Source: Streptomyces netropsis (lineage in GTDB: Bacteria; Actinomycetota; Actinomycetes; Streptomycetales; Streptomycetaceae). From it: a stretch of DNA of 64,000 bases. The stretch is from the NCBI RefSeq assembly GCF_014203545.1, contig NZ_JACHJG010000004.1, forward strand, positions 1-64,000, read 5' to 3'. The first letter of the stretch is position 1. Each line of letters starts with the position of its first letter. Both the position numbers and the translations under genes were made by a program. Shown here piece after piece: positions 1 through 64,000 of this stretch. The notes beneath the pieces were generated by a model, which worked only from the letters and a program-made list of their open reading frames with translations, was not told the origin of the DNA and searched no databases.

Positions 1-200
1 CTGGCGTTGACTTTTGGCACGCTGTTGAGTTCTCAAGGAACGGACGCTTCCTTTGTACTCACCCTCTCGGGCTTTCCTCCGGGCGCTTCCCTTCGTGTTC
101 CACCACTCTATCAGGAGTTTTTCCGCTCCCTTACCGCTTGTTTTCCGCAGCCATAAAGGCATACGGACACACAGAAGCGGATCCGGGAAGGATTATAATC
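1..200 (-). promoter_or_regulatory. rRNA operon 5' leader and promoter zone (rrn transcribed leftwards)
   Basis: Read on the minus strand, this segment carries the hallmarks of Streptomyces rRNA leaders: the CTCCTGATAGAGT block (TAGAGT is a -10 candidate, plus-strand 105-110), a GCCCGGAGGAAAGCCCGAGAGGG stretch, and CCTTGAGAACTCAACAGCG (about 18-36), the conserved actinobacterial leader segment linked to antitermination and RNase III processing of pre-16S RNA. A second TATAAT-like hexamer lies near 193-199. The 16S gene itself must lie beyond the left edge, probably within a few hundred bases. Recognition is from memory of rrn leaders; no 16S sequence is visible here. The apparent frames across this stretch are chance. 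Confidence 0.82.
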
Positions 201-591
201 CGATAGGTGCCGCCCCCGCCTTGCCGGCATTTGACTGCGGGCCTCGGTGGTGGGCAGGAGTACGACAGTACAGGTCCCACCAGGGCGAGGCAAATCGATT
301 CTGGAGCGTCGTCGACCACCGACTCGGAGGCCCCCTTCTCTCCTCCTCCCCTCTCCCCCTCTCCCACCCCCGACGACTCCCCCAGCGGCTCCTCACCGGC
401 TCTCCGTCAGCTCGCTCTCTGCCGCCTCACAGCTCTACTCCGCACGCGCGCGCGTGCCCTCGCGCGACCTCGGCCAGGTGGGCTCACGTGTGCGGAATCC
501 TCAGTTCCTATGACTTACGCTTCTGATCAGCGCGCCGCCCAGGACAGGTAGTGGCGGCGCGTGATGAATCTCCACCCCTGGGAGGCTTCCC
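201..591. other. Intergenic region between rrn promoter zone and crr
   Basis: No gene is supported here. The stretch separates the leftward rrn promoters from the rightward crr gene, so it should hold rrn upstream elements and the crr promoter. From about 320 to 380 it is unusually pyrimidine-rich on the plus strand (C/T runs). The crr ribosome site GGGAGG lies 7 to 12 bases before its ATG. I could not assign a convincing crr promoter. Confidence 0.5.
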
Positions 592-1041
592 ATGACCACC
601 GTGACGTCCCCGATCGCCGGACGCGCCATCGGACTCGCGGCTGTGCCCGACCCCGTCTTCTCCGGCTCGATGGTGGGTCCCGGTACCGCCATCGACCCCG
701 CGCGTGAGCCCTCGACGGCGGTTTCGCCGGTCGACGGTGTCATCGTCTCGCTGCACCCCCACGCGTTCGTCGTCGTCGACGCGGAAGGGCACGGCGTGCT
801 GACGCACCTCGGCATCGACACCGTGCAGCTCAACGGCGAGGGCTTCGAGCTGCTCGTCAACAAGGGCGACACCGTGACGCGCGGCCAGGACATCATCCGC
901 TGGAACCCCGTCGCGGTCGAGGCCGCCGGCAAGTCGCCGGTCTGCCCGATCGTCGCGCTCGAGGCCACCGCCGACGCGCTGGGCGACGTCCGCGAGGACG
1001 GCGACCTCAAGGCCGGCGACGCTCTGTTCTCCTGGCAGTGA
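592..1041 (+). CDS. crr: PTS glucose-type enzyme IIA (EIIA-Crr)
   Basis: This 149-residue protein is a single-domain cytoplasmic EIIA of the glucose family. It accepts phosphate from HPr and passes it to the EIIB domain of sugar-specific permeases. His72 in the THLGIDTVQL motif is the phosphorylated residue of the family, and His57 in the SLHPHAFV motif matches the second active-site histidine. Length is normal for a stand-alone IIA. The ATG has GGGAGG upstream. ptsI follows 86 bases downstream on the same strand, so the two general PTS proteins sit together; HPr is not in this window. In Streptomyces this pair serves N-acetylglucosamine and fructose uptake. Confidence 0.95.
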   Translation: MTTVTSPIAGRAIGLAAVPDPVFSGSMVGPGTAIDPAREPSTAVSPVDGVIVSLHPHAFVVVDAEGHGVLTHLGIDTVQLNGEGFELLVNKGDTVTRGQDIIRWNPVAVEAAGKSPVCPIVALEATADALGDVREDGDLKAGDALFSWQ

Positions 1042-1127
1042 TCGCAGCGACCCTCCGCCGTCTCTGACGGCACGTACGACATTCACCGCGGCGGGCGGAT
1101 CCGCCGCATCAACCGGAGACGGGTGAA

Positions 1128-2798
1128 ATGGAGACAACGCTGCGAGGCGTCGGCGTGAGCCACGGTGTGGCGATCGGCGAGGTGCGGCACATGGGCACGG
1201 CGGTTCTGGAGCCGCCGGCCAAGCAGATTCCGACGGACGAGGCGCCGCGTGAACAGGGTCGCGCCCGCCAGGCCGTCGAGGCCGTCGCCGCCGACCTCAT
1301 CGCGCGCGGCAACCTGGCCGGTGGCGAGGCCCAGCACGTGCTCGAGGCCCAGGCCATGATGGCTCAGGACCCCGAGCTGATGGCGGACGTGGACCGGCGC
1401 ATCACCGTCGGCAGCACCGCCGAGCGTGCGGTGTACGACGCGTTCGCCGCCTACCGCGCGCTGCTCGCCAACGCCGGTGAGTACCTGGCCGGCCGGGTGG
1501 CCGACCTCGACGACGTGCGCAACCGCATCGTCGCCCGCCTGCTGGGCGTGCCGATGCCGGGTGTACCGGACAGCGACGAGCCGTACGTGCTCATCGCCCG
1601 GGACCTCGCTCCCGCCGACACGGCGCTGCTCGACCCGACGCTGGTGCTCGGCTTCGTGACCGAGGAGGGCGGGCCGACCAGCCACAGCGCCATCCTGGCG
1701 CGGGCGCTCGGGGTGCCCGCGGTCGTGGCGCTGCCCGGTGCGGGTGAGCTTGCCGAAGGCACGGTGGTGGCCGTGGACGGCAGCACGGGCGACATCTTCG
1801 TCGACCCCAGCCCGGAGAAGCGCGTCGAGCTGACCAAGGCCGCGGAGGAGCGGAAGGCGGCGCTGTCCGCTTCGTCCGGTCCGGGCGCGACGTCCGACGG
1901 TCACAAGGTGCCGCTGCTCGCCAATGTCGGTGGTCCGGCGGACGTGCCGGCCGCGGTCGAGGCGGGTGCGGAGGGCGTCGGCCTGTTCCGTACCGAGTTC
2001 CTCTTCCTGGACGACAGCAAGAAGGCGCCGTCCGAGGCCAAGCAGGTCGAGGCGTACCGCAAGGTGCTGGAGGCGTTCCCCGAGGGCCGCGTGGTCGTGC
2101 GCGTGCTGGACGCGGGCGCGGACAAGCCGCTGGACTTCCTGACGCCTGCCGACGAGCCGAACCCGGCGCTGGGCGTGCGGGGTCTGCGGACCCTGCTCGA
2201 CCACCCGGACGTGCTGCGCACGCAGCTCACCGCGCTGGCCAAGGCCGCCGAGGGGCTGCCGGTCTACCTCGAGGTCATGGCCCCGATGGTGGCGGACCGG
2301 ACCGACGCGAAGGCGTTCGCCGACGCGTGCCGCGAGGCGGGGCTGAACGCCAAGTTCGGCGCGATGGTGGAGATCCCGTCCGCCGCGCTGCGGGCGCGTT
2401 CGATCCTGCAGGAGGTCGAGTTCCTGTCGCTGGGGACGAACGACCTGGCGCAGTACACGTTCGCCGCCGACCGTCAGGTCGGTGCGGTGTCGCGTCTGCA
2501 GGACCCGTGGCAGCCGGCGCTGCTCGACCTGGTCGCCGCCTCGGCGGAGGCCGCCAAGGCCGAGGGCAAGAGCTGTGGCGTGTGCGGCGAGGCCGCGGCC
2601 GACCCGCTGCTCGCCTGTGTGCTGACCGGTCTGGGCGTGACGAGCCTGTCCATGGGCGCCGCGTCGATTCCGTACGTGCGCGCGACGCTGGCCAAGCACA
2701 CGCTCGCGCAGTGCGAGCGGGCCGCCGCCGCGGCCCGTGCCACCGACAGCGCCGAGGAGGCCCGCGTGGCCGCGCAGGCGGTGCTGTCCGGCGAGTGA
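1128..2798 (+). CDS. ptsI: Phosphoenolpyruvate-protein phosphotransferase (PTS enzyme I)
   Basis: Enzyme I of the PTS takes phosphate from phosphoenolpyruvate and transfers it to HPr. The 556-residue protein has the usual layout: N-terminal HPr-binding and phosphohistidine domain with His186 in GGPTSHSAILA, then the PEP-binding TIM barrel with the family motif SLGTNDLAQYTFAADR and the catalytic-site motif CGVCGEAAADP near the C-terminus. GGAGAC precedes the ATG. It lies directly behind crr and is followed by a strong shared hairpin. Length and motifs are canonical and nothing appears truncated. Confidence 0.96.
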   Translation: METTLRGVGVSHGVAIGEVRHMGTAVLEPPAKQIPTDEAPREQGRARQAVEAVAADLIARGNLAGGEAQHVLEAQAMMAQDPELMADVDRRITVGSTAERAVYDAFAAYRALLANAGEYLAGRVADLDDVRNRIVARLLGVPMPGVPDSDEPYVLIARDLAPADTALLDPTLVLGFVTEEGGPTSHSAILARALGVPAVVALPGAGELAEGTVVAVDGSTGDIFVDPSPEKRVELTKAAEERKAALSASSGPGATSDGHKVPLLANVGGPADVPAAVEAGAEGVGLFRTEFLFLDDSKKAPSEAKQVEAYRKVLEAFPEGRVVVRVLDAGADKPLDFLTPADEPNPALGVRGLRTLLDHPDVLRTQLTALAKAAEGLPVYLEVMAPMVADRTDAKAFADACREAGLNAKFGAMVEIPSAALRARSILQEVEFLSLGTNDLAQYTFAADRQVGAVSRLQDPWQPALLDLVAASAEAAKAEGKSCGVCGEAAADPLLACVLTGLGVTSLSMGAASIPYVRATLAKHTLAQCERAAAAARATDSAEEARVAAQAVLSGE

Positions 2799-2836
2799 GC
2801 CGGTGCCGTCGGCGACAGTCGGCGCACGAGTGAGCC

Positions 2837-2872
2837 AAGGGGTGTCCCGCCGGGTCCGGCGGGACACCCCTT
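2837..2872. terminator. Bidirectional terminator hairpin between ptsI and the convergent hypothetical gene
   Basis: A perfect 15-base inverted repeat (AAGGGGTGTCCCGCC and its complement) with a 6-base loop lies between the ptsI stop at 2798 and the stop of the convergent gene at 2878. Its position suits both transcripts. Confidence 0.85.
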
Positions 2873-2877
2873 GCGCG

Positions 2878-3828
2878 TCAGGCCCCTTTCTCGGGTGTCT
2901 CGGGTTCCTGGGGTTCCGCGGATGCCCCGGGGTCGTCGAGGGGAAGGCCGGCGCGGTATTCGACGCCGGGCTCGGGCGGTACGGGTTCGCCGGTGTCGGC
3001 GTCGGTGCAGTAGGCGTCGAAGACCTCGGCCTCGCTGAGGGGCCTCAGCCGGCCGTCGCGCAGCCCCCAGCCGCGCACCGTGTCGGGGGCGCCGGGTGTG
3101 GTGGTCCGCAGGACGACGCCGCCGGGTCGGTCGGTGGCGATCCCGGCGGCCAGCACGGTGCAGAAGATCAGCGCCGCGGCCTCCCCCAGCCGCAGCATGC
3201 CGTCGGCGTGGCTCTCCGTGTGGAGCACGGCAACGAGCGGGACGTCCCCTTCGGCGGGGACGCTGCACACGAGGTGGTGGGTGCCGGGGCCCACGGCTTC
3301 GACGAGCCGGCGCAGGAGCTGCGATGCCTTGGCGAAGGCCGTCTTCCCGGTGTCCTCGCCGCAGGTCGCGCAGTCGCCGCCGCGGGCCAGCAGCGCCGTG
3401 GCGTACTCCCATGTCGCCTGCTGCTCGGCCTCGTCGACGAGTTGGGGCAGCAGCCTGCCGATGGGCTGTCCCTCATAGGTGACTTTGCTGCCCGCCGCGG
3501 CGACTTCGGCGGTGTAGCGGGTGCGGCTGGCCGCGGTGTCGGGGTCGAGGTGGGAGTCCGAGCAGAATTCCTCGTAGTCGACCGGGTCGAAGAGGGCGAC
3601 GCTCGTGTACGTGCCCTCGGCGGCGAGGGTCCGCAGCAGCCCCTCCATCTGCCGCAGATATGTCGCGTGGTCGTCGAACGTGAACGATGCGTACCGCCGC
3701 ATGGCGGCGAAGTCCTGCTCGTCGGCCAGCACGGCCACGGTGCTGGGCACTTCGCACCGGAGCCGGCGCCGCGCCCCCGGTCGCCTTCGCGCGGTCGGTC
3801 GCTTCCTGCCGTCGTTGCTGTGCGCCAT
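2878..3828 (-). CDS. Conserved hypothetical protein with a CxxC pair
   Basis: I do not recognise a named family. The 316-residue protein begins with a very basic tail (about residues 1-25, many Arg and Lys), followed by a mixed globular region with a CATCGED motif (two cysteines, possible metal or redox site) near residue 155, and ends in an acidic proline-rich tail. No signal peptide or membrane segment is clear. The start at 3828 is chosen because GGGGGAG lies five bases before it; an in-frame ATG nine codons upstream has no such site. It converges on ptsI and is divided from it by a shared terminator. Confidence 0.75.
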   Translation of the reverse strand: MAHSNDGRKRPTARRRPGARRRLRCEVPSTVAVLADEQDFAAMRRYASFTFDDHATYLRQMEGLLRTLAAEGTYTSVALFDPVDYEEFCSDSHLDPDTAASRTRYTAEVAAAGSKVTYEGQPIGRLLPQLVDEAEQQATWEYATALLARGGDCATCGEDTGKTAFAKASQLLRRLVEAVGPGTHHLVCSVPAEGDVPLVAVLHTESHADGMLRLGEAAALIFCTVLAAGIATDRPGGVVLRTTTPGAPDTVRGWGLRDGRLRPLSEAEVFDAYCTDADTGEPVPPEPGVEYRAGLPLDDPGASAEPQEPETPEKGA

Positions 3829-3906
3829 GAACTCCCCCTCAGCGCGCGTGATCAATACTCACTCACAGTAAGCGGGGGCACTGACAATCGATCTCGTCGT
3901 GGGTGT

Positions 3907-3939
3907 ACGGGCCGCCGGACGGGGTGTCCGGCGGCCCGT
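3907..3939 (-). terminator. Hairpin downstream of acetoacetyl-CoA synthetase
   Basis: A perfect 13-base inverted repeat (ACGGGCCGCCGGA and its complement, 7-base loop) lies ten bases past the stop of the leftward synthetase gene. This fits a factor-independent terminator of the Streptomyces type, which often lacks a U-run. Confidence 0.75.
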
Positions 3940-3948
3940 GGGCGCTCG

Positions 3949-5961
3949 TCAGCCGGTGGCGCGGGTGCGGGCCAGGTCCTCGTAGAAGCGCAGGAGGTCG
4001 ATGTTGTCGACCGAGCCGGGGTTGACGGCCTTCTCCAGCGGGGTGCCCTGGAGGAGTCGCTTGACGGGGACCTCGATGCGCTTGCCGGTGAGGGTGTGCG
4101 GGATGCCCGGGACCTCGATGACCTCGTCGGGGACGTGGCGCGGGGAGAGCTGTTCGCGGATGGTCCGCTTGATGCGGGCGAGCAGTTCGTCGTCCAGGGT
4201 GACGCCGGGGGCGAGGTGGACGAAGAGCGGCATCCAGTAGCCGCCGTCGGGCTGTTCGGCGCCGATGACGAGGGATTCGCGGATCTCGGGGAGCCGTTCG
4301 ACGGCCTCGTAGATGTCGGCGGAGCCCATCCGTACGCCCTGGCGGTTGAGGGTGGAGTCGGAGCGGCCGTGGATGATGACGCTGCCGCGCGAGGTGAGGG
4401 TGATCCAGTCGCCGTGCCGCCAGGCGCCGGGGAACATCTCGAAGTAGCTCTCGCGGTAGCGCGTGCCGTCGGGGTCGTTCCAGAAGCGGATGGGCATGGA
4501 CGGCATGGGAGCCGCGACGATCAGCTCGCCCACCTCGTCGACGACGGGCTTGCCGTGGGCGTCCCAGGCCTGGAGGTCCGTGCCGAGGCAGGGGGCCTGG
4601 AGTTCGCCGATGTGCACGGGGAGGGTGGGAACGGCTCCGGCGAAGCAGCTGCAGACGTCGGTGCCGCCGCTGACGGAGGCGATCCACATGTCGTCGGCGA
4701 CCTCGTCGTGGATCCAGCGGAAGCCGTCGGGCGGCAGGGGCGAGCCCGTGGTGGCGACGCACTTGACGCGGGAGAGGTCGAAGTCGCGGCCGGGGTGGAC
4801 CCCGGCTTTGCGGCAGGCCATCACGTAGGCGGCGGAGGTGCCGAAGAGCGTGGCGCCGGTGCGCTCGGCGATGCGCCACTGGGCGCCGGTGTCGGGGTGG
4901 CCGGGGCTGCCGTCGTAGAGGACGACGGTGGAGCCCACCAGGAGGCCGGAGACGAGGAAGTTCCACATCATCCAGCCGGTGGAGGTGTACCAGAAGAAGC
5001 GGTCCTGCGGGCCGAGGTCGCAGTGCAGGGCGAGCTGCTTGAGGTGTTCGAGGAGGATGCCGCCCTGGGACTGGACGATGGCCTTGGGCAGGCCGGTGGT
5101 GCCGGAGGAGTAGAGGACCCACAGCGGGTGGTCGAAGGGGACGTGTTCGAAGACGGGCTCCACGTCCGCCGAGACGAGGGTGTCCCAGTCGAGGGCGCCC
5201 TCGGGGGCGGCCGTGCCGAGCAGCGGGATGTGGACGACCGCGCGCACGGTGGGGAGCTCGGCGCGCAGCTCGGCGACCACGTCGGCGCGCGCGTGCCGCT
5301 TGCCGCCGTAGTGGTAGCCGTCGACGGTGAACAGGACGACGGGCTCGACCTGCTGGAAGCGGTCCAGGACGCTGCGGGCGCCGAAGTCGGGGGCGCAGGA
5401 GGTCCACACGCCGCCGACGGCGGCGGTGGCGAGCAGGGCGACGACGGCGTGCGGGATGTTGGGCAGGTAGCCGCTGACCCGGTCGCCGGGGCGGACACCG
5501 AGGCGGCGCAGCTCGGCCGCGAGGGAGCCGACCTGGCGGCGGAGTTCGGCCCAGCTGACGGGCGTCGGCTCGTGGGTCTCGTCGACGTGCAGGAGGGCCG
5601 GCTGGTGGGCGCGGTCGGGGTCCTCGGCGGCGCGCAGGGCGTGTTCGGCGTAGTTGAGGGTGGCGCCGGGGAACCAGGTCGCGCCCGGCATGCCCCGGTC
5701 GGCGAGCACCCGCTCGTAGGGGCTCGCGAAGCGGACGTCGCACCATTGCGCGACGGCTTGCCAGAAGCGCTCCAGCTCGTCCACCGACCAGCGGTGCAGG
5801 GCGGCGTAGCTCGCGGCGGGGTCGCCGGGGACGGTGTCGGGCGCGCCGTGCCGCTCCGCGGCCCAGGTCTGGAACCGGGTGACCTGGGCGCGGGCGACAC
5901 GGTCCTCGCCGGGGCGCCACAGGGGCTCCGGCTGGGTGGCGGGCGGCGGTGCGGTGGTCAT
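3949..5961 (-). CDS. Acetoacetyl-CoA synthetase (acetoacetate-CoA ligase)
   Basis: The 670-residue product is an ANL-superfamily adenylate-forming enzyme that activates acetoacetate to acetoacetyl-CoA with ATP. The AMP-binding signature YSSGTTGLPK lies in the centre. The N-terminal ACAS-type cap (near PLWRPGEDRV), the family-typical segment TGWMMWNFLVSGLL and the C-terminal catalytic motif NRQGVRMGSADIYEAVE support the acetoacetyl-CoA subgroup over acetyl-CoA synthetase. I chose the ATG at 5961 because GGGAG precedes it; an in-frame upstream ATG at 6066 adds 35 atypical residues. It stands alone, divergent from the GH31 gene across about 230 bases, and could feed ketone bodies or polyketide and terpenoid precursors. 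Confidence 0.9.
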   Translation of the reverse strand: MTTAPPPATQPEPLWRPGEDRVARAQVTRFQTWAAERHGAPDTVPGDPAASYAALHRWSVDELERFWQAVAQWCDVRFASPYERVLADRGMPGATWFPGATLNYAEHALRAAEDPDRAHQPALLHVDETHEPTPVSWAELRRQVGSLAAELRRLGVRPGDRVSGYLPNIPHAVVALLATAAVGGVWTSCAPDFGARSVLDRFQQVEPVVLFTVDGYHYGGKRHARADVVAELRAELPTVRAVVHIPLLGTAAPEGALDWDTLVSADVEPVFEHVPFDHPLWVLYSSGTTGLPKAIVQSQGGILLEHLKQLALHCDLGPQDRFFWYTSTGWMMWNFLVSGLLVGSTVVLYDGSPGHPDTGAQWRIAERTGATLFGTSAAYVMACRKAGVHPGRDFDLSRVKCVATTGSPLPPDGFRWIHDEVADDMWIASVSGGTDVCSCFAGAVPTLPVHIGELQAPCLGTDLQAWDAHGKPVVDEVGELIVAAPMPSMPIRFWNDPDGTRYRESYFEMFPGAWRHGDWITLTSRGSVIIHGRSDSTLNRQGVRMGSADIYEAVERLPEIRESLVIGAEQPDGGYWMPLFVHLAPGVTLDDELLARIKRTIREQLSPRHVPDEVIEVPGIPHTLTGKRIEVPVKRLLQGTPLEKAVNPGSVDNIDLLRFYEDLARTRATG

Positions 5962-6191
5962 GGTCGGCTCCCGGGCTGTACGCGTCGTGGGCGTCGCCGC
6001 GCACACAGGCGGGGTATGCGCGTGACGCGGCTGACCAGGACGATGCCACGTGATCGACTCCGGCACCAGGGTCGGCGGCCCATCTCACGGCCGCGTCGGC
6101 GTCGTCACGGCTTTCCGGCGGGTGATCGGTGCGGGTGAACGGGAGTTGAACGGACCGCGCGCCCGGTGGCGGCGGTGGCAGGGTGATCAGC

Positions 6192-8651
6192 ATGGATGCG
6201 CGTGAGCTGGTGCGGTCGGTGAAGTCGGTGGCGGCGGTGCGGACGGTCGGGTCGGCGCGGGGGCTGCGGTCCGTGCGGTCGGCGTGGCGGCGGTGGCGCG
6301 CGGATTCGGTGGAGCTGCCCCCGCCGGGGGCCGGGCGGGCCCGGGTGCCCGGCGAGGCGGTGGGGGCCGAGCCGCAGCCGGGGGGCGGGGTGGTGCGGTT
6401 CGCGCGGTCGTCGTTGCGGGTGCGGGTCGCGGCGGGCGGCGCGGTGTTCTGCGGCTGGGACGGGGCGGCACCGGAACCGTCGTACGCGCTGGCGGGGGCG
6501 TGTCCGGAGGTGGACGAGCGGGCGGTGCTGGAGCCGGACACCGACGGCGGCTGGCGGGTGGTGTCCGAGCGGGTGCTGGTGGTGGTGTCGAGGCTCGGGG
6601 CGGTGGAGGTGCGGACCCCGGGCGGGGTGATGCTGCGGCGTGATCTGCCGCCGCGCTGGTGGGAGCCGGTGCCGGCCGCTCTGCGGGGCCCGGCGTGCCC
6701 TGCCGGCCCGCTCTCCGACGGCTCGCCCGCGGATGCTCCCGGCCGTGGTCCCGGCGCCGCGGGCTCCCGGTGGGTGCAGCGGTCCGAGGTGACGGCGGAC
6801 GCCCGTTTCTTCGGCCTCGGGGGCAGGGCGGCGGGGCCGCGGCTGCGGACCGGTTCGTACCGGCTGTGGAATACCGATCCCGGGGGTTCGTTCGAGCCGG
6901 GCGACGACCCGTTGTACGTGACGATGCCGGTGCAGTTGGTGGTGGCGGACGCGGGGACACATCTGATGTTTCACGACAATTCGTGGGACGGTCGGGTCAC
7001 CTTGTGGGAGGGCGAGGAGGGTGCGGGGTCCGGGCACGACCGGCCGGGCCGTTGTGAGCTGCGGATGGACGGCGGCCCGGTGCGTTACTGGGTGATGGCG
7101 GGCACGCCCGCGCGCGTGCTGCACGCATGGGCGGCGCTCACCGGCGCGCCGGCGCTGCCGCCCGCGTGGGCGCTGGGCCACCACCACGCGCGTTGGGGGT
7201 TCGGCAGTGAGCGCGAGGTGCGGCGGGTGGTGACCGGCTACCGGGAGCGGGGGCTGCCGCTGTCGGCGCTGCACCTGGACATCGATCACTACCGGGGCCA
7301 TCGCGTCTTCACCGTGGACCGGGAGCGGTTTCCGGATCTGCCGGGGCTGGCGGCCGAGCTGCGGGAGCAGGGGGTCCGGCTGGTGTCGATCGTGGATCCG
7401 GCGGTGAAGGCCGAGCCGGGTCTCGCGGAGTACGACAGCGGGGTGGCGGCGGGGGCCTTCGTGCGGGACGGGCGGGGGCGGGAGGTGCGGGGCGAGGTGT
7501 GGCCGGGCGAGTCGGTCTTCCCGGACTTCACGGATCCGAAGGTGCGCGCGTGGTGGGGCGGGCTGTACGCGGAGCGGTTGGCGCAGGGGTTCTCCGGGGT
7601 GTGGCACGACATGAACGAGCCGGTGTCGTTCGCGGCGTTCGGCGATCCGACGCTGCCGCGCTCGGCCCGGCACGTGCTGGAGGGCCGGGGCGGTGATCAC
7701 CGCGAGGCGCACAACGTGTACGGGCTCGCGATGGCACGGGCCGGGTACGAGGGGCTGTGCGAACTGCGCACGCGGGAGCGGCCGTTCCTCTTCTCCCGCT
7801 CGGGCTGGGCGGGGATGCAGCGCTACGGCGGCACGTGGTCGGGCGATGTGGCGACGGGGTGGCCGGGGCTGCGGGCGTCGCTGGCGCTGGTGCTGGGGCT
7901 GGGGCTGTGCGGGGTGCCGTATTCGGGGCCGGACATCGGGGGGTTCACGGGTTCGCCGTCGCCGGAGCTTTATCTGCGCTGGTTCCAGCTGGGCTCGTAT
8001 CTGCCGCTGTTCCGTACGCACGCGGCGATCGGGGCGGGTCGGCGGGAGCCGTGGGAGTTCGGTGCGCAGACCCTCGATCACGCGACGGCGGCGCTGCGGG
8101 AGCGGGTGCGGCTGCTGCCGTATTTCATGACGCTGGCGCATCTGGCGCGGCGCACCGGGGCCCCTTATGTGCGGCCCGTGTGGTGGCGTTCGCCGGAGGA
8201 CCGGGCGCTGCGGGACTGCGAGGACGCGTTCCTGCTGGGCGATTCGCTGCTGGTGGCGCCGGTGCTGGAGCAGGGGGCGGACCGGCGGGCGGTGCGGCTG
8301 CCGCGGGGGCGCTGGTACGACACGGCCACGGGCCTGGCGCACGAGGGGCCGGGGCAGGTGCTGTTGGACGCGCCGCTGTCCCGGATCCCGGTGCTGGCGC
8401 GGGCGGGTTCGGTGGTGCCGGTCGCGGGCGCGGACGGGCGGGTGGAGCTGGAGGTGTGGGCACCGGCTCCGGGCCGTACGGGCGGCGGTGTGCTGATCAC
8501 GGACGCGGGTGACGGCTGGGAGCAGCCGGAGGTGGTGCGCTTCACGACGCGGTCGCGGGGTGGGGTGGTGACGGTGGAGCAGGAGGGTGCGGAGGAGGTC
8601 GCGTACCCGGTCCGCGTCCGCGGGTCCGCTGCGGGGTCCGCTGCGCGGTAG
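6192..8651 (+). CDS. Glycoside hydrolase family 31 alpha-glycosidase
   Basis: This 819-residue protein has the GH31 layout: N-terminal beta-sandwich, catalytic TIM barrel, and C-terminal beta domains. The nucleophile motif GVWHDMNEP places the catalytic Asp at residue 473; the acid/base motif WSGDVATGWPGL places its Asp at residue 552. There is no signal peptide, so action on intracellular malto-, isomalto- or xylo-oligosaccharides is likely; I cannot tell alpha-glucosidase from alpha-xylosidase. The ATG at 6192 has AGGGTGA upstream; a GTG nine bases earlier is the alternative. The first 60 residues are Arg, Val and Ser-rich and poorly conserved in kind. Confidence 0.88.
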   Translation: MDARELVRSVKSVAAVRTVGSARGLRSVRSAWRRWRADSVELPPPGAGRARVPGEAVGAEPQPGGGVVRFARSSLRVRVAAGGAVFCGWDGAAPEPSYALAGACPEVDERAVLEPDTDGGWRVVSERVLVVVSRLGAVEVRTPGGVMLRRDLPPRWWEPVPAALRGPACPAGPLSDGSPADAPGRGPGAAGSRWVQRSEVTADARFFGLGGRAAGPRLRTGSYRLWNTDPGGSFEPGDDPLYVTMPVQLVVADAGTHLMFHDNSWDGRVTLWEGEEGAGSGHDRPGRCELRMDGGPVRYWVMAGTPARVLHAWAALTGAPALPPAWALGHHHARWGFGSEREVRRVVTGYRERGLPLSALHLDIDHYRGHRVFTVDRERFPDLPGLAAELREQGVRLVSIVDPAVKAEPGLAEYDSGVAAGAFVRDGRGREVRGEVWPGESVFPDFTDPKVRAWWGGLYAERLAQGFSGVWHDMNEPVSFAAFGDPTLPRSARHVLEGRGGDHREAHNVYGLAMARAGYEGLCELRTRERPFLFSRSGWAGMQRYGGTWSGDVATGWPGLRASLALVLGLGLCGVPYSGPDIGGFTGSPSPELYLRWFQLGSYLPLFRTHAAIGAGRREPWEFGAQTLDHATAALRERVRLLPYFMTLAHLARRTGAPYVRPVWWRSPEDRALRDCEDAFLLGDSLLVAPVLEQGADRRAVRLPRGRWYDTATGLAHEGPGQVLLDAPLSRIPVLARAGSVVPVAGADGRVELEVWAPAPGRTGGGVLITDAGDGWEQPEVVRFTTRSRGGVVTVEQEGAEEVAYPVRVRGSAAGSAAR

Positions 8652-8847
8652 CAGTGCGGGTTCCGCTGCGCGGTTCGCCGCACGGCACGGTCCGCCGCAC
8701 GGCTACGGGCGGGCCCGTGCCGCGCAGGTGGGTTGCGGGGTGCTTCGCTTTGCGCCTCGTCACCCACCTGCGCGTCCCGGGCCCTCGCGTGTGGGGGGTG
8801 TTCCCTGGCTCTTCCTTCTCGTTGCGTTCTCCTGGTATCTGGAAGGC

Positions 8848-9645
8848 ATGTCCAGACTCTCCGCCGTGTTGCGTGCTCTCGTCCTGCCCGTCGCCGCGGT
8901 CGTCGCCGTCGCGTCCGCGCCCTTGGCGCAGGCGCGGCCGGAACCGAGACCGCCGAAGGAGTTCGTGGCGCTCTCCGACGTCGATCCGACGATCCTGCAG
9001 GAGATGCGCTACTTCACCCCGCACAACTTCACCGGCCACCGCGTCGACGGCTACCGCCGCCCCCTGTGTCTGCTCACCCGCCCCGCCGCCGACGCCCTGC
9101 ACGAGGCTCAGCGCGCGCTGCTGCGCCGGGGTTACGGACTCAAGGTCTACGACTGCTACCGCCCGCAGCGCGCGGTCGACGACTTCGTGGCGTGGGCGAA
9201 GGACCTCGACGATCAGAGGATGAGGGCGGAGTTCTATCCGCGCGTGGCGAAGTCACGGCTGTTCCTGGACGGTTATATCGCCGAGAAGTCCGGGCACAGC
9301 AGGGGCAGCACCATGGATCTGACGATCGTGAAGCTGCCGGCCGTGCCGACCCGCCCGTACATCCCCGGGGAGTCTCTGGTGTCCTGCTACGCGCCGAAGG
9401 AGGAGCGGTTCCCCGACAACTCCGTCGACATGGGCACGGGGTACGACTGCTTCGACACGCTGTCGCACACCGCGGACCCGCGCGTCCAGGGTGCTCCGCG
9501 GGCGAACCGGATGCTGCTCAAGTCCGTGATGGAGAAGGCCGGTTTCGCCAACCTGGCCGAGGAGTGGTGGCACTACACGTACCGCGCGGAGCCGTTCCCC
9601 GACACGTATTTCGACTTCCCCGTCTCGCGGCGTCCGGCGCCTTGA
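8848..9645 (+). CDS. Secreted D-alanyl-D-alanine dipeptidase (VanX-type, M15D)
   Basis: The 265-residue product has an N-terminal signal peptide (basic n-region, LVLPVAAVVAVASAPLAQA hydrophobic core with AQA cleavage motif) and a zinc dipeptidase domain. Metal ligands of the M15D family are visible: His150 and Asp157 in SGHSRGSTMD, and His242 in EEWWHY with the catalytic Glu239. The family arginine lies in YDCYRPQR. It probably hydrolyses D-Ala-D-Ala released from peptidoglycan. No vanS, vanR, vanH or vanA genes are nearby, so housekeeping wall recycling is more likely than vancomycin resistance. The ATG at 8848 gives a sensible signal peptide; longer readings upstream are shadow sequence. 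Confidence 0.9.
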   Translation: MSRLSAVLRALVLPVAAVVAVASAPLAQARPEPRPPKEFVALSDVDPTILQEMRYFTPHNFTGHRVDGYRRPLCLLTRPAADALHEAQRALLRRGYGLKVYDCYRPQRAVDDFVAWAKDLDDQRMRAEFYPRVAKSRLFLDGYIAEKSGHSRGSTMDLTIVKLPAVPTRPYIPGESLVSCYAPKEERFPDNSVDMGTGYDCFDTLSHTADPRVQGAPRANRMLLKSVMEKAGFANLAEEWWHYTYRAEPFPDTYFDFPVSRRPAP

Positions 9646-9701
9646 CGCTCCGTCACGGCAGGTGAACACTGCCCGTTCGGACCACCGAGTCAGGAGATGC
9701 C

Positions 9702-11225
9702 ATGACGGACTCGTACGTCGCCGCGATCGATCAGGGCACCACCTCCAGTCGTTGCATCGTCTTCGACCGGGCCGGTGCGATCGTCGCCGTCGAGCAGCGT
9801 GAGCACCGGCAGATCTTCCCCCGGCCGGGCTGGGTGGAGCACGACGCGGCGGAGATCTGGACGAAGGTGCAGGCGGTGGTGGCGGGGGCGCTGGCCCGGG
9901 CGGGGCTGCGGGCCGACGAGCTGAGCGCGCTGGGCATCACCAATCAGCGCGAGACGACGGTCCTGTGGGACCGCACCACGGGCAAACCGGTGCACAACGC
10001 CATCGTCTGGCAGGACACCCGCACCTCCGCGCTCTGCCACGAGCTGGCATCGACGGCGCAGTGCGGCCAGGACCGGTTCCGGCAGGCCACCGGGCTGCCG
10101 TTGGCCAGCTATTTCTCGGGGCCCAAGGTCGCCTGGCTGCTGGACCACGTGCCGGGGCTGCGGCGGCGCGCGGAGAACGGTGAGATCGCGTTCGGCACCG
10201 TGGACTCGTGGCTGATCTGGAACCTGACGGGCGGCACGGACGGCGGGACGCACGTCACGGACGTCACCAACGCCTCCCGCACGATGCTGATGAACCTCGC
10301 GACCCTCCAGTGGGACCCCGCGATCCTGGGCGCGATGAACATCCCGGAGGCGGTGCTGCCGGAGATCCGGTCCTCCTCGGAGGTGTACGGGCGGGCCGTC
10401 GGGCGGCTCGCCGGGGTGCCGGTGGCGTCGGCGCTCGGCGATCAGCAGGCGGCGGTCTTCGGGCAGACCTGTTTCGGGGTGGGCGAGGCCAAGAACACGT
10501 ACGGCACGGGCAGTTTCCTGCTGCTGAACACCGGCGAGCGGCCCGTCGCGTCGAAGAACGGGCTGCTGACGACCGTGGGGTACCGGCTCGGTGGCGAGCC
10601 GCCGGTCTACTGCCTGGAGGGGTCGATCGCCGTGACCGGCTCGCTGGTGCAGTGGTTCCGCGACCAACTGGGGCTGATCCGCTCGGCCGACGAGATCGAG
10701 CCCTTGGCGGCGAGCGTGCCGGACAACGGCGGCGCGTACATCGTCCCCGCGTTCTCGGGTCTGTACGCGCCGTACTGGCGCTCCGACGCCCGTGGGGTGA
10801 TCACCGGGCTGACGGGATACGTCACGAAGGCGCATCTGGCGCGGGCCGTGCTGGAGGCGACGAGCTGGCAGACGCGTGAGGTCGTGGACGCGATGTACCA
10901 GGACTCGGGGGTGCGGATCACCTCGCTCAAGGTGGACGGCGGGATGACGGTCAACGGTCTGCTGATGCAGCATCAGGCCGATGTGCTGGGTGTGCCGGTG
11001 ATCCGGCCGGTGATCTCGGAGACGACGTGCCTGGGCGCGGCGTACGCGGCGGGGCTCGCCACGGGCGTCTGGCGGAACCCTGAGGAGCTGCGGTCGCATT
11101 GGCGGCGCGACGCGGAGTGGACGCCGCGGCTGGGGGCGGCGGCGCGGGAGGGCGAGTACCGCAACTGGCGCAAGGCCGTGGAGCGCAGCTTCGGCTGGCA
11201 CGAGGAGCCTGCGGCCGGGGCTTAA
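9702..11225 (+). CDS. glpK: Glycerol kinase
   Basis: The 507-residue enzyme phosphorylates glycerol to sn-glycerol 3-phosphate with ATP. It is a full-length FGGY-family kinase: N-terminal phosphate loop [10 protein letters not shown], glycerol-binding segment GITNQRET and the typical NAIVWQDTR, and the second FGGY signature [10 protein letters not shown] in the C-terminal half. CAGGAGATGCC precedes the ATG. No glpF or glpD lies beside it, so this may be a second, solitary glycerol kinase copy of the genome; that is inference. Confidence 0.95.
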
Positions 11226-11302
11226 GGTCCACCCGGTCCACCCGGTGGATCTTTGACTACGGCCGTCTCCGCCGCCCGCGGCGGCGGGCGCCCTACGGGC
11301 GC

Positions 11303-11323
11303 GTCCTCAAACGCCGGACGGGC
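11303..11323. repeat. Streptomyces extragenic repeat unit (GTCCTCAAACGCCGGACGGGC)
   Basis: This 21-base unit is nearly identical to three units at 18439-18537 (one forward, two inverted; A/G difference at one position). Such 'TTGAGGAC' palindromic units occur between genes throughout Streptomyces chromosomes. Here it sits between the convergent glpK and cvnD ends, beside a GGTCCACCCGG repeat just after glpK that may fold as a terminator. Confidence 0.7.
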
Positions 11324-11335
11324 TTGATTCCGCGT

Positions 11336-11947
11336 TCATACGGCAGCCGCCCGGCGGCGGGCGGCGCCGGTCGCCATGGCGTGCTCGACGACGGATATCA
11401 GGACCTGCTTGGCGGAGTCGCGCTCGCGGGCGTCGCACATGACGACGGGGACCTCGGGGTCGAGGTCGAGGGCCTCGCGCACGGTCTCCTCGGGGTAGCG
11501 GGCGGCGCCGTCGAAGACGTTGACGGCGAGGGTGAAGGGGATGTCGCGCCGCTCGAAGTAGTCGACGGCGGCGAAGCAGTCAGCGAGCCGCCGGGTGTCC
11601 GCGAGGACGACCGCGCCGAGCGCGCCCTGCGCCAGCTCGTCCCAGAGGAACCAGAAGCGGTCCTGGCCGGGGGTGCCGAAGAGGTAGAGGACGAGGTCGT
11701 CGCGGAGGGTGATGCGGCCGAAGTCCATGGCGACCGTGGTGGTGCGTTTGCCTTCGACGCCGTGGGTGTCGTCGACGGGGCGGCCCGCCTCGGTCAGCAC
11801 CTCCTCGGTGCGCAAGGGTCTGATCTCGCTCACCGCGCCCACGAGCGTGGTCTTCCCGACCCCGAAACCGCCCGCGACCAGGAGCTTGAGGGTCACCGGG
11901 TCGGTGGCGGAGCGTATGCGGCCGCGGTCGAAGCGCCTGAACACCAT
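11336..11947 (-). CDS. cvnD: Conservon small GTP-binding protein CvnD
   Basis: The 203-residue protein is a Ras-like GTPase of the conservon (MglA-related) group. A P-loop GGFGVGKTTLV lies near residue 20, a G3-like region LYLFGTPGQDRF in the middle, and there is no membrane segment. In characterised conservons the D protein cooperates with the membrane kinase-like CvnA, the roadblock protein CvnB and the DUF742 protein CvnC as a G-protein-like signalling complex. The ATG at 11947 is preceded by GAGGAGGAAG. It is the last gene of the set; unusually a 138-base gap separates it from cvnC, whereas the other genes overlap. Confidence 0.9.
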   Translation of the reverse strand: MVFRRFDRGRIRSATDPVTLKLLVAGGFGVGKTTLVGAVSEIRPLRTEEVLTEAGRPVDDTHGVEGKRTTTVAMDFGRITLRDDLVLYLFGTPGQDRFWFLWDELAQGALGAVVLADTRRLADCFAAVDYFERRDIPFTLAVNVFDGAARYPEETVREALDLDPEVPVVMCDARERDSAKQVLISVVEHAMATGAARRRAAAV

Positions 11948-12085
11948 GGTTTCTTCCTCCTCTTCAGGTTCAGTGCGGTATCGCGCTCCCCCGTGGATGT
12001 GATCGTTCCGCACGGACCACGGCCCCGACAAGTCCCCACGGGCGGCAGTTGGGACTCCTCGGGCGCCGGGCCCGCGGGCGCGGGG

Positions 12086-12610
12086 TCACAGCGCCCGCAG
12101 GCCGTCGATCACCTCGCGCAGCACGCTCTCGTCGGGCAGTTCCGCCGGGGGAACCGGCCGGGAGACCCGTACCAGCTCGGCGTCGATCAGGTCTCCGACG
12201 AGGACCCGGACCACACCGACCGGCAGATCGAGCCCGGCGGCCAGCTCGGCGATGGACTGCGGTGCGTCGCGGCTGAGGTCGACGATGTCGAGGTGTTCCG
12301 GTGACAGCGTCTGGTCGGCGATGGCGTGCGCGCCGCCGGGGTGGTCGGCCAGGCTCTCGTCGGCGACGACGACCGCGATCAGGTCGAGCTTGGCCTCGGC
12401 GGCGCTGCGGGTGCGTCCCCGGGTCATCGCGTACGGGCGTACGACGGGGCCCGCCGCGTCGTCGTACCAGCGGGCGGCGGGCTCCCCCGTCCCGGGCGCC
12501 CCGCGGTGGGAGTGGGCCGCTGCCCGCGAGGGCGCGGTGGCCGGGGGCCCGGGGGGTGTCGGTGCCCCCCGGGCGGACCCGGTGCCGTCTCCGGTCATGC
12601 CGGCCGTCAC
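12086..12610 (-). CDS. cvnC: Conservon DUF742 protein CvnC
   Basis: The 174-residue product has a disordered Pro, Gly and Ala-rich N-terminal third, then a DUF742 winged-helix-like domain starting near VRPYAMTRGRTR and running to the C-terminus (LSRDAPQSIAELAAGLDLPVG is the family core). Its GTG start overlaps the cvnB stop as GTGA, so translation is coupled. In conservons CvnC is thought to bridge CvnB and CvnD. A second in-frame ATG four codons in is a possible alternative start. Confidence 0.9.
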   Translation of the reverse strand: MTAGMTGDGTGSARGAPTPPGPPATAPSRAAAHSHRGAPGTGEPAARWYDDAAGPVVRPYAMTRGRTRSAAEAKLDLIAVVVADESLADHPGGAHAIADQTLSPEHLDIVDLSRDAPQSIAELAAGLDLPVGVVRVLVGDLIDAELVRVSRPVPPAELPDESVLREVIDGLRAL

Positions 12611-13068
12611 TCGTCGGCGGCCACGCCGGTCCGCGGAGCGGTGCCCAGGTGTGCGCCCACACGCTTGACGAGCAGCGTCATCTCGTAGGCGACCAGCCCG
12701 ATGTCGGACTCCGCGTCCGCGAGCACGGCCAGGCAGCTGCCGTCGCCGGCGGCGGTGACGAACAGAAAGGCCTCGTCCAGCTCGACCATGGTCTGGCGGA
12801 CGTCGCCGGCCTCGAAGTGCCGGCCCACGCCCTTGGCGAGGCTGTGGAAGCCGGAGGCGACGGCGGCCAGATGTTCGCCGTCCTCACGGGTGAGGCCCTT
12901 CGAGGCGCCGGTGGGCAGGCCGTCGCCGGAGAGGACGAGGGCCTTGCTGATGCTGCCGACGCGCTCGACCAGGTCGTCGAGGAGCCAGCTCAGCTCCCCC
13001 GTGCCGGTCTGCTGTTCTTTGCTCTGCCCGGTTGGGGCAGTGCGTATCGCGGCCTTCGGTGCGGTCAT
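12607..13068 (-). CDS. cvnB: Conservon roadblock/LC7 protein CvnB
   Basis: The 153-residue protein carries a roadblock/LC7 domain, the fold of MglB-type GTPase-activating partners. LSWLLDDLVERVGSISKALVLSGDG marks the start of the domain near residue 26. Its ATG overlaps the cvnA stop as ATGA, and its own stop overlaps the cvnC GTG, giving a translationally coupled A-B-C chain. It is expected to act in the cytoplasm as regulator of the CvnD GTPase. Confidence 0.92.
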   Translation of the reverse strand: MTAPKAAIRTAPTGQSKEQQTGTGELSWLLDDLVERVGSISKALVLSGDGLPTGASKGLTREDGEHLAAVASGFHSLAKGVGRHFEAGDVRQTMVELDEAFLFVTAAGDGSCLAVLADAESDIGLVAYEMTLLVKRVGAHLGTAPRTGVAADE

Positions 13069-15719
13069 CGACCGTCCCCCTCAGATGTTGTTCCTGGTGC
13101 TGCTGTTCCCGGTGGGTCCGCCTCATTCTCCTCCCGGCCGCGCTGCCAACCACGCTGGAGGGCCGCCATCTTGGCCCGTACCTCGTCGGCGTCGCGGAGG
13201 GGGCAGGGGTCGGCGGGGGCCGGGGGCGGTCCGGACCGGGCCGCCGGGTCGTCCTTCAGCTGCGGGGCGAGGCTGGCCTGGCGTACGCGCCGGGGCAGCC
13301 CTCCGGTCGGCGTCCGCTCCTCGTCCGGCTCCCCGGCGGTGTCCTTGGCGGGCTCGCGCGCCTCGCCCGCCTCCCCGCCCGCCTCGGCGTCGTCGATCCG
13401 CCGCCCGTGGTCGGAGACCAGGACGGGGGATCTGCGGCGCGGCAGCGGGGCGAGCGCGTCGCTGGCCTGGTGGTGCTGCTCGGCACCGGGGTCCCCAGCT
13501 GGAGGGGCCAGGGGGGCCGCGGTGGCACGGCGCGGGATGGGCCAGCCGTTCTCGCCGTCGTGCCAGCTCTCGTCCGCCTCGTCGTCGAACAGGGAGAGCG
13601 GCGGTTCGAGTTCGACCGGCAGGCTCTTCTGAGCGACCCAGCTCCGGACGGGCCGGTCGGTCCGGTCCGGGCCGGCCGGGGGCACGGGGGCCAGCGGTGG
13701 GCGGCGGGTGAGCGGGAGCGTCCCGCCCCGCTCGGCGGGCGTCCCGGGCGACGTGGTCTGCGCGCCGGTGTCGTCCTCGTCACGGCCCCGGCCCTTGCCC
13801 GTCTTGGTGCCCCCTCCGGCACCCACCACCGTCTCGGTGAGCAGCGTCGTGGGGATGAAGACGACGGCGGTGGTGCCGCCGTAGGGGGAGGGCTGGAGGG
13901 AGACCCGTACGCCTTGGCGCTGGGCGAGCCGGCTGACCACGAACAGGCCGAGGCGGTCGGTGTCGGACAGCTCGAACTCCGGGGTCTCGGCGAGCCGGAG
14001 GTTGGCTTCGAGCATGGCGTCGGGGGCCATGCCGAGGCCACGGTCGTGGATCTCGAGCGTGAAGCCGTTGGCGACCCGCTCGCCGACGACCTGGACCGCG
14101 GTGTGCGGTGGGGAGAAGACGGTCGCGTTCTCCAGCAGTTCGGCGAGGAGGTGGGTGAGGTCGGCGACGGCGGGCCCGTGGACGGCCAGCCTGGGCAGGC
14201 GGCGCACCTCGACGCGCCGGTAGTCCTCGACCTCGCCGACCGCGGCCCGGACGACGTCCATCAGCTGGATGGGTTTGCGCCACTGCCGGGAGGGTGCGGC
14301 GCCGGAGAGGATGACGAGGCCCTCGGCGTGGCGGCGCATGCGGGTGGTGAGGTGGTCGAGGCGGAAGAGGTCGGCGAGTTCGTCGGTGTCCTCGGTACGG
14401 CGTTCCATGGTGTCGAGGAGCGTCAGCTGGCGGTGCAGCAGGACCTGGCTGCGGCGGGCGAGGTTGACGAAGACGTCGGAGACGCCGCGGCGCATGTCGG
14501 CCTGTTTCACGGCGGCCTCGACGGCGGCGCGCTGGAGGGTGTTGAGGGCCTGGCCGACCTGGCCGAGTTCGTCGGCGCCGTATTCGAGGCGGGGGGCCTC
14601 GGTCTCGATGTCGACCGTCTCGCCGGCGGCGAGGCGGCGCATCACGCTGGGCAGCCGGATGCCGGAGACCTCGTGGGCCTCCTTGCGCAGTCGGCTGAGG
14701 TCCCGTACCAGGCCGCGGCCGATCTTGAAGGAGACGACGAGGGAACAGACGAGGGCGGCGAGGCCGAGGACGCCCGCGGCGGCGGCCTTGGCGAGGACGC
14801 CGACGGCGACGGGCTCGACGCGGTCCGCGTAGCGGTTGCCGGCGTCGATGCCCATCCGGCCGAGGTCGTCGAGGACCGGGCCGATGGTGTGCTGCCAGCG
14901 CTGGGGGTCGACCGCGTGGGTGGCCCGGCCGGCGCCGGCGAGGATCACGGCGTCCTCGGCGGTGCGCAGCGCCTGGGCGTTGGTGCCGCGCCAGTAGTCC
15001 TCGTAGATCTTCTGGTCGGCGACGGGCAGGACGGGCAGGTTGTTGTTGTAGAGGACCCGGCGCTCGGCGACGTGGTCGGAGAAGGCGCGCAGGTCCTGGC
15101 GGCTCATGCTGCCCGCGGCGAACGCGGAGGCGAGCAGGGCGTCCTCGCGGGAGACGGCCTCGCGGGCCCGGGTGATCCCGACCAGGGCACGGCCCTCTCG
15201 GTCCAGGTCGTCGTCCTGGACGGCGCTCAGGCTGCCGAGGAAGGCGTAGTACGGCTCGATGAGGTCGTTGTACGCCTGGAAGGCGCCGTAGCGGGAGACG
15301 GTGTTGTCGTCGACCTTGCGGCGGATGTCCTCGATGGTCTCGAGGCTCTTCTCGATGGCGGTGAAGCGGGCCCGGGCGGTGTCGTCCACCTCGTCGCGGA
15401 CGCCGTCGGCCGCGCCGGAGCGGAAGGTGGCGACCATCCTGTCGGTGGTGCGCTGCCGCTGGCGCAGGGCGGCCTGGGCATCGGACCGGCGGGGGTCGGC
15501 GAGGTGGACGAGGGTCTGGCGGCGCTCCTGTTGCAGGGAACGCACCAGGTCGTCGGCGGGGTAACCGATTTTGCGCATCGCGTCGGCGACACCGAGCAGC
15601 TGCAACGCCTCGCTGCCGGTGATCACGGTGGCGAAGGCCCACAGGCCGGTCAGGGACACCAGTGGCACCAGCAGCAACGCCACGATCTTCCGGCGGATCG
15701 ACTTCCCGCGAAAGCGCAT
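13065..15719 (-). CDS. cvnA: Conservon sensor histidine-kinase-like protein CvnA (NIT-HAMP-HATPase)
   Basis: The 884-residue membrane protein starts with a basic segment and a first transmembrane helix (IVALLLVPLVSLTGLWAFATV, about residues 12-32). An extracytoplasmic nitrate/nitrite-sensor-like (NIT) region follows to about residue 300, then a second helix (AAGVLGLAALVCSLVVSF), a HAMP-like linker, and a HATPase_c domain with N-box LLAELLENATVFSPP near residues 520-535. The C-terminal quarter is disordered and Pro, Arg and Asp-rich. No response regulator is linked, as is usual for conservons. It heads the cvnABCD operon, divergent from a small membrane-protein gene across 400 bases with phased repeats. 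Confidence 0.92.
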   Translation of the reverse strand: MRFRGKSIRRKIVALLLVPLVSLTGLWAFATVITGSEALQLLGVADAMRKIGYPADDLVRSLQQERRQTLVHLADPRRSDAQAALRQRQRTTDRMVATFRSGAADGVRDEVDDTARARFTAIEKSLETIEDIRRKVDDNTVSRYGAFQAYNDLIEPYYAFLGSLSAVQDDDLDREGRALVGITRAREAVSREDALLASAFAAGSMSRQDLRAFSDHVAERRVLYNNNLPVLPVADQKIYEDYWRGTNAQALRTAEDAVILAGAGRATHAVDPQRWQHTIGPVLDDLGRMGIDAGNRYADRVEPVAVGVLAKAAAAGVLGLAALVCSLVVSFKIGRGLVRDLSRLRKEAHEVSGIRLPSVMRRLAAGETVDIETEAPRLEYGADELGQVGQALNTLQRAAVEAAVKQADMRRGVSDVFVNLARRSQVLLHRQLTLLDTMERRTEDTDELADLFRLDHLTTRMRRHAEGLVILSGAAPSRQWRKPIQLMDVVRAAVGEVEDYRRVEVRRLPRLAVHGPAVADLTHLLAELLENATVFSPPHTAVQVVGERVANGFTLEIHDRGLGMAPDAMLEANLRLAETPEFELSDTDRLGLFVVSRLAQRQGVRVSLQPSPYGGTTAVVFIPTTLLTETVVGAGGGTKTGKGRGRDEDDTGAQTTSPGTPAERGGTLPLTRRPPLAPVPPAGPDRTDRPVRSWVAQKSLPVELEPPLSLFDDEADESWHDGENGWPIPRRATAAPLAPPAGDPGAEQHHQASDALAPLPRRRSPVLVSDHGRRIDDAEAGGEAGEAREPAKDTAGEPDEERTPTGGLPRRVRQASLAPQLKDDPAARSGPPPAPADPCPLRDADEVRAKMAALQRGWQRGREENEADPPGTAAPGTTSEGDGR

Positions 15720-16121
15720 GGCCTCCCCTACGTGAACCCCGGCGCGCGGGGGTGGTGTTCCGACGGATAACGCGGCGTGAGCCTACTACTGCGTTGCGCT
15801 CTGATCGAAGGCCAGTGCGGCCGTCGAACCGGTTGCGGCGGGACGGGCGTCACCAGTTGTCCGGTGATTCCCCGACTTTCCCCCCGCGCAGCGGCGGCCC
15901 GGGGCCCGCCCGCGGCAGGTCACCCAACCGGCCGAACTGGCTGGAATTACCCTCCCCACGGGAACCATCGGGCCTGGTCGATCGCTCTTTGAAGGGGCGA
16001 GCCGGACGGGACGACGACGGTGTCCCAGCCGATGCCCCCACCTTTGGAATGCTTTTGGATCGTTTTGGAATCCTTTTGGAAGCGGCCCGAACGGGGCAGC
16101 CAATGGGGGAGGTGAGCCGTC
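15720..16121. other. Divergent intergenic region between cvnA and the small membrane gene
   Basis: No gene is supported. The region must contain the promoters of cvnA (leftward) and of the gene at 16122 (rightward). Its only striking element is the phased repeat cluster at 16041-16082. Confidence 0.6.
16041..16082. promoter_or_regulatory. Four helically phased TTTTGGAAT-like repeats (operator candidate)
   Basis: Four copies of a TTTTGGA(A)T-like word follow one another every 10 to 11 bases (CTTTGGAATG, CTTTTGGATCG, TTTTGGAATC, CTTTTGGAAG). This places each copy on the same face of the helix in an otherwise G+C-rich region. They lie about 40 bases before the start of the rightward gene and could bind a head-to-tail oligomerising regulator. 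BldC-type proteins bind such A/T-rich direct repeats; that link is inference. Confidence 0.5.
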
Positions 16122-16472
16122 ATGGACCAGGATCGCGACATCCGCCCGTACGCGCGCAGGCCGTTGTGGGTGGAGGAGCCGGCCAAGCGGCCGAGGATGC
16201 CCGATCCGGTCCGTGACTCCGCGGTGCGCGCGGTGCTCGTCATCGCGGTGACGCTGGTGCAGGCCATGGTCGCGGCGCTGTTCACCCTCGTCGGTTCCTG
16301 GCTCGCGCTGCCCGCGTTGCTGTGCACGGTGGCGAGCGTCGTGGCGGCGACGTGGGCGGTGCTGGACGTGTGGGTGACCCGGCAGGTGTGGCGCCAGCGC
16401 CACGGCGTGGTGTCGGTGCCCAGCAGTTCGGCGCGCGAGATGCGCAGAGCACGCCGACCACGCTTCCCCTGA
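16122..16472 (+). CDS. Small membrane protein with two transmembrane helices, unknown function
   Basis: The 116-residue protein has a charged N-terminus, two hydrophobic helices (AVLVIAVTLVQAMVAALF, about residues 40-57, and WLALPALLCTVASVVAATWAV, about 63-83), and a basic C-terminal tail (ending RRARRPRFP). I do not recognise a family. A strong GGGGGAGGTGA site lies just before the ATG. It is divergent from cvnA and is followed 77 bases on by the methyltransferase gene in the same direction. Confidence 0.75.
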   Translation: MDQDRDIRPYARRPLWVEEPAKRPRMPDPVRDSAVRAVLVIAVTLVQAMVAALFTLVGSWLALPALLCTVASVVAATWAVLDVWVTRQVWRQRHGVVSVPSSSAREMRRARRPRFP

Positions 16473-16549
16473 TCGTCAACAGGCGGGTAGGTTCGGGAGT
16501 TGACGGTGTGTCGGCCGTGCGCGGCGGTCGGCCGGAGGGGGCGTCACGG

Positions 16550-17704
16550 ATGTCGGATCGGGAACAGGCAGTGCGTCGGATTCCGTCGATCCTCGGGGAC
16601 CCGGGCTGGACGGTGTGCCTGGTCGGCGAGGAGCAGTCGGGCAAGCTCGCGCAGGTGACCGCGGGGCTGCGGCACGGGCCGGATCCGAGCGGCTCGGGCA
16701 AGCGCATCACCTCCGGCTTCTCCTACTGGGGCCTGGAGTCGACGGTGGCGTGGGCCCACGCGTGCAACGACCTGTACTACCCGGTGATGCGCGAGAGCAT
16801 CGGCTCCTTCAGCCGCCGCTGGCGCGCGATGACACAGACGCTGCCCGACGGGCCGCTGCACTATGTGAGCCTGGGGCCCGGCACCGGCCAGAAGGACCAG
16901 GCGCTGCTGAGATACCTCGACAGCCGGGGCCGCTCGGGCTGCTACATCCCGGTCGACGTGAGCGCCGAGATGCTGCGGCTGGCGCAGCGCGAGGCGCTGG
17001 AGCACCTGCACGTGCCGCCCGCCGACGTGCTGCCGGTGCAGCTGGACTTCTCGATGCCCGCCAACCTCGACCGGCTGTGCACCCTGATCCGGCACGCGGT
17101 GGGCGACGAACCGGTCGTGTACTCGCTGCTGGGCAATACGCTCGCCAACTTCGACAACGACACCCAGTTGCTGGCCCTCCTCGCCGAGAAGCTGCTGCGC
17201 CCGCAGGACCGCTTCCTGCTGGAGGTGGCCAGCACGGCCGGGCAGGACGAGGCGGCGGCGCGCGCGGCGGCCCACGAGTACGAGAACAGCCCGCGCTTCC
17301 GGGAGTTCGTCACCAGCGCCCTGATGCAGTACACCGACCTCCAGATCGACATGAACAGCCTCACCTGCGAGGGGCTGGTCGAGGACGACCGGGCGCTGAA
17401 GATCAAGGTGATCTACCGCAACCGCACGGGCGGTCCGCTGGAGCTGACGCTGCCCGACCGCAGCACGGTGCCGTTCCCCGACCAGGACACCATCCGGCTG
17501 CTCCTCAGCCGCAAGTACACCCTGGCCGGTCTGGAGAAGATGCTGGTGGACGCGCGGGTGACGAAGGTGGGCGAGACCCACGACGTCGGGCACGCCGCCT
17601 TCGACCGGCCCGCGTTCGGGCTGGCGTTGCTGATGCTCCAGTCCGCCGACGTACCGCCTCCGCCGGAGCCCCGTGCCCCCGGGCCCAATCCGTTCCGCGA
17701 CTGA
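16550..17704 (+). CDS. EgtD-like SAM-dependent methyltransferase (histidine N-alpha-methyltransferase family)
   Basis: The 384-residue protein resembles the Methyltransf_33/EgtD fold. A SAM-binding motif LHYVSLGPGTGQKD is followed by VPVDVSAEMLRLAQRE and an LLGNTLANFD segment typical of the family, with a C-terminal beta-rich lid. EgtD makes hercynine, the first ergothioneine intermediate. No egtA, egtB, egtC or egtE lies in this window, and the substrate-pocket residues cannot be judged by eye, so a different amine substrate is possible. The N-terminal 60 residues (GDPGWTVCLVGEEQSGKLAQV) are additional to the core. The ATG at 16550 has GGAGGGGG upstream; longer frames upstream overlap the preceding gene. 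Confidence 0.78.
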   Translation: MSDREQAVRRIPSILGDPGWTVCLVGEEQSGKLAQVTAGLRHGPDPSGSGKRITSGFSYWGLESTVAWAHACNDLYYPVMRESIGSFSRRWRAMTQTLPDGPLHYVSLGPGTGQKDQALLRYLDSRGRSGCYIPVDVSAEMLRLAQREALEHLHVPPADVLPVQLDFSMPANLDRLCTLIRHAVGDEPVVYSLLGNTLANFDNDTQLLALLAEKLLRPQDRFLLEVASTAGQDEAAARAAAHEYENSPRFREFVTSALMQYTDLQIDMNSLTCEGLVEDDRALKIKVIYRNRTGGPLELTLPDRSTVPFPDQDTIRLLLSRKYTLAGLEKMLVDARVTKVGETHDVGHAAFDRPAFGLALLMLQSADVPPPPEPRAPGPNPFRD

Positions 17705-17737
17705 CGGGCCGCGATGAGACGCCCGGGGGGACGTCCG

Positions 17738-18388
17738 ATGGGACTCGTCAGCCGGTTCAGCCGGCAGTTCTTCGCCGCGGCCACGATCTCCTGTCTGCTG
17801 ATCGCGCTCGGTACGTGCGTGTGGTGGGTGACCGTCGCCGAGGGCTCGGACAGCCGCTTCGAGCCCGTGGCCTCCGGCCTCGCGCTCGTCGCCGCCATCA
17901 CCGGGGTGTACGCGGAGCGGCGGGCGGCCGCGCGGGAGCGGCGCGCCCAGGCGCTGTACGCGCTCACCGACGAGCTGGTGAAGAACAGCGAGCTGCTGGC
18001 CGGGGAGAGCTTTCTGCCCCAGGACCCGCTGGCCCCGAAGGCGCGGGTCTATCCCCGGCTCGTGCAGTCCGCGACGGACGCGGCGCTGGTGTCCGGGGCG
18101 TTCTCCGAACCGGGGCACGACGCGCTGATCGCGCTGCTGCACCGCTGGCGTGACGCGGTGCACGACTTCAACCGCCGGCTCGACCTCGCCGAGCTGCGGA
18201 CGTACGTCAGCCAGGTGCCCGCGGAGGAGCTGCTGGCGATCGACGAGGCGATGCGCCGGCCGGGCGGGCAGCTCGACGGGCTGTGCCGGCTGCGCGACGA
18301 CGTGGAGCGGCTGCTGCGCGGGCGCTACGGCCGGCAGCCGGGCGTCGCCGCCCGGCTGGGTCCTGGCCGGCCGGGTCCCGGCAGGTGA
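17738..18388 (+). CDS. Membrane-anchored hypothetical protein
   Basis: The 216-residue protein has two closely spaced transmembrane helices (FFAAATISCLLIALGTCVWW, about residues 11-30, and VASGLALVAAITGVYA, about 46-61), followed by a mostly helical, Arg and Leu-rich cytoplasmic domain of about 140 residues. No family is recognised. The ATG at 17738 is chosen for the GGGGGACG site; an in-frame ATG eight codons upstream lacks one. It follows the methyltransferase by 33 bases, so the two are probably co-transcribed, ending at the long hairpin near 18439. Confidence 0.72.
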   Translation: MGLVSRFSRQFFAAATISCLLIALGTCVWWVTVAEGSDSRFEPVASGLALVAAITGVYAERRAAARERRAQALYALTDELVKNSELLAGESFLPQDPLAPKARVYPRLVQSATDAALVSGAFSEPGHDALIALLHRWRDAVHDFNRRLDLAELRTYVSQVPAEELLAIDEAMRRPGGQLDGLCRLRDDVERLLRGRYGRQPGVAARLGPGRPGPGR

Positions 18389-18438
18389 GCGCCGGCCCCT
18401 GCGGGCCGTGGCGGGGTGCACCTCCGCTGCGCGGCGGT

Positions 18439-18537
18439 GTCCTCAAGCGCCGGACGGGCTGTTTTCGGCTGAGCTCAGTCGAAAGCCCGTCCGGCGCTTG
18501 AGGACAGAGCACAGCAGCCCGTCCGGCGCTTGAGGAC
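18439..18537. terminator. Long palindrome built from three extragenic repeat units, bidirectional terminator
   Basis: A unit GTCCTCAAGCGCCGGACGGGC (18439-18459) is followed by two inverted copies at 18485-18505 and 18517-18537. The first two pair as a 21-base stem, and the inner part (GTTTTCGGCTGAG against CTCAGTCGAAAG) also pairs, so nearly the whole 67 bases from 18439 fold. The third copy offers an alternative stem. It lies between the convergent ends at 18388 and 18585. Another copy is at 11303. Confidence 0.8.
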
Positions 18538-18584
18538 GAAACGGCGGGGCAGCCGCCGACCACGACCGTCCGGCCGGCCAGGCC

Positions 18585-21500
18585 TTACGCGGGCTCCTCC
18601 ACCGGGCGGCGGTACATGCGCGTCGCCGTGATCTCCCCGTGCACCGGCTCGGCGTCCGGGTCCTGCTGGGGCAGGCCGGGCCGCAGGTGCTCCTCGACGC
18701 TGATGTACTTCAGGCCGGCCCGCAGGTCCGCGTCGTTGCGCAACCGGATGACCAGCGGGAACTCCGCCAGGGCCGTGGTGTCGAAGAGGCCGGTGGTGTA
18801 CAGCAGCTGCACGCCGAGCGCGTCGGCGACCGCCCGCTGGAGCTCCAGCAGATAGGTGGCGTTGGCGCGGCCGATGGGGTTGTCGAGGAACAGCGTGCCC
18901 GCGTGCCGCTGCTTGTCGCGGCCCCGGTCGTTGCTGCGCAGCGCCGCCATGGTGCAGTACAGCGCGATGGCCGCGGTCAGCAGCTGGCCGCCGGAGAACA
19001 CGTCGCCCATCTGCCGGACCGGCACCCGCTCGGCGCGCAGCACCGCGTCCGGCTTGAGGATCTCCACGGCCACGCCGCGCGGCAGCAGCGCCGCCTGGAC
19101 GCCCCGCAGCAGCAGGGACATGCCGTCACGGCGCAGGTCGGAGTTCTTCTTGACGGCGGAGCTGGTCGCCTCGTCGATGACCTCGCCGAGCCGCTCGGTG
19201 AGGGTGGACTGGTCCGGGTCCTCGAAGCGGATGCGCAGGAACTCCTGGCCCGACCACTCCCCCAGGCCCTCGGGGAGCCGGGAGAGGCGCTGCGCGGAGC
19301 GCAGCGTGGTGAGCGAGGACTCGACCAGGCCGCGCAGCCGGTCGACGATGCTGTCGCGGTTGCGCTCCAGCTGCTCCAGCTCGTCGGTCAGCACCCGCAG
19401 CCGGGGCGCGAAGGCCTCCGCCCAGGCGAGGGCGTGCTCCGGCAGGGCGGCGGCGGGCAGTTCGCGGATCTGCTGGCGGGCCGGGGTGCGCACCTGCTCG
19501 TAGCGGGTGGAGTTGGCGTGCCGTACGAGGACGTCGCTCGCCTCGCGGACGGCGGAATCGGCGGCGGACAGCTCGCCCGCGCATCCGCGCAGGGAGCGCC
19601 GGGCCTCGGCGGCGGCCTGCCGGGCCTCCTCCAGGGTCCCGGTGTACGGGTCGGGCTGCTCGCCCTCGTCCTCCGGGGTGTTGTCGCGCAGCAGGTCGCG
19701 CAGGAGGGCGGCGGTGTCGTCGAAGCCGCCGGCGGCGTCCTCGGCGGCCCGGTGGGCGCGCAGCAGGTCGCCGTGGGCGGTGCGGGCGCGCTCCAGGGCG
19801 TCGGTGCCGGCGGCGAGTTCGGCCGTGGCGGTGCGCAGCAGCTCCTTGGCCCGGTCGGCGTCGGCGGGCACCAGCTCGGCGGGCAGCTCGGTGTGCGCGT
19901 CGCCGTCGGCGGGGGCGAGCCGCTCGGCCTCGCCGCGCAGCCGGCCGAGGTGTTCGCTGGCGGTGGAGGCGCGGGTCTCCAGCATCTGCACGAGGGCCTC
20001 GGCGCGGGCCGCCGCGGCCTGGCGGGACGGGCCGTCGGCGCCGTCGGTGCCTTCGAGGAGCTGGGCGGCGCGGGTGCGGACCTTGTTGGTGAGGCGGTCG
20101 AGTTCGGCGCGGGCGGCGCTCTCGTCGCTCTCGGCGCGGGCCTGCTCGGCGCGCAGGTCGGCGCCGACGCCGACCTTCTCGTAGAGCTGCGAGGCGGCGC
20201 GGTGGGCCTCCCGCAGGGCGGGCAGCGAGGCGGTGGGGGCCGGGGCGTCGGCCGCGACCTCGTCGGGGGCGCCCGCGATCTCGGCCCGCTCGGCGCGCAG
20301 CGCGCGGGCCGTGCGGCGGGCGTCGTCGGCGGCGCGCTGGGCGGCGCGGCGGTCCTCGTCGGCGGCGCGGGCGCGGTCCACGCAGACCGCCGCCTGCTCC
20401 TCGGCCTCGGCGGCCTCCTCGGCGAGTTCGCGCAGCCGGGACTGCCAGGCGGCGCGCTCGCGCAGCCGGTAGGCGAGGCCGGCGAGTGCGTCGGCGACGC
20501 GGCGGGCGCGCTGGGCGGTCTCCTGCCGTTCGTCGCGCACCCGGGCGGCTTCGGCGGCGCTCTCGTCGGCCTCGGCGCGGGCCACGCGGAGCTCGGCCAG
20601 CTCTTCCCGGGCGTCGTCGGCGGCGGTGCGGGCCCGCTCGGCCTCGGCCGCCAGCTCGGCGAGCCGCCCGACCGGGCAGCCGGCGCGCCAGGACGCGAGG
20701 CGGGCGGCGAGCGTGCGGTCGCCGGCCAGCCGTGCCGCTATGGCGCGGATCTCCTCGTCCCGGGCGGTGGCCCGGGCGCGCAGGGCGTGCCGCTCGTCGT
20801 CGGCGGCGCGCTCGTCGTGCATGGCGGGGTTCGGCGGTACGAGGAAGACGCCGGAGGCGGAGCCGTCGCCCGTCTCCGGCTCGGGCGCCGGGGCGAGCAG
20901 GGCGGCGGTCGTGCCGACGGCCACGGCGGAGCGGGGCAGCAGCGAGGCCTGGCCGAGCACCTCACGGGCCCGGGTGTGGGCGTCCGGGTCGGTGATGACG
21001 ACGCCGTCGACGAGCTCGGGCCGCGCCGCCAGGACGGTGGCGTGCTCGGCCGGGTCGACGGCCTGGGCGAGGTAGCGCCATCCGGGCAGCGCGGGGATGC
21101 CGTGCTCTCCCAGGTATTCGACGGTGGCGAGGACGTCGGGGCTCGGCGGGAGCAGCCCGCCGTCACCGAGCGCGCCGAGGATGCGGGAGTCGTCGGCGGC
21201 GGCCGTGCGCAGGTCGAACATCTGCCGCTCGGAGGCGGCGACGCTCGCGTCGAGCATCTCCCGCAGCGCGTCGGCGTTGCGGTCCAGCTCCTCGGCCGTC
21301 AGGGGGCCTTCCACCGTGCGGCGGGCGGCGGGCACCGCGGTGGCGTCGGCGGGGGTGCGGGCGGCGCCCGAACGCGGTCCGGGCACCTGTCCGGCGGCCG
21401 TCGGCTGGGGCAGGCCGAGGAGTTCGACGATGCGCTGGTCGGCGCCGAGGGACTCGGCGGCGCGGCGCTCGGCGTCGTAGGCGGACTCCGCCGCGGTGGC

Positions 21501-23249
21501 GGCGTCGGCGGCGCGGGCGGCGGACAGCTCGGTGCGGGCCTGGGCGGCGGCGGCCTCCTTCGCGCGCTCGGCCGCCTGGCGGGCGGCTTCGCGGGCGCTC
21601 TCGTAGGCGGCGGCCGCGGGCTTCTCGGCGTCGCTGGCGGCGAGCGCGGCCCGGGCCGGGTCGGCGTCGGGGGCGGTGTCGTCGAGCCAGCCGGCGCGGA
21701 CCGCCTCGGCGGTCTCCTGCTCGACCTCGACGAGGCGCTGGCGCAGATGGCCGGACTCGCTGCGGGCGCGCTGGGCCTCGGTGGCGGCGGAGGTGGCGTC
21801 GCGGTGGGCGGCCTCGCTCGTCTCCTGGAGGACGGCCGAGCGCTCCTCCTCCTCGTTGGCGACGCGCTCGCCTGCATCGGCGGCGGTGTTGAGGGCCCGG
21901 ACGAGCTCGGTGGCGGCCTGGGCGCGGGCGGCCAGCGCGGGGGCCGCGTCCCGCTCGGCCTCCTGGATGGCGGCGGCGACGCGCGCGGAGCGGTCGGCGG
22001 CGGCCCGGTGGCGCAGGACGGTCTCGGCGGCCTGCCAGGCGGAGTGCAGGGTACGGGCGTCGAGGAGTTCGCGGCGCTGGGCGGCGGCGGCCTTCTCGGC
22101 GGCGGCGAGCGCCAGCGAGGCGTGCCGGTAGGCGATCTCGGCGGCGACCAGGGAGCGGCGGCCCCGCTCGGTCTCGGCGTCGGTGACGCCGTGCGCGGCG
22201 GCGGCGACCTGCTCGGCCAGCTCGGCGGTGCGGCCGCGCTCCTCGGCGCCGCGCGCGGAGAGCCGGCGGGCGAGGACGCGGGTGCGGCGCTCGGCCCCGG
22301 TGTGCACGCCGCGCGCCTGCTCGCGCAGGGCGGCGGAGTCGGCGATGCGGGTCAGCAGGTCCAGCGAGCCGGCCGTGAAGTCCCGCTCGGCGGTCAGCTC
22401 GGCGCGGCGGCCCAGCTTGTGGGCGAAGCCGTGCACGAGGTCGGCGAGGCCGTCGGTGTCCCGGGTGTCGGTGACGGCGCGCAGCAGCAGGTCGGTGAAG
22501 TCCGAGTCGTTCTTGACGGCGAAGAGGCCGGCGGCCTCGCCCTCGTCGGCGTTCATCTCGCGCTGGTAGCGGAAGAGTTCGGGGTCCAGGCCCAGCTCGC
22601 CGAGGTGCTCGTTCCAGCGCTCGTGGATCTCCTCCCACACCACGTCGAGGTGCGGGTAGGCCTTGCCGGCTTCGGTGAGGGAGTCGCGGAACCCCTTCAT
22701 GGTGCGCCGCCGTCCCCGGGCGCCGGAGCTGCCGTCGGCGCCGCCGCGCATGGCGGTGGACTCGGCGACGGGCAGCGAGTCGAGGCTCAGGCCGGGGCCG
22801 GGCCGGAAGGAGTACCAGGCCTCGGCGAACTTCCGGGGGTCGCCCGAGACCTGGCGGCCCCGCCACTCGCTGACCTTGCCGACGACGACGGACTCGCCGG
22901 TGAGGACGTGGCTCCACTCCAGGGCGACGTGACCGCAGTCGTCGGCGAGGAGGAACTTGCGGAGCACACCGGAGCTGGCTCCGCCCAGGGTGTTGCGGTG
23001 GCCCGGCAGCATGACCGAGAAGATCAGCTTGAGGAGGACGGACTTGCCGCCGCCGTTCTCCAGGAAGAGCACGCCCGCGGGCGCGGGGCGGCGCGGCGGG
23101 CCGACGGGCTCGTCCTCGAAGAACTCCGCCTGCGCGGGCGCGGGGTTGGGCACCGGCGCGCCGACGCTCCGCAGGTCCAGCACGGTGTCGGCGTAACGCG
23201 CACCGGCGGGCCCGATGGAGTAGAGGCGGACCCGGGACAGCTCGTACAT
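18585..23249 (-). CDS. SMC/MukB/JetC-like ATPase with long coiled coil
   Basis: The 1554-residue protein has SMC architecture: an N-terminal ATP-binding half-head with Walker A LENGGGKS (Lys69), a very long Ala, Glu and Arg-rich coiled coil (about residues 330-1390) broken near residues 690-830 by a more globular stretch that could be the hinge, and a C-terminal half-head with signature FSGGQ (1418-1422) and Walker B LFLDNP (Asp1456). The residue after the Walker B Asp is Asn1457, where SMC proteins have the catalytic Glu. Size fits MukB (about 1480) and Wadjet JetC. It is the third gene behind kleisin-like and MukE-like candidates, with only 31 bases to the preceding stop. The start at 23249 has GAGAG upstream. 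Whether it condenses the chromosome or acts on plasmids is unknown. Confidence 0.82.
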   Translation of the reverse strand: MYELSRVRLYSIGPAGARYADTVLDLRSVGAPVPNPAPAQAEFFEDEPVGPPRRPAPAGVLFLENGGGKSVLLKLIFSVMLPGHRNTLGGASSGVLRKFLLADDCGHVALEWSHVLTGESVVVGKVSEWRGRQVSGDPRKFAEAWYSFRPGPGLSLDSLPVAESTAMRGGADGSSGARGRRRTMKGFRDSLTEAGKAYPHLDVVWEEIHERWNEHLGELGLDPELFRYQREMNADEGEAAGLFAVKNDSDFTDLLLRAVTDTRDTDGLADLVHGFAHKLGRRAELTAERDFTAGSLDLLTRIADSAALREQARGVHTGAERRTRVLARRLSARGAEERGRTAELAEQVAAAAHGVTDAETERGRRSLVAAEIAYRHASLALAAAEKAAAAQRRELLDARTLHSAWQAAETVLRHRAAADRSARVAAAIQEAERDAAPALAARAQAATELVRALNTAADAGERVANEEEERSAVLQETSEAAHRDATSAATEAQRARSESGHLRQRLVEVEQETAEAVRAGWLDDTAPDADPARAALAASDAEKPAAAAYESAREAARQAAERAKEAAAAQARTELSAARAADAATAAESAYDAERRAAESLGADQRIVELLGLPQPTAAGQVPGPRSGAARTPADATAVPAARRTVEGPLTAEELDRNADALREMLDASVAASERQMFDLRTAAADDSRILGALGDGGLLPPSPDVLATVEYLGEHGIPALPGWRYLAQAVDPAEHATVLAARPELVDGVVITDPDAHTRAREVLGQASLLPRSAVAVGTTAALLAPAPEPETGDGSASGVFLVPPNPAMHDERAADDERHALRARATARDEEIRAIAARLAGDRTLAARLASWRAGCPVGRLAELAAEAERARTAADDAREELAELRVARAEADESAAEAARVRDERQETAQRARRVADALAGLAYRLRERAAWQSRLRELAEEAAEAEEQAAVCVDRARAADEDRRAAQRAADDARRTARALRAERAEIAGAPDEVAADAPAPTASLPALREAHRAASQLYEKVGVGADLRAEQARAESDESAARAELDRLTNKVRTRAAQLLEGTDGADGPSRQAAAARAEALVQMLETRASTASEHLGRLRGEAERLAPADGDAHTELPAELVPADADRAKELLRTATAELAAGTDALERARTAHGDLLRAHRAAEDAAGGFDDTAALLRDLLRDNTPEDEGEQPDPYTGTLEEARQAAAEARRSLRGCAGELSAADSAVREASDVLVRHANSTRYEQVRTPARQQIRELPAAALPEHALAWAEAFAPRLRVLTDELEQLERNRDSIVDRLRGLVESSLTTLRSAQRLSRLPEGLGEWSGQEFLRIRFEDPDQSTLTERLGEVIDEATSSAVKKNSDLRRDGMSLLLRGVQAALLPRGVAVEILKPDAVLRAERVPVRQMGDVFSGGQLLTAAIALYCTMAALRSNDRGRDKQRHAGTLFLDNPIGRANATYLLELQRAVADALGVQLLYTTGLFDTTALAEFPLVIRLRNDADLRAGLKYISVEEHLRPGLPQQDPDAEPVHGEITATRMYRRPVEEPA

Positions 23250-23280
23250 GGCGGACTCTCGTTGTCGTGTCGGGCGGTGG

Positions 23281-24216
23281 TCAGGAAGCGTTGCTGTGGT
23301 CGAAGCCGTTCTCGAAGAACGGCAGTCCGGCGTCCGCGACGAGGTCGAGGGCGTCGGCGTCGTCCGGCGGCAGCAGGGTGGCGCTGCCGTCGCCGACGGG
23401 CACGACGCCCAGCTCCAGCAGCTCGGCCATGGCGGCGCTGCCCGCCATGTCGCGGACCTGGAGCTGGTAGCGGGGCGTGGTGCGGTAGGCGCCGCCGGCG
23501 TCGTCGCCGGTGCGCTGGAGGAAGCCGGAGTCGACGAGGAAGGCGACGGCCTTGGCGATGATGCCGGTGGTGGAGCCCGCGAGGCGGCGGGCGTCCTTGG
23601 TGGCGCCGGTCGCGCTGCGCCGGGCGTACACCCGCCAGGCGGCTTCGAGGCCGGGGGCGTCGGTGGTGGGGTCGGTGTTCTCGCCCTGCTCGGCGGCCTT
23701 CTCCTCCAGCCGGCGGCAGGCCTGGCGGACGAACGCGTCGATGCCGTTGACGGTGACGCGGCCGATGTAGCCGTCGTCGGCGAGGTCCTCGGGGCGGGGG
23801 AAGGACATGGCGGCGACGGCGAGGTGGGCGAGGCCGTGCAGGAACCGGTCGGCGGAGTCGGCGGTGGCCCGGCGGGCGTAGTCGCCCATCCGGACGGCGA
23901 AGACGGAGTCCTCGGCGGCGGTGACGGCCATGCCGGCCCGGGCGGACACCTCCAGCACGATGAGCCCGAGCCCGGCGGCGACGGCGTCCGCGAGGCGCGC
24001 GAAGGCGGGCTCGTCACGGTGGCGGCGCAGCAGCTCGGCGTACTCGGCGTCGCGGGCGGGCAGCAGCTTGGGCTGGAGCCCGAAGGCGATGAGCCGCGCG
24101 GCGTCGGCCGCGTCGGCGGGGGTGACGTTGCCGCTGCCGTTGCCGCTGCCGCTCGGGGAGGGGCTCGGCTCGGCCGCATCCGGCTGCGCCGGGTCTTCGG
24201 CGTCGTACTCAGTCAC
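23281..24216 (-). CDS. MukE/JetB-like accessory subunit of the SMC operon
   Basis: The 311-residue protein lies between the candidate kleisin and the SMC gene, as MukE does in mukF-mukE-mukB. After a disordered Ser, Gly and Pro-rich tail (to about residue 30) comes a helical region, and from about residue 215 a winged-helix-like stretch (GIIAKAVAFLVDSGFLQRTG then a beta hairpin AYRTTPRYQLQVRDM) resembling MukE/JetB winged helices. I base the family call on fold pattern, size and gene order, not on a recognised signature. The GTG at 24216 is preceded by CAGGAG; an ATG nine codons upstream has no ribosome site. Confidence 0.6.
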   Translation of the reverse strand: MTEYDAEDPAQPDAAEPSPSPSGSGNGSGNVTPADAADAARLIAFGLQPKLLPARDAEYAELLRRHRDEPAFARLADAVAAGLGLIVLEVSARAGMAVTAAEDSVFAVRMGDYARRATADSADRFLHGLAHLAVAAMSFPRPEDLADDGYIGRVTVNGIDAFVRQACRRLEEKAAEQGENTDPTTDAPGLEAAWRVYARRSATGATKDARRLAGSTTGIIAKAVAFLVDSGFLQRTGDDAGGAYRTTPRYQLQVRDMAGSAAMAELLELGVVPVGDGSATLLPPDDADALDLVADAGLPFFENGFDHSNAS

Positions 24217-24471
24217 GGTTGGTGCTCCTGCTGGGGATGGCATGGGTTGCGGTGGATTCGGCGCTGCCGGACCGCGCCGTCGTGGTGGCGCGCCGTGGCG
24301 GCGGGGAGGAGAGCCCCGGTCCCGCCCCTTCCCGAATCCGGGGCTCCGCCCCGGACCCCGTGGGGCGGGGGCTGCCCCAGGGACGGGACGGGGGGTAGGA
24401 ATCCCGCGTGCGACGACGCCGAAGGCACGGCGTGCCGAACCGGCCGTTTCCCGGAGCCTGCCGCACGGCGA
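24217..24471 (-). repeat. Hairpin-rich gap inside the SMC operon
   Basis: This 255-base gap separates the kleisin-like gene from the MukE-like gene. It contains clustered inverted repeats: CCGGGGC/GCCCCGG at 24338-24354, CCCC/GGGG at 24357-24366 and a further CCCCGCCCC-rich palindrome. Such 'GGGGCTCCGCCCCGG' units are common Streptomyces extragenic repeats and may attenuate or stabilise the transcript. No coding sequence is supported here. Confidence 0.6.
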
Positions 24472-25995
24472 TCACGTCGCCTCCGCGCGGTCCGCCGCCA
24501 TGCCCGCCGCGTCCAGCAGGGCCTTGCCGACGATGAGGTCCGCGCCGCCGAACTCGGCGTCGTCGAGCTCCGTGCCGTCGTCGACGGCGAACAGCAGGGT
24601 CTGCTCGCCCTGGCGGTAGGCCGTGCCGACCGAGGGGCTCGCGGCGTGGACGGCGAGCAGGGCGACGAGGTAGGGGAGTTCCGGGTCGCGGCGGCGGGCG
24701 TCGGCCAGGAGGCCGGAGAGGCGGCGGGGCGCGTCGGCCGGCAGGTCGAGCAGCTCCATCGCGCTCGCGAGCTGCTCCTCGCTGAAGCGGCTGTCGTCCG
24801 GGGTGGCGATGAGGTCCGGCTCGGGCATCTCCGCGCCGAGGTGCTCGCGCTCGGCGGGCGGGGTCAGCAGCATCTCGACGAGGTCGCCGACGCGCACGGA
24901 CACCGGGGTGCGCAGGCCGGTGCCGTGGGTGAAGAAGGCGTCGGTGACGCGGCCGGCCTGCTCGAGCGGGAGCGGCAGGACGGGGGCGAGGAGCTGCCCG
25001 TACAGGTCGAGGCCGGCGCGGGCGGCCGGGGGCGCGAAGGCCTGCCGGTCCTGCTCGGCGCGGAAGAGGGGGCCGGCTTCCAGCAGCCGGGACTGCAGCT
25101 GGGTGTGGCGGCGGATGCAGTCCTTGACGATGTCGACCAGCTCGGCGGCGCGCCGCTTGTTCTCGGGCTCCTCGGCCTCGTCGCGCGCCTTGCGGATGTT
25201 GGTGAGGATCGCGTTCTCGTGGCGGTAGCGGTCGGCGACGTGGTCGAGCGCCTCGGCGATCATGTCGGGGACGGTGCGCAGCCAGTCCACGGCCCGGACG
25301 TTGCGGCGGGTGGCGTCGAGGGTCTTGCGGAGGGTCTCCGCGTACTGCACGGTGCGGTAGCGGGCCTGCTCCGCGGCGAGCTGGGCGTCGGCGAGCCGGC
25401 CCCGGCTGATGAGGACCTCCAGCTTCACCTCGGCGGCGATCTGCGCGCTGGTGACGTCGGTGTCGAGGGCGCCGACGAGGACGTTGACGGCCTCGTCGGT
25501 GGTGCGCAGGAAGACGGTGCCGCCGTGGCCGGGCACTTCCTCGATCAGCTTGAAGTCGTAGTCGCGCCGGACGTACGCGCCGTCGGTGCCGAAGGTGCCG
25601 TAGACGGCTCGGAAGCCGCGGTCGACACTGCCGACGTTGATGAGGTTCTCCAGCACCCAGCGGGCGACGCGCTCGTGCTCGGCGGCGGGCCGCCGCGGTT
25701 CCTGGGCGGCGACGCGCGGCAGCAGCCTGGCCACTATCTGCTCGTGGTCGGCGCCGGTGTCGAAGTCCATGTTGAGCGTGACCAGGTCGATGGCGGCCAG
25801 GGCCACCTCCGCCATCGCGTAGCCGCCGTACTCGCCCGCGAGGTTGGCTTTGCGCGCGTCCAGGTCGTGCAGCGGCGCGGTGCAGGCGAGCGCCCGCAGC
25901 CGACGGGCCAGGCCCTCGTCGGCGGCCGGGCCCGGGGCTGGGCGCGTGGGCCCGTTGAGCTGGGGCGGAACGGCCGCCGGGGCTGGAGAAGTCAC
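24472..25995 (-). CDS. Kleisin (MukF/JetA)-like subunit of the SMC operon
   Basis: The 507-residue protein is first in the operon. It is almost entirely helical in appearance, with a central Arg and Glu-rich segment (about 200-300) likely to form a helical bundle or coiled coil, and mixed N- and C-terminal domains that could be winged helices. Size and position match MukF (about 440) or JetA. No domain signature such as DUF3375 or DUF2397 is recognised, so the call rests on context. The GTG start at 25995 has no ribosome site; a TACTCT hexamer ends ten bases before it, so the message may be leaderless. Upstream is the unrelated pcp gene. Confidence 0.55.
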   Translation of the reverse strand: MTSPAPAAVPPQLNGPTRPAPGPAADEGLARRLRALACTAPLHDLDARKANLAGEYGGYAMAEVALAAIDLVTLNMDFDTGADHEQIVARLLPRVAAQEPRRPAAEHERVARWVLENLINVGSVDRGFRAVYGTFGTDGAYVRRDYDFKLIEEVPGHGGTVFLRTTDEAVNVLVGALDTDVTSAQIAAEVKLEVLISRGRLADAQLAAEQARYRTVQYAETLRKTLDATRRNVRAVDWLRTVPDMIAEALDHVADRYRHENAILTNIRKARDEAEEPENKRRAAELVDIVKDCIRRHTQLQSRLLEAGPLFRAEQDRQAFAPPAARAGLDLYGQLLAPVLPLPLEQAGRVTDAFFTHGTGLRTPVSVRVGDLVEMLLTPPAEREHLGAEMPEPDLIATPDDSRFSEEQLASAMELLDLPADAPRRLSGLLADARRRDPELPYLVALLAVHAASPSVGTAYRQGEQTLLFAVDDGTELDDAEFGGADLIVGKALLDAAGMAADRAEAT

Positions 25996-26073
25996 GTCGC
26001 ACAGAGTAGGCGGTCACCCCGACAACGGACGAAACGGCACGGGCGGAAGTGCCCGGCGCCGGAGCCCGCGTCG

Positions 26074-26718
26074 TCAGTGTGTGGCGCCGCCCACAGCCCG
26101 TATGTCCTCGGTGCGGTGTGCGGCGGTGATCACGATCATACGCAGCCCCTCGGCAACGGCGGCCACGGGGAGTGACGGCAGGGCCCGGTCGGTGACCTGT
26201 TCCGGCGCGTACGGAACGTGGACGAAACCGCCCCGCAGGCCCGGGCGTTCGGTCGCGGCGAGGTGCATCAGCGCGTAGAAGACGTGGTTGCAGACGAAGG
26301 TGCCCGCGGTCTGTGAGACGGAGGCGGGCAGGCCCGCGTCACGGACGGCGGCGACGCAGCGCTTGACGGGGAGGGTGGCGAAATAGGCGGCCGGGCCGCC
26401 GGGGACGACCGGTTCGTCGACGGGCCGGGCGCCCAGATTGTCGGGTATGACGGCGTCGTCGATGTTGACGGCGACGCGCTCGACGGTCAGGTCGGGGCGG
26501 CCGCCGGCCTGGCCGACGCAGACGACGAGGTCGGGCTCGGTCTCGCGGACGGCGTCGTACAGGGCGTCGATGGCGTCGCCGAAGACACAGGGCAGTTGGG
26601 CGGCGTGCACGTCGATGCCCTGGGGCGGGTCGACGGCGACGGCGCGCACGGCCTGCCAGGAGGGGTTGAGGCTCTCGCCGCCGAAGGGTTCGAATCCGGT
26701 CAGCAGTACCCGGGTCAT
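26074..26718 (-). CDS. pcp: Pyroglutamyl-peptidase I (pyrrolidone-carboxylate peptidase)
   Basis: The 214-residue cysteine peptidase (family C15) removes N-terminal 5-oxoproline from peptides. The start MTRVLLTGFEPFGG is diagnostic, and the catalytic Cys lies in TAGTFVCNHVFY, with the expected Glu and His further along the chain. GGGAGC precedes the ATG at 26718. It follows DUF979 by 71 bases on the same strand and is two genes from a 5-oxoprolinase operon, which gives the released 5-oxoproline a clear fate. A 12-base palindrome lies about 40 bases upstream. Confidence 0.93.
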   Translation of the reverse strand: MTRVLLTGFEPFGGESLNPSWQAVRAVAVDPPQGIDVHAAQLPCVFGDAIDALYDAVRETEPDLVVCVGQAGGRPDLTVERVAVNIDDAVIPDNLGARPVDEPVVPGGPAAYFATLPVKRCVAAVRDAGLPASVSQTAGTFVCNHVFYALMHLAATERPGLRGGFVHVPYAPEQVTDRALPSLPVAAVAEGLRMIVITAAHRTEDIRAVGGATH

Positions 26719-26757
26719 CGCGGGGTGCTCCCTAACAAGACAAGTAGCGCCAGAAGG

Positions 26758-26769
26758 TGCCATATGGCA
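26758..26769. promoter_or_regulatory. Perfect 12-base palindrome TGCCATATGGCA upstream of pcp
   Basis: The palindrome lies between DUF979 (ending 26790) and pcp (starting 26718) in an unusually A/T-rich short gap. It may be an operator or a promoter element for separate transcription of pcp. Its sequence differs from the ATTGTT operator of the divergent promoter. Confidence 0.4.
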
Positions 26770-26789
26770 TCAGATATCGTCGTAAAGGG

Positions 26790-27758
26790 TCAAAAGGCGA
26801 AGGCGGCCATGATGACGATGTTGCAGCCGAGCAGGGCGACCGCGGTGGGCAGTTGCGCCTTGATGGGTCCGTACTGGTCCTTGAGCTCCAGCAGCGCGGC
26901 GGGGACGACGTTGTAGTTCGCGGCCATGGGCGTCACCAACGTGCCGCAGAAGCCCGCGAGCATGCCGACGGCGAGGACGGCGGAGGCGTTGCCGTGCGCC
27001 TGCTCCACCAGCACCGGCCAGCCGACGGCCGCGGTCATCACGGGGAACGCGGCGAAGCCGTTGCCCATGACGACGGTGAAGAGGAACATGCCGACGCAGT
27101 AGACGACGACCGCGATGAGCACCGAGCCCTCCGGCAGGACCGCGGTGGTGATCCGGCGGACCTGGTCGCCGACGCCCGCGACGGAGAAGATCGAGCCGAG
27201 GGTGGCCAGCAGCTGCGGCAGCAGCATCGCCCAGCCCATCGCTTCCAGCATCGAGCGCCCGGCGTGCACGGGCACGGTGATCCGCCTCTCGCGCAGCATC
27301 ACCATCCCGACGGCGAGGGCGACGAGGGAGCCGATCCCCAGCCCGAGGATGGTCTCGCTGCCCTTCTGCAGGACGGGCTCGCCTCCCAGGGAGAGCTTCT
27401 TGACGCCGACCGCGCAGATCAGGGCGACGGCGGGGATGGTGAGGGCGGGCACGAACAGTTTGCCGCCGAACCGCCGCGCGCTCGCCACCCGCTGCTCGGG
27501 GGTCGTCGTGCGGGCCTTGCCGCGCCCGGTGAACCCGAAGCCGGCGAGGCAGACCATGACGAGGACGGCGGCGCCGAGCGGCTCGGGCGGGGCCGACTTG
27601 TCGACGACCCAGGTGCTGTAGACGAAACCGAGGCCGAGCAGGCCCCAGAAGGCGGCGGTGCCCAGCCGCTTGGGGTTGCTGCGGTCGGTGAGCATCTGGG
27701 CGGCCATCACCAGGAAGATGCCGCCGACGAGCCAGTAGAACCACTCTGCCTTGATCAC
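26790..27758 (-). CDS. DUF979 membrane protein, putative 5-oxoproline transporter subunit
   Basis: The 322-residue protein is a polytopic membrane protein with about eight to ten hydrophobic helices (for example YWLVGGIFLVMAAQML near the start and LLGCNIVIMAAFAF at the end). DUF979 proteins occur next to DUF969 and pcp in many bacteria. The GTG start at 27758 overlaps the DUF969 stop as GTGA, so the two are coupled and probably form one transporter. A role in uptake of 5-oxoproline or pyroglutamyl peptides is inferred from the surrounding pcp and pxpABC genes. Confidence 0.85.
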   Translation of the reverse strand: MIKAEWFYWLVGGIFLVMAAQMLTDRSNPKRLGTAAFWGLLGLGFVYSTWVVDKSAPPEPLGAAVLVMVCLAGFGFTGRGKARTTTPEQRVASARRFGGKLFVPALTIPAVALICAVGVKKLSLGGEPVLQKGSETILGLGIGSLVALAVGMVMLRERRITVPVHAGRSMLEAMGWAMLLPQLLATLGSIFSVAGVGDQVRRITTAVLPEGSVLIAVVVYCVGMFLFTVVMGNGFAAFPVMTAAVGWPVLVEQAHGNASAVLAVGMLAGFCGTLVTPMAANYNVVPAALLELKDQYGPIKAQLPTAVALLGCNIVIMAAFAF

Positions 27759-28465
27759 TTGGTGGCCTTCCGGTCGAGGACCTCGCGCGCACCGGCTCCG
27801 GCGTCCCCGCCGGCCAGTGCCCGGTCCAGGCGCAGCAGCCGCCAGCCGTGGATGGCGAGGGCGCACAGGGCGGTGGGTATGGCCCACAGCGCGAGCTGCA
27901 GCGGCTCGAGGTGGGTGTGGTAGGTGGTGTTGACGAATCCGGTGATGAGCAGGATCGAGCCGACGGCCAGGAAGACGTCCTCGCCGAAGAAGAGCCCGAC
28001 GTTGTCGGCGCTGGCGGCGAAGGAGCGCACCTTCTCCCGGGTCGCGTCGGGCAGCGGGCCGTGGCGCCGCTCGGCCGCGCCCTCGGCCATGGGGGCGGCG
28101 AGCGGGCGCACGGTCTGGGCGTGTCCGAAGACGCTGACGAGTCCGAGTGCCGCGGTGATCTGACGGAGCAGGAGGTAGAGGGCCAGGAAGCGGCCGGTGG
28201 TGAGCCCGGCGAAGCGGGTGATCAGCCGGCGGGCCTGCTCCTGGAGGCCGTAGCGCTCCAGCAGGCCGATGACGGGGAGGGTGATCACGAAGATCGTCAC
28301 CGCCCGGCTGGAGGCGAAGCCGGTGCCGAAGGCGGCCAGCACCTTCTGCGGCGAGAGCCCGCCGAGCAGGCCGGTGGCGATGCCCGCGACACCGACGACC
28401 AGCAGGGGGTTGCGCCTCGTGGCGAAGCCGATCACGACCACGAGGACGCCCAGGAGAACGAGCAT
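27755..28465 (-). CDS. DUF969 membrane protein, putative 5-oxoproline transporter subunit
   Basis: The 236-residue protein opens directly with a hydrophobic helix (MLVLLGVLVVVIGFATRRNP), and about six helices follow. The family pattern is DUF969, always paired with DUF979. The start at 28465 has GGAAGGCAAGG upstream. It is the first gene of the leftward unit DUF969-DUF979-pcp and is transcribed from a promoter that contains the probable GntR operator, divergent from the regulator gene. Confidence 0.85.
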   Translation of the reverse strand: MLVLLGVLVVVIGFATRRNPLLVVGVAGIATGLLGGLSPQKVLAAFGTGFASSRAVTIFVITLPVIGLLERYGLQEQARRLITRFAGLTTGRFLALYLLLRQITAALGLVSVFGHAQTVRPLAAPMAEGAAERRHGPLPDATREKVRSFAASADNVGLFFGEDVFLAVGSILLITGFVNTTYHTHLEPLQLALWAIPTALCALAIHGWRLLRLDRALAGGDAGAGAREVLDRKATK

Positions 28466-28490
28466 GGGGCCTTGCCTTCCGCGTTCCCGG

Positions 28491-28512
28491 ACCTCACTCG
28501 ATCGGGTGAGGT
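28491..28512. promoter_or_regulatory. Imperfect 22-base palindrome in the DUF969 leader
   Basis: ACCTCAC and GTGAGGT arms flank a CGATCG core, making 20 of 22 positions symmetrical. It lies between the DUF969 promoter and its start codon. It could be a second operator for the neighbouring GntR-family regulator or a leader hairpin. Confidence 0.5.
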
Positions 28513-28523
28513 GACTGGCGAGG

Positions 28524-28552
28524 AGGCTAAGATATTGTTCAACAATCCTCAA
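28524..28552 (-). promoter_or_regulatory. DUF969-DUF979-pcp promoter with GntR operator between -35 and -10
   Basis: On the minus strand TTGAGG (28552-28547) and TAGCCT (28529-28524) are separated by exactly 17 bases, a vegetative-type promoter. Inside the spacer is ATTGTT-C-AACAAT (28534-28546), a palindrome with perfect arms and the shape of FCD/FadR-type GntR operators. Binding there would block polymerase directly. The site is about 100 bases before the divergent gntR start, so autoregulation is also likely. Confidence 0.75.
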
Positions 28553-28648
28553 GAGCCTTGACTGACGAATCGCTTGACCCACGAATCGCTTGACTTCCGC
28601 ATCCGTATCGCCCTTGATCGCTCCTGACTGCCGCACCGTGGAGGACGC

Positions 28649-29293
28649 ATGGCCCGATCCACCGCGCAGCGCGTGGCCGACACGCTGCGGACCCGCATCG
28701 AGGGCGGCGGACTGCCGCCCGGCACCCAGCTGTCCGAGGAGGCCCTCGGCCGGGACCTCGGGGTCTCGCGCAATACGCTGCGCGAGGCCTTCCGGCTGCT
28801 CATCCACGAGAGCCTGGTCGTCCACGTGCTGAACCGGGGGGTGTTCGTCCGGGTCCTGGAGCCCGCCGACGTCACGGACATCTACCGGGTGCGCGCCGCC
28901 CTGGAGACCGCGGGGGTACGGGCCGCCGCCGACGCGGCCCGGCCGTTGCGCGACGCCGTCGCCCGGGCGGTGGCCGAGGGCGAGCGCGCCGCGGCCGGGG
29001 AGGACTGGCGGGAGGTGGGCTCGGCGGACCTCCGCTTCCACCGGGCGCTCGCGGCGCTGGCCGGCAGCGCGCGCATCGACACCGCCATGGACCGGCTGCT
29101 GGCCGAACTGCGCCTGGCCTTCCACGCGATGCCCTCGCCGCGCCGCTTCCACGAGCCGTTCCTGGCGCGCAACCGCACGCTCGCCGCCCTCCTCGACGAC
29201 GGCGCGTACGACCGCGCCGAAGCCGAGCTGACCACCTATCTGGACGATGCCCGAACGCTCATACTCGACGTGATGCGGGAGACCAGCCGATGA
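28649..29293 (+). CDS. GntR-family regulator (FCD subgroup) of the 5-oxoproline locus
   Basis: The 214-residue protein has an N-terminal winged helix (about residues 5-70, with the recognition part EALGRDLGVSRNTLREAFRLL) and a C-terminal helical FCD ligand-binding domain with metal- or ligand-binding histidines (FHRALAAL, FHEPFLARN). GGAGGAC precedes the ATG. Its stop overlaps the pxpA start as ATGA, so regulator and 5-oxoprolinase genes form one operon, divergent from DUF969. 5-Oxoproline is the obvious candidate effector (inference). Confidence 0.88.
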   Translation: MARSTAQRVADTLRTRIEGGGLPPGTQLSEEALGRDLGVSRNTLREAFRLLIHESLVVHVLNRGVFVRVLEPADVTDIYRVRAALETAGVRAAADAARPLRDAVARAVAEGERAAAGEDWREVGSADLRFHRALAALAGSARIDTAMDRLLAELRLAFHAMPSPRRFHEPFLARNRTLAALLDDGAYDRAEAELTTYLDDARTLILDVMRETSR

Positions 29294-30084
29294 CCGGACC
29301 TGCCGACGGACCGGGCACGGCGCCCCGGTCTACGCTCGACCTCAACGCCGATCTGGGCGAGGGATTCGGACGCTGGCGGCTCACCGACGACGACGCGCTG
29401 CTGTCGGTCGTCACCAGCGCGAACATCGCCTGCGGCTTCCACGCGGGGGACCCCTCCACGATGCGCCGGGTGTGCGAGCGCGCCGTCGAACTCGGCGTGC
29501 GCATCGGCGCCCAGGTCTCCTACCGCGACCTGGCCGGGTTCGGACGCCGCGCGATGGACGTACCGCCGGACGAGCTCGCCGACGAGATCACCTACCAGAT
29601 CGGCGCGTTGCGCGTCTTCGCGCAGGCGGCCGGCTCGGACGTCGCGTATGTGAAGCCGCACGGCGCGCTCTACAACCGCACGGTCGCCGACGCCGCCCAG
29701 GCGGCCGCCGTGGTGGCGGGCATATCGGGGGCGGGCGGGCCGCTGCCCGTCCTCGGACTGCCCGGGTCTCGGCTGCACGAGGCCGCCGAGCGAGCCGGAC
29801 TGCCGGTGGTCCGTGAGGCGTTCGCGGACCGCGCGTACACCGCCGCGGGCACGCTCGTCTCCCGCCGGGAGCCGGGCTCCGTGATCGACGACCCGGACGC
29901 CGTCGTCACCCGGTCCGTCCGCATCGCCCGCGCGTCCGCCGTCCTCGCCCTCACCGGCGAGGAGGTCGCCGTCGACGCCCGCTCGCTGTGCCTGCACGGC
30001 GACACCCCCGGGGCCGCGCTGCTCGCCCGCCGGGTGCGGGACGGGCTGGAGGCCGCCGGGGTCCGGATCGAGGCGTTCGCGTGA
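29290..30084 (+). CDS. pxpA: 5-oxoprolinase subunit A (LamB/YcsF family)
   Basis: The 264-residue protein matches the LamB/YcsF family, now PxpA: LDLNADLGEGFGRW at the N-terminus, ANIACGFHAGDPSTM, and a KPHGALYN motif in the middle. With PxpB and PxpC it hydrolyses 5-oxoproline to glutamate using ATP. ATGA overlap with gntR and GTGA overlap with pxpB show translational coupling. Confidence 0.95.
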   Translation: MTGPADGPGTAPRSTLDLNADLGEGFGRWRLTDDDALLSVVTSANIACGFHAGDPSTMRRVCERAVELGVRIGAQVSYRDLAGFGRRAMDVPPDELADEITYQIGALRVFAQAAGSDVAYVKPHGALYNRTVADAAQAAAVVAGISGAGGPLPVLGLPGSRLHEAAERAGLPVVREAFADRAYTAAGTLVSRREPGSVIDDPDAVVTRSVRIARASAVLALTGEEVAVDARSLCLHGDTPGAALLARRVRDGLEAAGVRIEAFA

Positions 30085-30725
30085 GCGCGCCCCCGGAGGG
30101 ACTCACGGGGGCCCGCGCCCTTCCGGTCGGGCGCCGCGCCCTGCTCGTCGAGGTCGCCACCGCCGAACAGGCCCAGGCCCTGCACGCCGAGCTGCTGCGC
30201 CGCCGCGCCACCGGGGCGCTGCCGCCCGTGGCGGAGATCGTGCCCGCCGCCCGTACGGTCCTGCTGGACGGCCTCGACGACCCGCACGCCCTCGCCGCGG
30301 ACTTCGCGAGCTGGTCCATACCCCCGCTGACCGCCGCCGACGCCGCGGCCGTCGTCCTGCCGGTCCGCTACGACGGGGCCGACCTCGCCGAGGTCGCCGC
30401 CCTGTGGGGGGTGGCCGAGGACGAGGTCCCGCGGATCCACTCCGGCCTCGAATTCCGCGTCGCCTTCTGCGGTTTCGCGCCCGGTTTCGGCTATCTCACC
30501 GGTCTGCCCGAGCGGTTGCGGGTGCCGCGCCGGTCCACTCCGCGCACGGCCGTGCCCGCCGGGTCGGTGGGTCTGGCCGGCCCCTACACCGGGGTCTATC
30601 CGCGCTCCTCCCCCGGCGGCTGGCAGCTCATCGGCCGCACCGACGCGGCCCTGTGGGACCCCGGGCGGGAGCCGGCGGCGCTGCTCGCCCCGGGCACCCG
30701 CGTGCGCTTCGAGGTGTTCGGGTGA
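30081..30725 (+). CDS. pxpB: 5-oxoprolinase subunit B (KipI-like)
   Basis: The 214-residue protein belongs to the carboxyltransferase C/D (AHS1, KipI) family. The core motif AFCGFAPGFGYL, followed by a TGLPERLRVPRRSTPR stretch and GSVGLAGPYTGVYPRSSPGGW, is diagnostic. It forms a heteromer with PxpC. The GTG start overlaps the pxpA stop, and its stop overlaps the pxpC GTG start. In Bacillus the homologue was named for inhibition of KinA; the oxoprolinase role fits this locus. Confidence 0.94.
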   Translation: MSAPPEGLTGARALPVGRRALLVEVATAEQAQALHAELLRRRATGALPPVAEIVPAARTVLLDGLDDPHALAADFASWSIPPLTAADAAAVVLPVRYDGADLAEVAALWGVAEDEVPRIHSGLEFRVAFCGFAPGFGYLTGLPERLRVPRRSTPRTAVPAGSVGLAGPYTGVYPRSSPGGWQLIGRTDAALWDPGREPAALLAPGTRVRFEVFG

Positions 30726-31585
30726 CCGCCCTGACGGTGGTGCGGGCCGGGGCGCTGACGACCGTGCAGGACCTGGGCCGGCCCGGCCACGCGCATCTCG
30801 GGGTGCCCCGCTCCGGCGCGCTCGACCAGCCCGCGCACCGGCTCGCCAACCGGCTGGTGGGCAACCCCGCCGCGTTCGCCACCCTGGAGACCACGGTCAA
30901 CGGATGTGCCGTGCGCGTGGATGCGGCCGTGACGGCCGCCGTGACGGGGGCGCCCTGTCCGGTACGGGTCGACGGCCGCCCGGTGGCGTGGGGCGCGCCG
31001 GTGCGCGTCCCGGCGGGCGCCGTGCTCGACGTGGGCAGCGCCCGCGCGGGGCTGCGCTGCCACGTGGCCTTCGGGGGCGGCGTGGCCGTGCCCCGGGTGC
31101 TCGGCAGCCGCTCCCGCGACCTGCTCTCCGGCCTGGGGCCCGAACCGCTCGCCGACGGCATGTCCCTGCCTCTCGGCGCCCCTTGCGGGCCGCCCCTTGC
31201 GGCCGACACCGTGCCCTGGCCCGGTCCGCCCACGGCCGGGCTGGTGCTGCCCGTCGTCCTCGGCCCGCGGGACGACTGGTTCGTCCCCGAGGCGCGGCGG
31301 GCGCTGGCGGGTGGTGACTTCCGGGTGTCGGCGGCGAGCAACCGCATCGGGCTGCGCACCGAGGGGCCGTCCCTGGAGCGGGCGCGGGAGGGCGAACTCC
31401 CCAGTGAGGGCATGGTCCTCGGCGCCGTCCAGGTCCCGCCCGACGGCCGCCCCGTGGTCTTCCTCGCGGATCACCCCACGACCGGCGGCTACCCCGTCGT
31501 CGGCGTGGTCCCCGAACCGTCCCTGGCCGCCGCGGCCCAGGCGGTGCCGGGCACGCCGCTGCGGTTCGTTCCCGTGCGGGCGTAG
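30722..31585 (+). CDS. pxpC: 5-oxoprolinase subunit C (KipA-like)
   Basis: The 287-residue AHS2/KipA-type protein starts with the family hallmark VVRAGALTTVQDLGRPGHAHLGVPRSGALD (residues about 4-33) and contains NRIGLRTEG and HPTTGGYPVVG near the end. It completes the PxpABC 5-oxoprolinase. The GTG start overlaps pxpB. It ends 22 bases from the convergent glycosyltransferase gene. Confidence 0.94.
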   Translation: MTALTVVRAGALTTVQDLGRPGHAHLGVPRSGALDQPAHRLANRLVGNPAAFATLETTVNGCAVRVDAAVTAAVTGAPCPVRVDGRPVAWGAPVRVPAGAVLDVGSARAGLRCHVAFGGGVAVPRVLGSRSRDLLSGLGPEPLADGMSLPLGAPCGPPLAADTVPWPGPPTAGLVLPVVLGPRDDWFVPEARRALAGGDFRVSAASNRIGLRTEGPSLERAREGELPSEGMVLGAVQVPPDGRPVVFLADHPTTGGYPVVGVVPEPSLAAAAQAVPGTPLRFVPVRA

Positions 31586-31607
31586 CGGCGGGCACGGCGG
31601 CGCGCGT

Positions 31608-32762
31608 TCAGGCCGCGCTCCCCTCCACGGCCGGCCGGGGCCGGGCGCACCGGCGGGCGAGCACGTCGTCGTAGTGGCCCAGGAGGCGGTCGCCGATCAC
31701 CGTCCAGGTGCGGCCCAGGACGGACTCGCGGCCGGCCCGCCCGTATGCGGCGCGCCGGCCGCGGCAGGGTTCGAGGGCGAGTACGGCGTCGCGGACCGCC
31801 TCGGCGTCGTAGGGCCGCACGAGCAGACCGGTGCGGCCGTGGTCGATGAGGTCGAGGGGGCCGCCGACCGCCGGTGCGATCACCGGTACGCCGCTGGCCT
31901 GCGCCTCCTGCACGGTCTGGCAGAAGGTCTCCTGCGGGCCGGTGTGGACGAAGACGTCCAGCGAGGCGAAGATCCGGGCGAGGCCCTGCCCGGTGCGGCT
32001 GCCGAGGAAGCGTGCCCCGGGCAGGGCGGCGCGCAGCCCGGCGGCGCTGGGGCCGTCGCCGACGACGACGAGGCGCACACCCGGCAGCGCGCAGACGGGG
32101 GCGAGCAGCTCGACGCGTTTCTCCGGGGCGAGCCGGCCCACGTAGCCGACGATCAGCTCACCGCCGGGGGCGAGCGCGCGGCGCAGCTCCGGATCGCGCA
32201 GCGCGGGGTGGAAGCGGGTGGAGTCGACGCCGCGCGGCCACAGCCGCACCCGGGGGACGCCGTGCGCGACCAGGTCACGGGCGGCCGCGGCGGACGGCGC
32301 GAGGGTGCGGTCGGCGGCGGAGTGCACCGCCCGTATCCGCCGCCAGGCGAGGTTCGTGCCGGTGCCCAGATAGGTGCGGGCGTAGCCGCCGAGGTCGGTC
32401 TGGTAGACGGCGACGGCGGGCACGCCGAGGCGCGCGGCGGCGCTCATGCCGCGCGCGCCGAGCACGAAAGGGCTCGCGAGATGGACGACGTCGGGCCGGT
32501 GCGCGGCCAGCACCCCGGTCAGCCGTCGGCTCGGCAGCGCGACGCGGATCTGCGGATAGCCGGGCAGCGGCATCGAGGGCACCCGCACGACGGGGTACCG
32601 CCCGGCGTCGTCCTCGCCGCCGCCCGGATCGTAGGGGCCGGACGGGGTGACGACGAGCGGTTCGTGGCCGCGCCGGACCAGGTGCCGGGCGGTCTGCTCG
32701 GCGCAGTGGGCGACGCCGTTGACGTCGGGCGGGAAGGACTCGGTGACAATGACGATGCGCAT
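31608..32762 (-). CDS. GT4-family glycosyltransferase (probable mannosyltransferase)
   Basis: The 384-residue protein has a GT-B fold: N-terminal motif RIVIVTESFPPDVNGVA and a C-terminal domain with VGYVGRLAPEKRVELL and the E-X7-E region near ETFCQTVQEAQASGVPVIAP. The N-terminal sequence resembles GDP-mannose-dependent alpha-mannosyltransferases of actinobacteria (MgtA/PimB-like), but the acceptor cannot be read from sequence. There is no signal peptide, so it acts on the cytoplasmic face. It stands alone on its strand. Confidence 0.88.
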   Translation of the reverse strand: MRIVIVTESFPPDVNGVAHCAEQTARHLVRRGHEPLVVTPSGPYDPGGGEDDAGRYPVVRVPSMPLPGYPQIRVALPSRRLTGVLAAHRPDVVHLASPFVLGARGMSAAARLGVPAVAVYQTDLGGYARTYLGTGTNLAWRRIRAVHSAADRTLAPSAAAARDLVAHGVPRVRLWPRGVDSTRFHPALRDPELRRALAPGGELIVGYVGRLAPEKRVELLAPVCALPGVRLVVVGDGPSAAGLRAALPGARFLGSRTGQGLARIFASLDVFVHTGPQETFCQTVQEAQASGVPVIAPAVGGPLDLIDHGRTGLLVRPYDAEAVRDAVLALEPCRGRRAAYGRAGRESVLGRTWTVIGDRLLGHYDDVLARRCARPRPAVEGSAA

Positions 32763-32862
32763 AGGGGAGTTGTCGGCACCCCGCGCGCCGCGCGGACCAC
32801 GTGGATCTTTCCGCCCGGGGAACGTCCCGTGAGCGTTGGCCGCGCGGGCCGTTCAGCCGGGT

Positions 32863-33033
32863 TCAGTCCGAGCCGCGGACGATGTGCGGCTCGCTGTCGT
32901 CCTCGTCGCGGACGGCGTTGCCCGGGGCTTCCGTCAGCTCCGTCCGGCCGGGTAACGGTCCCGGCGTCCGGTCCGGGCGGCTGGTCCGAGGCCGGCCCGC
33001 GCTCTGCTCCTGCTGTCCCTCGCGACGCTCCAT
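32863..33033 (-). CDS. Small proline/charge-rich hypothetical protein (56 aa)
   Basis: The reading frame has good Streptomyces codon bias and an AGGGGG site before the ATG at 33033. The product is hydrophilic and probably disordered, with a basic Arg, Pro and Thr-rich first half and an acidic end (VRDEDDSEPHIVRG). No domain is recognised. It lies in an otherwise empty 460-base gap between the glycosyltransferase and the SPW gene, which supports it modestly. Confidence 0.5.
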   Translation of the reverse strand: MERREGQQEQSAGRPRTSRPDRTPGPLPGRTELTEAPGNAVRDEDDSEPHIVRGSD

Positions 33034-33226
33034 GGGCGATTTCCCCCTCTTCATCCCCCTGGGATCCGCCGGTCTCCCGACGGCCTCTTCTTGCGGCTCC
33101 CCCGTTCCCTCGCTCCCAAACAGGCGTCAGGGGGTGGTGTTGTCTACGCCATCAGGGTGGAAATTGGGGCAATTGAGGTTAAAATACAGCCAGGTCGCAC
33201 TTGAGTAGAGAAGGAAGGTGGCCGAC

Positions 33227-33658
33227 GTGAGCGCTCCTACGTCGCCCCGTATCGACCAGCACCCGGACCTCCTGGCGCTCCGCGCCCACTCGGAGGAAAC
33301 CACCGCGACACCCACCGCACAGGGCGTCGAAGCCCTCGCCTTTATGTGTGGCGTCTATCTGGCCGCCTCACCATGGATTGTCGGATTCAATGGCTCAACG
33401 ACCCTGGCCATCACCAATCTGATCGCCGGTGCCGCCTTCGCTTGTCTGCTCGGCGGCTTCGGGTCGGCGTACGAACGTACGCACGCAATGAGCTGGGCCG
33501 CGCTGTGCATAGCCGCGTGGACGATCGTCGCGCCCTGGGTCGTGGCGGGCAGCGCCGACACCACCCGGGCCATCGTCAGCAACGTCATCGTCGGCGGCGT
33601 GGCCGTCCTGTGCTCCCTCGCCCTCGCGGGGCTGGGAATGAGCAGATCCAGGCGCTGA
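33227..33658 (+). CDS. SPW-repeat membrane protein
   Basis: The 143-residue protein has a hydrophilic N-terminus (about 35 residues) and four transmembrane helices arranged as two SPW repeats; ASPWIVGF and APWVVAG are the repeat cores. SPW proteins are small membrane proteins of unknown function in actinobacteria. The GTG at 33227 has AGAAGGAAGG eight bases upstream; a GTG three codons earlier would overlap this site. The upstream 60 bases are markedly A/T-rich, likely a promoter. Confidence 0.85.
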   Translation: MSAPTSPRIDQHPDLLALRAHSEETTATPTAQGVEALAFMCGVYLAASPWIVGFNGSTTLAITNLIAGAAFACLLGGFGSAYERTHAMSWAALCIAAWTIVAPWVVAGSADTTRAIVSNVIVGGVAVLCSLALAGLGMSRSRR

Positions 33659-33703
33659 CCACCGGAGGACACACCGAACCCACCCACACCGCACCGGCCT
33701 GAC

Positions 33704-33740
33704 GGCGGGAGGCGGCCGCCAAGACGGCCCGCCTCCCGCC
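33704..33740. terminator. Terminator hairpin after the SPW gene
   Basis: A GGCGGGAGGCGG arm pairs with CCCGCCTCCCGCC downstream, leaving a short loop. It lies 45 bases past the SPW stop and 30 bases before the stop of the convergent small gene, so it can serve both. Confidence 0.75.
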
Positions 33741-33771
33741 GCCGCGTCCGCGACCGGGCGCGGGACGCGCC

Positions 33772-33942
33772 TCAGCCGGTCCCGGCCGCCTGGCCGGGTT
33801 CGACCGCGTCGAGGGGACGGTCGGCGAGGGTGTCGACGGGCCAGTCGGCCGGCCGCTCCGGCGGCATCCCGCGCAGGCGCTCGCGAAGGCGTCTGTCCAT
33901 GTCGTGACGGATCCGCTGGATGACTTCGTCCAAGTCGGGCAT
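33772..33942 (-). CDS. Small hydrophilic protein (56 aa) divergent from the ThDP-enzyme operon
   Basis: The product starts MPDLDEVIQRIRHDMDRRLR, a clearly amphipathic basic helix, then a Pro and Trp-containing tail. Codon bias fits a real gene and it occupies a gap with no alternative. A ribosome site is weak. No family is recognised. It is divergent from the 34109 operon and could share its control region. Confidence 0.5.
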   Translation of the reverse strand: MPDLDEVIQRIRHDMDRRLRERLRGMPPERPADWPVDTLADRPLDAVEPGQAAGTG

Positions 33943-34108
33943 ACCGGCGACCGTAGGACCCGCAGACCGGTCGGACCGGACGGAAAAGCAGGTTTTCACT
34001 CCTGCGGATGAATACTGAGCTGATCTTCGGCTGTCGTGGCTTTGCCGGGCGGGAAGTGGCAATGCTCCCCTCTCCCAACCGGCCCACCGACCCCAAGAGG
34101 TGCGAGGC

Positions 34109-35761
34109 ATGACGACCGTACGCGCAGCCACACTTGAGCTGTTGCGGTCCCGTGGAGTGACGACGGTGTTCGGCAACCCGGGCTCCACGGAACTCCCCTT
34201 CCTCCAGGACTTCCCCGACGACTTCCGGTACGTGCTCGGCCTCCAGGAAGCCGTCGTCGTCGGAATGGCCGACGGGTACGCGCAGGCCACCGGCGGGACC
34301 GCCCTGGTCAATCTGCACACGGCCCCCGGCGTCGGCAACGCCATGGGCGCCATCATCACCGCCGCCGCCAACCACACCCCCATGGTGGTGACCGCCGGAC
34401 AGCAGGTCCGCGCCATGATGACCATGGAGGCGCTGCTGACCAACGTGGACGCCACCGTCCTGCCCCGCCCGGCCGTGAAGTGGGCGTACGAACCACCGCG
34501 CGCGCAGGACGTGCCCGCGGCCCTGGCCCGGGCCTTCCACCTGGCCGAGACCGCCCCGCGCGGGCCGGTGTTCCTGTCGCTGCCGATGGACGACTTCGAC
34601 GTCGAGCTGGACGAGGCGGAGTACGCGGCGGCGACGGCCGCGGCACGCCGCCGGGTCCACGACGGCACCGCGGCCGCCGCGCCCGCCGTGGAAGCCCTCG
34701 CCCGACGGCTGGCGGAGGCAGCCAACCCCGTGCTGGTGACCGGTGGCGCGGTGGACGCCGAAGGCGCCTGGGAGGCGGCCGTCGCGCTCGCCGAGCACCG
34801 GCAGCTGCCCGTGTGGGCCTCGCCCATCGAGGGCCGGGTCGGCTTCCCCGAGGACCATCCCCTCTATCAGGGCGTCCTGCCGCCGGCCCTCGCGCCGCTG
34901 GCGCAGACCCTGGCCGGACACGATCTAGTGCTGGTGGTGGGGGCGCCCGTCTTCCGCTACTACCCCTACGTGCCCGGTCCGGTGCTGCCGGACGGGGCCG
35001 AGCTGGTGCTGCTCACCAGCGACCCCGACGAGGCGGCGCGCGCACCCGTCGGCGACGCCCTCGTCGCGGGGCTGCGGCCCACCCTGGAACTGCTGACGGA
35101 GGTGCTGGAGAAGAAGGGCGGCACCGACGGCCCGGCCGCGGGAGCGACGACGGCGTCCGCGGCGGCGGAGACCGCACCCACGGCGGAGGGTGCGCCCGCC
35201 GCCGACGCGGCCACCGAGCCGATGTCCGCGGTGGACGCGCTCGCGGCCGTCGCGAGCGCCGCCCCGCCCGAGACCGTGTGGGTCAACGAATCGCCCTCCA
35301 ACATCCAGGCCTTCCGCGACCATGTGCGCATCGACCGGCCGGGGTCCTTCCTGATGACCACCGGCGGCGGCCTGGGCTTCGGTCTCGCGGCCGCGGTGGG
35401 CGCCCGGCTCGGCCGGCCGGACCGGCCGGTGGTGGCGCTCGTCGGCGACGGTTCCGCCCAGTACGCGATCACCGCGCTGTGGACGGCGGCCGCCTACCGC
35501 GTCCCGGTCACCTTCGTGATCCCGGCGAACCGGGAGTACGCGATCCTCAAGTGGTTCGGCCGCTTCGAGAACACCCCCGGCGTGCCCGGCCTGGACATCC
35601 CCGGCATCGACCTGTGCGCCCTGGCCCGGGGCTACGGGGTCCCCGCGCACCGCGCCACGGACGCGGCGCACCTCGCCGAGCTGGTCGCGGCCGCCACCAC
35701 CTCCCCGGACGGACCGGTGCTCATCGTGGCCCCCATCACCACCGTTCCCCCCACGCTGTGA
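34109..35761 (+). CDS. Benzoylformate-decarboxylase-like ThDP-dependent enzyme
   Basis: The 550-residue protein aligns in my memory with Pseudomonas putida benzoylformate decarboxylase (MdlC) over its whole length. Ser26 in FGNPGSTELPF, Glu47 in GLQEAVVVGMADGYAQ and His70 in NLHTAPGVGN fall at the same numbers as the MdlC catalytic residues. The ThDP motif GDGS...PANREY lies near residues 450-478. The second catalytic histidine (MdlC His281 in FRYHQY) is replaced by Tyr285 in FRYYPY, and a low-complexity Ala and Thr-rich insert follows at about 340-370. It should decarboxylate or carboligate a 2-oxoacid. First gene of a six-gene operon; the ATG at 34109 is favoured over a GTG three codons upstream. 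Confidence 0.85.
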   Translation: MTTVRAATLELLRSRGVTTVFGNPGSTELPFLQDFPDDFRYVLGLQEAVVVGMADGYAQATGGTALVNLHTAPGVGNAMGAIITAAANHTPMVVTAGQQVRAMMTMEALLTNVDATVLPRPAVKWAYEPPRAQDVPAALARAFHLAETAPRGPVFLSLPMDDFDVELDEAEYAAATAAARRRVHDGTAAAAPAVEALARRLAEAANPVLVTGGAVDAEGAWEAAVALAEHRQLPVWASPIEGRVGFPEDHPLYQGVLPPALAPLAQTLAGHDLVLVVGAPVFRYYPYVPGPVLPDGAELVLLTSDPDEAARAPVGDALVAGLRPTLELLTEVLEKKGGTDGPAAGATTASAAAETAPTAEGAPAADAATEPMSAVDALAAVASAAPPETVWVNESPSNIQAFRDHVRIDRPGSFLMTTGGGLGFGLAAAVGARLGRPDRPVVALVGDGSAQYAITALWTAAAYRVPVTFVIPANREYAILKWFGRFENTPGVPGLDIPGIDLCALARGYGVPAHRATDAAHLAELVAAATTSPDGPVLIVAPITTVPPTL

Positions 35762-35825
35762 CCGCGCTCCACCTCGTCTTCTTCACACCGCCTCGTAAGC
35801 GGCCCCCCACCGCATGGAGTTGCCG

Positions 35826-37229
35826 ATGACCGTGACCGTCGAGAATCCCCTCCTCACCGCCCTGAGCGAAACCCTGCCCCCCGGATCCGTACTGACCGGC
35901 GAGGCCGAACTCGACCTGCACACCAGGGATTCCGCGCCGTTCAGCGAGGCGGGCAGACCCGCCGCCGTGGTGTGCCCCGACACCGTCGAGCAGGTCCAGC
36001 ACGTGATCCGCACGGCCCGGGCCTACGGGGTGCCCGTCGTGCCGCAGGGCGCCCGTACGGGCCTCGCCGGGGCCGCCAACGCCGTCGACGGCTGTGTGGT
36101 GCTGTCCATGGTCCGGATGAACCGCGTCCTGGAGATCGACACCGCGAACCGGCTGGTGCGCTGCGAGCCCGGGGTGGTCACCGCCGACCTCGCCGCGGCC
36201 GTCGCCGAGCGGGGCCTGTGCTACCCGCCGGACCCGGCGTCCTGGGAGACCTGCACGATCGGCGGGAACATCGCCACCGGGGCCGGCGGCCTGTGCTGTG
36301 TGAAGTACGGGGTCACCGCCGACTACGTCCTCGGGCTGACCGTCGTGCTCGCCGACGGCGAGGTGCTGCGCGTCGGCCGGCGCACCGTCAAGGGCGTCGC
36401 CGGATACGACCTCACCCGGCTGTTCGTCGGCTCCGAGGGCACCCTGGGCGTCATCGTCGAGGCGACGCTGGCGCTGCGCCCGCCGCAGCCGCCCGCCGTG
36501 GCGCTCCTGGCCCAGTTCCCGTCCGCCTCGGACGCGGGCGACGCGGTGGCCGCGATCATCCGGGAGGGGCACATCCCCTCCGCGCTGGAGCTGATGGACC
36601 GCACCACCACCGAGGCGGTCGCCGCGCTCGGCCATCCGCTGCTGGCCGGACACGCCGCGGCCACGCTGATCGTGGCGAGCGACGCGCCCGACGCCGCCGA
36701 GCAGGTGCGGGCGATGGCCGCGCTCTGCCGGTCGGCGAAGGCGCTGTCCGTCAGCGCCGCCGCCGACGAGCGGGAGTCCAAGGAGGTGCTGGAGGCGCGC
36801 CGGATGGTGCTGCCGGCGCTCGGCGCCCGGGCCGCGGCGCTCTCGGGTGACGTGACGGCGTTCATCGAGGACGTCGCGGTGCCGCGTGCCGCGCTGGCCA
36901 CGCTCATCGACCGGATCGAGCTGATCGCGGACGAGTACGACCTCTACATCTCCACCGTCGGGCACGCGGGGGACGGCAATCTGCACCCGACCGTCATCTT
37001 CGACCGCTCCGACCCGGACGCGGTCCGGCGCGCGAAGGAGGCGTACGACGCCATCATGGCCGCCGGGCTGGAGCTGGGCGGCACCATCACCGGCGAGCAC
37101 GGCGTCGGCGTCCTCAAGCGCGACTGGCTGGCCCGTGAACTGCCGCCCCGCAACCTGCGGTTGCAGCGGGACGTCAAACGGCTGCTCGACCCCGAGGGGC
37201 TGCTCAACCCGGGGAAGGTGCTGGCATGA
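35826..37229 (+). CDS. GlcD-type FAD-linked 2-hydroxyacid oxidase/dehydrogenase
   Basis: The 467-residue protein has an N-terminal FAD-binding (PCMH-type) domain with VVPQGARTGLAGAAN and GGNIATGAGGLCCVKYG, and a C-terminal FAD-oxidase domain ending in GEHGVGVLKRDWL and DPEGLLNPGKVL. Relatives oxidise glycolate, D-lactate or other 2-hydroxyacids to 2-oxoacids. Its product type is the substrate type of the preceding ThDP decarboxylase, 64 bases upstream. Its stop overlaps the P450 start as ATGA. GGAG precedes the ATG at 35826; another ATG four codons upstream is less likely. Confidence 0.9.
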   Translation: MTVTVENPLLTALSETLPPGSVLTGEAELDLHTRDSAPFSEAGRPAAVVCPDTVEQVQHVIRTARAYGVPVVPQGARTGLAGAANAVDGCVVLSMVRMNRVLEIDTANRLVRCEPGVVTADLAAAVAERGLCYPPDPASWETCTIGGNIATGAGGLCCVKYGVTADYVLGLTVVLADGEVLRVGRRTVKGVAGYDLTRLFVGSEGTLGVIVEATLALRPPQPPAVALLAQFPSASDAGDAVAAIIREGHIPSALELMDRTTTEAVAALGHPLLAGHAAATLIVASDAPDAAEQVRAMAALCRSAKALSVSAAADERESKEVLEARRMVLPALGARAAALSGDVTAFIEDVAVPRAALATLIDRIELIADEYDLYISTVGHAGDGNLHPTVIFDRSDPDAVRRAKEAYDAIMAAGLELGGTITGEHGVGVLKRDWLARELPPRNLRLQRDVKRLLDPEGLLNPGKVLA

Positions 37230-38635
37230 GCGACACGATCGACGCCCCGGGGCTCGGTGACCGGCGCGCCGTGCTGCCGACCGCGTCCCGCAGCGAGAAC
37301 CTCCGGCTCGCCTTCGTCTATTTCCTTCCCAATTACGTCAAGGGTGTCTTCCGTTCCCGCCCCCGCATCGCCGCGCTCGTCGCCCGGACCGACCCCGCCC
37401 GGCGCGGCCTGGAGCTGATGCGCCGGATGCGCCGCCGGCACGGCCGCGGCCCGGTCCTGGTGCGCGGCACCTCCGGGCCCACCCTGCTCGTCCTGGACGC
37501 CGAGGACGCCAAACAGGTGCTGGCCGGACCCGTCGAGGTGTACGCGGTGGACACCTGGGAGAAAGTGAGCGGCTTCGCGGCCGTGCAGCCCGAGGCACTG
37601 GTCGCCTCGCACGGCGGGCAGCGCGCGGCGCGGCGGGCGTTCAACGACGCGGTGCTGGACGCGGGCTGTCCCGTGCACCGGCTCGCCGACCGCTTCCTGC
37701 GGGTCGTGGGCGAGGAGGCGGCGGCCCTGCTGGGGCCCCAGGCGATGGAGGGCCTGCGGCCGGACGTCATCCGCGAGCGCTTCGAACGCGCGGGGCGGCG
37801 CTGCTTCCTGGGCGAGGCGGCCGCCGACGACGTGGAGTTCTCCCGGCTGCTCGACCTGCTGCTGGCCGAGGCCAACTGGATGGGCGCGCGGCGCTGGCGC
37901 ACCGGCCGCACCCGCCGGATCCGACGGCGACTGATGCAGCGTCAGGCCCGCTATCTGGGCGACGCCGACCCGCACAGCCTCGTCGGGCTGTTCGGCAGCG
38001 CGCCCCGGGGGCCGGAGACCGCTCCCGAGGGGCAGGTCGCCCACTGGTTCATGGCGCTGGGCGTGGTGCACGCGGCGGCCCTCCAGGCCCTGTCCCTGCT
38101 CGCCTCGCACCCCGTCCAGTACGAACGGGCGCTCGCGGAGACGGAGTCGGCCGACCGGGCGCACGGGCCGCGCACGGCGGCGGGGTTCCAGGCCATGCCG
38201 TACGTGCGCGCCTGTGTCCAGGACGCGGCGCGGCTGTGGCCGCCGGTGTCCAGTCTGATGCGGCGCACCACGGCCGAGACCCGCTGGCGCGACGCGGTGG
38301 CGCCGGGGGGCGTCAATGTGCTGGTGCCCGCCGGGTTCCACGCGCGGGACGGCGAGCGGATCGACTACGCGCACCGGTTCGCGCCGGAGAAGTGGCTGGA
38401 CGGCACGGCGGAGCGGGACTGGGCCGTCAGCCCCTTCAGCCGGGGCGAGGCCCAGTGCAGCGGCATGGAGCTGGGCCTCCAGCTGGCCACCGGGTTCGTC
38501 GCCGAGTTCCTGCGCGCCGGGGAGCTGGCCGTGGCCGGCCCGCGGCTGCGCCCGGACCGGCCGCTGCCGCACACCTTCGACGCGGCCCGGCTGCGCCTCG
38601 GGGTCCGTTCCCGTCGGCCGGCGGAGGGCGTATGA
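37226..38635 (+). CDS. Cytochrome P450 with non-canonical motifs
   Basis: The 469-residue protein has P450 features but atypical ones. The haem loop reads SPFSRGEAQCSGMEL with Cys411 as axial ligand (usual form FGxGxHxC). The K-helix position has DAAR (Asp333, Arg336) where ExxR is nearly universal, and the I-helix region HWFMALGVVHAAALQAL lacks the usual acidic-Thr oxygen-activating pair. Loss of that pair is typical of P450s that use hydroperoxides, such as CYP74 or the P450 domains of fungal Ppo enzymes, rather than O2 and reductase. It lies between a 2-hydroxyacid oxidase and an alpha/beta hydrolase with overlaps at both ends, and two genes from an alpha-dioxygenase-like protein. Confidence 0.8.
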   Translation: MSDTIDAPGLGDRRAVLPTASRSENLRLAFVYFLPNYVKGVFRSRPRIAALVARTDPARRGLELMRRMRRRHGRGPVLVRGTSGPTLLVLDAEDAKQVLAGPVEVYAVDTWEKVSGFAAVQPEALVASHGGQRAARRAFNDAVLDAGCPVHRLADRFLRVVGEEAAALLGPQAMEGLRPDVIRERFERAGRRCFLGEAAADDVEFSRLLDLLLAEANWMGARRWRTGRTRRIRRRLMQRQARYLGDADPHSLVGLFGSAPRGPETAPEGQVAHWFMALGVVHAAALQALSLLASHPVQYERALAETESADRAHGPRTAAGFQAMPYVRACVQDAARLWPPVSSLMRRTTAETRWRDAVAPGGVNVLVPAGFHARDGERIDYAHRFAPEKWLDGTAERDWAVSPFSRGEAQCSGMELGLQLATGFVAEFLRAGELAVAGPRLRPDRPLPHTFDAARLRLGVRSRRPAEGV

Positions 38636-40050
38636 CGACCGACAGCGAAGCGCACGCCGGGACGCGGGGCGCCCCGGACGACGGGGCCCCTTCCGAGGGC
38701 TGCCCCGAGGGTATGGACACCGCCTCGCTCGCGGCCGTCGCCCGCATGCTGGGCGAGGTGGCCGGGGTGATCCGTGAGGCGGGCCGTACGGTCACCGCGA
38801 TCGCCACCGACCCGCAGTTGGCGGCCTCGCTCGGCCGCTCGCCGCGCACCGGGGTGCGGGCGGTGCGGGCCCTGGCCCGCACCCTCACCGAACCGGCCGG
38901 TCTGGGCTACGCCCCGGACGGCGGGCGGGTGGGCCGGGCCGCCTGGCTGGGCGGGGTGCTCACCAGCCGGGAGAATCTCGCGGTCGCGGTGGCGGTCACC
39001 TCGCTCAAGCTGCGGATCCGGCTGTGCGCGGTGCGCCATCCGGAGTTCGTCGAGGACGGCCCGGTACGGCGGCTGCTGGGGGCCATCGAGGCCGACCGGC
39101 AGACCCAGGCGCTGCGGATCTTCCACCGGACGGCGCGCGCGGACGGCGCCGAGCGGGCGCTGGCCGCGCTCGCCCCGTCGCTCACCGAGGTCATGGCGTG
39201 GAACGCGCTGGTGGACGAGAACCCGTTCAACGACGCGGCCGCCTGGTGCATCGTCACCGGCTCGCGGGCCGAGGGTGATCCGCTGCTGGGCACGGGCATC
39301 GGCGCCTGGGCCCGCTGGGACCGGGGCGCGGGCCGGGCCGTGGTCGAGCCGCCGGACCCGGAGCTGCTCGCCGCCCTGGACGACGGCGGCGGCATCAGCG
39401 CGCACCTGCGGAACCTGACCGCGATCGGCAACGACGGCCGGATGATCATCCAGCGGGTCACGGGCCCGGACGGCGTCACCCGCTATCTGGGGCTGCTGGC
39501 CGGCATGGCCTTCGGTCTGCCCCGCAACGCCACCCCGCAGGACCTGGTGGGCGCGGTCACCGCGGTGGGCCGCAACGACTCGCCGTACACCCGGGCCGTC
39601 CGCAAGGCCCTCGCCCAGATCGTGCCCGAGGGGGCGTCGATCGCGTTGATCGGGCACAGCCAGGGCGGCATCGCGGCCATGAACCTGACGGAGATCCCCG
39701 AGGTCAACGAGAAGTGGCGGCTGACGCACGTCGTCGCCGTCGGCTCGCCCATCGACTTCAAACGCCCCCTCGACCCCGCGACCCGGGTCGTCAGCCTCGT
39801 CAACGAGCACGATGTGGTGCCCAATCTGGAGGGCCGCAGTCCGGTGTCGGTGTTCCCGGTGCCCGCGGACTGGCTGGAGATCACCTGGGTGGACCCGGCG
39901 CACGACTTCCCGCAGTGCCACAACGTGGGCGTCTACGCGCAGAGTCTCGACGAGGTCGTCCCCGAGGCGCGCGACCGGGTGGACGCCCTGCTCGCCCCGT
40001 ACCGGGGGACCGTCGAGGAGACCGTCGTCCTCCGCCTCCACGACCGCTGA
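38632..40050 (+). CDS. Alpha/beta hydrolase (lipase/esterase-like)
   Basis: The 472-residue protein has a helical N-terminal region (to about residue 220) and a C-terminal alpha/beta-hydrolase domain with nucleophile elbow ALIGHSQGGIAAMNL. A later VSLVNEHDVVPNLEG segment offers the acid, and the His may lie in AHDFPQCHNVG. There is no signal peptide. Translation is coupled to the P450 (ATGA overlap). A lipase or acyl hydrolase that supplies free fatty acid to the operon's oxygenases is an attractive but unproven role. The N-terminal region is of unknown function. Confidence 0.75.
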   Translation: MTTDSEAHAGTRGAPDDGAPSEGCPEGMDTASLAAVARMLGEVAGVIREAGRTVTAIATDPQLAASLGRSPRTGVRAVRALARTLTEPAGLGYAPDGGRVGRAAWLGGVLTSRENLAVAVAVTSLKLRIRLCAVRHPEFVEDGPVRRLLGAIEADRQTQALRIFHRTARADGAERALAALAPSLTEVMAWNALVDENPFNDAAAWCIVTGSRAEGDPLLGTGIGAWARWDRGAGRAVVEPPDPELLAALDDGGGISAHLRNLTAIGNDGRMIIQRVTGPDGVTRYLGLLAGMAFGLPRNATPQDLVGAVTAVGRNDSPYTRAVRKALAQIVPEGASIALIGHSQGGIAAMNLTEIPEVNEKWRLTHVVAVGSPIDFKRPLDPATRVVSLVNEHDVVPNLEGRSPVSVFPVPADWLEITWVDPAHDFPQCHNVGVYAQSLDEVVPEARDRVDALLAPYRGTVEETVVLRLHDR

Positions 40051-40116
40051 CCCCCGCCCGCACCCGTCCGGCACCCCTCACGTACGCCGGCATCCCGAGC
40101 CCTGGAGAGATGTTTG

Positions 40117-41904
40117 ATGCCCCCGGTACCGCGGCCCCGTCGCGAGTGGCACTCGCTGCCCTTCCCGCTGGCGCTGCTGGAGATCAGGAAGCAGCGGGAG
40201 CTGCTGCGCGCGCGCAATCTGCACGACACCTTCGGCGCCGGCGGCGAGCGCCCGCGCACGCCGACGCCCGAGCTGCTGCCGTACCGCAGCTACGACGGCT
40301 CGGGCTACGACCCGGACGACGTCGACATGGGCAAGGTGGGCACCCGCTTCGACCGCAACTGCCCGCTGCCGGAGACCTTCCCGGACCCCGAGGACGACGG
40401 TCTGTTCGCCCCCAGCCCGCGTGAGGTCAGCAGGCGGCTGCTGGCGCGCCGCGCGGGCTTCCGCCCGGCGCCCACGCTCAACATGCTGGCCGCGGCCTGG
40501 ATCCAGTTCCAGAACCACGGGTGGTTCAGCCACGGCGACAACAAGACCGACGAGCCGCTGGAGGTCCCGCTCGCCGCGGACGACGACTGGCCGCGCTGCC
40601 CGATGGCGGTGCGCCGCTCGCGCCCCGACCCGGTCGCCCACACCGGCGGCGACCGGCCGCCGACGTACGAGAACACCGTCACGCACTGGTGGGACGGCTC
40701 GCAGATCTACGGGTCGAGCGAGGAGCAGTGCCGGGCCCTGCGCACCGGCGAGCGCGGCAAACTGCTCGTCGAGAACGGCCGGTTGCCCGACGAGACCAGG
40801 GAGGGTCTCTCCGGCATCGACGCCACCGGCTTCAACGACAACTACTGGGTCGGGCTGTCCCTGCTGCACACGCTCTTCGCCAAGGAGCACAACGCGATCT
40901 GCGACCGCGTCGCCGCCGCCCACCCGACCTGGGGCGACGAGCGGCTGTTCCAGACGGCGAGACTCGTCAACGCCGCCGTCATGGCGAAGATCCACACGGT
41001 GGAGTGGACCCCGGCGGTGATCGACCAGCGGGTGACCCGCGCGGCGATGCACATCAATTGGTACGGGGTGCTGCCCGCCCGGCTGCGCCGCAACGTACGG
41101 CGGTTCGGCAAGGGCGAGGCGCTCTTCGGCATCCTCGGCGGCGCGACCGACCACCACACCGCCCCGTTCTCGATGACCGAGGAGTTCGTCAGCTCCTACC
41201 GACTGCACCCGCTGATCCGCGACGAGTACGAGATCCGCTCCCACCGCACGGGCGAGCTCATCGAGCGGACGGGTTTCGAACCGCTCCAGGCGCTGGCCAC
41301 CCGGAAGGCGGTGGACTGCTGGGGCTGGTCCGACCTGCTGTACTCCTTCGGCACCATGAACCCCGGCGCCATCGCCTTGCACAACCACCCCGACTGTCTG
41401 CGGGACCTCGCCCGGATCTCCGGGGAGCACGTCGACGTCGGCACGGTGGACGTCCTGCGCGACCGCGAGCGGGGCGTCCCGCGCTACGCCGCCTTCCGCA
41501 CGGCGCTGCACCGCCCGCCGGTGACCTCCTTCGAGGACCTCACCGGCGGGAACGCCGGGCTGGCGGCCGAGCTGCGGGAGGTCTACGACGGACGGCTGGA
41601 CCGCGTCGACACGATGGTCGGCATGTACGCCGAACCCAAGCCCCGGGGTTTCGCGTTCAGCGACACCGCGTTCCGGATCTTCGTGCTGATGGCGTCCCGG
41701 CGGTTGAAGAGCGACCGCTTCTTCACCTCCGACTACCGGCCGGAGGTCTACACCGCCGAGGGCCTGGAGTGGATCGACCGCACCGGGATGTGCGACGTCC
41801 TGCTGCGCCACCACCCGGAGCTCGCCCCGGCGCTGGAGGGGGCACGGAACGCCTTCGCGCCCTGGACCGCGCTGCGGCCGAAGCCCCGGGGGGTGAACCG
41901 GTGA
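40117..41904 (+). CDS. Alpha-dioxygenase (PIOX/cyclooxygenase)-like haem peroxidase-family protein
   Basis: The 595-residue protein belongs to the animal haem peroxidase superfamily, closest by motif to plant alpha-dioxygenases. The distal segment WIQFQNHGWFSHGDN gives distal His134; the proximal segment SSYRLHPLIRDEY gives proximal His364 with Tyr361 three residues before it, the position of the radical tyrosine of cyclooxygenase and alpha-dioxygenase (YxxH). Thus dioxygenation of a fatty acid is more likely than simple peroxidase activity. Oddity: Gly135 stands where peroxidases have the calcium-binding Asp (HD). GGAGAG precedes the ATG at 40117. The stop overlaps the next gene. Confidence 0.82.
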   Translation: MPPVPRPRREWHSLPFPLALLEIRKQRELLRARNLHDTFGAGGERPRTPTPELLPYRSYDGSGYDPDDVDMGKVGTRFDRNCPLPETFPDPEDDGLFAPSPREVSRRLLARRAGFRPAPTLNMLAAAWIQFQNHGWFSHGDNKTDEPLEVPLAADDDWPRCPMAVRRSRPDPVAHTGGDRPPTYENTVTHWWDGSQIYGSSEEQCRALRTGERGKLLVENGRLPDETREGLSGIDATGFNDNYWVGLSLLHTLFAKEHNAICDRVAAAHPTWGDERLFQTARLVNAAVMAKIHTVEWTPAVIDQRVTRAAMHINWYGVLPARLRRNVRRFGKGEALFGILGGATDHHTAPFSMTEEFVSSYRLHPLIRDEYEIRSHRTGELIERTGFEPLQALATRKAVDCWGWSDLLYSFGTMNPGAIALHNHPDCLRDLARISGEHVDVGTVDVLRDRERGVPRYAAFRTALHRPPVTSFEDLTGGNAGLAAELREVYDGRLDRVDTMVGMYAEPKPRGFAFSDTAFRIFVLMASRRLKSDRFFTSDYRPEVYTAEGLEWIDRTGMCDVLLRHHPELAPALEGARNAFAPWTALRPKPRGVNR

Positions 41905-42263
41905 GCCGGGACCACCGCGAGGAACAGGGCGGAGCCGCCACGGCGAACGGCTCCGGCGGCCCCGGCGGGGCCGCCGACGGCATCTGCTTCGCCGGGATCG
42001 CGCCCTGGTCGCAGCCCGTGCACGCCCAGGCGGGCCGGCTGCGGGAGCAGGCCGCCCGGCTCCGGGAGGGCGCCGCGGCGGTGTCGCTGCCCGGCGCCGA
42101 GGGTGCCGCACTGCGGCGGCGGATCCTCGGGCACGCGGCCCGCGCCGAGTCGGCGGCACGCTCGCTGGACCGGGCGGCCGACGCCCTCTTCGCCCACGAG
42201 GCGGTGCTCACCGCGCTCGCCACGCGCCGGCGGGAGACCGGGGGTGCGACGCACATCGGATGA
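41901..42263 (+). CDS. Small helical protein coupled to the dioxygenase gene, unknown function
   Basis: The 120-residue protein starts with a GTG that overlaps the dioxygenase stop (GTGA). After a Gly-rich tail and a short motif ICFAGIAPWSQPVHAQ, residues 45-115 form a continuous Ala, Arg, Leu and Glu-rich helical region, likely a helical hairpin or coiled coil. No family is recognised. Coupling suggests a partner or scaffold of the oxygenase. It is the last gene of the operon. Confidence 0.7.
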   Translation: MSRDHREEQGGAATANGSGGPGGAADGICFAGIAPWSQPVHAQAGRLREQAARLREGAAAVSLPGAEGAALRRRILGHAARAESAARSLDRAADALFAHEAVLTALATRRRETGGATHIG

Positions 42264-42395
42264 CCGCGCCGTTTCGCCCGCGGCGGGCCGGTGGGGCTCG
42301 GGCATCGGCCCGCCGGGACGCGCCTTCCCGCCTTCGGCGGCTGACGGGATGCGGGCCATCTGCCCTGGTGCGGGTCCGGCCGGAGGCCGGGGCGC

Positions 42396-42441
42396 GCCGG
42401 GGCGGGTGAAGCGGCGGTCCCTCCGCTTCACCCGCCCCGGC
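42396..42441. terminator. Perfect 19-base terminator stem closing the six-gene operon
   Basis: GCCGGGGCGGGTGAAGCGG (42396-42414) is exactly complementary to 42423-42441 with an 8-base loop. It lies between the end of the rightward operon and the stop of the leftward gene at 42459, so it probably works in both directions. Confidence 0.88.
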
Positions 42442-42458
42442 ACCCCGCTCCTCGTCCG

Positions 42459-42854
42459 CTAGGAGCCGACGAGCGCTTCCGCGGCCGGTCGCGCCGTCCC
42501 GGTCTCCGCCGTCCCCTTCGCGTACCAGCGGTCGCCGCGCCGCTCGGCCATGCCGTACGCGGCGAGACCGTTGACGTGCTTGAGGACGGTGCGTGCCTGG
42601 TAGCCCACGGTCGCGCACAGTTCGTCGACGGACGCCCCGTCGGCGCCGGACGCCCGCAGCCCCTCCCAGGTGCGGGCCTCGTGACGGCCGAGATCCGGTG
42701 TCGCGGCGGAGACCACCGCGCGGGGCTCGGCACGCGGCTCGGCACGCGGCTCGGCCCGGGGCTCGGCGCGGGGCGGTCCCGGGCGGGACGAGCCGACCGG
42801 GCGGGGGGTGCGGTTGACCTTGCGGTGTCTACGGCCCTTCTGGCGTTTGCTCAT
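42459..42854 (-). CDS. Winged-helix-like protein with AEPR repeats
   Basis: The 131-residue protein begins with a strongly basic tail (MSKRQKGRRHRK), followed by a linker containing four AEPR repeats, and a C-terminal helix-turn-helix-like domain (GADGASVDELCATVGYQART then VLKHVNGLAAYGMAERRG) resembling MarR-type winged helices. It probably binds nucleic acid. It is divergent from the response-regulator gene and converges on the terminator of the oxygenase operon. The ribosome site is poor. Confidence 0.72.
   Translation of the reverse strand: MSKRQKGRRHRKVNRTPRPVGSSRPGPPRAEPRAEPRAEPRAEPRAVVSAATPDLGRHEARTWEGLRASGADGASVDELCATVGYQARTVLKHVNGLAAYGMAERRGDRWYAKGTAETGTARPAAEALVGS
42722..42770. repeat. 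Four 12-base tandem repeats inside the winged-helix gene
   Basis: GCTCGG cores recur exactly every 12 bases (42725, 42737, 42749, 42761), encoding AEPR four times on the minus strand. Copies differ at one or two positions, as expected for a polymorphic coding minisatellite. Confidence 0.75.
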
Positions 42855-42980
42855 GGCTGATCCACTGCTCCCGTCCTGCTGGCGGCTCCTGCTGTCTGAA
42901 GGCGTCAACTCGGCCCGGCGCCGCCCGGTTACGGTAATTCCACCAGGTGTGCGAAAAGTGACACACGGTAACATCTCGGG

Positions 42981-42993
42981 CCCCAGGTTTCCT
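42981..42993 (+). promoter_or_regulatory. CAGGTTTCCT element before the response-regulator gene
   Basis: CCCCAGGTTTCCT ends 14 bases before the regulator start. The ten bases CAGGTTTCCT recur exactly at 45281-45290 before the FtsW-like gene. This suggests autoregulation by the OmpR-type protein encoded just downstream. Confidence 0.5.
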
Positions 42994-43007
42994 GGCATAC
43001 CGGATAT

Positions 43008-43697
43008 GTGACGCTGGGGGGCGTGCGCATATTGATGGTCGAGGACGAGGTGGGGCTCGCCGACTCGCTGCGGCGGGGGCTGGGCGCCGAGGGGCACTGG
43101 GTGGACGTCGTCCACGACGGACACCGCGGGCTGGAGTCCGCGCTGTCCGGGGCGTACGACGTCATCGTGCTCGACGTGATGCTGCCCGGCCTGAGCGGCT
43201 ACGAGATCTGCGCGCGGCTGCGCAGGCTCGGCCAGTGGACACCGGTGCTGATGCTCACCGCGAAGGACGGCGAGTACGACGAGGCCGAGGGGCTCGACGC
43301 GGGGGCGGACGACTATCTGTCCAAACCGTTCTCGTTCGTCGTGCTGCTGGCCCGGCTGCGGGCCCTGGGCCGCCGCCGGGGCGCCGGGACCACCACGCTC
43401 CAGGCCGGGGACCTCGTCCTGGACATCGCCGGGCGGCTCTGCCGCCGAGGCGATCAGGAGATCGAGCTGACCGCCCGCGAGCTGTCGGTGCTGCGGTACC
43501 TGATGGCGAGCGCGGGGCAGGCGGTGGCCAAGCGGGACATCCTCGACGAGGTGTGGGACTCGCCCGCCGAGACCGACCCGAACATCGTGGAGGTCTACGT
43601 CTCCTCGCTGCGCAAGAAGATCGACGCCCCCTTCGGCCGCCACGCGATCGTGACCGTCCACGGCACGGGCTACCGGCTCGCGCCCGACGGCGGCTGA
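43008..43697 (+). CDS. OmpR/PhoB-family response regulator
   Basis: The 229-residue protein has a receiver domain (acidic pair VEDE, phospho-acceptor Asp in VIVLDVMLPGLSG, Lys in YLSKPF) and a C-terminal winged helix (TARELSVLRYLMASAGQAV to GTGYRLAP). The histidine kinase follows three bases after its stop, so they form a two-component system. The GTG at 43008 has no ribosome site and may be leaderless; a GTG at 43023 or an ATG at 43035 are alternatives. Confidence 0.92.
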   Translation: MTLGGVRILMVEDEVGLADSLRRGLGAEGHWVDVVHDGHRGLESALSGAYDVIVLDVMLPGLSGYEICARLRRLGQWTPVLMLTAKDGEYDEAEGLDAGADDYLSKPFSFVVLLARLRALGRRRGAGTTTLQAGDLVLDIAGRLCRRGDQEIELTARELSVLRYLMASAGQAVAKRDILDEVWDSPAETDPNIVEVYVSSLRKKIDAPFGRHAIVTVHGTGYRLAPDGG

Positions 43698-43700
43698 CCC

Positions 43701-45206
43701 ATGGGCCTCGCCACGTCCCGGCGGGGACGCTCGCGGCTCCTCCCCCGTACGGTCCGGGGCCGGTCCGCCGCGGCGGCGGCGCTGGCCATGGCGCTGGTCC
43801 TCGCGGCCGGCGGCGGCTGGCTGTACGTGATCCTGCGCGCCAACCTGCTGGACAACGCCAACGGCCGCACGGAACTCGCCGCCCGCGAGGTGGCGGCCCG
43901 GGCGGACGCCGGCCCGCTGCCCTCCCTGCTGCCCGCGCCCCGGTCGGGCGTCGACGTGGTCCTCGTCCTCGACCCGCGCGGCACGGTGGTCGCCACCAGC
44001 CGGCCCTCGGCCGGGCCCCTCGCCCGCGAGTTCGCGGCCCTGCGCCCGCAACCGGGGCAGGACGCCGCTTCCAAGGTCCTGTGCTGCTCCCGGGCCATGA
44101 ACGGGGAGCGCGGCGACGTCGTCGTGGTCCGGGCGACCCCGGCACCCGGCGAGGAACGCTACGTCTACGCGCTGACCGTGCTCAACGACGTGGACGACGC
44201 CACGCACGCCATCGCGCTCGGCCTGCTCGGCGGCGCCCCGCCGCTCATCGCCCTCGCCGCCGCCATCGCCTGGGCGGTGACCGGGCTGGCGCTGCGGCCG
44301 GTCACCGCGATCCGCACCGAGCTGGCCGCCGTCACCGCCAGCGAGCTGGACCGGCGGGTGCCGGACCCGGCGGGCGGGGACGAGGTGGCGGCGCTGGCCC
44401 GTACGGTCAACGCCACCCTGGACCGGCTGGAGCAGGCGGTCGCCCGGCAGCGGCAGTTCGTCGCCGACGCCTCCCACGAGCTGCGCAACCCGGTCGCCGC
44501 GGTGCGCTCGCAGCTGGAGGTCGCGCTGGCCGCGGCGGCACGGCCCGACCACCGGACAGGCCACGGGACTGCCTGCCGGACGGGCTGCCCGACGGACTGC
44601 CGGACGGACTGCCCGACGAGCGGTGCCGTGCGGGCCGCGCTGGCCGACACCGTGCGGCTGCAGCACGTCGCCGCGGACCTGCTGCTCCTCGCCCGGCTCG
44701 ACGCCCGGGTGCCGACCGGGACCGGCGAGCCGGTGGATCTGGCGCTGTTGGCCGCCGAGGAGGCCGCCCGGCGGCCGTCGACCCGCGTACCGCTGACGGT
44801 GACCGCCGTCGCGCCGGTGCCGATGCGCGGCCGGAGCGGGCAGTTGGAGCGGCTGGTGGCCAACCTCGTGGACAACGCGCTGCGCCACGCGGCCTCCCGG
44901 GTGGAGGTCAGCGCGTTCCTCGACGAGACGGCGGGGCAGGCGGTGCTGGAGGTCGCGGACGACGGGCCGGGGATCGCCGCGGACCAGCGCGAGCGGGTCT
45001 TCGAACGCTTCGTCCGGCTGGACGCCGCGCGTGACCGGGAGAGCGGCGGCAGCGGGCTCGGGCTGGCCATCGCCCGGGAGATCGCGCACGCCCACGGCGG
45101 GAGTCTGGTGGTGGCCCCGGGAGGCGGCGGGGCACGGCTGGTGGCCCGCTTCCCGCTGCCGGACGGACAGCCGGGGAAGCCGGGGACACGGCCGGGAGCC
45201 CTGTGA
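43701..45206 (+). CDS. Two-component sensor histidine kinase
   Basis: The 501-residue kinase has a first transmembrane helix (AAAAALAMALVLAAGGGWLYVIL), an extracytoplasmic loop of about 120 residues, a second helix (LLGGAPPLIALAAAIAWAVTGLAL), HAMP, a HisKA domain with phospho-His in FVADASHELRNPVAAV, and a HATPase_c domain (NLVDNALRHAA, DDGPGIA, GSGLGLAI). Between the two DHp helices lies a peculiar Cys-rich insert of about 16 residues made of four CxTx repeats (from residue 292). It is co-transcribed with the regulator. Confidence 0.92.
   Translation: MGLATSRRGRSRLLPRTVRGRSAAAAALAMALVLAAGGGWLYVILRANLLDNANGRTELAAREVAARADAGPLPSLLPAPRSGVDVVLVLDPRGTVVATSRPSAGPLAREFAALRPQPGQDAASKVLCCSRAMNGERGDVVVVRATPAPGEERYVYALTVLNDVDDATHAIALGLLGGAPPLIALAAAIAWAVTGLALRPVTAIRTELAAVTASELDRRVPDPAGGDEVAALARTVNATLDRLEQAVARQRQFVADASHELRNPVAAVRSQLEVALAAAARPDHRTGHGTACRTGCPTDCRTDCPTSGAVRAALADTVRLQHVAADLLLLARLDARVPTGTGEPVDLALLAAEEAARRPSTRVPLTVTAVAPVPMRGRSGQLERLVANLVDNALRHAASRVEVSAFLDETAGQAVLEVADDGPGIAADQRERVFERFVRLDAARDRESGGSGLGLAIAREIAHAHGGSLVVAPGGGGARLVARFPLPDGQPGKPGTRPGAL
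44573..44620. repeat. Four 12-base tandem repeats in the kinase DHp region
   Basis: Unit CTGCC(G/C)GACGG(G/A) occurs four times without gap. In frame it encodes the cysteine-bearing repeat CRTG, CPTD, CRTD, CPTS. Because the unit is a multiple of three, copy-number changes would keep the frame. Confidence 0.8.
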
Positions 45207-45253
45207 TCCGGCCGCCGCGCGGCTTCGCGTGCACACGATCCGGACAATGCCGA

Positions 45254-45297
45254 GGTTCCTGAAGGAACCTTCAGAACCCTCAGGTTTCCTTCAGGAC
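45254..45297 (+). promoter_or_regulatory. Direct-repeat operator candidate before the FtsW-like gene
   Basis: TTCCTGAAGG, CCTTCAGAAC, CCTCAGGTTT and CCTTCAGG follow in close spacing, with TCAG at 45271, 45280 and 45291. The cluster ends about 20 bases before the ATG at 45314. It shares CAGGTTTCCT with the response-regulator leader and AGAACCCTC with the leader of the glycoside hydrolase at 48351. Such head-to-tail repeats are typical of OmpR-family regulators. Confidence 0.6.
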
Positions 45298-45313
45298 GTG
45301 CCGTCCATGATTC

Positions 45314-46726
45314 ATGAGTGTGACCGTGGATTCCGTACGCGTCGAGGACAGCGACGACAGCCGGGCCCCCGAGATGCCGTCCGCGGCACCACGGCGGCGG
45401 CGCCGCAGCGAGGCACTGCTGCTGGCCTTCGCCGTCCTCATCAGCTGCTTCGGCTACGTCTACACGGGGCTGTCCCTCGAGGGGGAAGTCCCGGAGGGGG
45501 TCGCCGGATTCGCCGTCAGCATGGCCGCCCTGGCGCTGGTGCCGCATCTGGCGGTGCGCCGCTACGCCCCGTACGCCGATCCGCTGATCCTGCCCCTGGC
45601 GACGCTGCTCTCCGGCTTCGGGCTGGTGCTGCTGTACCGGCTGGATCCCGCGTACCGGGCGGCGTACGAGTCCGACCCGACCTCCCCGGGCCAGCTCATG
45701 TGGTCCGTCATCGGGGTCGCCGTCTGTCTCGGCGTGCTGCTGGTACTGCGGGACCACCGCCGGTTGCAGCGCTGCATCTACGTCCTGATGGCCGTGGCGC
45801 TGGTGCTCCTGATGGCACCGGCGTTCTTCCCCGGCGACACCTACGGCGCCAAGCGGTGGATCCTGCTGGGGCCGCTGTCGCTGCAGCCCGGCGAATTCGT
45901 CAAGACCATGATCGCGGTGTTCTTCGCGGGCTATCTGGTCACCCACCGGGACGCCCTGGCGCTCACCGGCCGCCGGGTGTTCGGGGTGCGGCTGCCACCG
46001 GGACGGCAGCTCGGACCGATCCTGGCCGTCTGGGCGCTGAGCCTGCTGGTGCTGGTCTTCGAGCGGGACCTCGGTACCTCGCTGATCTTCTTCGGGCTGT
46101 TCGTGGTGATGCTCTACGTCGCCACCGAACGCCTCAGCTGGGTACTGGTCGGACTGTCGATGGCCGTCGTCGGGGCCGGCGTGGTGGGCTCGACCGAACC
46201 CCACGTCAAGGGACGCATCGTCGCCTGGCAGCACCCGTTCGCGGTGTTCCTGCCGAAGGACCGGCAGCCCGCGGGGACGGGATCCGACCAGCTCGCCCAG
46301 GCCCTCTTCGGTTTCGGCAGCGGCGGCGTCACGGGCACCGGCCTGGGCCGGGGCCACCCCGAACTCATCGGCTTCGCGGGCCGCAGCGACTTCATCCTCA
46401 CCACGGTCGGGGAGGAGCTCGGGCTCGCCGGGACGATGGCGGTGCTCCTGCTCTACGGGCTGCTCGTCCAGCGCGGGCTGAGCGTGGCGCTGCGCTCGCA
46501 CGACCGGTTCGGCAAGCTGCTGGCGGTGGGGCTCGCGGCGGCGCTGGCACTCCAGGTCTTCGTGGTGGCGGGCGGTGTCATGGGCCTCATCCCACTGACG
46601 GGCAAGGCGCTGCCGTTCCTCGCCAAGGGCGGCTCGTCCCTGGTCGCGAACTGGCTGATGGTGGCCCTGCTGATCAGAATCAGCGACGGCGCCGGGCGCG
46701 ACCGGGAGGCGGCCGGGGCCGCTTGA
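45314..46726 (+). CDS. SEDS-family peptidoglycan glycosyltransferase (FtsW/RodA-like)
   Basis: The 470-residue protein has a charged N-terminal tail of about 32 residues and roughly ten to twelve transmembrane helices. SEDS motifs are visible: GAKRWILLGPLSLQPGEFVK, VFERDLGTSLIFFG, and the late loop GKALPFLAKGGSS. SEDS proteins polymerise lipid II together with a class B penicillin-binding protein; none is adjacent here, unlike ftsW or the main rodA loci. It follows the two-component system by 107 bases, which carry regulator-like direct repeats, so envelope stress control is plausible. Confidence 0.9.
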   Translation: MSVTVDSVRVEDSDDSRAPEMPSAAPRRRRRSEALLLAFAVLISCFGYVYTGLSLEGEVPEGVAGFAVSMAALALVPHLAVRRYAPYADPLILPLATLLSGFGLVLLYRLDPAYRAAYESDPTSPGQLMWSVIGVAVCLGVLLVLRDHRRLQRCIYVLMAVALVLLMAPAFFPGDTYGAKRWILLGPLSLQPGEFVKTMIAVFFAGYLVTHRDALALTGRRVFGVRLPPGRQLGPILAVWALSLLVLVFERDLGTSLIFFGLFVVMLYVATERLSWVLVGLSMAVVGAGVVGSTEPHVKGRIVAWQHPFAVFLPKDRQPAGTGSDQLAQALFGFGSGGVTGTGLGRGHPELIGFAGRSDFILTTVGEELGLAGTMAVLLLYGLLVQRGLSVALRSHDRFGKLLAVGLAAALALQVFVVAGGVMGLIPLTGKALPFLAKGGSSLVANWLMVALLIRISDGAGRDREAAGAA

Positions 46727-46800
46727 GGCCACCGGGATCCGGGAAGGGCCCGGCAGGCGTCCGGGAGGCGTCCGGGAGGCGCACACCGCACGATGAACGC

Positions 46801-48348
46801 ATGCTTCTTGCCGAAATCGCCCGGGTGTCAGCACAGGTCGCGGCGACGAGCGCGCGGTCGGCCAAGATCGCCCTGTTGGCGGGGCTGTTCCGGGACGCCG
46901 CGCCCGAGGAGGCGCCGATCGCCATTCCGTACCTGGCCGGCCGGCTGCCGCAGCGCCGGATCGGCGTCGGCTGGAGCACCCTGCGCGACGCCGCTGCCCC
47001 GGCGGACGCCCCGACCCTGACCGTGCGGGAGGTGGACGCGGCCCTCACCCGGATCGCGGGCGTGACGGGCAAGGGCGCGCAGGCCGAACGCAAGCGGCTG
47101 GTGAACGCGCTGATGGGCGCGGCCACGGCCGAGGAGCAGCGCTTCCTGCTGGGGCTGATCGGCGGTGAGCTGCGGCAGGGCGCCCTGGACGCGCTGGCCG
47201 TGGAGGGGCTCGCGGCCGCGACGGGCGCCGCCCCGGCGGACGTGCGGCGGGCGGTGATGCTGGGCGGCTCCCTCGGCACGGTCGCCCGGGCGCTGCTGGC
47301 CGGGGGGCCGGGGGCGCTGGCGGACTTCCGGCTGGAGGTGGGGCGGCCGGTGCAGCCGATGCTCGCGCACAGCGCCAAGGACGTGGACGAGGCACTGGAC
47401 CGGCTCGGGCCGTGCGCGGTGGAGGAGAAGCTGGACGGCATCCGGGTGCAGGTGCACCGGGACGGCGAAGAGGTACGGGTCTACACCCGCACCCTGGACG
47501 ACATCACCGAGCGGCTGCCCGAACTGGCGCGGGTGGCACGGGAGCTGCCGGTGTCCCGGGCGGTGCTGGACGGTGAGCTCATCGCCCTGGACGCGACGGG
47601 CCGCCCGCGCCCGTTCCAGGAGACCTCCGGCCGGGTCGGCTCCCGTACGGACGTGGTGGGGGCGGCGGTCACGGTGCCGCTCTCACCGGTCTTCTTCGAC
47701 CTGCTGGCGGTGGACGGCCGGGATCTGCTGGAGCTGTCGACGGCGGAGCGGCACGCGGAGCTGGCGCGGGTGGTGCCCGAGCCGTTGCGCGTACGCCGGC
47801 TGGTGGTCGCCGACCCGGCGGACGCCGGGGCCCGCGCGGCGGCGCGGGAGTTCTCGGCCGAGGTGTTGCGGCGCGGCCACGAGGGGGTGGTGGCCAAGGC
47901 GCTGGACGCGCCGTACAGCGCGGGCCGGCGCGGTGCTTCCTGGCTGAAGGTGAAGCCGGTGCACACCCTGGACCTGGTGGTGCTGGCCGCCGAGTGGGGG
48001 CACGGGCGGCGGACCGGCAAGCTGTCGAATCTGCATCTGGGGGCGCGGCGGGCGGACGGTTCGTTCGCCATGCTCGGCAAGACGTTCAAGGGGCTGACGG
48101 ACGCGCTGCTGGCCTGGCAGACCGAGCGGCTCGGGGAACTGGCGGTCTCCGACGACGGCTTCGTGGTGACCGTGCGGCCGGAGCTGGTGGTGGAGATCGC
48201 CTTCGACGGCGTCCAGCGGTCCTCCCGGTACCCGGAGGGGGTGACCCTGCGGTTCGCGCGGGTGCTGCGGTACCGGGAGGACAAGACGGCGGCGGAGGCG
48301 GACACGGTGGAGAGCGTGCTGGCCGGCCTGCCCCCGTCAGCCGGTTGA
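46801..48348 (+). CDS. ATP-dependent DNA ligase (LigB-type)
   Basis: The 515-residue enzyme has an N-terminal DNA-binding domain (about residues 1-180), an adenylation domain with nucleophile Lys210 in VEEKLDGIRVQ, further nucleotidyltransferase motifs (VLDGELIAL, GHEGVVAK, SWLKVKP), and a C-terminal OB fold. Length and N-terminal domain match the mycobacterial LigB type rather than LigC or LigD. No ku or polymerase gene is nearby. The ATG has only a weak ribosome site; the gene lies 74 bases after the FtsW-like gene. Confidence 0.92.
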   Translation: MLLAEIARVSAQVAATSARSAKIALLAGLFRDAAPEEAPIAIPYLAGRLPQRRIGVGWSTLRDAAAPADAPTLTVREVDAALTRIAGVTGKGAQAERKRLVNALMGAATAEEQRFLLGLIGGELRQGALDALAVEGLAAATGAAPADVRRAVMLGGSLGTVARALLAGGPGALADFRLEVGRPVQPMLAHSAKDVDEALDRLGPCAVEEKLDGIRVQVHRDGEEVRVYTRTLDDITERLPELARVARELPVSRAVLDGELIALDATGRPRPFQETSGRVGSRTDVVGAAVTVPLSPVFFDLLAVDGRDLLELSTAERHAELARVVPEPLRVRRLVVADPADAGARAAAREFSAEVLRRGHEGVVAKALDAPYSAGRRGASWLKVKPVHTLDLVVLAAEWGHGRRTGKLSNLHLGARRADGSFAMLGKTFKGLTDALLAWQTERLGELAVSDDGFVVTVRPELVVEIAFDGVQRSSRYPEGVTLRFARVLRYREDKTAAEADTVESVLAGLPPSAG

Positions 48349-48350
48349 GG

Positions 48351-50384
48351 TCACTGGTTGATGTCGGCGGGGCACAGGCGCCGCGGCTTCTTGTCGCCGC
48401 GCAGCTTCGCGTCGACGCAGCCGCCGGGCAGCCCGTCGTGGGCCTTGGTGCCGAAGTTCGCGGTGACGGTGAGGGTGCCGTCGCCGAAGACGGTGCGCTG
48501 GACGGTGCGGTCGGCGTTCAGGGTGCGGAAGTCGGTCATGGCCTGGGTGCCGGCCGCCTCGTGCAGGGGCTTGAAGTACTTCTGCAGCGCGGCGAGTTCG
48601 CTGCCGCGTTCCTTGATGGACGGGCCGTCGAGGACGAAGTTGAGCGGGGTGTTGTAGAGCATCGCCAGCAGGGCGCGGGTGGTCTTCTGCTGCGGGAGCT
48701 TGTCGTAGGACAGCTCCCAGCGCTCGGTGTTGACGAGGGAGTCGTGCAGCGCGGTCTCGAACAGCGGAACGCGGTAGGCGGGGTCGTACATGGCCTTCGC
48801 GACGTCGGCGGGGAGCTCGGCGGGCTTGAAGAAGACACCGGGGGCCTTGGCGGGGGTGTAGCCGCCCCACTTCTCCTTGTCCTTCTGCGCCTTCCACAGC
48901 CCGTCGACCACCGGTGTGCCGGATCCGTGGTCGAAGGCCAGCACCTGGTTGGACCAGGCGCCCGCGGACTCGGAGCCGAGCACGAGACGGTCCTTGCCGG
49001 ACAGCCGCTGCATCCGGGCGAGCCGGTTGGCCCGGTCGCGCGCCTGGTCCATGGGGTGCGCGTCGCTGTGGTCGCGGAACAGCTCACCGGCGGCGTCGAC
49101 GTCGAGGAAGTAGCTGTCGGCACCGTTGGCGGTCATCTTCTTGGTGCGGTCGGCGAGGAGGTGCCGGGTGGGCTCGGCCTTCTCGAACGCCTCGGAGCTG
49201 AGGTAGCAGCCGCGGTCGTGGAAACCGGGGACGGGCTTGCCGTCGGCGCCCTGGACGCAGAAGTCGGGGTAGACCTTGTCGGGCCAGACCGAGGTGGGGG
49301 CGTCCGAGGTCTTGGGGTCCTGGCCGTTGGCGAAGGAGTCGTACGGCCCGACGAGGTACCCGGCCTTCTTGGCGGCGGCGACGGCGGCGGCGTCCATGGG
49401 CGTGTCGTCGGCGTCGTAGCCGAGCCACATGCGGTCCACGCCGAGCGCCCGCAGCTTCTTCACGCCCTCGGCGGTCCGGGCGTCGCCCCACGTGTAGGCG
49501 TGGAAGGCGCCGAGCAGCTTCTTGGTGGCCGGCACCGCGTCGATCTTGGCCCGCAGACTGCCGAGCTGTCCGTGCTGCTTGAGCCAGGCACGGTAGTCGA
49601 CGGCGGGCGCGACGGGGGAACCGTCGGTGAGGGCGAAGGTGACGGTGTAGTCGGTGGTGCCCTCGGCGCGGGAGAACCGGTGGGTGGCGGTGGTGCGCAG
49701 CCGGCCGTGGTCGGACGTCGAGCGCAGGGAGGTGCCGATGTCGGTGGGCACGATGTAGCTGACGCCCCGGCCGCCGAGGGTGTGACCCCACATCGGCATG
49801 GTCAGCGCCGAGGACATGTCGAGGTCGCTGTTGACGAGCTGCGCCCGGTCGGAGTTCCAGAACGTGTCGGCGACCGGTATGGACAGCCCTTCCCCGCGCG
49901 GGAGCTGCACGGCGGAGACGGCCCGGTCGGTACCGGTGACGGGCCAGGTCAGCGTGCGGTCGGCGGTGGCGGTGGACGTGACGGAGACGACGAGCCGCCC
50001 CTGTTCGGAGCGGGCGGTGACGGTCAGCCCGGTGCCGGGGTAGGTCCAGCGGGCGCCGTCGGCGGTGGCGGTCACCTTCCCGGGCTTGCCGGGTGCGGTG
50101 GCGGCGGGTGCGGAGAGCTCGACGTCCCCCTTCGGCGTACGCGCCGTCACGCGGAGCGTGGCCGCGTCGACGGTGGCGGTGCCACCGCGGACGGGGAGGT
50201 CGACGAGGTGCCCGTCGTGAACGCGAGCCGACTGCGGGGCGCTGGGCGCGGCCTGGTCCTTGACCTGGGGCGCGGCCTGCGGCGCGGTCGCCTGGGCGGC
50301 ATCGGCGAGGGTGACACACGGCAGGGTGGCCGCGAGGGCCACGGCGGCGGCGCGGACGGTGCGACGGGAGGTGATGAAGTGCAT
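48351..50384 (-). CDS. Secreted glycoside-hydrolase-like protein
   Basis: The 677-residue protein has a signal peptide (SRRTVRAAAVALAATLPCVTLADAAQA) and then a beta-rich domain (about 50-270) and a TIM-barrel-like domain containing FHAYTWGD, DRMWLGYDADDTPMD, SYFLDVDAAGELFRDHSDAHP and LGSESAGAWSNQ. These acidic barrel-strand motifs suggest a retaining glycosidase; the order resembles GH101-like or DUF5696-type enzymes, but I cannot name the family securely. Catalytic residues are therefore not assigned. It converges on the ligase gene (3-base gap) and has an OmpR-type repeat in its leader, no clear ribosome site, and a possible leaderless start. Confidence 0.75.
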   Translation of the reverse strand: MHFITSRRTVRAAAVALAATLPCVTLADAAQATAPQAAPQVKDQAAPSAPQSARVHDGHLVDLPVRGGTATVDAATLRVTARTPKGDVELSAPAATAPGKPGKVTATADGARWTYPGTGLTVTARSEQGRLVVSVTSTATADRTLTWPVTGTDRAVSAVQLPRGEGLSIPVADTFWNSDRAQLVNSDLDMSSALTMPMWGHTLGGRGVSYIVPTDIGTSLRSTSDHGRLRTTATHRFSRAEGTTDYTVTFALTDGSPVAPAVDYRAWLKQHGQLGSLRAKIDAVPATKKLLGAFHAYTWGDARTAEGVKKLRALGVDRMWLGYDADDTPMDAAAVAAAKKAGYLVGPYDSFANGQDPKTSDAPTSVWPDKVYPDFCVQGADGKPVPGFHDRGCYLSSEAFEKAEPTRHLLADRTKKMTANGADSYFLDVDAAGELFRDHSDAHPMDQARDRANRLARMQRLSGKDRLVLGSESAGAWSNQVLAFDHGSGTPVVDGLWKAQKDKEKWGGYTPAKAPGVFFKPAELPADVAKAMYDPAYRVPLFETALHDSLVNTERWELSYDKLPQQKTTRALLAMLYNTPLNFVLDGPSIKERGSELAALQKYFKPLHEAAGTQAMTDFRTLNADRTVQRTVFGDGTLTVTANFGTKAHDGLPGGCVDAKLRGDKKPRRLCPADINQ

Positions 50385-50401
50385 GAGGAGTTAATAACGA
50401 A

Positions 50402-50425
50402 CGGGATTAAGAGGGTTCTAAGACG
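50402..50425 (-). promoter_or_regulatory. AGAACCCTC-containing repeat before the glycoside hydrolase
   Basis: Reading towards the hydrolase, TCTTAGAACCCTCTTAATCCCG lies about 20 to 40 bases before the ATG. AGAACCCTC is identical to the element at 45273-45281 in the FtsW-like leader, in the same orientation relative to the gene. On the plus strand CGGGATTAAGA and GGGTTCTAAGA form an 11-base direct repeat. Confidence 0.5.
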
Positions 50426-50542
50426 GGGCGGTTGGGGGTGGGGTGGAGCATGTCGACTGCCTGTCGCGGGCCTCCGCTTCCGTGCCTGCCCGCCCGGTGT
50501 CACTGGAGGTGGCTCCCCGTCTGACTCCCCGCGCCCCATCGG

Positions 50543-50749
50543 GGAGCCGCCCTCCTCCCCGGCACGGACTGTCTCGGCGATCTTCTCCATCGGCTCTGGG
50601 TTCTCGGTGGCGACATCGAGATCCTGGCTGAGTCGGTTGACCAGCCCGTGTGCCTGTACGGCGTAGCCGCCCGTGAGTACAAGCGGGTAGGCGTCGCCGA
50701 CGGCGAATACGTCCGCCAGGAGGCGGCGATGCAGGTCCGTGAGGTTCAC
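50543..50749 (-). pseudogene. Truncated AbiEii-type nucleotidyltransferase gene
   Basis: The first 65 or so codons encode LTDLHRRLLADVFA, YPLVLTGGYAVQAHGLVNR and SQDLDVATEN, the nucleotide-binding part (GG...D-D) of AbiEii/AbiGii-type nucleotidyltransferase toxins. After VRAGEEGG similarity ends and the frame continues only as high-G+C shadow through the hydrolase promoter. Normal family members are about 200-300 residues, so the C-terminal two thirds are missing. The GTG start overlaps the upstream gene stop (GTGA), a coupling typical of intact pairs. Confidence 0.75.
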
Positions 50750-51093
50750 GCGGCGGCCTGGGCGTCGGCAGCCAGCTCGGCGAAGGCGTTCTCCCAGACA
50801 TCGCGGATGTCCTGGCTGATCAGGGTGCGCAGGACCGGCCACAGGTCGATGAGCACTTCACGGTTGAGGTACCGGACCAGGTCATCGTGCTGTCCCTCGG
50901 CGAGGACGATCCGGTAGCAGCTCATCCGCAACCGAGGCTGGCCCAGATCGAACTGGGACAACCCGGACCACGCGAGATGCAGCGGCAGACTGACGGTGCC
51001 GTGGGCGGGTCCGTCGAGCTCCGACAGCTCGCCAGGAAGCCGTCGGGCGAACTTGGCTCGACGGAGCTCGGAGACGCTGGGCATGGCGGCCAT
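50746..51093 (-). CDS. Partner gene of the AbiEii-type pair (putative antitoxin/regulator)
   Basis: The 115-residue protein (MPSVSELRRAKFARRLPGEL at its start) is mixed helical and strand, with a Trp-containing core. I do not recognise a domain, but similarly sized genes precede AbiEii-like nucleotidyltransferases in Streptomyces. Its stop overlaps the GTG of the truncated toxin gene. A GATAAT hexamer lies about ten bases before the ATG at 51093; a second ATG three codons in has a better-spaced GAGG. Confidence 0.6.
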   Translation of the reverse strand: MAAMPSVSELRRAKFARRLPGELSELDGPAHGTVSLPLHLAWSGLSQFDLGQPRLRMSCYRIVLAEGQHDDLVRYLNREVLIDLWPVLRTLISQDIRDVWENAFAELAADAQAAA

Positions 51094-51193
51094 GCCTCGA
51101 TTATCCCGCAAGGAGGCGGGGCGGCACGGTGATTGCCACACACGAAGTGCCGCACGACAAAAAGCCCCGGGCCATTGGCCTGAGGCTTCCTGA

Positions 51194-51239
51194 TGGAGCG
51201 GGGTGACGAGAATCAAACTCGCGCTCTGAGTTTGGGAAT
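51194..51239 (-). other. tRNA-Gly(CCC) 3'-half fragment, probable attachment-site scar
   Basis: On the minus strand this reads TTCCCAAACTCAGAGCGCG, then GAGTTTGATTCTCGTCACCC(C)GCTCCA: anticodon loop with CCC, variable region, T-arm, acceptor strand and CCA of a Streptomyces tRNA-Gly. There is one extra base in the acceptor strand and several substitutions, and the 5' half is absent. 3'-end tRNA copies are the usual attL/attR of tyrosine-integrase elements. No integrase remains nearby; vapBC and the foreign PAP2 gene lie on one side and a broken AbiE pair on the other. Confidence 0.75.
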
Positions 51240-51393
51240 CACGGGTGGTCTACGGGCATCCGGCCCGCTGACCAGGCTCGATGAAAGCTGAAGGCCCGCC
51301 CGGACGTAAGGCCTTGGCCCGCTGTTGCCCGTGGTTGCCCAGTCGGTCTGGCCCGTTCCGGCACAAGAGGTCAGGCAGCGCAGCGTCGAGGGA

Positions 51394-51795
51394 TCAGAGG
51401 CTGATGACGCGGACGTGGTCGCCGCAGAGTTTGACCATGTCGTCGGTGTCGGATGTCAGAAGCGCGACTGGCCTTGGCTGGCGCAGTGCCACTTCCGCCA
51501 CGGTGGCGTCGATGGCGTACTTGTGGCCGTGCAGACCGGCTTCCTTGAGGAGTTCGGCTGCGGCCTTCGCGGCTTGTTCCGTGACCGGTTCCACCTTCAC
51601 CCGCGACAGCGCCCAATTGAGGCGAGAAAGGTTCATGCGTGTGTGGCTGACCTCCACGATGGTGTTTGCCCCGACGACAAGGTCGGCCCCGGTGTCGTGG
51701 AACACCTTCAACATGGCGAGCAGCTTGCGGTCCTGCACGAGCCAGGCCGAGAGCCCTTCCGAGTCCAGGACGACGGTCTCGAAGCGCTCACTCAC
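51394..51795 (-). CDS. vapC: PIN-domain ribonuclease toxin (VapC family)
   Basis: The 133-residue protein has the PIN fold with the expected acidic residues: Asp in VVLDSEGLS, Glu in TIVEVSH, Asp in YAIDATVAEVA, and Asp in LLTSDTDDM. It is expected to be an Mg-dependent RNase. Its GTG overlaps the antitoxin stop as GTGA, the standard coupling of vapBC pairs. Composition is less G+C-biased than surrounding core genes, in line with an accessory origin. Confidence 0.88.
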   Translation of the reverse strand: MSERFETVVLDSEGLSAWLVQDRKLLAMLKVFHDTGADLVVGANTIVEVSHTRMNLSRLNWALSRVKVEPVTEQAAKAAAELLKEAGLHGHKYAIDATVAEVALRQPRPVALLTSDTDDMVKLCGDHVRVISL

Positions 51796-52040
51796 GCAGC
51801 GTCCGTGCGCTGGCCGGTGCCGGCAGTGCCGAAGATCTTCGCTCGGGCTTCTGCGAGTTCCTCGTCGGTGAAGTTGCCGTGCTCCCCTTCATAGCGCCGT
51901 AGATCATCGCCCAGAAGCTGGTGTCTGATCTGGCGGGCCACCGCCTCTGCCACATATCCGGAAACGTTGTCCGTGAGCTTGCGGAGCTCCGCCACTTGTT
52001 CGCTGGGTAGCGTGACAGTGATACGAGTCGTGGAGGACAT
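51792..52040 (-). CDS. vapB: Ribbon-helix-helix antitoxin (VapB-like)
   Basis: The 82-residue protein has an N-terminal ribbon-helix-helix domain (TRITVTLPSEQVAELRKLTD then a helix) and an acidic C-terminal segment (EGEHGNFTDEELAEAR) that should wrap the toxin. The ATG at 52040 is preceded by a TATGCT hexamer ending seven bases upstream and no ribosome site, so the transcript may be leaderless. An operator palindrome overlaps this promoter. Confidence 0.85.
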   Translation of the reverse strand: MSSTTRITVTLPSEQVAELRKLTDNVSGYVAEAVARQIRHQLLGDDLRRYEGEHGNFTDEELAEARAKIFGTAGTGQRTDAA

Positions 52041-52047
52041 GCGACTA

Positions 52048-52063
52048 GCATACCGAAGTATGC
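52048..52063. promoter_or_regulatory. Antitoxin operator GCATAC-CGAA-GTATGC
   Basis: A perfect 6-base inverted repeat with a 4-base spacer lies 8 to 23 bases before the antitoxin start and overlaps the presumed -10 hexamer TATGCT. This placement fits autorepression by the ribbon-helix-helix protein. Confidence 0.7.
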
Positions 52064-52073
52064 GCCGTGACAC

Positions 52074-52863
52074 CTATGGCTTCGCGATGGGCTCCGAGAG
52101 GAGTGCGACGACGCGGATGTCGAGGCCAGCACCTCGATGAGGCCCAGGCGGCCACGCGAACCGCCGACACGCAGGACGCGCCGAGTGGGGCCGTCCGGCG
52201 ACGGATGAACCACCAGGGCAAGCTTGCCCCGCCGAAACGGCCCGCTCGTCAAACACGGAGTTCAGCACCTCCCGCCCTCCATCCGGCGACCGCCGGGACG
52301 GCACCCGCCCCGCCTCGCGGCCGGCCGGAGCGGCTTCAGCCGGTGCCCTCTCCACGTTGAGGCTGGGTACATCAAGCTTCCGCGAGCCGTAGGCCGCCGA
52401 CGCCGTCGGAAGAGCGCGAGCACGTACTCCGGATCACTCCCGCGCGTGCGGAGGAAAACCTCGGCCGGTCTCCGCTGTCGCGCTCCCCACGAGGGCCCCC
52501 AGGGGGAACCACCGACGCCCCTGCCCCTCCAGGGCGGAGGTCGGACTCTTCCCCGACAAATGACTCCGCTCAGCAGTCAGCCCATCACCTTGCGGATACC
52601 CCATACTCACGGCTTACCGCAACGACCACACCGCGCCGGCCCCCACACAACACACTGACCTTCGCACTACTCGCAACCAGCGAAACCCACCCGTACCGCT
52701 CCGATAGCATGTTCGAGCTCCGGGCATCAGCCTCATCGCCCGTCCTTCACCGGAAAATCATGCTATCCGGCACGAAGGGTGACCTATTTAGCGAAAATCT
52801 AACAAATCGGCCAAACAATTGATACCTAAAGCATCGCGGGCGTTTTCGCGAATAAACTTCAGA
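52074..52863. other. Gene-poor accessory stretch between vapBC and the PAP2 gene
   Basis: I see no gene with convincing coding bias over about 790 bases. The first 550 bases have ordinary G+C content without structure I can name. From about 52690 base composition shifts to A/T-rich, including a 9-base inverted repeat (GATAGCATG at 52703-52711, CATGCTATC at 52759-52767) and the promoter area of the PAP2 gene. Confidence 0.5.
52703..52767. repeat. Spaced inverted repeat GATAGCATG / CATGCTATC
   Basis: Perfect 9-base arms are separated by 47 bases at the boundary where composition changes. It could be a terminal repeat, a looped operator or a relic of a mobile element. No transposase is seen. 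Confidence 0.5.
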
Positions 52864-54174
52864 ATGGCGTTCGCCGCGTGGCGTCGGCCACGGGTGATGC
52901 TGTGGGCCGCGGCGAGTGTGGTGACCCTCGGATTCCTCATCGTGCTGGAGATCGCCGCACGTCACTACGGCCTGCCGGGGCCGATGACCAACCAGGCGAA
53001 AGAAGTCGTACTCGCCCCTAAATCGGGTCCGCTGTTGTACGCCAGCATGGCGTTGATGATGGTGGTGCTCACCTGGCGGCAACGGTTCATCGCAGTGGGT
53101 GTCGCCGTCGGCATCGATATCGCCTTCTGGCTCGTGCGGTGGGCGGTCGACGCCAAGATGATGTTCGGCAACGGCGCGTTGTGGGTGATTCTGGGCGTTG
53201 CTGTCATTGCTGTCACACGCCGCACCGGCCGGGAACGTGTCCTGCTGCTGAAGGGCGTCGGGCTGGGCCTGCTGCTGGTGGCCGGCCGCAAGACCGGCGA
53301 CACCTGGCTGCTCATCACGTCGAAGACCCGCCCGGCGGTGCTCGACCAGTATGTGGCAACCGCGGATCACGCGCTGGGCAACCCGTCGTGGCTGGTAGGC
53401 CGGATGGTCGAGGCCACCGGCCCGATCGGTAACCATCTTCTCGACTGGGTCTACATTCAGCTTGCGGTGGCCGCGGTCGGCGTCGCCCTGTACCAGCTGC
53501 GCAACGTGGCGACCGAGCGCCGATTCCCGGCCCATCACCTGGTGCGCACCTTTCTGGTGATCGGCCTGCTCGGGCCGGGCATCTACATGATCTACCCGGT
53601 CGTCGGACCGATCTTCGCCTACGGCGCCGACGGCGGGCACTGGGCGGTGGCCGACCTGTGGCCGAACACGCCGCCGCCGATCAGCGCCCCGGTCTCGATG
53701 CCGTTCGACGAGATCACCCCTCGCAACTGCATGCCCAGCCTGCACACGGCGTGGGCTACCGCGATCTTCATTCATTCCCGCAAGGGCCCAAGGATTCTGC
53801 GATTCTTTGGCGTGTTCTGGCTGATTACCACGCTCGGCGCAACGCTGGGATTCGGCTACCACTACGGCGCGGATATCATTGCCGGCGTGGTGTTTACGTT
53901 CACCATCGAGGCAGCGCTGCGCTCACTCGCACGTGGCTGGGACCGGTCGGGAATCCAGCTGGTCGCTTATGGCACGACGGTCTTTGCCGCGCTCCTGCTG
54001 TCGTATCGCTATCTGTCGATGGAGATGGCCGAATACCCGTGGGTGTTCGGACCGCTTCTCATTCTGGCGATGGCCTCCGTGGTCTACGGCTACGTGCGGA
54101 CCACCAAACGGTGGGAACCGAAGGCCGTACCAGTGCGGCAACCGGCACCGGAACCGCAACCCGAACTGGTCTGA
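52864..54174 (+). CDS. PAP2-superfamily membrane phosphatase/inositolphosphotransferase-like protein of foreign composition
   Basis: The 436-residue protein has about ten transmembrane helices and the PAP2 active-site motifs NCMPSLHTAW (His294) and FGYHYGADII (His333, Asp337). The layout resembles the Aur1/Ipt1-like PAP2_3 group found in mycobacteria and relatives, which act on lipid-linked phosphates. Codon usage is noticeably different from the neighbours (many third-position A and T codons such as att, aaa, gga), and the leader is A/T-rich, both pointing to horizontal transfer. No ribosome site is clear; a TTG start at 52819 would add 15 residues. Confidence 0.8.
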   Translation: MAFAAWRRPRVMLWAAASVVTLGFLIVLEIAARHYGLPGPMTNQAKEVVLAPKSGPLLYASMALMMVVLTWRQRFIAVGVAVGIDIAFWLVRWAVDAKMMFGNGALWVILGVAVIAVTRRTGRERVLLLKGVGLGLLLVAGRKTGDTWLLITSKTRPAVLDQYVATADHALGNPSWLVGRMVEATGPIGNHLLDWVYIQLAVAAVGVALYQLRNVATERRFPAHHLVRTFLVIGLLGPGIYMIYPVVGPIFAYGADGGHWAVADLWPNTPPPISAPVSMPFDEITPRNCMPSLHTAWATAIFIHSRKGPRILRFFGVFWLITTLGATLGFGYHYGADIIAGVVFTFTIEAALRSLARGWDRSGIQLVAYGTTVFAALLLSYRYLSMEMAEYPWVFGPLLILAMASVVYGYVRTTKRWEPKAVPVRQPAPEPQPELV

Positions 54175-54194
54175 GTCGTACGGCATCAGGTTGC

Positions 54195-54236
54195 GGGCCG
54201 AGCGCTTCCCGGGTGGGGCCGGGAAGCGCTCGGCCC
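54195..54236. terminator. Perfect 16-base terminator stem after the PAP2 gene
   Basis: GGGCCGAGCGCTTCCC at 54195-54210 pairs exactly with 54221-54236 around a 10-base loop, 20 bases after the PAP2 stop. Confidence 0.85.
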
Positions 54237-54684
54237 CGAGGGTCCGCCCCACTCGTGGCCCCGTCCGGGATCACGTCGCAGAGGAGTCCGTCGCATCCGA
54301 CGCGGCGGACCCGACCGGATCCTCCCGCCCGACTCCATCGGCGCCGACCGGTGGAATTTCGCTTGCCAAGACGCGCCAAGAGTCGCCAAGAGGGCAGCAA
54401 CAGACGAAATAGACCCCGCAGGGCCATCGGCCCCATGGGGTGCGCCGGGGCAGCAGCCGCCTTGGACGCGTGTGCGGCGCGGGTATCCGCCCACGACCGG
54501 CCCGCCCATGAAAGGGTCGATCGCCGCCGGCGATCTGCCGCCCCTCGACGCGAAAGAGCTGGACCTCACGGAAGACGGCCGCGTCAGGGCACCTGTTTGG
54601 CTCGTCGAAGCCCGTAAGAGGTTCGGCCGCGCGAAGTCAGGGGCGGGCACCCGGCATCACCGGCCCCCGCCCCCACCACCCCGC
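54237..54684. other. Intergenic stretch with three GCCAAGA direct repeats
   Basis: No complete gene is supported. GCCAAGA occurs at 54365, 54375 and 54385, a strict 10-base period. A short frame from about 54508 (MKGSIAAGDLPPLDAKEL) looks coding for some 40 codons and then dissolves; it may be a gene fragment. This is the right margin of the accessory patch. Confidence 0.5.
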
Positions 54685-55098
54685 TCACTCCCCCCGGAAC
54701 AGCTCCACCAGGTCCTGGCGCCCGAATACGCCCGCCGCCTCGATCGCCGACGGCGAGCCCGCCTCCGGGTCCGCGCCGTGGGCGAGGAGGACGCGGACGA
54801 CCTCGTCCTCCCCCTTGAAGACGGCGCCGCCCAGGGGCGTCTGGCCGCGGTCGTTGGGGCGGTTCGGGTCGGCGCCGCGCTGGAGCAGGGCGTTCACCGC
54901 GTCGAGGTGGCCGTGGTAGGCGGCCAGCATGATGAGGGAGTCACCCCTGTCGTTGGTGAGGTTGGCCGGGACACCCGCGTCCACGTAGGCGGCGAGGGTG
55001 TCGGTGTCCCCGTGTCGCGCCAGGTCGAAGACCTTGGACGCGAGCTGGAGCATCTCGGGGTCGTGTGCGGGCTCGGTCTCGGGGGTCGGCTCGGTCAT
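54685..55098 (-). CDS. Ankyrin-repeat protein
   Basis: The 137-residue protein has a short acidic tail and then about three to four ankyrin repeats (DTLAAYVDAGVPANLTNDRG, DSLIMLAAYHGHLDAVNALL, QTPLGGAVFKGEDEVVRVLL). It should be a soluble protein-binding adaptor; no partner gene is evident. GGAGGA precedes the ATG at 55098. A perfect palindrome lies 28 bases upstream of the start. Confidence 0.9.
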   Translation of the reverse strand: MTEPTPETEPAHDPEMLQLASKVFDLARHGDTDTLAAYVDAGVPANLTNDRGDSLIMLAAYHGHLDAVNALLQRGADPNRPNDRGQTPLGGAVFKGEDEVVRVLLAHGADPEAGSPSAIEAAGVFGRQDLVELFRGE

Positions 55099-55125
55099 GG
55101 TCTGCGGTCCTCCGGGTTCGGCGCC

Positions 55126-55157
55126 TAGAGCGGCACCCCGACGTGGGTGCCGCTCTA
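55126..55157. promoter_or_regulatory. Perfect 13-base palindrome upstream of the ankyrin gene
   Basis: TAGAGCGGCACCC and its exact complement are separated by 6 bases. The outer TAGAG could be part of a -10 region for the leftward gene, making this an operator candidate; alternatively it is a 5' leader hairpin. It does not terminate any visible gene. Confidence 0.6.
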
Positions 55158-55519
55158 CCCTACGTACGGCCGCGCGCGGGGGAACCGGCAGTGCCGTGCG
55201 GCGCGCGTCGCTTCGGCCAACCGGCCCCCGGCGGGCTCGTCGACGGACCCCCGACGGGGTTCGGGTGCGTCCGTCCGGGTGAATCGCCGCCGATCTCCGA
55301 CGGCGGGCGGCAGCGACGCGGCGCGGGTGCCGATGATCGCCGGGGAGCCGGTTTCGGGCCGTGATTGCGGGGTTCGCCTCCCCACCCGAGGCGATCACCC
55401 GCCCTCCCGATCGAGTGAATCGAACGATCAATAACCCTTTTGCCGCTTTTGCCGTATTAACACTTTCTGTGAGGCTGGAGGGACTCATGGTGACCGTCCC
55501 CCACCAACAGGAGAACCCC
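55158..55519. other. Divergent intergenic region between the ankyrin gene and smeA
   Basis: About 360 bases without a supported gene. The rightmost 90 bases are A/T-enriched and contain the smeA promoter candidate and a TTTTGCCG direct repeat at 55438-55454. Confidence 0.6.
55432..55458 (+). promoter_or_regulatory. Candidate motility-sigma/WhiG-like promoter of smeA-sffA
   Basis: TAAC, 15 bases, then GCCGTATT resembles the sigma-28/WhiG pattern TAAA-N15-GCCGATAA in spacing and in the TAA and GCCG cores, but half of the last part differs. It lies 62 bases before the smeA start. smeA-sffA expression in S. coelicolor is developmentally controlled, as I recall, which makes the site worth testing. 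Confidence 0.4.
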
Positions 55520-55714
55520 ATGATTCTGACCATCTCCGGCGTCGTGCTCCTCGGTGTCGTCGTGTTCCTGTTCTTCAGGAAGGACGGCCTGAAGGCATCG
55601 CACGCGCTCGTCTGCTGCCTCTTCGGCTTCTACCTCGCGGGCACGGCGATCGCGCCCAGCATCAAGGCGGGCGGGGCGAGCCTCGCGAGCCTCCTGGGCG
55701 GGCTCAAGTTCTGA
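55520..55714 (+). CDS. smeA: Small sporulation membrane protein SmeA
   Basis: The 64-residue protein is mostly hydrophobic: ILTISGVVLLGVVVFLFF, a short polar turn, then SHALVCCLFGFYLAGTAIAP and a Gly and Ser-rich end. Size, sequence character and the FtsK-like gene 42 bases downstream match SmeA of Streptomyces, which localises SffA to sporulation septa. CAGGAG precedes the ATG. Confidence 0.88.
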   Translation: MILTISGVVLLGVVVFLFFRKDGLKASHALVCCLFGFYLAGTAIAPSIKAGGASLASLLGGLKF

Positions 55715-55756
55715 CACCTCCCGCACCCCCGCACGCACCGACAACAGGAGACCGAC

Positions 55757-57649
55757 GTGGGCCGGCGTACGCTCCCCCGCTTTCTGTCCGAGAACCCGAC
55801 GATCACCCGCGTTCGGGAGTTCTCGCGCACCGTCGCCGACCACGCCGCGGATGTGCTCCACCCGCTGATCGTCGTCTCGCGTGGTCTGCGCTCCCTGGCC
55901 GCCTCCGGGCGGCGCACGTGGGCGCAGACCCCGAAGGAACGGCGGGGGCCCACGGTGGTCCTGGTGGGCTCGTGCGTGTTCATCGTGGCGCTCGTGCCGT
56001 ACGGGCCGGTGCTCGCCGTGATCGGGCTGATGGCGGCGGCCGCCTGGGCGGGGCGGCGGAACGCGCCCCGGCCGGCGGCGGAGGTGGGCGAGGCGGACAC
56101 CGGACGGCTCCAGGCGCTGTACGAGGCCCTGGTGCCGTACTTCGCGGCCCCGGGGGACCCGGCGCCGCTGTACGCGCACGGGGGCAGCTGGAGCGCGGCG
56201 TTCGAGGGGCACGCCTTCGACGACCAGGGACGGCTGACCGCCCTCCGGCTGCGCTACCCCGCCTACTTCACCGACGGCGACGCCGAATCCCGGGCCAGGA
56301 TCGAGCAGTTGCTGCACCTCAAGGCCGGCCGGGGCCGCGAGTACCGCTTCGACTGGGACGAGGCGGGCAACCGCCTCGCCCTGCACGCGCTGCCCGCGCT
56401 CGAGACCGACGTCTTCGCCCAGCGGTTCGTCACCGCGCCCGGCGAGGCCGTGCTCGGCTTCACCGACGCCTCGGACGTCCAGCGGACCCTGCCGGTGGCC
56501 GCGGGCGACGAGACCCGTGACACACCGCCCGTCGTGTGGCGCACGGGCCAGCGGTCCACCGAACCGCACCTGCTGGCCCTCGGCCAGCCCTCGAGCGGCA
56601 CCTCGACGCTGCTGCGGTCGATCGCCCTGCAGGCCCTCCACCACGGCGACGTCGTGGTGGTCGACGGCAGCGGCGCGGGCGAGTACGGCTTCCTGCGCGG
56701 CCGGGACGGGGTGCTGGCCGTCGAGTCCTCCCTCCCGGGGGCCCTCGCGACGCTGGAGTGGGCCGCCCACGAGACCGAGCGCCGGCTGCTGACCGCCAAC
56801 CACGCCCGCCAACAGGGGCGTCCGACGCCCGAGGACATCCGCCGCCCCCTGTGGGTCGTCGTCGACCGGCCCACGGTGCTGAGCCATCTCGCCCGGGGCG
56901 AGGGGCGCCGCGATCCACAGGAGCTGCTCCAAGTGCCCCTGCGGCACGGCCGGGTCGGCAACGTCACCGTCGCGGTGGCCGAGCAGCTCGACGGCTACGA
57001 GCAGCTGACCGAGCCGGTCCGGACCCACACCCGCGCCCGGCTGGTCCTCGGCGCCGTGACCCCCGAGCAGGTGTGCACCGCGCTCGGTGCGCCGCCGCAC
57101 ACCACACCGGCGCGGGACGTCCCGCCGGGCCGCGGCTACGCCCGGCTGGGCTCGGGCCCGGTGCACCGGGTCCAGGTGCCGCACACCCCGAACCCGTACG
57201 ACGAGGAGACGACCGACGCACAGCGCGATGCGGTGCTGGCCCTGCTGCCCGAGACCGCTCCCGCGCCGGGCGGCGAGGAGGACGCGTGGTCGTATCCGGC
57301 CGCTCCCGCCCCGGCCCCTGCCCCGGTCGCCGCCTCCACCGCCGTCTCCGCCTCCGCCTATGCCGCCGCCCCGGACACCGACCCCGATTCGACGGAGGGC
57401 GGCGTGGGCGCGGCCTGGGCGACCGCGGTCCCGGTGACCGGCGGTGCGGAACCCACCTGGGCGGGCACCGACCCGATGTGGCTCAGCGTGGAATCGACGC
57501 AGGCCGGGCCCGCGTTGGCGTGGGCCGGTGCCGAACTGGCGGAGGCCGGCGAGAGCCGGCCGGGGCACGGACCGGCCGGACCGGACACCGGTGACCGTAC
57601 CGATCCCCGCGCCCCCGGCACGGACCCGAAGCCGCTTCAGGCCACGTAG
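55757..57649 (+). CDS. sffA: FtsK/SpoIIIE-like septal protein SffA
   Basis: The 630-residue protein has two N-terminal transmembrane helices (VVLVGSCVFIVALVPYGPVLAVIGLMAAAAWA, about 68-99) and a cytoplasmic FtsK-like domain, then a disordered Pro and Ala-rich tail (from about residue 515). It pairs with smeA and is expected at sporulation septa, where it affects chromosome segregation and spore maturation. The Walker A position reads GQPSSGTS (276-283) with Thr282 where Lys is expected, and the Walker B-like VVVDRP lacks the Glu, so ATP hydrolysis is doubtful. GTG start with CAGGAGACC. It overlaps the convergent MocR gene by 13 bases. Confidence 0.87.
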   Translation: MGRRTLPRFLSENPTITRVREFSRTVADHAADVLHPLIVVSRGLRSLAASGRRTWAQTPKERRGPTVVLVGSCVFIVALVPYGPVLAVIGLMAAAAWAGRRNAPRPAAEVGEADTGRLQALYEALVPYFAAPGDPAPLYAHGGSWSAAFEGHAFDDQGRLTALRLRYPAYFTDGDAESRARIEQLLHLKAGRGREYRFDWDEAGNRLALHALPALETDVFAQRFVTAPGEAVLGFTDASDVQRTLPVAAGDETRDTPPVVWRTGQRSTEPHLLALGQPSSGTSTLLRSIALQALHHGDVVVVDGSGAGEYGFLRGRDGVLAVESSLPGALATLEWAAHETERRLLTANHARQQGRPTPEDIRRPLWVVVDRPTVLSHLARGEGRRDPQELLQVPLRHGRVGNVTVAVAEQLDGYEQLTEPVRTHTRARLVLGAVTPEQVCTALGAPPHTTPARDVPPGRGYARLGSGPVHRVQVPHTPNPYDEETTDAQRDAVLALLPETAPAPGGEEDAWSYPAAPAPAPAPVAASTAVSASAYAAAPDTDPDSTEGGVGAAWATAVPVTGGAEPTWAGTDPMWLSVESTQAGPALAWAGAELAEAGESRPGHGPAGPDTGDRTDPRAPGTDPKPLQAT

Positions 57650-59142
57650 GTCCGCGGTGCCTCGACCGCTGCCGTCGCGCCGCTCGCCACCAGGCGGGCG
57701 GCCTCCGCGAGCCGGGTCGCGGCCTCCTCGGCGACCGCCCCGGTGACGGTGAACGGGAGCCGCACGAAGCCCTCGAAGGCCCCGTCGACACCGAAGCGCG
57801 GACCGGAGGGCACCCGCACCCCGAGCCGCTCCCCCGCCTCGGCGATGCGCGATCCGGAGAGACCGCCGGTGCGCACCCACAGGGTGAGCCCGCCCTTCGG
57901 GACGGTGAACTCCCAGTCGGGCAGGTGACGGCCGAGGGCGTCGACGAGCGCGTCGCGGTTCTCCCGCGTCTGGGTGCGCCGTATGTCGATGGAGGCGTCC
58001 CAGCCCTCGGTGTCGAGCAGCCAGGTGACGGCGAGCTGTTCGAGCACGGGCGTGCCGAGGTCGGCGTAGGCGCGGGCGGCGACGAGGCTGCGGATGACGT
58101 CGGGGGCCGCGCGCACCCAGCCGATCCGCAGCCCGGCCCAGAAGGTCTTGCTGGCCGAGCCGACGGTGATCACCGCGCTGCCCGCCGGGTCGAAGGCGCA
58201 GACGGGCCGGGGCAGTTCGACGTCCGGTTCGAGACACAGGTCGGACATGGTCTCGTCGGCGATGAGGAGGGTGCCGGCGGCCCGGGCGGCCTCGACGAGC
58301 TCCCGGCGCTGCTCCTCGGGGGCCAGCGCGCCGGTCGGGTTGTGGAAGTCGGCGATGACGTAGGCGAGGCGGGGCGCGGCGTCGCGCAGCACCTGGCGCC
58401 AGGCGGGCAGGTCCCAGCCGGCGAGACGGTCGGCCATCGCGACGGGCACGAGCCGGGTGCCGGCCTCGCGCATGAGCTGAAGGACGTTGGCGTACGAGGG
58501 GGACTCGACGGCGACCCGCTCGCCGCGCCCGGCGAACAGCCGGCAGATGGCGGCGACGGCGCCCATGGCGCCGGTGGTCACCATGATCTGTTCGGGCATG
58601 GTGGGGATGCCGCGGGCGGTGTAGCGGTCGGCGAGGGCCTGGCGCAGGGCGGGCAGCCCCGCGGGGTAGTCGCCGTGGGTGTGCGCGTAGGGCGGCAGCT
58701 CCTCGAGGGCGCCCTGGAAGGCGCGGGTGAGCCACGGCTCCGGCGCGGTGAGGGCGGCGCAGCCCAGGTCGATCACGGAGCCGACGGCCTCCGGCGGGAG
58801 GGGGTCGAGCCCTCGGGTGGGCAGCGGGTTGCCGGCGGGCACGGCGGTCCAGCTGCCGGCGCCGCGCCGGGATTCGAGGAACCCCTCGCCGCGCAGGGCC
58901 TCGTAGGCGGCGGCGACGGTGGTGCGGCTGACGGAGAGCGCCGCGGCGAGTTCCCGCTCGGCGGGCAGCCGGGCGGCGACCGGGACGCGGCCTTCGAGGA
59001 CGAGCAGCCGGATGCCGTCCGCGAGGGAGCGGTAGGCGGGTGAGCGACGGCCACCGATCGGGGTCACGGTGTCGCGCGCGTGCTGCGAACCGAGGAGACG
59101 CGCCAGCTGCGGCGCCCCCACCGAAGAGGTCCACTGACTCAT
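57637..59142 (-). CDS. MocR-family regulator (GntR DNA-binding plus aminotransferase domain), YczR-like
   Basis: The 501-residue protein has an N-terminal GntR winged helix (LPAERELAAALSVSRTTVAAAYEAL near 65-90) and a fold-type I aminotransferase domain with PLP lysine Lys332 in GSASKTFWAGLRIGW. MocR proteins use PLP or its amino acid adducts as effector. It is divergent from a YczE-type membrane protein gene, the known yczR-yczE arrangement, and two palindromes lie just upstream. The ATG at 59142 fits the family N-terminus. Confidence 0.9.
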   Translation of the reverse strand: MSQWTSSVGAPQLARLLGSQHARDTVTPIGGRRSPAYRSLADGIRLLVLEGRVPVAARLPAERELAAALSVSRTTVAAAYEALRGEGFLESRRGAGSWTAVPAGNPLPTRGLDPLPPEAVGSVIDLGCAALTAPEPWLTRAFQGALEELPPYAHTHGDYPAGLPALRQALADRYTARGIPTMPEQIMVTTGAMGAVAAICRLFAGRGERVAVESPSYANVLQLMREAGTRLVPVAMADRLAGWDLPAWRQVLRDAAPRLAYVIADFHNPTGALAPEEQRRELVEAARAAGTLLIADETMSDLCLEPDVELPRPVCAFDPAGSAVITVGSASKTFWAGLRIGWVRAAPDVIRSLVAARAYADLGTPVLEQLAVTWLLDTEGWDASIDIRRTQTRENRDALVDALGRHLPDWEFTVPKGGLTLWVRTGGLSGSRIAEAGERLGVRVPSGPRFGVDGAFEGFVRLPFTVTGAVAEEAATRLAEAARLVASGATAAVEAPRTYVA

Positions 59143-59177
59143 CTCGTGCGGTCCACCTTTCGGAAATTGGCCATGGA

Positions 59178-59205
59178 GTACATCCTGTACCAGTCCACAG
59201 ACTGG
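59178..59205. promoter_or_regulatory. Two adjacent palindromes between the MocR gene and yczE
   Basis: GTACA-TCC-TGTAC (59178-59190) abuts CCAGTC-CACA-GACTGG (59190-59205), both with perfect arms. They lie about 36 to 63 bases before the MocR start and are natural candidates for its binding sites, controlling both divergent genes. Confidence 0.65.
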
Positions 59206-59363
59206 CACGCGGCAGGCCACCCGCACCACCGGCGGCTGCCGAAAACACGCTTTCGACACCGGATCCGGCCGGGCTCCGGCCCACTTCGGCCGAATCGATT
59301 CACCACGGCCCGCCCGGCCCGGTACGCGCCGGAACGACCCAGTACGACCTTCAGGAGGAACCA

Positions 59364-60074
59364 TTGTCCGCGTCAGGGGGGTCGTCTCTCGCCCGCCGTC
59401 TGGTCCAGCTGTACGGCGGGCTGGTGCTGTACGGGGTGAGTGCGGGGCTGCAGCTGCGTGCGGGGCTCGGACTGGCGCCGTGGGACGTCCTGAACCAGGG
59501 TGTCGCGGGGCGTACGGGCCTGTCGATCGGGACGGCGTCCATCCTGATCGGGGTGCTCGTGCTGCTCCTGTGGGTGCCGCTGCGCCAGCGGCCCGGTCTG
59601 GGCACGGTCTCCAACGTGCTGGTGATCGGCCTGGCGCTGGACGCGACGCTGACCGTGGTCCCGGCCCCCGGGTCGCTGTGGGTGCGGATTCCGCTGCTGG
59701 TCTTCGCGGTCGCGCTGTGCGCGGTGGCGACCGGGCTCTACATCACCCCACGCTTCGGACCGGGTCCGCGCGACGGGCTGATGACCGGGCTGCACCGCAG
59801 GACCGGGCGCTCGGTGCGACTGGTGCGCACCTGCATCGAGGTGGTCGTGCTGGCGACCGGGTTCGCGCTCGGCGGCTCGGTGGGCGCGGGGACGGTGCTG
59901 TACGCGGTGGGCATCGGGCCGCTGTCGCAGTTCTTCCTGCGCGCCTTCGCCCTGCCGGAGCGCCCGGAGCGGGGCCGCGCCCAGGGCCCGGAAAGCCCCG
60001 GTGAGCCGCGCGATACGGCCGTTCCGGTGGCCCCCTCGACGGTCACGGCACGCGAAGTTCCGGACCTGGTTTAG
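59364..60074 (+). CDS. YczE/YitT-type integral membrane protein
   Basis: The 236-residue protein has about five transmembrane helices (YGGLVLYGVSAGLQLRAGLG, SILIGVLVLLLWVPL, IPLLVFAVALCAVATGLYI and others) and the family motif GPGPRDGLMTGL. The TTG start at 59364 is preceded by AGGAGGAA at ideal spacing; no ATG or GTG fits as well. YczE proteins are regulated by MocR-type YczR in other bacteria, as the divergent neighbour suggests here. Transport substrate is unknown. The C-terminal 35 residues are disordered. Confidence 0.85.
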   Translation: MSASGGSSLARRLVQLYGGLVLYGVSAGLQLRAGLGLAPWDVLNQGVAGRTGLSIGTASILIGVLVLLLWVPLRQRPGLGTVSNVLVIGLALDATLTVVPAPGSLWVRIPLLVFAVALCAVATGLYITPRFGPGPRDGLMTGLHRRTGRSVRLVRTCIEVVVLATGFALGGSVGAGTVLYAVGIGPLSQFFLRAFALPERPERGRAQGPESPGEPRDTAVPVAPSTVTAREVPDLV

Positions 60075-60160
60075 GCCACGGACCGGCGGGCCGGTAGTGT
60101 ACGCCTTTGACCCACCGGACGGACCGTTACTGCGCGCTGAATAGGCAGAAACACAGGGTG

Positions 60161-60178
60161 ACATCTGTTGTCAGATGT
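60161..60178. promoter_or_regulatory. Palindrome ACATCTG-TTGT-CAGATGT upstream of rbpA
   Basis: Perfect 7-base arms around a 4-base spacer, about 65 bases before the sigma-R promoter. A TGACAA...TACAAC pair just downstream could be a second, vegetative rbpA promoter, so the palindrome may be an operator. It could also act as the yczE terminator. Confidence 0.45.
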
Positions 60179-60242
60179 GACAAACCGGGCGCTGGTGGGT
60201 ACAACAAGGGGCGGCACGACGGGCGACGCATGTCCCTCAACG

Positions 60243-60269
60243 GGGAATCTTCACCGCCGACCGGACGTT
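60243..60269 (+). promoter_or_regulatory. Sigma-R promoter of rbpA
   Basis: GGGAAT (60243-60248), exactly 18 bases, then GTT (60267-60269) is the canonical Streptomyces sigma-R promoter GGGAAT-N18-GTT. It lies 62 bases before rbpA, a known member of the thiol-stress regulon in S. coelicolor. Confidence 0.88.
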
Positions 60270-60331
60270 GACCGGATGACGACGACAGCGACACCTGTCC
60301 TGTGGGCGACAAAGCCCGGGAGGCACGATTC

Positions 60332-60706
60332 ATGAGTGAGCGAGCTCTCCGCGGCACGCGACTTGTGGTTACCAGCTACGAGACCGACCGCGGCATCGAT
60401 CTGGCCCCGCGCCAGGCGGTGGAGTACGCATGCCCGAACGGACATCGATTTGAGATGCCGTTCTCGGTAGAGGCGGAGATTCCGCCGGAGTGGGAGTGCA
60501 AGGCGTGCGGCGCCGTGGCACTCCTGGTAGACGGCGATGGTCCTGAGGAGAAGAAGGGCAAGCCCGCGCGTACGCACTGGGACATGCTCATGGAGCGGCG
60601 GACCCGCGAGGAGCTCGAGGAGGTGCTGGCCGAGAGGCTGGCCGTCCTGCGCTCCGGTGCCATGAACATCGCTGTGCATCCGCGGGACAACCGCAAGTCC
60701 GCCTGA
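60332..60706 (+). CDS. rbpA: RNA polymerase-binding protein RbpA
   Basis: The 124-residue protein is full-length RbpA: N-terminal tail with RGTRLVVTSYETDRG, core domain with CPNGHRFEMPF and WECKACG (cysteine and histidine positions), basic linker, and the C-terminal sigma-interacting helix (HWDMLMERRTREELEEVLAERL). It binds RNA polymerase holoenzyme with HrdB-type sigma and stabilises open complexes. GGGAGG precedes the ATG. A sigma-R promoter lies upstream and an 18-base terminator downstream. Confidence 0.97.
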   Translation: MSERALRGTRLVVTSYETDRGIDLAPRQAVEYACPNGHRFEMPFSVEAEIPPEWECKACGAVALLVDGDGPEEKKGKPARTHWDMLMERRTREELEEVLAERLAVLRSGAMNIAVHPRDNRKSA

Positions 60707-60745
60707 GTTTCTGGGCGGCATAGGGATTGATCCATCGGATCCGTC

Positions 60746-60786
60746 AAGGGCCCGGGCCACTGCGCTGAGCAGTGGCCCGGGCCCTT
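60746..60786 (+). terminator. rbpA terminator
   Basis: A perfect 18-base stem (AAGGGCCCGGGCCACTGC and its complement) with a 5-base loop, ending in TT, lies 40 bases after the rbpA stop. Confidence 0.88.
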
Positions 60787-60874
60787 GTCCGCGTCATGCG
60801 GGGTTTCTCATGGGGATGCCCCCCGTGCTCCCAGCCGCCCGTGAGGGCCTTCGAGGTACGCATACGGACACGGA

Positions 60875-60902
60875 TACGGGCATCGGTCACCCGATGCCCG
60901 TA
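60875..60902 (-). terminator. Hairpin downstream of fxsA
   Basis: TACGGGCATCGG and its exact complement around a 4-base loop lie about 50 bases beyond the stop of the leftward fxsA gene. Direct copies of ATACGGACACGG-like words flank it. Confidence 0.7.
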
Positions 60903-60954
60903 AAGCGTCCGCAGCGGCCCCGGGCCGACTCGGCGGGCGGGTCCGGCGGCCTGC

Positions 60955-61536
60955 TCAGCGCGGCAGCTGCGGGCCGTCCCGGTGCGGCGCGGGCGGCTCG
61001 TCGTCGCGGATGACCTCGCCCTGGACGACCTTGCCGTCGGGCTGGTGCATCCGGGCCTGCTGGAAGGCGTCCCCCAGGGTGCCCGGGCCGAAGGCCGCCG
61101 CCCGGCGGTCCACGCCGCGCTCCAGGCCCTTGCGCAGCAGCGCGCGGGTCGGCGGGAAGAGGCACAGCAGCCCGGCCGCGTCGGAGATCAGGCCCGGCAC
61201 CATGAGCAGCAGCCCGCCCAGCATCGTCAGACCGTTGCCGCCCGCGCCCCCGGTGGCGCCCGGGGCCTGCCCGGCCTCCGGGGCCTTGGGCGGCTGGAGG
61301 GACTCCGTCAGCCGCTGCCAGGCGCGGCGCCCGGCCCGCTTGATCACGAAGCCGCCCAGCAGCACTCCCCCGACCAGCAGGGCGAGGACGGTGAGCCCGC
61401 CCGCCGCGTCGGCCACCATCATCAGCAGCCAGATCTCCAGCACCGCCCAGAGGGCCACGGCCAGGGGGATGAGCCTGCGGGCGCGGCCTCGTTTCGGCGG
61501 CCGGCCGTCCATCGTCTGCTGTGCTCCGAACGTCAT
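60955..61536 (-). CDS. fxsA: FxsA-family membrane protein
   Basis: The 193-residue protein has the FxsA layout: helices LIPLAVALWAVLEIWLLMMVADAAG and LTVLALLVGGVLLGGFVI, a basic loop, then a third hydrophobic segment GGLLLMVPGLISDAAGLLCLFPPTRALL that contains the family motif PGLxxDxxG, and a polar tail. In E. coli FxsA overproduction suppresses F-exclusion of phage T7; cellular role is otherwise unclear. It lies downstream of ppm1 and lnt on the same strand. An in-frame ATG eight codons in is a possible start. Confidence 0.9.
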   Translation of the reverse strand: MTFGAQQTMDGRPPKRGRARRLIPLAVALWAVLEIWLLMMVADAAGGLTVLALLVGGVLLGGFVIKRAGRRAWQRLTESLQPPKAPEAGQAPGATGGAGGNGLTMLGGLLLMVPGLISDAAGLLCLFPPTRALLRKGLERGVDRRAAAFGPGTLGDAFQQARMHQPDGKVVQGEVIRDDEPPAPHRDGPQLPR

Positions 61537-61603
61537 GCCTCAAGTGTGCCTGGGCCGCGCCCGTACGGAACGCCCCGGGTGGGGGCGTCCGGCGGGGTCC
61601 GGG

Positions 61604-62374
61604 TCAGCTCTTCTCGCCCCGGCCCAGGGCCTTGCCGACCCGGGAGCCGACGCCCCAGGACGTGACCCGCCACAGGGCCTCCGCGACGATGTCGCGGCTC
61701 ATCTTGCTGTCGCCCAGCTCGCGCTCGACGAAGGTGATGGGGACCTCGACGACGTGGAAGCCGGCCTTGACGGCCCGCCAGGCCAGGTCGACCTGGAAGC
61801 AGTAGCCCTGCGAGGCGACCTCGTCCATGCCCAGCCCCTCCAGGGTCTCCCGGCGGAAGGCCCGGAAACCGCCGGTGACGTCGCGGATCGGGACGTCGAG
61901 GAGGAGGCGGGAGTAGGTGGAGCCGCCGCGGGAGAGGATCTCGCGGGACTTCGGCCAGTTCACGACCCGGCCGCCGGGGACCCAGCGGGAGCCGAGCACC
62001 AGGTCGGCGCCCTTGAGGGCGGTGAGCAGCCGGGGCAGTTCCTCGGGCTGGTGGGAGCCGTCGGCGTCCATCTCCACCAGGACGCCGTAGCCGTTGTCCA
62101 GGCCCCAGTGGAAGCCGGCCAGATAGGCGGCGCCCAGGCCCTCCTTGCCCTTGCGGTGCAGCACGTGGACGTGGTCGTCGTCGGCCGCCAGCTCGTCGGC
62201 GAGCTTGCCGGTGCCGTCGGGGCTGTTGTCGTCGGCGACGAGGACGTGCGCCTCCGGCACGGCCGACCGCACCCGGCCGACGATGAGCTTGATGTTCTCC
62301 GCCTCGTTGTAGGTCGGGATGATCACCAAGGTCGTGCCGAGCGGACCGTATCTCCGCTGACCACCGTCGTTCAC
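61604..62374 (-). CDS. ppm1: Polyprenol-phosphate mannosyltransferase (Ppm1)
   Basis: The 256-residue GT2 enzyme transfers mannose from GDP-mannose to polyprenyl phosphate, supplying protein O-mannosylation and glycolipids. Motifs: [39 protein letters not shown] and the QVDLAWRAV region. There is no C-terminal membrane domain, as in Streptomyces Ppm1. Its GTG start overlaps the lnt stop (GTGA). In mycobacteria the two functions can be fused; here they are separate but coupled. Confidence 0.95.
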
Positions 62375-64000
62375 TGCTGCCCCTTCTCGTCCGGACGTCC
62401 TCGACGGCCGATCATGATCGCGGCCGCGCAGGACAGAAGGCCCACCATAGCGAGCGCCCATTCGGGCGCTGCACCGGCGCGGTCGGCCACGGTGATCTCG
62501 TCCCGCAGCGGGATGGAGGTGCTGATGACGTCACGGGTGAACTCCGCGCTGCGGTGGAGCACCTTGCCGTCGGGGGCGACGACCGCGCTGATGCCGCTCG
62601 TCGCGGCGGTCACCACGGCCCGGCCGTGCTCGACCGCCCGCAGCCGGGACATGGCCAGCTGCTGCTCGGGCTGCCCGGTGCGGCCGTAGGTGGCGTTGTT
62701 GGTCTGTACGACCAGGGCGCGGGCGCCGGCCATGACGGTGTCGTGGACGATCTCGTCGTAGGCCACCTCGAAGCAGATGACGTCGCCGAGCCGCGCCGGG
62801 CCGATCTGGAGCACCCCGGTGTGGTCGCCGGGGTAGAAGTCGCGGGGCACGCGCTGGAGGCGGGTGATGACCTTGCTCAGCTGCTGCCGGAAGGGCACGT
62901 ACTCGCCGAACGGCACCGGGTGCTGCTTGGTGTACGAGGCGCCGGGGCCCTTCACGGGGTCCCAGACGATGCCCTGGTTGTCGACGTAGCCGGGCTTGCC
63001 CGGGTGGTCGACGAGGGCGCCGACGAGGACGGGGACGCCGACCGCCCGCACGGCCTCCTCGATCCGGTCGTAGGCCTCCGCGTACTGGAAGGGGTCGAGG
63101 TCGGAGGAGTTCTCCGGCCAGATGACCAGGTCGGGCTTCTTCACGCGGCCGGCCTTGATGTCCTTCGCCAGGGCGAGGGTGGCGTCGACGTGGTTGTTGA
63201 GGATCATCATCGGGCGGCCGAGGAAGTTCATCCCCGGGTTCTGGACGTTGCCCTGGACGATGGCGATGTCGACCGTGTCGACCGCCTTGGTGGGCACCGG
63301 CACGGCGTACCCGGCGAGGACGACGGCGGCGGCCAGCGCGGCGGCCTCGACGGCGGGCAGGGCGGCGCGCACGGCCCGTACGCGGTCACCCGCGGCGGCC
63401 CGCAGGCGCCAGGCGGCGAGCAGCGCGTAGGCCAGCAGCCCGCCGGTGAGCGCCACGGCGAAGGTGACCAGCGGGGCGCCGCCGAGCGCGGCGAGCGGCG
63501 TGAACGGGGAGCCGGTGTTGGCGAACGCGAGCCGCCCCCACGGGAAACCGCCGAACGGCGCCCGGTCCCGGGCCCACTCCTGCGCGACCCACAGACAGGC
63601 GCCCCACAGCGGCCAGGCGGGCAGCCGGGAGGTCACGGCCAGGCCCGCGCCGAGCAGGGCGATGAAGAGCGCCTCGATGACGGAGAGGCCGAACACGGCG
63701 TCGTAGCCGACCACGTGCAGCCAGCGGAGCAGGAAGAAGAAGAACGGCAGCGCGAAGGCGAAGCCCGTCCACGCGCCCTGCCGGGCGGTGCGGCCCCGGG
63801 TCAGCAGCGCCAGGGCGGCGACGGCCACGAAGGACAGCGGCCACAGGTCGTACGGCGGGAAGGACGCGGTGAGGGCCAGTCCGGCGACGGCGGCGAGGGC
63901 GCTGCGCCGCGCCTCACGGCGGGCCAGCCGGACGAGGCGGGTGAGCCGGGTGGGGCCGCCGGGCCGGGGCGCCGGGTCACCGGCGGCGGTGACCGCGTCC
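62371..64000 (-). CDS. lnt: Apolipoprotein N-acyltransferase Lnt (5' end beyond window)
   Basis: The frame is open to the right edge, giving at least 543 residues without the start. N-terminal membrane helices ([24 protein letters not shown] and following) lead to a nitrilase-like catalytic domain with Glu in [14 protein letters not shown], a Lys region near [18 protein letters not shown], and Cys in [12 protein letters not shown], then a last C-terminal helix. It N-acylates lipoproteins in the cytoplasmic membrane. It is coupled to ppm1. An internal GTG at 63828 is not the true start because conserved sequence continues upstream. Confidence 0.93.

What the first reader, a model, noticed from the sequence alone, without database searches (positions are those of the whole stretch)
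34109..42263. Six-gene operon that looks like a bacterial 2-hydroxy/fatty acid alpha-oxidation or oxylipin pathway
A ThDP 2-oxoacid decarboxylase, a GlcD-type 2-hydroxyacid dehydrogenase, an unusual P450, an alpha/beta hydrolase, an alpha-dioxygenase-like haem protein and a small helical protein are packed with three overlapping junctions and closed by a perfect 19-base terminator. Logic: hydrolase frees a fatty acid; alpha-dioxygenase makes the 2-hydroperoxide; reduction or P450 action gives a 2-hydroxyacid; GlcD gives the 2-oxoacid; the ThDP enzyme gives the Cn-1 aldehyde. Haem dioxygenase plus P450 also recalls fungal Ppo oxylipin synthases, in which the two are fused. I know of no described bacterial pathway with this set.
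Basis: inference. Interest (0 to 1): 0.85.

Follow-up and report, generated by a model that had tools for sequence, protein, structure and literature searches.

The report
Bacterial fatty-acid alpha-oxidation gene cluster
A soil bacterium carries a conserved set of neighbouring genes that looks able to shorten fatty acids by one carbon with a plant-like oxygen-adding enzyme and an unusual P450, a partnership familiar from animal and fungal lipid signals.

Summary
Six co-directional genes (34109-42263) have three 4-nt overlaps; a perfect 19-bp hairpin lies 132 nt downstream. The haem protein is an alpha-dioxygenase by sequence: rice alpha-DOX matches over residues 8-585 (E 5e-111) and the ten catalytic, haem and carboxylate residues that I checked are kept. 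The block is conserved: a P450 of one family lies within six genes of the dioxygenase in 46 of the 50 nearest loci, and five enzymes occur together in 27 of 50, in four layouts and five genera. In 295 same-genus genomes the decarboxylase orthologue (63% or more) occurs in ten, all beside the dioxygenase. Best reading: fatty acid to (R)-2-hydroperoxide (DOX), handled by the P450 or reduced, 2-hydroxyacid to 2-oxoacid (GlcD), then to the Cn-1 aldehyde (ThDP enzyme). Only sequence was tested. The hydrolase is the weakest part: absent, or without its serine, in several loci. A related bacterial locus type pairs a COX-2-like dioxygenase with a P450 and a desaturase. New variant of a known kind.

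The parts
34109..35761 (+). ThDP-dependent 2-oxoacid decarboxylase, benzoylformate-decarboxylase family (550 aa)
   Evidence: NF005485 649 bits, cut-off 493; best PDB match 6qsi E 1.6e-150. In that alignment the Ser26, Glu47 and His70 equivalents are kept, His281 is Tyr ('RYYPY') and Ala460 is Ile ('YAIL'; Ile in 10 of 10 orthologues). Residue numbers are recalled, except A460I.
35826..37229 (+). GlcD-type FAD-linked 2-hydroxyacid dehydrogenase (467 aa)
   Evidence: FAD_binding_4 E 8e-45, FAD-oxidase_C E 4e-68; GHAGDGN and GEHG motifs kept in 10 of 10 orthologues.
37226..38635 (+). Cytochrome P450 (469 aa) without an acid-threonine pair at the usual place in helix I
   Evidence: Pfam p450 E 2e-16, residues 288-431 only; Cys411 in FSRGEAQCSG; ExxR reads DAAR; E-T of CYP184A1 aligns with Val280-Val281; P450 fold, model pLDDT 84.
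38632..40050 (+). Alpha/beta hydrolase-like protein with helical N-terminal half (472 aa)
   Evidence: GHSQGG with Ser343; sub-threshold Pfam hits; low-confidence model with hydrolase core.
40117..41904 (+). Haem alpha-dioxygenase (595 aa)
   Evidence: Rice alpha-DOX 4kvj E 5.4e-111 over residues 8-585; Tyr361, His364, His134, His293, Thr298, Arg529, Arg27, Trp297, Phe357, Phe522 match the rice residues named in PMC8720084.
41901..42263 (+). Small helical protein (120 aa), function unknown
   Evidence: No Pfam or NCBIfam match; homologue in 5 of 13 loci, window included; an 81-aa protein in a similar place in L083 has sub-threshold EspA_EspE and PPE matches.
42396..42441 (.). Perfect 19-bp inverted repeat, loop 8, no T run: likely terminator between convergent genes

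Best explanation
The operon encodes a fatty-acid alpha-oxidation pathway. The alpha-dioxygenase uses its tyrosyl radical to put O2 on carbon 2 of a free fatty acid and makes the (R)-2-hydroperoxide. That product decarboxylates by itself to the aldehyde one carbon shorter, or is turned into an (R)-2-hydroxy or 2-oxo acid by the P450, acting on the hydroperoxide without O2 activation, or by reduction. The GlcD-type flavoenzyme oxidises the (R)-2-hydroxyacid to the 2-oxoacid, and the ThDP enzyme decarboxylates it to the same Cn-1 aldehyde. So every branch ends at the aldehyde. Shown (by sequence): presence and conservation of the alpha-DOX catalytic set, the family of each enzyme, and long-term linkage of DOX with P450 and, in one large clade, with GlcD and ThDP. 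Inferred: fatty acid as substrate of this protein, the P450 reaction, the order of the steps, the substrates of GlcD and ThDP, and any role of the hydrolase and the small protein.
For: alpha-DOX identity: with residues from PMC8720084; Tyr361 kept in 65 of 66 rows, His134, His293, His364 and Arg529 in 66 of 66. Linkage: P450 within six genes in 46 of the 50 nearest loci; five-enzyme set in 27 of 50, including Rhizohabitans L118, Sinosporangium L124/L125, Longispora L129 and Nonomuraea soli L133 with other layouts. All P450-paired DOX rows of the tree fall in one actinobacterial clade (100/98 without the long-branched Mycobacterium row, 88/48 with it). ThDP at 63% identity or more in 10 of 295 genomes (next full-length match 51%; two partial matches of about 330-356 aa at 55 and 57%), all 10 beside DOX. 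Aldehyde context inside the clade: a DOX gene overlaps an aldehyde dehydrogenase gene in L126; DOX is fused to a NAD_binding_4 (fatty acyl reductase-type) domain in L140. Stereochemistry: alpha-DOX gives the R hydroperoxide (PMC9305512, passages); that GlcD-type enzymes favour D/R acids is recalled. ThDP Ile at BFD Ala460: A460I accepts pyruvate, which wild-type BFD does not (PMC9063327, passages).
Against: No activity was tested. Several residues of the rice fatty-acid channel differ (Leu53, Met325, Ala331, Ile553 are Ile23, Thr307, Ile313, Val523 by the alignment; Thr for Met325 is also seen in CalDOX and LepDOX). ThDP is not found in 21 of 50 loci (L113 has GlcD; some are contig ends), so DOX+P450 persist without it. 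The P450 family also exists without DOX: 30 of 43 places are not beside a close DOX orthologue, and eight of the 20 that I fetched fall in the same P450 clade. Seven more distant DOX-paired P450s (Solirubrobacterales, MAGs, Mycobacterium) have a D-T in helix I, as do L041 and L044; they may be ordinary monooxygenases. GlcD has a near paralogue (57-63% in the listed part) in almost every genome (289 of 295 with a hit), so a general lactate or glycolate role is open. The pocket of a BFD-family enzyme may not take a long-chain 2-oxoacid. Spontaneous decarboxylation could make GlcD and ThDP unnecessary.
Confidence: 0.55

Rival explanations
1. Bacterial oxylipin synthase: the P450 isomerises the 2-hydroperoxide (or another DOX product) into a dedicated signal or defence lipid, as thromboxane, prostacyclin, diol and allene oxide synthases do with COX/DOX products. 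ThDP+GlcD is a later add-on that removes or reshapes side products.
For: DOX+P450 is the most widespread part. The window P450 reads ALGVVHAA where the acid-Thr pair aligns; thromboxane synthase and fungal 8S/9S-AOS also have a nonpolar residue near the haem (PMC13049297, passages). No redox partner among the six genes. The hydrolase family also sits beside a COX-2-like DOX with another P450.
Against: Isomerisation of a saturated 2-hydroperoxide has no known product class (recalled). Helix-I signatures differ between DOX-paired P450s: G-V type in the window clade, D-A, D-L or D-T in the other Streptomyces clade, D-T in seven distant ones. Residue equivalence rests on alignment, not on a haem-bound structure.
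Confidence: 0.25
2. Aromatic route: an arylacetic acid is alpha-oxygenated to a mandelate-type acid, oxidised to the benzoylformate and decarboxylated to an aryl aldehyde.
For: The ThDP enzyme is in the benzoylformate decarboxylase family, above its curated cut-off.
Against: The DOX keeps the carboxylate and alpha-carbon residues of alpha-DOX; the ThDP enzyme has Ile for Ala460 in 10 of 10 orthologues; DOX neighbours elsewhere include lipid genes such as an acyl-CoA oxidase (L172) and a fatty acyl reductase-type domain (L140).
Confidence: 0.07
3. Carboligation: the ThDP enzyme joins the 2-oxoacid-derived acyl anion to the aldehyde made by DOX and yields an acyloin (alpha-hydroxyketone) product.
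For: BFD-family enzymes can form 2-hydroxyketones (recalled; PMC10155308 on 2-hydroxypropiophenone seen as search listing and abstract start only); an aldehyde acceptor would be made in the same operon.
Against: Nothing in the sequence separates ligation from decarboxylation.
Confidence: 0.07
4. Loose neighbourhood: hydrolase and small protein (perhaps ESX/WXG-like) have a separate job, and only DOX, P450, GlcD and ThDP form the pathway.
For: P450 plus degenerate hydrolase without DOX in 7 loci; hydrolase with other partners; sub-threshold EspA/EspE and PPE hits of one small protein.
Against: A hydrolase gene is on the stretch in 35 of the 50 nearest DOX loci, keeps GHSxGG in 30 of these 35, and stays with the set through rearrangements (L118, L124, L125, L129, L133). 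The same family accompanies a second DOX type.
Confidence: 0.3

Closest known systems
Plant and cyanobacterial fatty acid alpha-dioxygenases (rice 4kvj/4kvk, Arabidopsis 4hhr, CalDOX, LepDOX)
   Same: Near full-length homology and all ten residues checked; 16 cyanobacterial loci at 49-53% identity in the best segment.
   Different: No P450 of this family was found next to the DOX in 0 of 16 cyanobacterial loci, some of them short contigs; this clade of the tree is P450-paired.
Fungal DOX-P450 fusions (linoleate diol, epoxy alcohol and allene oxide synthases) and COX with thromboxane/prostacyclin synthase
   Same: COX-superfamily dioxygenase working beside a P450 that may not need O2 activation (PMC13049297, passages).
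   Different: Separate genes; the dioxygenase is of the alpha-DOX branch; kinship of the P450 with those P450s not shown.
Mammalian peroxisomal alpha-oxidation (2-hydroxylase plus ThDP-dependent HACL1)
   Same: One-carbon shortening through a C2-oxygenated acid and a ThDP enzyme (recalled; HACL papers seen as listing only).
   Different: Free acids rather than CoA esters, molecular oxygen through a haem dioxygenase, 2-oxoacid decarboxylase rather than lyase (inferred).
Mandelate pathway benzoylformate decarboxylase (MdlC)
   Same: Full-length match, above the curated family cut-off.
   Different: His281 is Tyr and Ala460 is Ile; no mandelate racemase among the neighbours scanned.

Membership tests
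Fatty acid alpha-dioxygenase | Full-length homology to plant alpha-DOX | tested here: met
   E 5.4e-111, residues 8-585 of 595
Fatty acid alpha-dioxygenase | Catalytic Tyr, proximal and distal His, carboxylate His/Arg, alpha-carbon Thr | tested here: met
   Y361, H364, H134, H293, R529, T298 against residues listed in PMC8720084; across 66 rows only L104 (Tyr, Thr and two Phe) and L159 (Ser for T298) depart at these and the two Phe positions
Fatty acid alpha-dioxygenase | 2-hydroperoxide or Cn-1 aldehyde from fatty acids | not testable with these tools
   needs enzyme assay
Benzoylformate decarboxylase (ThDP) | Curated family cut-off | tested here: met
   649 bits against 493
Benzoylformate decarboxylase (ThDP) | Active-site His70 and His281 with aromatic-accepting Ala460 | tested here: not met
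   His70 kept; His281 is Tyr, Ala460 is Ile (numbering recalled). Family member by sequence, benzoylformate specificity doubtful
GlcD / FAD-oxidase_C D-2-hydroxyacid dehydrogenases | FAD_binding_4 plus FAD-oxidase_C with GHAGDGN and GEHG motifs (role as metal site recalled) | tested here: met
   glycolate oxidase GlcD equivalog cut-off not reached (414.9 against 567.9)
Cytochrome P450 | Fold, Cys ligand loop, ExxR | tested here: met
   Cys411 loop, D/E-xxR, P450 fold at Z up to 33
Self-sufficient hydroperoxide-isomerising P450 (CYP74, CYP5, CYP8, fungal DOX partners) | No acid-alcohol pair in helix I; acts on hydroperoxides without a reductase | tested here: inconclusive
   pair absent by alignment in the window clade; D-T in seven distant DOX-paired P450s and in L041, L044; activity untested
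Fungal Ppo/LDS-type oxylipin synthase | DOX and P450 fused in one chain | tested here: not met
   separate genes here; Pfam of three longer DOX proteins (L059, L070, L140) shows no P450 domain
Type VII secretion (WXG100-like) for the small protein | Match to an ESX-type family | tested here: inconclusive
   none for the window protein; sub-threshold for one similar protein

The most novel reading that the evidence does not exclude
Actinobacteria evolved their own COX-cascade logic more than once: a COX-superfamily haem dioxygenase with a dedicated self-sufficient P450. One branch (this operon) pairs an alpha-dioxygenase with a P450 that converts 2-hydroperoxy fatty acids, later joined by GlcD and a ThDP enzyme. 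Another branch pairs a COX-2-like dioxygenase with a P450 that carries an NxxQ stretch like that of fungal epoxy alcohol synthase, beside a fatty acid desaturase. Both use the same hydrolase-like protein and a small helical protein.
Probability: 0.3. Interest if true: 0.88.

Novelty: new variant of a known kind. Interest (0 to 1): 0.72.

Why it matters
If right, it is a bacterial fatty-acid alpha-oxidation pathway laid out as one operon, and the first case that I could find of an alpha-dioxygenase with a conserved P450 partner. It would make testable in a lab Streptomyces whether haem dioxygenase plus P450, the core of prostanoid and fungal oxylipin chemistry, also arose in bacteria. It would also give stand-alone enzymes for aldehydes and odd-chain lipids. 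The two alpha-DOX papers whose passages I read (PMC8720084, PMC9305512) treat bacterial alpha-DOX as single enzymes for biocatalysis.

Tried and rejected
Rfam scan of 28000-47000: no match at gathering score, so no TPP riboswitch found. Sigma-70 scan: one weak match upstream of the neighbouring SPW gene. P450 structure search: generic P450 folds; by Foldseek the best is CYP184A1 (with oleic acid, 7wzm), by Z the first rows are CYP51s, the 50 rows shown spanning Z 30.8-33.0; CYP74, CYP152 and CYP8A are not among the rows shown, which excludes nothing. Hydrolase model too poor for function (pLDDT 67; Foldseek best E 5e-4). NCBIfam for hydrolase, DOX and small protein: nothing. Idea that the P450 only occurs with DOX: rejected. 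Idea that all six genes form one fixed unit: rejected. Idea that all DOX-paired P450s lack the acid-alcohol pair: rejected. Control against my reading: one of the 28 other-type DOX loci (L064) has a 1055-aa protein with a 45-bit match to the P450 model three genes from the DOX.

Limits of the counts: gene calls in relatives come from my own codon-score script, so starts are rough. The P450 model was built from the 13 genus loci, so it favours near relatives. Some of the 50 nearest loci are the same genomes as among the 13. The first caller returned nothing usable for 15 cyanobacterial loci, so these and L160 were called again by longest ORF; 65 of 80 loci were called by the first method. The genome scan found 420 relatives and kept the best 80. 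The DOX tree used 58 chosen rows. Of 30 DOX-free P450 places I fetched 20; of the hydrolase places outside DOX clusters I fetched 12 on purpose (7 more lay in stretches fetched for the P450). Paper searches show only the best 2 to 25 of the hits, by title and abstract start.

Full report
WHAT IS THERE. The window comes from a genome of 8.04 Mb in 43 contigs; its nearest DOX relatives are Streptomyces albireticuli, S. eurocidicus and S. cinnamoneus, so the genus is taken to be Streptomyces. Six genes run from 34109 to 42263 on the + strand, with three 4-nt overlaps. A perfect 19-bp hairpin at 42396-42441 lies 132 nt past the last stop and between convergent genes; it has no T run, and the terminator scan did not list it. 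Upstream are LamB_YcsF, CT_C_D and CT_A_B genes (a 5-oxoprolinase-like set, name recalled), a glycosyltransferase and an SPW protein; downstream a two-component pair.

THE DIOXYGENASE. phmmer against the PDB gives rice alpha-dioxygenase at E 5.4e-111 over residues 8-585 of 595, far ahead of peroxidases and COX. Mapping through that alignment, ten rice residues named in PMC8720084 (passages) are present: distal His134, proximal His364, catalytic Tyr361, Phe357 and Phe522 around it, His293 and Arg529 for the carboxylate, Thr298, Trp297 and Arg27. Other residues of the rice fatty-acid channel differ: Leu53, Met325, Ala331 and Ile553 are Ile23, Thr307, Ile313 and Val523 here. Across 66 rows (window plus 65 loci) the ten are nearly invariant. 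The clear exception is L104 (S. morookaense, the same place as L037), where Tyr is His and Phe357, Phe522 and Thr298 also change; this locus has no ThDP, GlcD or hydrolase gene beside the DOX. A changed active site together with absent pathway genes is a small natural experiment in favour of the link.

CONSERVATION OF THE BLOCK. In 295 genomes of the genus, 65 have a relative of the DOX at E 1e-30 or better, 13 of them close orthologues (67-100%), the window included. In these 13 the P450 is adjacent or one gene away in 13 of 13, ThDP+GlcD in 10, the hydrolase in 10, the small protein in 5. A scan of one genome for each of 84,980 species found 420 relatives and kept the best 80 loci; some are the same genomes as above. 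Among the 50 nearest (L093-L142) the P450 lies within six genes in 46; the exceptions are L100 and L102 (contig ends), L126 and L139. ThDP+GlcD are found in 29, the five-enzyme set in 27. The set survives rearrangement in four layouts and five genera: Streptomyces order ThDP-GlcD-P450-HYD-DOX; divergent layouts in Rhizohabitans and Sinosporangium and another in Longispora; DOX-ThDP-GlcD-P450-HYD in Nonomuraea soli. DOX+P450 alone occur in L127, L128 and L130 (Nonomuraea and [Actinomadura] parvosata), Solirubrobacter, Paraconexibacter, MAGs and Mycobacterium ST-F2. Outside: P450 of this family next to 0 of 16 cyanobacterial DOX, some on short contigs, and to none of the other 14 called loci below the first 50 (L160 is counted in both sets; several are short contigs). 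Of 28 other-type DOX loci in the genus, only L064 has a protein with a weak match (45 bits; 1055 aa) to the P450 model.

TREE. In a tree of 58 chosen DOX rows, all P450-paired rows fall in one actinobacterial clade (100/98 without the long-branched Mycobacterium row, 88/48 with it), and the ThDP-bearing rows sit in a subclade (100/99) together with rows that lack it. L126 within it lacks the P450 but overlaps an aldehyde dehydrogenase gene; L140 has a NAD_binding_4 (fatty acyl reductase-type) domain fused to the DOX; L172 has an acyl-CoA oxidase next to the P450. These neighbours fit an aldehyde and lipid pathway.

OTHER ENZYMES. ThDP orthologues at 63% identity or more occur in 10 of 295 genomes; the next full-length match is 51%, and two partial matches (about 330 and 356 aa) are at 57 and 55%. 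The ten are the genomes with ThDP beside DOX. The enzyme is in the BFD family (649 bits against a cut-off of 493) with Ile at the Ala460 position in 10 of 10. A460I in BFD allows pyruvate, which the wild type does not convert (PMC9063327 passage), so an aliphatic substrate is plausible. GlcD orthologues (66% or more) are in the same ten genomes, but 289 of 295 genomes have a hit at E 1e-100 or better, the listed ones mostly at 57-63%: GlcD may be a recruited housekeeping copy.

P450. The window protein has the P450 fold (model pLDDT 84), Cys411, and DAAR in place of ExxR. In the alignment with CYP184A1 the E-T pair corresponds to Val280-Val281, in the stretch ALGVVHAA. The window clade (six DOX partners and L073) shows no acid there; the other Streptomyces clade has D-A, D-L or, in L041 and L044, D-T; seven distant DOX-paired P450s have D-T. 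So the lack of the pair is a feature of the window's lineage, not of all partners. Nonpolar residues at the haem occur in thromboxane synthase and fungal 8S/9S-AOS (PMC13049297 passages). A hydroperoxide-using P450 is therefore plausible but not shown.

AGAINST A SIMPLE STORY. The P450 tree (33 rows) puts eight DOX-free P450s in the same clade as the 13 DOX partners: one alone at what looks like the same chromosomal place (L073) and seven beside a degenerate hydrolase. The hydrolase has lost its serine in L035 and L036 and much of its catalytic half in those seven. Of the 50 nearest loci 35 have a hydrolase gene on the stretch, and GHSxGG is kept in 30 of these. Its catalytic role thus looks optional.

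SISTER SYSTEM. Hydrolase relatives occur in 47 of 295 genomes. I fetched 12 places outside the DOX clusters. Six (L173-L178) carry a haem dioxygenase whose L173 member is closest to COX-2 (E 1e-61), with a YRWHS tyrosine in all six; five of the six also have a P450, a desaturase-like and a ketoacyl-synthase-like gene, and three a PlsC-like gene (Pfam was run on L173 and L176 members only). The stretch N-A-T-Q was read from four of the five P450s and did not match in the fifth, L175; fungal epoxy alcohol synthase has N965 and Q968 in SRS4 (PMC13049297). The likeness is one of spacing only. Eight of 295 genomes have this COX-like protein; the window genome does not. Bacterial cyclooxygenases are called putative sequences in PMC4420034 (passages).

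NOVELTY. Ten searches of the held library listed no paper whose title or abstract start describes this gene set or an alpha-DOX with a P450 partner; only the best hits of each search are listed, and most subscription papers are not held. Alpha-DOX from cyanobacteria and a tree including Actinobacteria are published (PMC8720084). I file it as a new variant of a known kind.

Noticed in passing
L173:5816-14756 (also L174, L175, L176, L178; in part L177): Streptomyces-type locus with a COX-2-like haem dioxygenase, a P450 with an N-A-T-Q stretch (4 of 5 read), fatty acid desaturase, ketoacyl synthase, hydrolase fused to an ADC-like domain and a small helical protein; possible bacterial oxylipin cluster.
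   Followed up: partly
L045:5678-11959: The window genome has a second alpha-DOX (49% identical) in another operon with 428-, 475-, 387- and 129-aa proteins, like those of L046 and L048; the L046 counterpart of the 475-aa protein has a weak DyP-peroxidase match.
   Followed up: partly
L059:8677-11538: 13 of the 28 other-type DOX loci fetched (L059-L071) carry a DOX of about 920-971 aa with an N-terminal part that matches no Pfam family in the two scanned, L059 and L070.
   Followed up: no
L140:8840-11716: Paraconexibacter DOX is fused to an N-terminal NAD_binding_4 domain and followed by the P450.
   Followed up: partly
L104 / L037 (S. morookaense): DOX with the catalytic tyrosine replaced by histidine in a locus that also has no ThDP, GlcD or hydrolase gene.
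   Followed up: yes
L073:7885-9291: Flanks like those of the window operon, but of the six genes only the P450 is there.
   Followed up: partly
L079, L081, L083, L084, L088, L089, L090: P450 plus a hydrolase without its catalytic part, beside a gene whose L083 and L088 members have a weak beta-lactamase match, and, in most, genes that look gluconate-related by eye; no DOX.
   Followed up: partly
L077:7845-9197 and relatives: Related P450s in another recurrent locus beside a DUF6479 protein and, in L077, a protein with a Glyco_hydro_26 match.
   Followed up: no
L179:7103-10256, L180:7398-10281: Hydrolase homologues with GHSxGG beside a 493/497-aa protein that matches the P450 model only weakly (29 and 37 bits) and, for L179, no Pfam P450.
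   Followed up: no
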